In this document: positions 1 to 21,490 of the stretch, one piece after another
Layout: every line of letters begins with the position of its first letter
Numbering within the stretch: the stretch's first letter is position 1
IMG/VR virus record: IMGVR_UViG_3300042691_045824
Coordinates: 1-21,490 of that record
Strand: one strand, 5' to 3'
DNA from: a virus
Length of the DNA: 21,490 nucleotides
The notes under the pieces: model-generated
Told to the model about the DNA's origin: nothing
What the model saw: only the letters and a program-made list of their open reading frames with translations
The model's database searches: none
Translations under genes and position numbers: made by a program

Positions 1-1051
1 TATCGTTATCTATATTAAATTTTATTTTTAAATCTTCAATTAAATTCTCACTTGGTTTTTTAATTTCCATTAAAACATCAGTTCTGCCTTTTCTTTTAAT
101 AGCTTCATCAATTTTATCAAGTTCATTAGTTGTTATAATAAATATAACATCATTTGGTGTATATATACCATCTAAAATATTTAAAATGCAAGAAAGTGAA
201 ATTTTAACATCAGAATCTTTCTTTTCTTCCTTTCTATTGATATCATCCAATAAACAATCAATATCTTCAAATAAAACTATTGATTTTTTAGGTCTATCTG
301 AGATTAATGCAATAAGATTAGCATCTGTCATATCTTTTGATAAATTAATTGCCATTATATCTCTTTTAGTATAATTGGATATACCTAAAGATAAAGATGA
401 TTTACCTGTTCCGGGAGGTCCATAAAATAGATATGTTCTTTTATATCTAATTCCATAATTTTCATATTTTTCTTTTGAAGAATTAAATCTATCTAAATCA
501 TTTTTAAGAAATTCTGATACATTATTATCAAGATAAATATTATCAAATGTCTTATTTATAACCTTACCTGCACATCTAATTTCACCATTAAAATTATAAA
601 AATACTTTATATATTTATTACCATAGTTATTATCAACATAATCCATTAATTCTTTCAAAATAGACTTATTTCTACAAAAAATCATAAACATATGTTTATT
701 GTTCTTGTATGGTGTCATACTGTTTTGAATATTTTCGGCATTCTTTAATACTAAGAATCTATTTCCTTTAAATTTAAAATAAATAAATCCTGAGTTATAA
801 AACATATTAACATCAAAGCTATCTGAACTTATAAAATTATCATATAATGTTCTATAATAAAGATTTTTAATAGACTCTTGTTTTTCAGATAAAACAAAGT
901 TTTGAAATGAATAAAAGAAAAAAGAACTTTCTTCAATTTTCATCGAACAGATAATTCTATCTCTTAATGTTGTTAAAACAAAAAGAAAGAATTGTTTGAA
1001 GTAAACTAATGTACCTCCAAGAATAAGTGTAAGTAATACTGTTTTATCCAT
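1..1051 (-). CDS. BCS1-like AAA ATPase, 3' end off the window
   Basis: The frame is open from an ATG at 1051 to the left edge (about 350 residues seen), so the C-terminus is missing. Residues 4-28 form one hydrophobic segment, probably a membrane anchor. A domain of about 170 residues follows, then a AAA module: Walker A GPPGTGKS (211-218), Walker B IVLFEDID (257-264), sensor-1 TTNE (307-310) and an arginine-finger region KRKGRTD (319-325). This order, an N-terminal TM, a middle domain, then AAA with an FEDID Walker B, is that of BCS1 proteins, which move folded proteins across a membrane in mitochondria. Prokaryotic and phage relatives have no settled role. The ATG overlaps the stop of the SbcD-SbcC fusion by 8 bases, so translation is probably coupled. 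The AAA assignment is firm; the BCS1 subfamily is likely; the function is unknown. Confidence 0.85.
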   Translation of the reverse strand, partial: MDKTVLLTLILGGTLVYFKQFFLFVLTTLRDRIICSMKIEESSFFFYSFQNFVLSEKQESIKNLYYRTLYDNFISSDSFDVNMFYNSGFIYFKFKGNRFLVLKNAENIQNSMTPYKNNKHMFMIFCRNKSILKELMDYVDNNYGNKYIKYFYNFNGEIRCAGKVINKTFDNIYLDNNVSEFLKNDLDRFNSSKEKYENYGIRYKRTYLFYGPPGTGKSSLSLGISNYTKRDIMAINLSKDMTDANLIALISDRPKKSIVLFEDIDCLLDDINRKEEKKDSDVKISLSCILNILDGIYTPNDVIFIITTNELDKIDEAIKRKGRTDVLMEIKKPSENLIEDLKIKFNIDND

Positions 1052-1142
1052 TTATTTTAAAAAAATCAGGTAAATATCCAAGTTTTGTAATTATTTCTTC
1101 TTCGTTAAATCTAATATTAATTTTTGTATCGGGATGAACACA
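1044..1142 (-). other. N-terminal fragment of a split intein (32 aa)
   Basis: The last 32 codons of the SbcD-SbcC gene begin CVHPDTKINI, matching intein block A: a nucleophilic Cys at position 1, then D-T and alternating hydrophobic residues. The fragment sits directly after the Walker A lysine, a common intein insertion point in ATPases. It ends in TAA with no block B, endonuclease or C-terminal HN. Atypically split inteins with N-parts of about 25-40 residues are known from viral metagenomes (for example the TerL type), so this length is credible. The C-part should lie past the left edge and end in (H)N followed by Ser or Thr. The alternative is a decayed intein remnant. Confidence 0.75.
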
Positions 1143-2390
1143 TTTCCCAACTTGATTCTCTCCATAGATTTGAATGATTCCATTCTTATCTGTTAAATCA
1201 AGTTCATATCTTTCTCCATGTGATTTAAAATTATCTAATACAATCCTTTTAACTTTCCAATCATAAAATTGATTCTCTACATCCTTTTCAATTAATGATG
1301 ATATCTCATTATCAAGTGATAAAACATCTTTAATAAAGTCTTCTTGATAGTTCTTGGCTTTCAAAAAGTTTATAAATTCTTGTCTTACACTATCATCATT
1401 ATTTAAATCAATCGTTTCATCAAATTCTTTAATCTTTAAAGATTTATTTAAAATCTTTGATTTATCAAATTTAATGGTGGCGAATTCGCCATATTTAGAT
1501 TCTAAATGTTTCTTGATTCTTTGCTTATTTTCATTGGTGAATGTTGAGTATTGGTCCATCCAATGAATTTTAATATGATTATATTTACCAACATTTTTAA
1601 GTTCAATGTTTAGGTTTTCATAATCAAAATCTTCATTGATATATATATTAAAATATTTATAATCAGAGATTATTTCTTTCTTTTCAAAAGTTTTTGCTTC
1701 AATATCCCAAAGAAGATAACCGTGAAAAGCATTATCACCTTCGCCATAATTGGTACAATATAATGACGATGGGTAAGCAAAAAACTCTTTTCCATTTTTT
1801 TGATATGATTGTTGGAGATGTATATCTCCTGCCATCACAATATCACCTTTAAAATCAGCAAGAGAAACAAGATTACTATCGGTATGGAGTTGTCCATTTT
1901 GAAGATAGCATCCATTGATTGGGTCATGGAAAAGGTCAATATAGCACTTAGAATTATCACACTCTTCTTGATTGAATTCAAGCCAAGGGGATTTTCTATC
2001 AGGGTGATACCAAACAGCGAAAACAATATTATCAAGTGTAAAAAAACCTGTTGAATCATAGTAGTGTATATTAGGATTGTTAATAATCTCAACAAGCATC
2101 TTAATAGATGACATTCTATTGAGATTTGATTTCATTATATCATGATTACCATCAATAATCACAACAGGTGCAATCATAGCGCATGAGTTTAAGAAATCAC
2201 CTGCAAGAACATTAATTTCATTAAAAGGTTTTACATAATTGTGGAAAAGGTCACCTGCAATTACAATCAAATCGGGTTTATCCGATGTAAGAGATTCAAT
2301 TGTCAAACTTGAAATGTGCTTTTGCTCCCCTAACCTATCCAAGTTATTTTGAAAATGGATATCGGCAAGATGGGCGATTTTTGTAATCAT
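1044..2390 (-). CDS. sbcD: SbcD/gp47 nuclease fused to the SbcC/gp46 N-terminus, ending in an N-intein
   Basis: This 448-aa protein starts as an Mre11/SbcD (T4 gp47) nuclease. Metal-site motifs are DIH (10-12), GDLFH (46-50), GNHD (81-84), LFHD (153-156) and GDIH (188-191), with the family-typical YPSSL (206-210). After about residue 375 the chain becomes the N-terminus of a Rad50/SbcC (gp46) ATPase: strand-rich sequence including FKSHGERYELDL, then Walker A GENQVGK at 410-416. The Ser/Thr expected after the lysine is replaced by Cys417 and 32 intein-like residues, then TAA. In T4, gp46 and gp47 are separate proteins that process DNA ends for recombination-dependent replication. Here they seem joined, then broken at the P-loop, so the rest of the ATPase must be supplied by another gene. 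It starts 18 bases after gmd. I am confident of the nuclease and the ATPase start; the trans-splicing reading is inference. Confidence 0.9.
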   Translation of the reverse strand: MITKIAHLADIHFQNNLDRLGEQKHISSLTIESLTSDKPDLIVIAGDLFHNYVKPFNEINVLAGDFLNSCAMIAPVVIIDGNHDIMKSNLNRMSSIKMLVEIINNPNIHYYDSTGFFTLDNIVFAVWYHPDRKSPWLEFNQEECDNSKCYIDLFHDPINGCYLQNGQLHTDSNLVSLADFKGDIVMAGDIHLQQSYQKNGKEFFAYPSSLYCTNYGEGDNAFHGYLLWDIEAKTFEKKEIISDYKYFNIYINEDFDYENLNIELKNVGKYNHIKIHWMDQYSTFTNENKQRIKKHLESKYGEFATIKFDKSKILNKSLKIKEFDETIDLNNDDSVRQEFINFLKAKNYQEDFIKDVLSLDNEISSLIEKDVENQFYDWKVKRIVLDNFKSHGERYELDLTDKNGIIQIYGENQVGKCVHPDTKINIRFNEEEIITKLGYLPDFFKING

Positions 2391-2394
2391 ATTA

Positions 2395-2402
2395 CAAATA
2401 TA
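2395..2402 (-). promoter_or_regulatory. Candidate -7-like element TATATTTG before the sbcD fusion
   Basis: In the 18-base gap between gmd and the SbcD fusion, the minus strand reads TATATTTG, 4 bases before the ATG. It fits the Bacteroidota -7 consensus TAnnTTTG. I find no TTG at the usual distance upstream, and a start site this close would give an almost leaderless mRNA. The same octamer precedes the first gene of the glycan island. In DNA this AT-rich, chance is a serious alternative. Confidence 0.25.
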
Positions 2403-2408
2403 GAACTT

Positions 2409-3377
2409 TTATCCATAAAATTTCACCCAATACTCAATCATTTCATCAAGCATAGATTCAAAAGTATATTTATGAGTCCAACCTAATTTTTTTACAAGCT
2501 TACTTGGGTCTCCTTTTAGATTATTTAATTCTTCAGGTCTTAAATGTTTTTGGTCCTGCATTACATAATTTTTATAATCTAACCCAAGTTTTGAAAAAAC
2601 ATACTCACAAAGTTCTCTAACAGAATGAGATATACCTGTAGCGCAAACATAATCATCAGGTGTTTCAGATTGAAGCATTAACCACATTGCATACACATAA
2701 TCTTTAGCATGACCCCAATCTCTAGTTGCTTCTAAATTACCTAAATAAAGTTTATCTTGTAACCCAAATTTAATTCTAACTGCTGCTTTTACAACTTTGT
2801 TTGTTACAAAATTAGTACCCCTTCTTGGTGATTCATGATTAAAAAGAATACCATTCCAAATTTTAATTCCATATGAATTTCTATAATTTCTAGTAATATT
2901 ATATGAAAAAACTTTAGCACATCCATATGGTGACACAGGATTCATAGGTGTTGTTTCTCTTTGAAAACCATCTTTATCAATTGAATTACCAAACATTTCA
3001 GATGAAGATGCTTGATATATTTTAATATCAGGATTTATATTTCTTACAGATTCTAAAAGATTTAATGTACCTAAACCTGTTACATTTGCTGTATAAATTG
3101 GTTGGTCAAAACTAATCCTAACATGCGATTGCGCTGCTAAATTATATATTTCATCGGGTTTAACTTTATTAATAACAAAAATTAAAGAAGAAATATCTGT
3201 CATATCTGCATAATGAAGAATTAATCTTTCATATACACTATCTAATCTTGCGGTTTGATTTTCCGAAACTGAATTTCTTTTTAAAGTACCGTGTACTTCA
3301 TAACCCTTTTCTAATAAAAGTTCAGCTAAATATGAACCATCCTGCCCATTTATACCTGTAATAAGTGCTTTTTTCAT
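2409..3377 (-). CDS. gmd: GDP-mannose 4,6-dehydratase
   Basis: This 322-aa extended SDR converts GDP-D-mannose to GDP-4-keto-6-deoxymannose, the entry step to GDP-fucose, GDP-colitose, GDP-rhamnose and GDP-perosamine. Visible motifs are the Gmd-specific NADP loop GINGQDG (8-14), KRNS (33-36), LAAQSHV (80-86), the catalytic SSSE stretch (124-127), YGCAK (151-155) and NHESPRRG soon after. It is a little shorter than most Gmd proteins (about 345-370 aa), mainly at the C-terminus. It is the last gene of the island in transcription order and starts 3 bases after the stop of the FkbM gene. Its likely downstream partners are the Fcl-like gene (6637-7563) and the ColD-like gene (12064-13233). No manB or manC is in view, so GDP-mannose probably comes from the host. 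Confidence 0.95.
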   Translation of the reverse strand: MKKALITGINGQDGSYLAELLLEKGYEVHGTLKRNSVSENQTARLDSVYERLILHYADMTDISSLIFVINKVKPDEIYNLAAQSHVRISFDQPIYTANVTGLGTLNLLESVRNINPDIKIYQASSSEMFGNSIDKDGFQRETTPMNPVSPYGCAKVFSYNITRNYRNSYGIKIWNGILFNHESPRRGTNFVTNKVVKAAVRIKFGLQDKLYLGNLEATRDWGHAKDYVYAMWLMLQSETPDDYVCATGISHSVRELCEYVFSKLGLDYKNYVMQDQKHLRPEELNNLKGDPSKLVKKLGWTHKYTFESMLDEMIEYWVKFYG

Positions 3378-3380
3378 ATT

Positions 3381-4076
3381 TTAAAATTTAATATACCAAT
3401 CATCTTGTCCTGAAATTTCAGACAAGACATTTTTATAACCATTATTTGTAAGTAAATCGTATATTTTATGTTTAGTGTTTGTTGTATTATTTTTTGACCA
3501 ATTATGTTCAATTGTTATTATTTTTATATTATAAAGATTAAAATCAAAATTTTTTATAATTTCAAATTCACTTCCTTCTGTATCTATTGATAGATAATCA
3601 ATATTTTTTGGTGAATCAAATTTTAATAATAAATCTTTTAATGAAATCGTATTTACTTCATATTTTACATTGGTTGTTTTTTGACGTAAATCATTAAAAT
3701 CATCATTCGGATTTATAAAATCAATATTAGAAAGTGTTTTAAATGAATCAACTTCATTGAAAAGCATTTTTTCATTTGAATTACTCCAAACAGCATCAAT
3801 ATTTATATTACATTTCCTATTTTCAAATAAATCTTTATGCCAAAACTTGCAAGGTTCACTTAATATACCTTTCCAATTAAAATTTTTTTCTAGTGTTAAT
3901 GTATTACTTAATTCAATACCATCACAAGCACCGAATTCAACAAAAAAACCATTTTTTTTCATATCTAAAACAAATAAAACAAATAAATCTTGTTTTATCT
4001 GAGAATGAGATAAATCTAAATTTTTTATAAAAAAATTTTCAAAATTTTCTAGTGTTATCTCTTCAAGTTTTTTCAT
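3381..4076 (-). CDS. FkbM-family methyltransferase
   Basis: This SAM-dependent methyltransferase (231 aa from the chosen start) is of the FkbM type, which usually O-methylates sugars or polyketides. The SAM-binding strand-loop reads VEFGACDGIELSNT (46-59), followed by an acidic strand end LSEPC (72-76) and the family hallmark YLSIDTEGSEFEII (161-174). A start 13 codons upstream is possible, but the ATG at 4076 overlaps the previous TGA as ATGA, the coupling used repeatedly here, so I prefer it. It lies between another methyltransferase and gmd, so its substrate is probably a sugar of the island's glycan. It is very AT-rich. The family is secure; the methylated position is unknown. Confidence 0.85.
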   Translation of the reverse strand: MKKLEEITLENFENFFIKNLDLSHSQIKQDLFVLFVLDMKKNGFFVEFGACDGIELSNTLTLEKNFNWKGILSEPCKFWHKDLFENRKCNINIDAVWSNSNEKMLFNEVDSFKTLSNIDFINPNDDFNDLRQKTTNVKYEVNTISLKDLLLKFDSPKNIDYLSIDTEGSEFEIIKNFDFNLYNIKIITIEHNWSKNNTTNTKHKIYDLLTNNGYKNVLSEISGQDDWYIKF

Positions 4077-4744
4077 ATTTTTTTTAGTAAAAAAATACCA
4101 ATACCATTCCACCAAGTTTTACCAATAACATTTTCGGGTAAAAATATTTTATCAATTAAATTATCTGTTGTAAAAATTTCTTTTTTCCATATAATTTCTA
4201 ATTTTAATTCTTTAATTGAATCAATTGTTGCAGTTCTAGGTTCATTCCAATTCCAATCATCTATTATATAAATAAAAATATCATCTAAACAATTATAAAA
4301 ATGTTTTAATGAATTATTATGTGCATTATATGAGTGGTCACCATCATATAGGAACATATTGAATTTACCAATATCTAAAGCATCAATTTTAAAACAATCT
4401 AAATTAATAAAATTAAATAAATTCTCCCCTTTATATTTTTCTACATTATAATTTAATTCATCTATTGAATTACCATAGCTATGAATTTCAGAAAAATCAT
4501 CCACACCTAAAACAGTAGCTTTGTTTTTATACATTGCGGAACAAACTGAACTTCCACCACCTGTACCAATTTCAAGATATCTAGAATCTTCATAAGATAA
4601 TAAATTATTATAAAAATGTCTAGTTTTTTCACCTGTCATAGCTGTGTTACTAAATATAACATAATCATCTAATTTAGATATATTTTTTTCAGCTAAATCT
4701 ATACTTTTTTCTAAATGAAAAATGATTTTTTTTATTTTATCCAT
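4073..4744 (-). CDS. Class I SAM-dependent methyltransferase
   Basis: The 223-aa protein has a Rossmann-type SAM site, YLEIGTGGGSS (56-66), with the acidic ribose-binding end of strand 2 in VLGVDDFS (78-85). It also has YDGDHSY (133-139), typical of the Methyltransf_24/cephalosporin-hydroxylase-like group often found in O-antigen and capsule clusters. No membrane segment or signal peptide is visible. It ends in TGA overlapping the next ATG and begins 5 bases after the neighbouring glycosyltransferase stop. A role in modifying a sugar or glycan terminus follows from context only. The stretch 4261-4320 has only 6 G/C in 60 bases, an extreme of this window. Confidence 0.8.
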   Translation of the reverse strand: MDKIKKIIFHLEKSIDLAEKNISKLDDYVIFSNTAMTGEKTRHFYNNLLSYEDSRYLEIGTGGGSSVCSAMYKNKATVLGVDDFSEIHSYGNSIDELNYNVEKYKGENLFNFINLDCFKIDALDIGKFNMFLYDGDHSYNAHNNSLKHFYNCLDDIFIYIIDDWNWNEPRTATIDSIKELKLEIIWKKEIFTTDNLIDKIFLPENVIGKTWWNGIGIFLLKKI

Positions 4745-4749
4745 TTTTT

Positions 4750-5682
4750 TTAAAAATGATTTCTATACGAATTCCAAAACTTATTGACTTCATTTGGTAA
4801 ATATTTTTCAAAATTTTCTAAATTATTTATTAAATTTAAAGAATCTTTATAACCAATAATTTCATCTTTTAGATTATTAACTAAATTATGAATATTTCTT
4901 TCTTGATAAACAGTTGCTTTATTATAAATAACTGAATTTGGAAAATAATATTGTAATACATATGCACCCCAAATATCATCCATTCTACCAAGATAAGGAA
5001 AAACAACATAAAATGGTATTACATCTCTATGTAAAAATGTATTTTGTGAATTGAATGGTGCGATTTGATTACTACAAAAAGGTTTAAAATCTTTAAATTT
5101 AACAATTGGTTTATGTGTTAATCTGCAAATTGCATCTATATCAGGGTCACCATCCCAAAAATCTGCTTGAACTAATACTTTCCTACTTATTTTACCTTTA
5201 TATTCAATATTATTTTTTTGTGGTACATATTCAATTGGATATCCTCTATGCCATAAAATATTATGTTCTGTAGGTGATATTGGGTCAAAAACATTATTAG
5301 ATTTATTATCATAACAATCTACTTCTATAGTTTGTCCAACAAAAATTTCATCACCCCAATTGTCATATGGTATATTATCATCATCTGTTGTACATAAGAT
5401 ATCACATCCATTATCATAAGCATAAAGAAACCCAATATTTCTTCTTTGACATTTATTCCAACCTATAGCCTCACTTAATTCAGGATATAATTCTTCTTGT
5501 CTTTCAGGTGTTAAATAAGTAAAATTTTTATATTTATTTTCTAAATTTATATATGATGAATGTGGTGTTTTTAAATCACCTATAAAAATTAATTGCCAAT
5601 CTTTTTTTTCAGAAATTTGAGCATATTTAATTGTCGCAACAGATGGTTCATTAATAGATGTTAATATTAAAAATTTTTTCAT
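4750..5682 (-). CDS. STELLO/DUF288-like GT-A glycosyltransferase
   Basis: The 310-aa protein begins with an N-terminal strand ending TSINEPS, then LIFIGDLKTP (31-40) and the acidic metal/nucleotide motif CTTDDDNIPYDNW (97-109). These resemble the STELLO/DUF288 group and, more distantly, reversibly glycosylated polypeptides (GT75), all GT-A enzymes using nucleotide sugars. TTDDDN would bind the metal and nucleotide-sugar diphosphate. A later GRMDDIWGAY patch (about 232-241) may hold a catalytic acid. There is no signal peptide, so it is probably cytoplasmic. Its ATG overlaps the TGA of the upstream epimerase gene (ATGA). Donor and acceptor cannot be read from the sequence. GT-A fold is likely; the exact family is less sure. 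Confidence 0.7.
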   Translation of the reverse strand: MKKFLILTSINEPSVATIKYAQISEKKDWQLIFIGDLKTPHSSYINLENKYKNFTYLTPERQEELYPELSEAIGWNKCQRRNIGFLYAYDNGCDILCTTDDDNIPYDNWGDEIFVGQTIEVDCYDNKSNNVFDPISPTEHNILWHRGYPIEYVPQKNNIEYKGKISRKVLVQADFWDGDPDIDAICRLTHKPIVKFKDFKPFCSNQIAPFNSQNTFLHRDVIPFYVVFPYLGRMDDIWGAYVLQYYFPNSVIYNKATVYQERNIHNLVNNLKDEIIGYKDSLNLINNLENFEKYLPNEVNKFWNSYRNHF

Positions 5683-6653
5683 AATCTATTTTTTATATCA
5701 TAAAATACGTTTTTTATACCATCTTTTAAAGATGTTTTAGCTTCCCAATTTAATATTTTTTTAGCTTCTTTACAGTCACACCATTGACCCCAAATTAATG
5801 TTTCTTTAGATGTATCATAAAATGGTTCAATATTTTTATCAGAAATTTCAATAATTATTTTAGATATTTCAGATATAGATACTCTTTCTTCTTTACCAAC
5901 ATTTAATGGACCTACTAAATCTAAATCATTCATCTTGTTTATCATTAATTCAATACATTCTAATGCATCATCAATATAACAATATGAACGTGTTTCTTGA
6001 CCTGTACCCATTATTTTAAAATCAATTTCAGGGTGTTTTAATGCTCTATGACAAAATACAGGTATAACAGAACCTGTTTCCAAATCAAAATCTTGGTTAG
6101 GACCATAAATACCTATAAATCTTGCAATTGCAGCTTTTAAATTTTTATTTTCTTTTATTGCATATTCTATTGATAACTCACCAATTAATTTAGCCCACCC
6201 ATAAGATAAACTTGGTTCAGAAGGGTATGCTTGCGATTCTTTTATTAAAGGTGAATCCTTATCATCTTGTAATGATTTATTATATACATGTGCGCTTGAT
6301 GCATAAAAATATCTTGTAATATTATTTTCAATAACTGCTTTCAGTACATTACTATCAATTTTTATATTTGAAGACATTACTTCATACGGTTTTGAAATAT
6401 AAGTTCCAATGCCACCGACTTTAGATGCTAGATGAATAATACAATCTTGATTTTTAAATAAATCATTAAAAGAGTCATAATCTCTTAAATCAAGATTATA
6501 AAATTTTATGTTTTTGGGTAAATATTCTAATTTACCTCTTTCTAAATTATCAATAACTGTTATATTATAACCTTTTGCTAATAAATATTTTGCAAGATTA
6601 GAGCCAATAAAACCTGCACCGCCTGTAATTAATATATTATTGAGTCTGTTCAT
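5679..6653 (-). CDS. NAD-dependent sugar epimerase, GDP-mannose 3,5-epimerase-like
   Basis: The extended SDR (324 aa) has a dinucleotide loop GGAGFIG (11-17), LASKVGGIG (75-83), SSAHVY (119-124) and the catalytic YGWAK (151-155). The SKVGGIG and (S)EPSLSYG context resembles GDP-mannose 3,5-epimerase (GME) and related WcaG-like enzymes. The Cys that GME has in SSACIY is His121-Val here, so GME activity cannot be assumed. A start 10 codons upstream (6683) exists, but 6653 puts the first strand at residue 7 as in the family and cuts the overlap with the preceding gene from 47 to 17 bases. It ends in TGA coupled to the next ATG. Its sugar substrate is unproven. Confidence 0.8.
   Translation of the reverse strand: MNRLNNILITGGAGFIGSNLAKYLLAKGYNITVIDNLERGKLEYLPKNIKFYNLDLRDYDSFNDLFKNQDCIIHLASKVGGIGTYISKPYEVMSSNIKIDSNVLKAVIENNITRYFYASSAHVYNKSLQDDKDSPLIKESQAYPSEPSLSYGWAKLIGELSIEYAIKENKNLKAAIARFIGIYGPNQDFDLETGSVIPVFCHRALKHPEIDFKIMGTGQETRSYCYIDDALECIELMINKMNDLDLVGPLNVGKEERVSISEISKIIIEISDKNIEPFYDTSKETLIWGQWCDCKEAKKILNWEAKTSLKDGIKNVFYDIKNRL
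6611..6632. repeat. 22-bp exact repeat, copy 1 (copy 2 at 8470-8491)
   Basis: These 22 bases are identical to 8470-8491. Both copies encode the LITGGAG nucleotide-binding loop near the starts of two different SDR genes. Outside the repeat the genes diverge, and the third such gene (around 7520-7545) does not share it. Shared ancestry, a local conversion tract or coding constraint could each explain it. Confidence 0.6.
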
Positions 6654-7563
6654 ACCAATTAATAGTTTTTTGCAATCCATCAACTAAATTTGTATTTGGT
6701 ACATATCCAAAATATTTTTTAAATTTAGACATATCATAAAAACGTCTTGGTTGACCATTTGGTTTAGATGAATCCCATACTATTTTACCATTAAACCCTA
6801 TTAATTCGGCTATAGTTTCAACTAATTCTTTAATTGATGTTTCCTTTCCTGTACCTAAATTAAATGGACCACATTCATCAATATGTATTGCATCAATAAT
6901 TGCATTTACCGTATCATCAACATATAAAAATTCTCTTGAAGAAGTACCATCTCCCCATACAATAATTTCATTTTTATTTTCATTTCTAGCTTCAATAAAT
7001 TTTCTAATTAATGCAGGTACAACATGAGAAGTTTCCAAATTAAAATTATCATGAGGACCATATAAATTAGCAGGTAATAAAACAGTAGAGTTGAAATTAA
7101 ATTGTGTTTTATATGTCCAAGATTGTATGATTAGATTTTTTTTAGCCATTGAGTAACCAATTGAATTTTCATCAGGTAAGTCTTTCCAAAAATCTTCTTC
7201 GGTATATGGTACAGGCAAATATTTTGGATAACCACAACCTGCTGCTAATGAAACCAACTTTTCTACATTATTTAAGTAAGAATAATGAGTTACTAATGTA
7301 CCCATCATTATATTATCATAAAAAAAATCTCCGGGTTTTTCTTTGTTAGCACCTATACCACCAACTTTACCTGCTAAATGTAATACAATATTAGGTTTAT
7401 ATGATTCAAATAATTTTTTTACATCATCTTCTTTTCTTAAATCATATTCATTTTTTTTGGGTGCATAATAAGTTAAACCCCTTTTTTGTAATTCCAAAAT
7501 AAGATTTGTTCCAACAAATCCCATTCCACCTGTTATTAAAATTTTTTTATTATTTAATTTCAT
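6637..7563 (-). CDS. fcl: GDP-L-fucose synthase-like (Fcl/WcaG or ColC) epimerase/reductase
   Basis: The 308-aa SDR fits the family that epimerises and reduces GDP-4-keto-6-deoxymannose (Fcl) or its 3-deoxy form (ColC). Visible are the NADP loop GGMGFVG (12-18), LAGKVGGIGANKEKP (63-77), Cys110, the Y137-x3-K141 pair (YSMAK), and NLYGPHDNF (167-175) leading to His180. These align with E. coli Fcl Cys109, Tyr136, Lys140 and His179. The Ser107 equivalent is Ala108 (AAGCGYP instead of SSCIYP), a change in the catalytic triad. It begins one base after the previous stop (TAATATG). With gmd and a ColD-like gene in the same island, the product may be GDP-fucose or GDP-colitose; sequence alone does not decide. 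Confidence 0.87.
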   Translation of the reverse strand: MKLNNKKILITGGMGFVGTNLILELQKRGLTYYAPKKNEYDLRKEDDVKKLFESYKPNIVLHLAGKVGGIGANKEKPGDFFYDNIMMGTLVTHYSYLNNVEKLVSLAAGCGYPKYLPVPYTEEDFWKDLPDENSIGYSMAKKNLIIQSWTYKTQFNFNSTVLLPANLYGPHDNFNLETSHVVPALIRKFIEARNENKNEIIVWGDGTSSREFLYVDDTVNAIIDAIHIDECGPFNLGTGKETSIKELVETIAELIGFNGKIVWDSSKPNGQPRRFYDMSKFKKYFGYVPNTNLVDGLQKTINWYEQTQ

Positions 7564-7564
7564 A

Positions 7565-8506
7565 TTATAAATTTGTGAAATTTTTGTTATTATAATTATT
7601 TATTAGTTTGTATGATTTTATTAATTCTTCAATTCCATTATCTAAACTATAATTTGCTTTCCAACCTTTAGATTCTAGTTTTGCATTTGAAACCATATAA
7701 TTTCTTTGGTCAAAATCTTGTTTAAAATCATTTTTAACAATTACTAAATCAGGTACAAATTTTTTAATTTTTTCTGCTAATTCTAATTTAGTACAATTTG
7801 CTTTACTTAATCCTACATTAAATGCATTATTATTACATTTATCATAATTTTCAATCATAAAAAGAAAAGTATTAGCAATATCTCTAATATGTATATAATT
7901 ACGAATAAAATGTGATTCAAATAAAACTAAATAACCATCAGTTACGGCTTTATATGTAAAATCATTAACTAACAAATCAGTACGCATTCTATAAGAACTA
8001 CCAAATACAGTTGCTAATCTTAATGCTATACCATTTCCTAAATCTAATACGGCTTTTTCAGCATCACATTTTGTTTGTGCGTAAAGGGAGATTGGATTAA
8101 ATGGACTATCTTCAGTTATTAATTCAGTAGAAGAACCATATTGACTATTAGTGTTTGGTATCAATAATATTTGATTTTTAGTCACCCATTTTGTTATGTT
8201 TTTAACTTGTTCATAATTAACTTGAATTGCTAATTCAGGATTCTTTTTACAAGAAGGCATGCCAACTATAGCAGCTAATGGAATAATGATATCATGTTTT
8301 TCAACTAATACTTTTAAATCATTTTCATTTCTTACATCACCTAAAATAAAGTTAAAATTTTTATTATGTGTGAATGTTATTAATGAAATTTGTTTATAAG
8401 ACAAATTATCAAGTACTGTAACTTGATATCCATTATTTAATAAAACTTCGGTTAAAACAGACCCTAAATAACCTGCACCGCCTGTAATTAAAACTTTTTT
8501 CATCAT
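7565..8506 (-). CDS. NAD-dependent epimerase/dehydratase (extended SDR)
   Basis: The 313-aa protein has GGAGYLG (9-15), an acidic residue ending strand 2 (VLDN, 31-34), PLAAIVG (76-82), TNSQYGSS (119-126) and the catalytic YAQTK (142-146). A later RNYIHIRDIA segment matches the R-x-(Y/F)-(I/V)-H-(V/I)-x-D signature of nucleotide-sugar epimerases and dehydratases. It probably acts on a nucleotide sugar in the cytoplasm; the substrate is not identifiable. The ATG at 8506 overlaps the TGA of the kinase gene (ATGATGA), so the second Met at 8503 is a less likely start. Its glycine-loop DNA shares a 22-base identity with the GME-like gene. Confidence 0.85.
   Translation of the reverse strand: MMKKVLITGGAGYLGSVLTEVLLNNGYQVTVLDNLSYKQISLITFTHNKNFNFILGDVRNENDLKVLVEKHDIIIPLAAIVGMPSCKKNPELAIQVNYEQVKNITKWVTKNQILLIPNTNSQYGSSTELITEDSPFNPISLYAQTKCDAEKAVLDLGNGIALRLATVFGSSYRMRTDLLVNDFTYKAVTDGYLVLFESHFIRNYIHIRDIANTFLFMIENYDKCNNNAFNVGLSKANCTKLELAEKIKKFVPDLVIVKNDFKQDFDQRNYMVSNAKLESKGWKANYSLDNGIEELIKSYKLINNYNNKNFTNL
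8470..8491. repeat. 22-bp exact repeat, copy 2 (copy 1 at 6611-6632)
   Basis: It is identical to 6611-6632 and encodes the glycine-rich loop of the SDR at 7565-8506. The flanking base differs on each side, so the match is exactly 22 bases. Confidence 0.6.
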
Positions 8507-9249
8507 ATTAATTCTAAATTAACTTTACTTGTACCTCTTTTTTGAATAACTTGAGTTGCACATTTATTAGCAAATATAATTGATTTTTTTATATTATTAC
8601 TTTTTAAATAATCAAAAACTAAAGATGCTATAAATGTATCACCTGCTCCACAAGTATCTTTTACATCAACTTTTGGAACAGGAAAAATTTCATCTTTATA
8701 TTTGCAACCATTACCACCTAAAGTAATTATTAAAATATTATTTAATTCAGCATCAATTTCATTTTTTGTAATATCATATTCATAATTATTAATTTTAATA
8801 AAATGTGCCTTTTTTGCATAATTTCCTAATATTTTTTTTGTATCTAAAAAAACTTTATTATGATTTGTGCATATATATTCTATATCTTCTTTTGAAAGAT
8901 AGCCTTTATCATAATCGGATATTATGATAGCATCATAATTATCCCAAACAATCTCTTCATAAGATATTTTACCATATGATGAATCATTGGTATCGACTCT
9001 TAAAAACATTTGATTAGTTTTATCATCTATAAACCTTTTTTTAGTGATTTCTTTCCAATTTTTATTAGTTGCTATGTCGCATTCTATATTTAAAGATTTT
9101 AAATTTTCATAAACATTCATAGCCATCCCTCCGACTTCTATTTTTTTAATAGGTTGTAAAACAGGTACAGGTGCTTCAGGTGCTAATCTGTTTACAGAAC
9201 CATAACAATAGACATCGTTACAAGATTCTCCAATAACCAATATCTTCAT
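8503..9249 (-). CDS. PfkB-family sugar kinase, HldE domain I (HldA/RfaE)-like
   Basis: The 248-aa ribokinase-fold protein resembles the kinase half of HldE, which phosphorylates D-glycero-D-manno-heptose 7-phosphate. Supporting motifs are RLAPEAPVPV (21-30, as in NRxSPEAPVPV of HldE), the substrate loop EVGGMAMNV (38-46), SDYDKGYLS (111-119) and the catalytic/anion-hole motif DTCGAGD (198-204). It is about 60 residues shorter than HldA and has no nucleotidyltransferase domain. I chose the ATG at 9249, one base after the previous stop (TAATATG). The longer frame to 9318 adds 23 residues with no family match. No gmhA, gmhB or hldD partner is visible, so the sugar may not be heptose or the host may complete the route. 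Confidence 0.85.
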   Translation of the reverse strand: MKILVIGESCNDVYCYGSVNRLAPEAPVPVLQPIKKIEVGGMAMNVYENLKSLNIECDIATNKNWKEITKKRFIDDKTNQMFLRVDTNDSSYGKISYEEIVWDNYDAIIISDYDKGYLSKEDIEYICTNHNKVFLDTKKILGNYAKKAHFIKINNYEYDITKNEIDAELNNILIITLGGNGCKYKDEIFPVPKVDVKDTCGAGDTFIASLVFDYLKSNNIKKSIIFANKCATQVIQKRGTSKVNLELI

Positions 9250-9250
9250 A

Positions 9251-9652
9251 TTACCAACTAATTTCCCAATCTTTGAATTCTGCTGCCAAACAATCAATTT
9301 TATAATCTTTACGACCACCTATCGATTCTTGTATTTTATTTTTTGCTGTATTTCTAATTCCATTCAAACCATGAGTCAATTCTAGATTATTACCATCTTT
9401 TATACCTTTACGATAATTTGATTCGTTATGCCAAATATGTAGGTTCATTTGTGATAAAACAACTACTGCTCTAATAATTTCTGAATTTAATTTTACATCA
9501 TTATTATCAATAATAACTTGAATATCGTGCAAGATATCTTTTATTTCTTCTGAATAAGAATCTTTATGTTGTGATATAAAGACTTCTTTTAATTGAACAA
9601 TTGATAACCTATCAATTAATTCGCTAAATGTTGGTAAATATTTCCTTTCCAT
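9251..9652 (-). CDS. Small helical protein of unknown function, island-associated
   Basis: This 133-aa protein has no signal peptide or membrane segment and looks almost wholly helical. The N-terminus PTFSELIDRLSIVQLKE and a later QMNLHIWHNE are its most distinctive parts. I recall similar proteins in phage and marine bacterial glycan regions, but no assigned function. The start at 9652 is preferred: the frame runs 24 codons further upstream, but that stretch overlaps the coding sequence before it and lacks family-like sequence. The resulting overlap is 29 bases. Its E-L-I-D-R-L-S-I motif is echoed by the small protein at 13983-14333. A scaffold or regulatory role for the glycan enzymes would be a guess. 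Confidence 0.65.
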   Translation of the reverse strand: MERKYLPTFSELIDRLSIVQLKEVFISQHKDSYSEEIKDILHDIQVIIDNNDVKLNSEIIRAVVVLSQMNLHIWHNESNYRKGIKDGNNLELTHGLNGIRNTAKNKIQESIGGRKDYKIDCLAAEFKDWEISW

Positions 9653-10532
9653 ATTTTTGTATATAATCTTTGTAAAAGTTTTTAATGTTGTATAAGTTTT
9701 CAACTTTATTATAAGCACTTTCAATCATTGTTTCATATTTTTCATAATTTCCTAAAATATCATCAACTATATCTTTGAAATTATCATCATCAAAATATAT
9801 AAAATCAACATTTGGTATTAAAAAATCTTCAATAATGTTAAAGCTATCTTTTCTACATAATAATAAAGTACGACATCTAGCAGCTTCAATAATTCTTGAT
9901 TTATGTTGTGTAATAGATGGCCCACCATTGCTGCTACCAATTTTTATAAAATCTTCGTGTGTATAGCCTAAACCATCATTAAATGAGTCAATATCAACTT
10001 GTGGTAATGAATTGTGTACAATTGCGATTTTTGATTTTGAAATGAAATTAAGTTTTTCTTGAAAGGAAACATCAGAAATATTTGTATACATACCACCAAG
10101 TCTATTAATTACAATATAATTATAATTAATAATTTGACTTGGTACAAAATAGTTTGAAAAACTGCCTGTATAAATTAAATCATAAATTTTATCATTTTTT
10201 GTTGTCCAAGTAGATGGAGATGGATAGTAGCAATATTCGTATAATTCTCTTTTTAAAATTTCATTTCTTATTTTAACTGTATATGGACATATTGTAAATA
10301 TTTTATCATATTTATTTTCATAAATATTTAAATACTCATGTCTAACATGTCTTACAGTAAAACCATTTGGTAATTCAAAATCTAAACAAAAATACAATTT
10401 ATCTTTTTCTTTAATAAAATCTCTACAATCGATATGAAGTTCAATATTATCAGTATCTGTAGTATTAATACTTTCAAAATTTAAAAAATTTATTGGGTCT
10501 TCGCCAAATATTATAGGTAATTTTACTTTCAT
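9624..10532 (-). CDS. GT-B glycosyltransferase, group 1_2 (CgeB-like)
   Basis: The 302-aa protein has a C-terminal half typical of Glyco_trans_1_2/CgeB-like transferases: HKSRIIEAARCRTLLL (210-225), then FNIIEDFLIPNVDFIYFDD (231-249), the nucleotide-sugar-binding region where a conserved E would contact the donor ribose. The N-terminal half (DLIYTGSFSNYFVP, 118-131) fits the linker to the second Rossmann domain. No membrane segment is seen. Its ATG overlaps the TGA of the preceding gene (ATGA) and its end overlaps the next gene by 29 bases. Donor and acceptor are unknown. Confidence 0.78.
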   Translation of the reverse strand: MKVKLPIIFGEDPINFLNFESINTTDTDNIELHIDCRDFIKEKDKLYFCLDFELPNGFTVRHVRHEYLNIYENKYDKIFTICPYTVKIRNEILKRELYEYCYYPSPSTWTTKNDKIYDLIYTGSFSNYFVPSQIINYNYIVINRLGGMYTNISDVSFQEKLNFISKSKIAIVHNSLPQVDIDSFNDGLGYTHEDFIKIGSSNGGPSITQHKSRIIEAARCRTLLLCRKDSFNIIEDFLIPNVDFIYFDDDNFKDIVDDILGNYEKYETMIESAYNKVENLYNIKNFYKDYIQKYGKEIFTNI

Positions 10533-11287
10533 ATTTTATCTAAATAAAGGTAGTTATTTTTGTCATAATTTGCTAATAAACTAAATGTAGACACATTACT
10601 ATTGCAAATCATTTTAAATTTTGTTTTTGATAAACAAAAAGAATCATTAAATACTTCTTCTGCTAATTTTATTCTATTAAAAGGTAAATTATTATGAAAA
10701 TGTATTGCTGTATTTGAATTACTTCTAAAACATTCATTATATGTTAATTTGTCTTGAAAATGATTTTTAAAATCATTTAAACTGTATTCATCATCAGTTA
10801 TCAAAAATATTTTATCGTATGAATTTTTAATAAATTCTTTTTCAATAGTTTTTATAATTTCTTCATTTGATAAAATTCTAACAACATCCGAATGGTCTGT
10901 TTTTCTATGTTGTACACCTAAAATATTTTCATTTTCTGAAAATGGTAGTTTAATATTTTTAATATAATTACTTTCTAATAATTTTATTTCTTTAATAACT
11001 TCACTACCTCTTAATAGTTTTTCATGTGTGTTATTAAATTCAAAATAAATTCCATATGGGCAATTTCCCATATTTAATTCTTTATTATATATTTCAAAAT
11101 TTTTATTGCAATCAAAAAAATAATCAAATAAATTTAGTTCTGTTGTTGTATAAAAATAGCTTTTCCAATTTACATTAAAATTATCTGTTTTATTATCAGA
11201 TAAATAAATTATTGATGGTAAAATACCATGAACTAAATCAGAAAAAAATCCTGCGTATCTATTATGACAATTTATTTTGTAATTCAT
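10529..11287 (-). CDS. Fucosyltransferase-like protein (GT23/GT11 superfamily)
   Basis: The 252-aa protein carries GVQHRKTDH (124-132), resembling the V-H-x-R-x-x-D motif I of alpha-1,2/alpha-1,6 fucosyltransferases, which binds GDP-fucose. It also has KIFLITDDEYSL (159-170), like the (F/I)-x-x-T-D-D segment of NodZ/FUT8, and a C-terminal CNSNVSTFSLLA (228-239), where these families have a conserved S/N-rich motif. The start at 11287 is preferred; the longer frame to 11374 lies inside the upstream gene. Its stop is TGA in an ATGA overlap. The match is by motif order only, so a different GT-B enzyme is possible. Its presence fits the GDP-deoxyhexose enzymes nearby. Confidence 0.6.
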   Translation of the reverse strand: MNYKINCHNRYAGFFSDLVHGILPSIIYLSDNKTDNFNVNWKSYFYTTTELNLFDYFFDCNKNFEIYNKELNMGNCPYGIYFEFNNTHEKLLRGSEVIKEIKLLESNYIKNIKLPFSENENILGVQHRKTDHSDVVRILSNEEIIKTIEKEFIKNSYDKIFLITDDEYSLNDFKNHFQDKLTYNECFRSNSNTAIHFHNNLPFNRIKLAEEVFNDSFCLSKTKFKMICNSNVSTFSLLANYDKNNYLYLDKI

Positions 11288-12080
11288 TAGAAATAATTTC
11301 AAATAAAATATTTTTATCTGTGCTATTTGACCAAATTTGTTTTGCTTTTGACCTGCAATACCATTTACCTTCATGTTCTCTAACTGTAAATGAGATATAA
11401 GTTTTATTTGGGTTCATTAGATTTTCTTTTGTATGGGTATAACATACAGGTCCTGATGCTCTTCCAATTATTATATCACAAAACGTAGATAAGTAACCAA
11501 TTAACAATAAATCAGGTAATTTTTTAGTATATTCACCAATAAAAATAACATTTTCCTTGAAAATATTTATTGGTGTTGTTACGATAAATAAAAATTCAGG
11601 ATATTTATCTGATATATCATTTATTAATGTATAAAAATCAATATTATCTGATTGTCCTGAATTTACTTGACCATTACATATTAAAACTAATTTTCTATTA
11701 TTTAATATAGATAGTAAATTATGTATTTTTTCCTTTCCGCTTAAATTATCATAAAAAATTTCAGGTAAAAAATCTTCTTCGGGAATATTTTTTATACCAT
11801 ATGTTTCTAGAATTTTTTCAGCTAGATTTTTATGCGCAGCAAAAGAGCAACCATTTTCATCAAGCGCACCATTTTGTCCTAACCATGTATTTATTGAATT
11901 ATTTGGTATCTGTAATCTAGAAAATTCATTACAATTTTCAATATCTTCTAATATACCAAAATTCAAATTATGATAAAAATTAACCGTAAACCCATTTTTT
12001 ACTAATAGATTTATTAGTGTTCTAGAATAAAAAATATCACCGTAATGATATATATTATATAAATTAATATGGTTGAGCAT
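11262..12080 (-). CDS. GT-B glycosyltransferase, heptosyltransferase (GT9)-like
   Basis: The 272-aa protein begins with HYGDIFYSRTLINLLVKNG (12-30), equivalent to the G-D-x-x-x-x-(T/S)-x-x-(L/I) acceptor loop of GT9 heptosyltransferases. Its second half has strand-loop units KLVLICNGQVNSGQSDN (130-146), FLFIVTTP (163-170) and CDIIIGRASGPV (201-212), the last resembling the D-x-x-I-G-x-x-(S/T)-G-(P/x) donor site. It is shorter than typical GT9 (about 320-350 aa) and diverged, so the donor need not be a heptose. It overlaps the ColD-like gene by 17 bases and the next gene by 26. Confidence 0.6.
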   Translation of the reverse strand: MLNHINLYNIYHYGDIFYSRTLINLLVKNGFTVNFYHNLNFGILEDIENCNEFSRLQIPNNSINTWLGQNGALDENGCSFAAHKNLAEKILETYGIKNIPEEDFLPEIFYDNLSGKEKIHNLLSILNNRKLVLICNGQVNSGQSDNIDFYTLINDISDKYPEFLFIVTTPINIFKENVIFIGEYTKKLPDLLLIGYLSTFCDIIIGRASGPVCYTHTKENLMNPNKTYISFTVREHEGKWYCRSKAKQIWSNSTDKNILFEIISNELQNKLS

Positions 12081-13233
12081 ATTTATTAATGATTTTACAG
12101 ATAAATTTAATTTCTGATTTTTTCATATCGGGATTATTTGGTAAATATAAGCCATTTTCATGTATTATTTTAGCATTTGGTATATCAAATTTACCATATT
12201 TTTCATACCAAAAAGGCTGCTCATTTATAGACCCACATATTAAAGGTCTACATTCAATGTTATTTTTTTGTAACTCTTGAACTAATTCATTAATATTTTT
12301 TACAATTAATGGATATGAAAAATTAGACACAAAACTATTTTTAGGTTCTTTAATTTTCCAAAGTGAATCTTTTAATAAAGAATTATAAATTCTAAAATTA
12401 TTTTCCCTTTTTTCTACTATATTATCAATTTTTTTCAATTGATTTAAACCAATAAATGCTTGTAAATCTGTTGACCTTAAATTAAAACCGGGATAATAAA
12501 AAGTATATAATGCTCTAAAATTACTAACATTATATTTTTTTCTAAAATTTTCTTTTTCTATTTCCGGTAAATCCCTATCCCAACCATGACTTCTTATAGA
12601 TAACAATAATAAATATAAATCATAATCATTTGTTGATACCATTCCACCCTCTATTGTTGACATATGATGACCAAAATAAAAAGAGAATGATGACATAGAA
12701 CCTATTGTACCTAATTTTTTATCATTGTACTTACTACCAATTGCTTCACATGTATCTTCTAAAATAATAATATTATTTTCTTCACACAATTTAACAATTT
12801 CATCCATGCTATTTGATATACCCAATACATGAACTAAAATTAGAGAAGATGGGTTATGTTCTACTATTAGTTTTTTTAAATGTTCAACATCTAGCCCTAA
12901 ATTATCTTTATCACAATCACACATAATTGGTTGAAGACCAAACTGCATTGCAGGTGTGACTGTTGTAACCCAAGAAACGGCAGGTACTATGATTTTATTA
13001 TTTTTTAATCTATTTGATAGAATAAGTGAATAAATCATTGCTAAATTTGCTGATGAACCTGAATTTAAAAAAACTGAATACTTAACACCTAGCCATTCAG
13101 ACCATTTTTTTTCAAAATCAACTGTTAAATCGCCCTTTGTTAATTTTGGATTTGTCTTTAACCACTTGATTAAATTTTTTATATCATTTTTATCAACAGT
13201 ATCTTTAACTAAAGGTATTTTTTTGTGTATCAT
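12064..13233 (-). CDS. colD: ColD-like GDP-4-keto-6-deoxymannose 3-dehydratase (PLP, His for Lys)
   Basis: The 389-aa DegT/DnrJ/EryC1-fold protein lacks the Schiff-base lysine of aminotransferases. The site reads FSFYFGHHMSTIEGG (183-197), with His189-His190 where aminotransferases have Lys. This is the hallmark of ColD (388 aa, catalytic His188), which uses PLP and glutamate to remove the 3-hydroxyl of GDP-4-keto-6-deoxymannose. Other ColD-like features are LEDTCEA (158-164, Asp to the PLP ring), SHGWDRDLP, PGFNLRSTDLQA and NIECRPLICG. RfbH also has His but is longer and carries an Fe-S Cys cluster not seen here. With gmd in the island, a route to GDP-colitose or a related 3,6-dideoxyhexose is likely. 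It overlaps both neighbours (29 and 17 bases). Confidence 0.88.
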   Translation of the reverse strand: MIHKKIPLVKDTVDKNDIKNLIKWLKTNPKLTKGDLTVDFEKKWSEWLGVKYSVFLNSGSSANLAMIYSLILSNRLKNNKIIVPAVSWVTTVTPAMQFGLQPIMCDCDKDNLGLDVEHLKKLIVEHNPSSLILVHVLGISNSMDEIVKLCEENNIIILEDTCEAIGSKYNDKKLGTIGSMSSFSFYFGHHMSTIEGGMVSTNDYDLYLLLLSIRSHGWDRDLPEIEKENFRKKYNVSNFRALYTFYYPGFNLRSTDLQAFIGLNQLKKIDNIVEKRENNFRIYNSLLKDSLWKIKEPKNSFVSNFSYPLIVKNINELVQELQKNNIECRPLICGSINEQPFWYEKYGKFDIPNAKIIHENGLYLPNNPDMKKSEIKFICKIINKYAQPY

Positions 13234-13990
13234 AATATGTTAAATTTAATAATTCTTTATAATTTGAGTAAGGAATTTCTGAGAAGTAATTTTTTCTTGA
13301 GTTTTTTAAATTATTATTTTCATCAAATGAAATATAATCGTTTATATTTAAATTATTTAATATAAATAAATCTTCTACAAAAGATTTAATATTTATTAAT
13401 TCACCACTACCAATTAATAAATCTTTATTTGTTTTTATTGATTCATTAGCAAGTACTGATGGATGTATAATATCTCTTAAAAAAGAGATATTTCCAATAA
13501 TATTTTTGTTTTTATTAATAATAGAATCAAATATTTTGCTAAATAAAAAACCGTTTTTTCTATGTGGTGAATTAAAATTAAATGGATAGATTATATGAAC
13601 ATTTTTATATTTTTCTTTATTTTCATTTATGTGTATTGATAATAATTCTTTAGATTTTATATATGGTGTATAATTATATTTAAATGGCATTTTTAAAGAA
13701 ACTTTACCTTCATAATCATTCCACAATTCTGAAGTACTATAAATTATTATTTTTTCACAATAATCTTTTATATTGTTTATAACCTTTAAAGTATAATTAA
13801 AATTTACATCAATAAAAAATTTTTCATTTTCATTTAAAAATGTTCTTTGTTCCGCAAATAATAAAAATATTGTATGGTATTTTTTTTCTTTAATAACAGA
13901 ATAATTTATATCTCTTGATGAGATTCTATCATATTCTTTTGGAAAAAAATAATTTAGTTGGGCTGTGTTACCAATTATTAAATTATTCAT
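13205..13990 (-). CDS. Divergent SDR (NAD-dependent epimerase/reductase-like)
   Basis: The 261-aa protein keeps the order of an extended SDR: a first strand NNLIIGNTAQL (2-12) in place of a canonical GxxGxxG loop, the IIIYSTSELW strand (81-90) with the Ser/Thr site, Y110-x3-K114, FLRDIIHPSV (170-179) and a C-terminal GSGELINIKSF. The glycine loop is degenerate and the first part shortened, so cofactor binding may be altered. It overlaps the ColD-like gene by 29 bases. A reductase step after ColD (a ColC-type role) is possible but could equally belong to the Fcl-like gene. SDR descent is likely; the activity is unknown. Confidence 0.65.
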   Translation of the reverse strand: MNNLIIGNTAQLNYFFPKEYDRISSRDINYSVIKEKKYHTIFLLFAEQRTFLNENEKFFIDVNFNYTLKVINNIKDYCEKIIIYSTSELWNDYEGKVSLKMPFKYNYTPYIKSKELLSIHINENKEKYKNVHIIYPFNFNSPHRKNGFLFSKIFDSIINKNKNIIGNISFLRDIIHPSVLANESIKTNKDLLIGSGELINIKSFVEDLFILNNLNINDYISFDENNNLKNSRKNYFSEIPYSNYKELLNLTYYDTQKNTFS

Positions 13991-14333
13991 TAATACCTTT
14001 ATATTTTTTAACAGAATCTTCTATTAGAGATTTATTATTTACGATAGCACCATCAATCATTCTGTTTATAGCTTGTACATATTTTGGTCTTTTTTGTTTA
14101 AAACAAATGTCTACTTTTCTTTTTAAATCAGCAAGTTCAGAATCGCTTTTTGAATCCTGCATTGCATCTTCTAAATACCACATTCTACAATGTAGAATTG
14201 CTAATTTTTCAATGACTTCTCCAATATTATCTGTTTCAATAATATCATTTGGTAATTCAACATTTTTATTAAAATTTAAAATTTCGTGAACTTTATTTTT
14301 AATAATTTCTTCTATTTTTTCTCCTATTTCCAT
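13983..14333 (-). CDS. Small helical protein, DUF4254-like
   Basis: The 116-aa protein is predicted helical and charged. IEKLAILHCRMWYLED followed by a second helix SELADLKRKVDICFKQKRPKYV and NRMID resembles DUF4254 proteins, found in LPS and polysaccharide clusters without known function. That family name is from memory. I prefer the ATG at 14333, 4 bases after the previous TAA, over one 12 bases upstream that overlaps the previous gene. It overlaps the SDR gene by 8 bases. Its E-V-I-E-K-L-A-I string parallels E-L-I-D-R-L-S-I in the protein at 9251-9652. Confidence 0.65.
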   Translation of the reverse strand: MEIGEKIEEIIKNKVHEILNFNKNVELPNDIIETDNIGEVIEKLAILHCRMWYLEDAMQDSKSDSELADLKRKVDICFKQKRPKYVQAINRMIDGAIVNNKSLIEDSVKKYKGINE

Positions 14334-14337
14334 ATTT

Positions 14338-15135
14338 TTATACATTTTTTATAAAATCATCAACAAAATTATAATTTATAATATTAGCACCAATAAAATT
14401 AGTTGCAATTCCATGATATAATGGGTGGTCATTTCTATTTTGAAAACCAACATCTAAAACATGATGCGTTTTTTTACAACTTAGAACTGATATCATTGTA
14501 CCACCGCTTAATGGTCCGATTACACCAACACAATTATCATGAGATAAGTATGTATTAGCTTCAGATAGTGTTAATTCCTTTTTGTTATATTTTTTACCAA
14601 TTGATTCCGAGTTTTTACCATAAACAAAAAAATCAAATCCTAAACTATTAATTTTTTCTATAATTCTAATATAATCATCATGTGAAATATTTCTATAATT
14701 ACACCAAGGTCTTTCACGATAATGAATCATAAAAAATGGCTTACTTAAATTTTCTGTAATTACTTCTTTTTTCGTATCTAAAATTTTTTCAATAAGTTTA
14801 GTGTTTGACATATCAACAGGATACATATGATTTTCTATCATATAATCATGTTCTGATAATGAAGTTACTATTTCAATATCAGAGTGATTCAAGTTAATAA
14901 AATCTTCATATGAAATAACATTTTTAAAAATACTTTGATACATAAACATTCTATCTTTCAATGTTACTACAGTTGTATCTTCATTTGATATTTCATTATT
15001 TAGAAGTTTTTGAATTATTGCAACTCTGCTGACACCAATTTCCCAACCTAATTCCCAATATTTTTCTAATGAATCTGTATCTTTTTCTTTGGTTGCCGTA
15101 AAGTTTTCCGATTTTCCTACAATATAATATTTCAT
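14338..15135 (-). CDS. Probable GT-B glycosyltransferase (unassigned family)
   Basis: The 265-aa protein has a second Rossmann-like half: FFMIHYRERPWCNYRN (134-149), an H-x-R motif reminiscent of GDP-fucose-binding O-fucosyltransferase-like enzymes, then FDFFVYGKNS (167-176) and CVGVIGPLSGGTMISVLSC (202-220), a glycine/serine-rich loop as in donor sites of GT9/GT-B proteins. The N-terminal 100 residues carry no motif I recognise. No signal peptide is visible. Its ATG overlaps the TGA of the GT10 gene (ATGA). Glycosyltransferase is inferred from this loop pattern and context; the family is open. Confidence 0.5.
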   Translation of the reverse strand: MKYYIVGKSENFTATKEKDTDSLEKYWELGWEIGVSRVAIIQKLLNNEISNEDTTVVTLKDRMFMYQSIFKNVISYEDFINLNHSDIEIVTSLSEHDYMIENHMYPVDMSNTKLIEKILDTKKEVITENLSKPFFMIHYRERPWCNYRNISHDDYIRIIEKINSLGFDFFVYGKNSESIGKKYNKKELTLSEANTYLSHDNCVGVIGPLSGGTMISVLSCKKTHHVLDVGFQNRNDHPLYHGIATNFIGANIINYNFVDDFIKNV

Positions 15136-15947
15136 ATTTTTTTAAAAATTTTACTATAAATCAAATCATCAGCTATAAGATATTTTTTTGATTCTTCGTA
15201 ATTATACAATACGTCATTAAAGTAATCATTATATAGTATTTCTTTATTTTGTATTTTTTTTAAAATATTTTCTAATTCTTCTAAATTATCAAATATAAAA
15301 TTCTTATCTAATTTAAAAAAATTATTTATACTTGGACATCCCCAATAAATTGGTATTGTTCCTGTTTGAAAACAGTCAATTATTTTTTCAGTAAAATAAA
15401 AATCTGATTTACAATTTTCTACAACTATCGAAAATTTATAATTTTTTAAACCCTCTATTTTATTTTCTATAAAATTATAACCACCACCAAATATATCAAT
15501 ATTAAAATCTTCTGAGAAAGTATTTATGATATTGTGTCTAAGTTTGTGACCAAATAATTGTCTTTTATTTGATGAAATAATTGAAATATTTAAATTTTTG
15601 TCATAAATTTTTCTTTCATTATCTCTTATCCAACAACCTCCAATTGGTGTAAATATAAATTTATCGGATAAAACTAATAAATCTTTATCAAAAGTAAATA
15701 TCTTTTCAAATTTATCATGATTTTCTTTAATAAATTCATAGGATTTTGATTTTATTAAAGGTGATTCTAATAACCAAGCATATAATTTTTTATTCTCATA
15801 AAGAGATATATCAAAAACATTATCATCGGTTAATATTAAATATTCATGATTATAATCTCTCACCCATTCAAAATTTGTTGGTTTATTATGCCAACTACTT
15901 GAAAAAGTATGTGAAAATAAAGAGTCTTTTATAAATAATTTATCCAT
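15132..15947 (-). CDS. GT10-family alpha-1,3/4-fucosyltransferase-like
   Basis: The 271-aa protein carries the GT10 C-terminal signature: FSIVVENC (172-179), DFYFTEKIIDCFQTGTIPIY (182-201), then WGCPSINNFF. In GT10 enzymes this region binds GDP-fucose, and the TEK glutamate/lysine pair is conserved. An upstream LLESPLI (59-65) sits where the acceptor-side acidic residue of the family is found. No transmembrane stem is seen, as in bacterial cytosolic members. It begins directly at the FkbM gene's stop (TAAATG). Together with Gmd and the Fcl/ColC-like enzyme it makes a GDP-6-deoxyhexose-using pathway plausible; the donor could be fucose or colitose. Confidence 0.85.
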   Translation of the reverse strand: MDKLFIKDSLFSHTFSSSWHNKPTNFEWVRDYNHEYLILTDDNVFDISLYENKKLYAWLLESPLIKSKSYEFIKENHDKFEKIFTFDKDLLVLSDKFIFTPIGGCWIRDNERKIYDKNLNISIISSNKRQLFGHKLRHNIINTFSEDFNIDIFGGGYNFIENKIEGLKNYKFSIVVENCKSDFYFTEKIIDCFQTGTIPIYWGCPSINNFFKLDKNFIFDNLEELENILKKIQNKEILYNDYFNDVLYNYEESKKYLIADDLIYSKIFKKI

Positions 15948-16562
15948 TTATTTTTTTATATATAAAGCATCACCCCATGTATGACCATCCCAAGAAGTTT
16001 CAACTCTTTTAAAACCATAAGGTGCTAAAAATTCATCTAATTCTTCTACCATTGGGCAGTTTTCATAAACTTCAGCACGATTTACTTCAGAAATAATTGC
16101 ATCAATATTTTTAAGTGTTTCTTTTGCACCTTTAAAAACTTCTAATTCATAACCTTGAACATCAATATTAATAAAATTATATGTTTTTTCTTTTATTTCT
16201 TGAATTTCATCAAGCAAATCCATTTCAACAATTTCTTCATCATCAAATACAATATGAGGATATTGTTCTAAATGTAATTTTGGTTTTAAAAAAGAACAGG
16301 ATTGTCCTTGATTGTTAGATTCAACATGCATTTTCATTTCTCCTTTTTGAGAACCTAATGCTTTATTTATACAAATTGCTTCATCTTTAACTTTGTTTCT
16401 AAGAACACCAAAATTTGTTGGTAATGGTTCAAAATAAATAATATTATTTACATTTAATGATTTATAAAGATTGTGTTCTTCTCCCCAATGACCACCAATA
16501 TGTATAACACCATCAATGTTTAGGTTGTATTTTTCTTTAAGTTGTGTTAAATTTAAAAGCAT
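15948..16562 (-). CDS. FkbM-family methyltransferase
   Basis: The 204-aa SAM methyltransferase shows IHIGGHWGEE (20-29, the SAM loop with His in place of the usual Val/Asp pattern), YFEPLP (43-48, strand 2 acid) and FINIDVQGYELEVFKGA (130-146), the FkbM hallmark. It is a compact member with no extra domain and differs clearly from the FkbM protein at 3381-4076, so the two probably methylate different sites. It overlaps the GT2 gene by 10 bases. It probably O-methylates a sugar of the island's product; the site is unknown. Confidence 0.88.
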   Translation of the reverse strand: MLLNLTQLKEKYNLNIDGVIHIGGHWGEEHNLYKSLNVNNIIYFEPLPTNFGVLRNKVKDEAICINKALGSQKGEMKMHVESNNQGQSCSFLKPKLHLEQYPHIVFDDEEIVEMDLLDEIQEIKEKTYNFINIDVQGYELEVFKGAKETLKNIDAIISEVNRAEVYENCPMVEELDEFLAPYGFKRVETSWDGHTWGDALYIKK

Positions 16563-17284
16563 TTTTTAAAAGGTTTTTTATTTGATACGATTGCATGGCA
16601 ATCCCATTGTAATTGTTGATGAACATTATGCTCTGATAATGGGTTATGAAAGTTATAAAGATGTAGAATTTTATCAATATATTTTACTTTTTCAAATCCT
16701 GCAATTTCCATTACAGGAAACATTATGGCAACATCGGGTGCTGCTTTTAAAAATTCACCTTTACTATCTTTAAAACAATTAAGTTCAGGGTCTTGATTAT
16801 ATATTTCTTTAAAGCATTTATACTTGAATGTTCTCAAATGAGATGCTATAAATTGAGTTTTTCTTAAATTTTTGAATTCTTGTTCTGTATATGGTCTTGC
16901 AAATCCTTTTCTTCCATCAGTCCAAATTGATTGACCATATGTAACCATACAATCATTTTCATTGTAAAAATCATTTAGATAACTAAGTGACTTATTTCCA
17001 TGTAAAGCATCATCACCATCTACAACAACAATTATGTCATCATCATTTGCATATAATGGGAGATAATGTGCGTAGTTGTACAATAAACCTTTATTTTCAT
17101 CATTCTTAATTTTTATAAATTTATTATACTCATCAATTAACTCAAAACTTTCATCTGTTGATGCATCATCAATAAATAAAACACGATAATTTTTATAATC
17201 TTGAGATATAATTGAACCAACACATCTTTCTATAAAAGGAGCAGCATTACGAAATGCACTTACTATTAAAAAATTATTCTGCAT
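16553..17284 (-). CDS. GT2-family glycosyltransferase
   Basis: The 243-aa GT-A enzyme has a classical GT2 start: FLIVSAFRNAAPFIERCVGS (5-24), FIDDASTDES (37-46) for nucleotide binding, and the metal-binding VVVDGDDALHG (86-96) with the DxD-type acids 89-92. There are no membrane helices, so it transfers a sugar in the cytoplasm or at the inner leaflet. It overlaps its neighbours by 11 and 10 bases. G+C is higher here than in the central island. Donor and acceptor are not readable. Confidence 0.88.
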   Translation of the reverse strand: MQNNFLIVSAFRNAAPFIERCVGSIISQDYKNYRVLFIDDASTDESFELIDEYNKFIKIKNDENKGLLYNYAHYLPLYANDDDIIVVVDGDDALHGNKSLSYLNDFYNENDCMVTYGQSIWTDGRKGFARPYTEQEFKNLRKTQFIASHLRTFKYKCFKEIYNQDPELNCFKDSKGEFLKAAPDVAIMFPVMEIAGFEKVKYIDKILHLYNFHNPLSEHNVHQQLQWDCHAIVSNKKPFKKCF

Positions 17285-18113
17285 TTACTTTAAAAATTGG
17301 TCTTATTTCTTGATGACAACCATTAATTTCTTCAAAATTCATTTTTTTAAAATCAAGTGTTACACCATCTAAATACATTTCATTTAAATCTTCAGATGTG
17401 TATTTATATTTAAGTCCTGAAAGATTTTGGAATGTTTCCTGTACTCTATTAATGGGTGAATTAACAAGTTTGCTATGTTCATATGATGAAATAATCATTT
17501 CACTTCTACCAAAATTTGACAACATGGCTTCAAATAAATTTGGATTAGAATAATCTAATACTTCGCATAAATTTTTAATAAAATCAGTTTTAAAAATATG
17601 TCCATCTACTGACATTGGATATGCATAATCATTTGTACCATCTTTAACTTTCCATGAAATAATCGACTCAATTAAAGTTATATCATGATAGAAAGAATGG
17701 GTTTTATAATATTCTATTTTATTTAATCTTTGCATCGTATAACAATTTGTTGTATTCAAACCCAATCTAAGAGAAAAACAAATTGCATCACTAAATGAGA
17801 AAATATTTTGCATTTCATCTTTAGTAATCTTTAAATATTTATAAATTATATCATCATCAGTAAAAAATACTGTATATTCAGAATCGTTAAAAAAAGATAA
17901 CACATCTTCTTTAAATGATTCTTCTTTTTTGTATGTAAACTGAGGAAACAAATCTCTAACCGTATTATAACCTCTATTATATTCATCATTAGATGCTTTA
18001 TAGAGAATATTTAATTTAAAATCTTCGACATCAAAATTTGTTAAAATAGACTCTAATAGTAAATGCAATTGCATTGGTCTATCTTTTGAAAAAATTATTG
18101 CATTTAAAAGCAT
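17274..18113 (-). CDS. GT-A glycosyltransferase-like protein
   Basis: The 279-aa protein begins NAIIFSKDRPMQLHLLLESI (4-23), a start common to GT2-like enzymes in polysaccharide clusters, and has the acidic VFFTDDDIIY motif (82-91), likely the metal/nucleotide site. A central region with CFSLRLGLNT and a later YPMSVDGHIF fit acceptor-side loops of that group. The gene begins one base after the previous stop (TAATATG). GT-A glycosyltransferase is likely; exact family and sugar are unknown. Confidence 0.7.
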   Translation of the reverse strand: MLLNAIIFSKDRPMQLHLLLESILTNFDVEDFKLNILYKASNDEYNRGYNTVRDLFPQFTYKKEESFKEDVLSFFNDSEYTVFFTDDDIIYKYLKITKDEMQNIFSFSDAICFSLRLGLNTTNCYTMQRLNKIEYYKTHSFYHDITLIESIISWKVKDGTNDYAYPMSVDGHIFKTDFIKNLCEVLDYSNPNLFEAMLSNFGRSEMIISSYEHSKLVNSPINRVQETFQNLSGLKYKYTSEDLNEMYLDGVTLDFKKMNFEEINGCHQEIRPIFKVNAE

Positions 18114-18114
18114 A

Positions 18115-19068
18115 TTATTTATAAGTTTGAAATATTTCTAAAATACGATTTTTTTCTTGTTCTTCATTATATTCTGAAGCGGTATTGGTTTCATGTAAAC
18201 ATAATTCACCATACTCATAACCATCAAGAAAAATATTTAATTGTTGAATAAGTTTATCGGTAAGTGTGTGGTAATCACCATTTTGACACCAAAATCCATT
18301 ATCTTCTCTTACATATTCTCCATTACCAATGTTTGAGAACCCAATAACATGAGTGTTGCAAGCCATTGCTTCTAATGGAAGAGTACCAAAACCTGCAATT
18401 TCATCAGTATAAAGACAAAAAGCACAATCAGCAAGTTCATTTGCAAATTGTTGTTTTGACATTCCTTTTAATTCAACAAACTGAACATTTCTTAATCTCT
18501 TATCACTTGATTTAACAATACTAATAAGATTGTGTGTATTCATTTGTTGCGTATTTGACCTTGATGAAGAAAAACAAACCCTAAATGCTTTATCCAAATT
18601 TGATTTAAATATTGGACTTATAGATTGTTTATATTGGTCAACCTGAATTCCGGGCATATACTTCTGAATATATTCAGTTATACCTTGTGATACACTAATA
18701 ACTCTTTCGATGCCTGATTCTTTCCAAGATTTTGGTTGTGGCATTGATGTATAAATGTAAATCCAACTCTGTGCAAGAACTGTCCTTTTGCACTTCATAT
18801 TCTTTGTGTAATCAATCAAATTACCAAATCCTTCAGGTATTACCAAAAGGTCATTTGAATCGATTCTGATGCTTCCTATACCGTTTATTCTTAACTTTGG
18901 AATGTGTGTAATACTAAATTCCATCCAAGTTGGGTTAAATTCTGCATCACCCTCATAGAGAAGAACAACTTCGTATCCACTATCTGCAAGAATTTTTGCC
19001 TGTTTAAATAAAACACCCATTCCACCTGATGGTGTGTTCATATTTGGGCAATAATAAAAAACTTTCAT
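18115..19068 (-). CDS. GT4-like glycosyltransferase (GT-B), first gene of the island
   Basis: The 317-aa protein starts VFYYCPNMNTPSGGMGVL (3-20), the glycine-rich acceptor loop of GT4 enzymes. Its C-terminal half has VCFSSSRS (164-171) and the E-x7-E type donor site, E223-IAGFGTLPL-E233, followed by AMACNTHVIGFSNIGNGEYV (234-253). This is the first gene of the glycan island in transcription order. A 24-base gap with a hairpin and a TATATTTG octamer separates it from the phage-core gene upstream. The donor is unknown. Confidence 0.85.
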   Translation of the reverse strand: MKVFYYCPNMNTPSGGMGVLFKQAKILADSGYEVVLLYEGDAEFNPTWMEFSITHIPKLRINGIGSIRIDSNDLLVIPEGFGNLIDYTKNMKCKRTVLAQSWIYIYTSMPQPKSWKESGIERVISVSQGITEYIQKYMPGIQVDQYKQSISPIFKSNLDKAFRVCFSSSRSNTQQMNTHNLISIVKSSDKRLRNVQFVELKGMSKQQFANELADCAFCLYTDEIAGFGTLPLEAMACNTHVIGFSNIGNGEYVREDNGFWCQNGDYHTLTDKLIQQLNIFLDGYEYGELCLHETNTASEYNEEQEKNRILEIFQTYK

Positions 19069-19090
19069 ATTGTCAAATATATGACAATAT
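19067..19090 (-). promoter_or_regulatory. Inverted repeat spanning the start codon of the island's first gene
   Basis: A perfect 9-bp inverted repeat (19067-19075 and 19082-19090, 6-base loop) fills most of the gap before the GT4 gene and includes the first two bases of its ATG. The RNA could form a weak AU-rich hairpin over the initiation site, or the DNA could be an operator. On the plus strand it is followed by TTTTT, so a weak terminator for opposite transcription is also possible. The minus-strand TATATTTG (19074-19081) lies inside it. Confidence 0.35.
19074..19081 (-). promoter_or_regulatory. Candidate -7-like element TATATTTG before the island
   Basis: The minus strand reads TATATTTG, 5 bases before the GT4 ATG, matching TAnnTTTG. 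The upstream -33 region holds TTT rather than TTG at about the right distance. The same octamer occurs before the SbcD fusion gene at the far end of the island. Support is weak because of the AT-rich background. Confidence 0.25.
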
Positions 19091-19092
19091 TT

Positions 19093-19770
19093 TTAATTAA
19101 ACCTTGGGTTTTGTACTTCTTTATCTGATGCTTCAATACCCCAAGCACTAATGATTAAATAACCCTCTTTTACAGGCTGAAGCACGATTGGGTCTTCTTT
19201 AACAATATCAACCAATTTATGACCTTGAACTCTTGCATTTTTCATATTTAATTGGTCTTTTGTTGCTACAATTAACAATCCTGTACCAATTGTATATTCA
19301 GATTCTTTAGTGTATGAATACGGAAGGTCAATTTTATCAACTTTAAAGTTGATAATTTCTTTTTGATTAGTTTCGGGGATACTTCCAATAAATCTATCAA
19401 CATTGGTTAAAAGTAAACCATATTTTTCACAAACTTTAACTACTGATTCTTCGTTAATAAATTTATTGAATGGATATTTAAATGAGTAATATTCAATAGT
19501 TGATTTAATCTTTTTAGATTTTTCAATCTTTTTAATTTCTTCCTTATAATTTGAGATATTCTTCTCATTATTAAAACCTAAATTGATTAACTTTTGATAA
19601 TCTTCAACTTTTGATTCATCAATAGGTTTTTCCAATATTTTCTTTGCTTCATTTAAAAGTAAATCATGTGCTGAATAAACTTCATTATGAATATCTTCGA
19701 TTAGTTCTACATTCGATTTCTCATCAAAAACAGGGTCAATTTTAACATTTTTAGGAAGAATGGTTCTCAT
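19093..19770 (-). CDS. Hypothetical phage protein, 225 aa
   Basis: I do not recognise this protein. The N-terminal half is charged and helical (about 20-100, with repeated Lys/Glu, possibly coiled coil). The C-terminal half is richer in beta-type sequence (YTIGTGLLIVATKDQ, then GYLIISAWGIEASDKE). It has no signal peptide, membrane segment or nucleotide-binding motif. It lies 18 bases downstream of the 123-aa gene and is transcribed after the helicase, so a replication or structural role is conceivable but unsupported. Codon and base composition match the helicase side, not the AT-rich island. Confidence 0.75.
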   Translation of the reverse strand: MRTILPKNVKIDPVFDEKSNVELIEDIHNEVYSAHDLLLNEAKKILEKPIDESKVEDYQKLINLGFNNEKNISNYKEEIKKIEKSKKIKSTIEYYSFKYPFNKFINEESVVKVCEKYGLLLTNVDRFIGSIPETNQKEIINFKVDKIDLPYSYTKESEYTIGTGLLIVATKDQLNMKNARVQGHKLVDIVKEDPIVLQPVKEGYLIISAWGIEASDKEVQNPRFN

Positions 19771-19788
19771 ACTAATTCTTTCATGTAA

Positions 19789-20160
19789 TTAGTAAGTTTC
19801 AATAAAAATGTTTAAATAGAGTATAATTTTCTCTTCATCATGAGAGAAAAATACATGTTTATGGTCCGATATAAACCTATCAAAAGACTTTACTAAATAG
19901 ATTTCATTTAAATAATTATTTCTTCCGTAAAGTTCAAAAAATAAATCATAAACAAAGTTTATAACTCTTTTTGAATTTCTTAATTCTCTTCTATTGTGAA
20001 AATTATTATAAATATAATTATGCATTGATTCAAGTTTCAATGCAATATGTTGATTTGGTAAATCAAGTAATAAATCTTCTTTCCATCTTTGTAAAGCAAG
20101 AACACCCTCTTTAGTTGAGGGTGTCTTTGCTCTATAAAAGTATAGATTGTTATTTATCAT
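19789..20160 (-). CDS. Hypothetical phage protein, 123 aa
   Basis: I do not recognise this small protein. It is mostly helical and rich in aromatic, Asn and His residues (HNYIYNNFHNRRELRNSKRV about 47-66, then VYDLFFELYGRNNYLNEIY). No transmembrane segment or known motif is visible. Its ATG overlaps the helicase TGA (ATGA), implying coupled translation; helicase-neighbour proteins in T4-like phages can be loaders or accessory factors, but nothing here shows that. A G+C-rich hairpin lies within codons 13-20. Confidence 0.75.
   Translation of the reverse strand: MINNNLYFYRAKTPSTKEGVLALQRWKEDLLLDLPNQHIALKLESMHNYIYNNFHNRRELRNSKRVINFVYDLFFELYGRNNYLNEIYLVKSFDRFISDHKHVFFSHDEEKIILYLNIFIETY
20102..20124 (-). 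other. G+C-rich stem-loop inside the 5' coding region of the 123-aa gene
   Basis: A perfect 8-bp inverted repeat with five G/C pairs (20102-20109 and 20117-20124, 7-base loop) stands out in AT-rich sequence, about 36 bases after the ATG. No clean T-run follows on either strand, so it is not a convincing terminator. An RNA element slowing translation or stabilising mRNA after the helicase gene is possible. Confidence 0.4.
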
Positions 20161-21490
20161 AATGATTTTAACAATTCTAACTCAGATTTTTGATTTTTAT
20201 TTTCAGTAAGAAGTTGTCTTGTGTCTTGGACCTCATCATAATCGGTATCAATAATTTCATCATCATCAAATTGTTCAACAACTGAACCTGTTGGTGCTGA
20301 TAACTCAAACCTCATATGTGCAGTATCAAAGGTTGAGTCTTCAAAAATATGACCTGATGGTGAAATGTTTGATTTAGCAAGATGGAAAGTAGCACGGTTA
20401 TTATTCCTATCTTCGCTATCACGACCAATAGTGAGTACAACTTGCGCTTTCTTTACCTTTGCAACAGAACCACCTGAATCATTTAAATCAAGCATCTTTT
20501 TATTGTTTGATTCTTTCTTTGCTTGTGTTGCTGTCCAACCGCAAATATCAAATTCAACAAACATATCAAGAATAGCTGCAACAACTTCTTTTTCGCCTTG
20601 ATATGGATTATTTTGATTTGAAAGATGTGATATCATCTCATCAACATAGTCAATATTGATTTGGTCAAATTTATAACCGACCTTTTGTTGATACTTGATA
20701 ATCCAATTTTTCAACTTAGGAACTGTCATTTCATTGGATGGGAATCGCATAATTTTAATTAAACCAAGATGTTTTGATTTAATTTTTGCGATTTCATCTT
20801 TTGCTTTTTGGGTTGCTGTTTCAGGGTTTTTTTGAGCATCTTTGAAACTAAGTCCTGTAAGTGCAGTAGATACTAAAAGTTTTACATCTCTTACTTCGTT
20901 TTCACCAAAGATTACATGCAGTACTTTTTTACCTTGCTTAAAAGCATTTACAGAGAAGTTGGTAAGGATTGTGGATTTACCTACACCCTGACCTGCTAGA
21001 ATCATTCCAAGTTTGCCTTTTGGAAGACCTGTAATGATTTTATCAAGTTCTGAAAGACCTGTAGATATAAAATCCCTATAACGCTGCGTAAATAAAGTTT
21101 CATCAAAATCTTCTACATCATCAGGGTCTTCATCTTCAGTACCAATATTAATAATTTTACGAATCTTTTCTAGAACCTTATCAAGCATTACCAAATCATT
21201 GCTTTCTACAATGTTTTTAATATCACCTTCTGATAAGTTTTTTAGTTCTTGAACCTGAATGAATGCATTGGTTGTTTTTTTGATAAAGTCAAAATCATTT
21301 CTTTCTTTACCATCAAGAAGATTTTTATAATCTTTATGGATGTTTGATAATTCGTTTATCCAAGCATCCTTTTGTTCTTTTGTATGTAATTTGTTTCCTT
21401 TAATAATTTCACCAATATTTCTTAATGTTGGAAGATTATTATATTCCTCCACATATTGTTTAATTAGTGAAAATATAATTTTGTGTTTTT
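20157..21490 (-). CDS. dnaB: DnaB/gp41-type replicative helicase, 5' end off the window
   Basis: This SF4 hexameric helicase unwinds DNA at the phage fork. Counting from a GTG at 21452, Walker A is GQGVGKST (154-161), Walker B QINIDYVDE (264-272), the H3-type motif TATQAKKES (307-315), then NDSGGSVAKVKKA (324-336) and HLAKSNISPSG (357-367), all in RecA-like helicase order. An N-terminal helical region (1-120) with an acidic linker (EDEDPDDVEDFDE, 106-118) precedes it. The frame stays open from that GTG to the right edge, and the extra residues (FSLIKQYVEEYNNLPT across the GTG) look like the usual helicase N-terminus, so I treat the gene as 5'-truncated by the window rather than GTG-started. 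It ends in TGA overlapping the next ATG. No intein is seen here. Confidence 0.92.
   Translation of the reverse strand, partial: KHKIIFSLIKQYVEEYNNLPTLRNIGEIIKGNKLHTKEQKDAWINELSNIHKDYKNLLDGKERNDFDFIKKTTNAFIQVQELKNLSEGDIKNIVESNDLVMLDKVLEKIRKIINIGTEDEDPDDVEDFDETLFTQRYRDFISTGLSELDKIITGLPKGKLGMILAGQGVGKSTILTNFSVNAFKQGKKVLHVIFGENEVRDVKLLVSTALTGLSFKDAQKNPETATQKAKDEIAKIKSKHLGLIKIMRFPSNEMTVPKLKNWIIKYQQKVGYKFDQINIDYVDEMISHLSNQNNPYQGEKEVVAAILDMFVEFDICGWTATQAKKESNNKKMLDLNDSGGSVAKVKKAQVVLTIGRDSEDRNNNRATFHLAKSNISPSGHIFEDSTFDTAHMRFELSAPTGSVVEQFDDDEIIDTDYDEVQDTRQLLTENKNQKSELELLKSL

What the first reader, a model, noticed from the sequence alone, without database searches (positions are those of the whole stretch)
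1044..1142. Split-intein N-half at the Walker A motif of a Rad50/gp46-type ATPase
Directly after GENQVGK (410-416) the expected Ser/Thr is replaced by CVHPDTKINI, an intein block-A start, and the frame ends 32 residues later at TAA. The next gene starts within the same 8 bases, so this is a real gene end and not an obvious frameshift. It predicts a fractured gene whose second half carries a C-intein, HN and then Ser/Thr, restoring the P-loop by trans-splicing. Short N-parts of this kind define atypically split inteins and are rare. A recombination ATPase switched on only by protein splicing would be unusual.
Basis: partly seen in the sequence, partly recalled or inferred. Interest (0 to 1): 0.88.

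Follow-up and report, generated by a model that had tools for sequence, protein, structure and literature searches.

The report
Split intein interrupting phage Mre11-Rad50 ATPase
A group of phages encodes one DNA-repair enzyme as two separate genes, and the two protein halves carry matching pieces of a self-splicing element that should join them exactly inside the enzyme's ATP-binding site.

Summary
The ORF at window 1044-2390(-) is a phage SbcD/gp47 (Mre11) nuclease fused to the start of SbcC/gp46 (Rad50). It stops 32 codons after Walker A GENQVGK with CVHPDTKINIRFNEEE... The window is a fragment that ends before the partner gene. Seven close relatives carry the predicted partner 4-6 kb downstream, with other genes between, some on the opposite strand: a C-intein of about 130 residues ending ...VDIQVEGxGxYYANNIxVHN, then Ser and the Rad50 body. 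Joining restores GENQVGK|SNILNSITYGLYG. About 50 other relatives have an uninterrupted gp47-gp46 fusion here. The C-intein is predicted as a HINT fold; its best Foldseek match is VidaL, a natural split intein with a 16-aa N-part. Its sequence profile hits gp41-1 (8e-11). Both intein parts are under purifying selection, and no second Rad50 was found in contigs up to 170 kb. A distant relative (54%) has the same split with an N-part of only 17 residues. This is a naturally, atypically split intein at the classic Lys|Ser P-loop site, in a host protein for which I found no published intein. Splicing itself is inferred, not shown.

The parts
1143..2390 (-). N-extein: SbcD/gp47 (Mre11-like) metallophosphoesterase fused to the first strands of SbcC/gp46 (Rad50), ending at the Walker A lysine (GENQVGK)
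   Evidence: Pfam PF00149 2.1e-11; TIGR00619 SbcD 1.3e-11; phrog_35725 residues 2-417; phosphoesterase motifs invariant in alignment A3
1047..1142 (-). N-intein, 32 codons: block A CVHPDTKINIRF plus a 20-residue tail (29 aa in all in relatives)
   Evidence: Same tail in eight close relatives, 17-aa version in L036; pN/pS 0.10 for block A, about 0.3 for the tail; partner C-intein on the same contigs
1044..1046 (-). Stop codon of the N-half gene
2..1051 (-). Neighbour that lies between the two halves in most relatives: BCS1-like AAA ATPase, runs off the window; absent in L007 and L036, so not part of the splicing system
   Evidence: PF00004 3e-19; gene order in relatives

Best explanation
The feature is the N-terminal fragment of a naturally, atypically split class 1 intein that interrupts a single-chain gp47-gp46 (SbcD-SbcC / Mre11-Rad50) protein between the invariant Lys and Ser of Walker A. 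The phage makes two polypeptides from separate genes 4-6 kb apart: (1) the whole gp47 nuclease plus the first strands of gp46 and an N-intein of 17-32 residues; (2) a C-intein of about 130 residues followed by Ser and the rest of gp46, ~727 residues (coiled coil, zinc hook, signature, Walker B). The N-intein completes the HINT fold of the C-intein; Cys1, the block B His, the C-terminal His-Asn and Ser+1 then carry out trans-splicing, giving a ~1,143-residue enzyme with an intact P-loop. Before splicing neither polypeptide has a complete ATP site, so Rad50 ATPase activity should depend on splicing. Shown: the sequences, co-occurrence, restored motif, uninterrupted homologues, predicted HINT fold, purifying selection. 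Inferred: splicing in the cell, its speed, and the dependence of activity on it.
For: Predicted partner found: L002-L008 encode ...VDIQVEGxGxYYANNIxVHN|SNILNS[IV]TYGLYG. Independent DNA-pattern scans of the viral collection found N- and C-junctions on the same contigs; the only N-pattern contig lacking the C-pattern is a 14.9-kb fragment that ends early. L036, 54% identical in the N-extein, has the same arrangement. The junction aligns in register with uninterrupted homologues: GENQSGK|SNIYNAITYLLYG (L027) and GENQQGK|TTIIDAICFILYG (L010); about 50 loci are GK[ST]. C-intein profile against PDB: gp41-1 8.4e-11, and all 20 listed hits are inteins or intein-like domains. AF2 model of the C-intein, pLDDT 85.5: best Foldseek hit VidaL, top hits all inteins; VIA Z 15. 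Splicing residues S59/H62 (block B), D110-G115 (block F), H127, N128, S129 invariant. Purifying selection on both intein parts. No second gp47-gp46.
Against: The window's own C-half is outside this record. The Pfam intein model scores below its cut-off (PF14890, best 18.5 bits versus 35.8). The block F histidine seen in gp41-1 (GNHLFYAN) is Gly or Pro here. No experiment shows splicing.
Confidence: 0.93

Rival explanations
1. Remnant: the N-half is a truncated, dying gene and the downstream half is a decayed leftover.
For: The window has a one-base difference in a T run near the stop that adds three residues.
Against: Both halves keep open frames and splicing residues in all relatives; pN/pS 0.10 for block A, 0.40 for the C-intein, 0.22 for the C-extein; the arrangement is kept down to 54% extein identity.
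Confidence: 0.03
2. The two halves work as separate subunits without splicing: gp47 nuclease alone, and a Rad50 body that lacks its first strands.
For: In many phages gp47 and gp46 are separate proteins, and the N-half holds a whole set of phosphoesterase motifs.
Against: The break falls inside Walker A, not between the two domains; the first Rad50 strands and the P-loop lysine are on the gp47 polypeptide; the C-intein's splicing residues are invariant.
Confidence: 0.03
3. An RNA-level event (trans-splicing intron) or programmed frameshift joins the halves.
For: Phages do carry introns in such genes (general knowledge).
Against: No Rfam match in window, L005 or L036; each half has its own start and stop; opposite-strand genes lie between them; the segments to be removed encode an intein fold.
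Confidence: 0.01

Closest known systems
VidaL split intein (PDB 6vgv; N-part 16 aa)
   Same: Natural split with a very short N-part; best Foldseek match to the C-intein model (TM 0.78); the structural alignment starts at nearly the same place, so the split lies at the S1 position after strand beta-2
   Different: Only about 20% identical; the window clade adds a conserved 17-residue tail to the N-part. VidaL's own host gene was not checked here
AceL-TerL and GOS-TerL split inteins (N-parts 25 and 37 aa)
   Same: Natural split with a short N-part and long C-part (PMC11766414); host protein an ATPase
   Different: Split after helix alpha-1 (S2 position, PMC13014065), Cys+1, terminase host; weaker structural match of the Cat consensus
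gp41-1 split intein (PDB 6qaz)
   Same: Closest by sequence (8.4e-11); Cys1 and Ser+1
   Different: Split at the canonical endonuclease site with a long N-part; replicative helicase host (own knowledge)
TerL mini-inteins of Kuttervirus phages such as Salmonella phage Maynard
   Same: Contiguous 159-aa mini-intein, weak similarity, over the whole joined intein in two phages (E 0.03-0.06)
   Different: Not split; terminase host
Uninterrupted gp47-gp46 fusion proteins (Tenacibaculum phage PTm1, LR756501, PHROG 35725)
   Same: Same fused extein, 29-38% identical
   Different: One gene, no intein
Pyrococcus horikoshii RadA intein
   Same: Recombination ATPase with a mini-intein in the P-loop; splicing stimulated by ssDNA (PMC5790916)
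   Different: Contiguous, archaeal, RecA-family host

Membership tests
Class 1 intein | Cys or Ser at position 1 in a block A motif | tested here: met
   C[VL]HPxT[KR][IV][NK]I in all nine records and L036
Class 1 intein | Block B histidine (TxxH-like) | tested here: met
   SxxH (S59, H62) invariant in seven C-inteins
Class 1 intein | Blocks F and G with C-terminal His-Asn and Cys/Ser/Thr at +1 | tested here: met
   DIQVEG...HN|S invariant
Class 1 intein | HINT fold | tested here: met
   AF2 model pLDDT 85.5; Foldseek 5.8e-6 to 6vgv, VIA Z 15
Class 1 intein | Excision with ligation of the exteins | not testable with these tools
   needs co-expression
Class 1 intein | Pfam PF14890 gathering score (a detection threshold, not a defining property) | tested here: not met
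   18.5 bits at best versus 35.8
Natural atypically split intein (short N-part) | N- and C-intein encoded in separate genes, N-part under about 40 aa | tested here: met
   17-32 aa N-part, about 130 aa C-part, genes 4-6 kb apart with opposite-strand genes between
SbcC/Rad50/gp46 ATPase (joined extein) | Walker A, zinc-hook CxxC, signature, Walker B | tested here: met
   GENQVGK|S, CPSC, SGSGMER, LLLDE in alignments A1/A4; phrog_77 2.2e-30
SbcD/Mre11/gp47 nuclease (N-extein) | Metallophosphoesterase motifs | tested here: met
   PF00149 over cut-off; D10, H12, D47, N82-H83, H155, D189, H191 invariant

The most novel reading that the evidence does not exclude
The split is a regulatory switch: the N-half works first as a free Mre11-like nuclease, and trans-splicing with the separately encoded C-half later turns it into the ATP-controlled Mre11-Rad50 enzyme for recombination-dependent replication. 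The conserved 17-residue tail of the N-part, absent in L036, might tune this.
Probability: 0.12. Interest if true: 0.82.

Novelty: new member of a known kind. Interest (0 to 1): 0.62.

Why it matters
Naturally split inteins with very short N-parts are few and are valued as protein-labelling tools; this one comes with natural homologues whose N-part ranges from 17 to 32 residues. It adds Mre11-Rad50 to the enzymes whose active site should exist only after protein splicing, and it gives a clean case of a contiguous fused gene broken in two and kept that way over long divergence.

Tried and rejected
AF2 of the window N-half is unusable (pLDDT 48.5; near-identical alignment). NCBIfam and Pfam intein models were silent or weak on single halves; on the joined intein PF14890 reached only 18.5 bits. 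The GTDB genome scan found no relative. Promoter-like sites between the halves were no more frequent than in shuffles (57 versus 51), so nothing is said about timing. The phmmer hits of the joined L005 intein to designed SAKe6 repeat proteins are a repeat artefact. The nearby AAA gene as a splicing or homing partner was rejected because it is missing in L007 and L036. PF13476 does not detect this divergent Rad50 at all, so the 'no second Rad50' statement rests on the protein search. Literature searches for an intein in gp46, SbcC or Rad50 found none; the library is open-access only, and the fractured-genes paper (Dassa 2009) and the VidaL paper (Burton 2020) were seen only as citations.

Full report
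Observation. The window is a 21,490-base virus fragment. Its minus-strand ORF 1044-2390 encodes 448 residues: an SbcD/gp47-type metallophosphoesterase (PF00149; TIGR00619) that runs straight into the first strands of a Rad50/gp46 ATPase, reaches Walker A GENQVGK at 410-416, and continues with CVHPDTKINIRFNEEEIITKLGYLPDFFKING before TAA. The next gene, a BCS1-like AAA ATPase, overlaps by eight bases.

The missing half. The record stops inside the AAA gene, so the partner cannot be in it. Nine related contigs were fetched. All eight that span the point have the same N-part, 29 residues long; seven of them also hold a downstream ORF that begins MTEKQIKIENL..., ends an intein with VDIQVEGxGxYYANNIxVHN, and goes on with SNILNSITYGLYG and the Rad50 body. 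Between the halves lie a variable set of genes (AAA ATPase, a small KTSC-like protein) and four opposite-strand genes (a baseplate-wedge-like protein; by eye, a sigma-factor-like protein and two glycosyltransferase-like proteins), then a protein (HAD-like by eye) whose end overlaps the start of the C-half. Pattern scans of the viral collection with back-translated N- and C-junctions returned the same contigs; the only one with N but not C is a 14.9-kb fragment.

A deeper relative. L036 (93-kb contig, 54% identical in the N-extein) has the same split with an N-part of only 17 residues, CLHPSTRVKIRYGLSER, and a C-half ...LYDIQVEGNPEFFVNDEIISHN|SNILNSITYGLQG. The same four opposite-strand genes lie between its halves, so the split most likely predates this divergence and has been inherited.

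The uninterrupted state. About 50 other loci (some are duplicate contigs), found with alignments of the two exteins, have one long ORF with GxNxxGK[ST] at this point. Examples are L027, GENQSGKSNIYNAITYLLYG, the 735-kb phage LR756501, GENQQGKTTIIDAICFILYG, and Tenacibaculum phage PTm1 with a 1,318-residue protein. The natural gene is therefore a gp47-gp46 fusion, and the intein sits exactly between Lys and Ser/Thr of Walker A. A study of mycobacteriophage inteins calls this Lys|Thr position the classic P-loop insertion (PMC5050341).

Is it an intein? The profile of seven C-inteins finds gp41-1 at 8.4e-11, and all 20 listed PDB hits are inteins or intein-like domains; the joined L002 intein alone finds gp41-1 at 2.3e-7. 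AlphaFold2 predicts the C-intein alone with pLDDT 85.5; Foldseek's best hit is VidaL (5.8e-6, TM 0.78), and the list is inteins plus related HINT domains, with VIA-align Z 15. The alignment of the model's first residue to about residue 13 of SspDnaB and 21 of the VidaL chain places the split after strand beta-2, the S1 site named for VidaL (PMC13014065). So only about the first 12-16 residues of the N-part seem needed to complete the fold. The remaining tail in the window clade is under weaker but clear constraint (pN/pS about 0.3 versus 0.10 for block A); its role is unknown. Block B SxxH, block F and the terminal HN|S are invariant. Pfam's intein model stays below its cut-off.

Is it alive? 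Pooled pN/pS is 0.12 for the N-extein, 0.20 for the N-intein, 0.40 for the C-intein and 0.22 for the C-extein. A search with the intact gp47-gp46 fusion of LR756501 found only the two split halves in each relative, and no further copy in contigs of 170, 129 and 91 kb. These contigs are not proven complete. A remnant is unlikely. RNA-level splicing is unsupported.

How it most likely works. Two polypeptides are made from separate genes. The short N-part docks into the nearly complete HINT fold of the C-part, and standard class 1 splicing (Cys1 acyl shift, transfer to Ser+1, Asn cyclisation) joins GENQVGK to SNILNS. The product, about 1,143 residues, has all Mre11 and Rad50 motifs on one chain. 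Neither half can have a complete ATP site before that. The chemistry and the dependence of function on it are inferred from established knowledge of class 1 inteins and Rad50 ATPases.

Novelty. Natural atypically split inteins are a known kind (AceL-TerL 25 aa, GOS-TerL 37 aa, VidaL 16 aa). I found no report of an intein, split or whole, in gp46/SbcC/Rad50, with an open-access library only. Regulation through splicing has a precedent in archaeal RadA. I therefore file it as a new member of a known kind with an unusual host protein and an informative series of N-part lengths.

Noticed in passing
window 2409-19068: A large minus-strand island of nucleotide-sugar, glycosyltransferase, FkbM methyltransferase and aminotransferase genes (GDP-mannose dehydratase, several epimerases, PfkB sugar kinase, DegT) between a DnaB-like helicase and gp47; its content differs in each relative while the gp47/AAA side is 88-92% identical.
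   Followed up: partly
window 13983-14345; L036 5403-5750; L003 6690-7034; L002 7982-8233: A small protein of about 80-120 aa (..EKLAILHCRMWYLEDAM..KRKVDICFKQKRPKYVQAINRM..) recurs inside the variable sugar island at different positions in different relatives; no Pfam match for the window copy.
   Followed up: no
L003 11341-11949: An FkbM-like methyltransferase gene sits exactly between the N-half stop and the AAA gene in this relative, and the AAA gene itself is missing in L007, so the spot after the N-half looks like an insertion hot spot.
   Followed up: partly
window 1044-1070: The window has one extra base in a T run near the end of the N-half compared with relatives, moving the stop by three codons; natural variation or a sequencing error.
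   Followed up: partly
L036 5983-7290: A natural N-intein of only 17 residues, among the shortest known (VidaL 16), in a 93-kb viral contig.
   Followed up: yes
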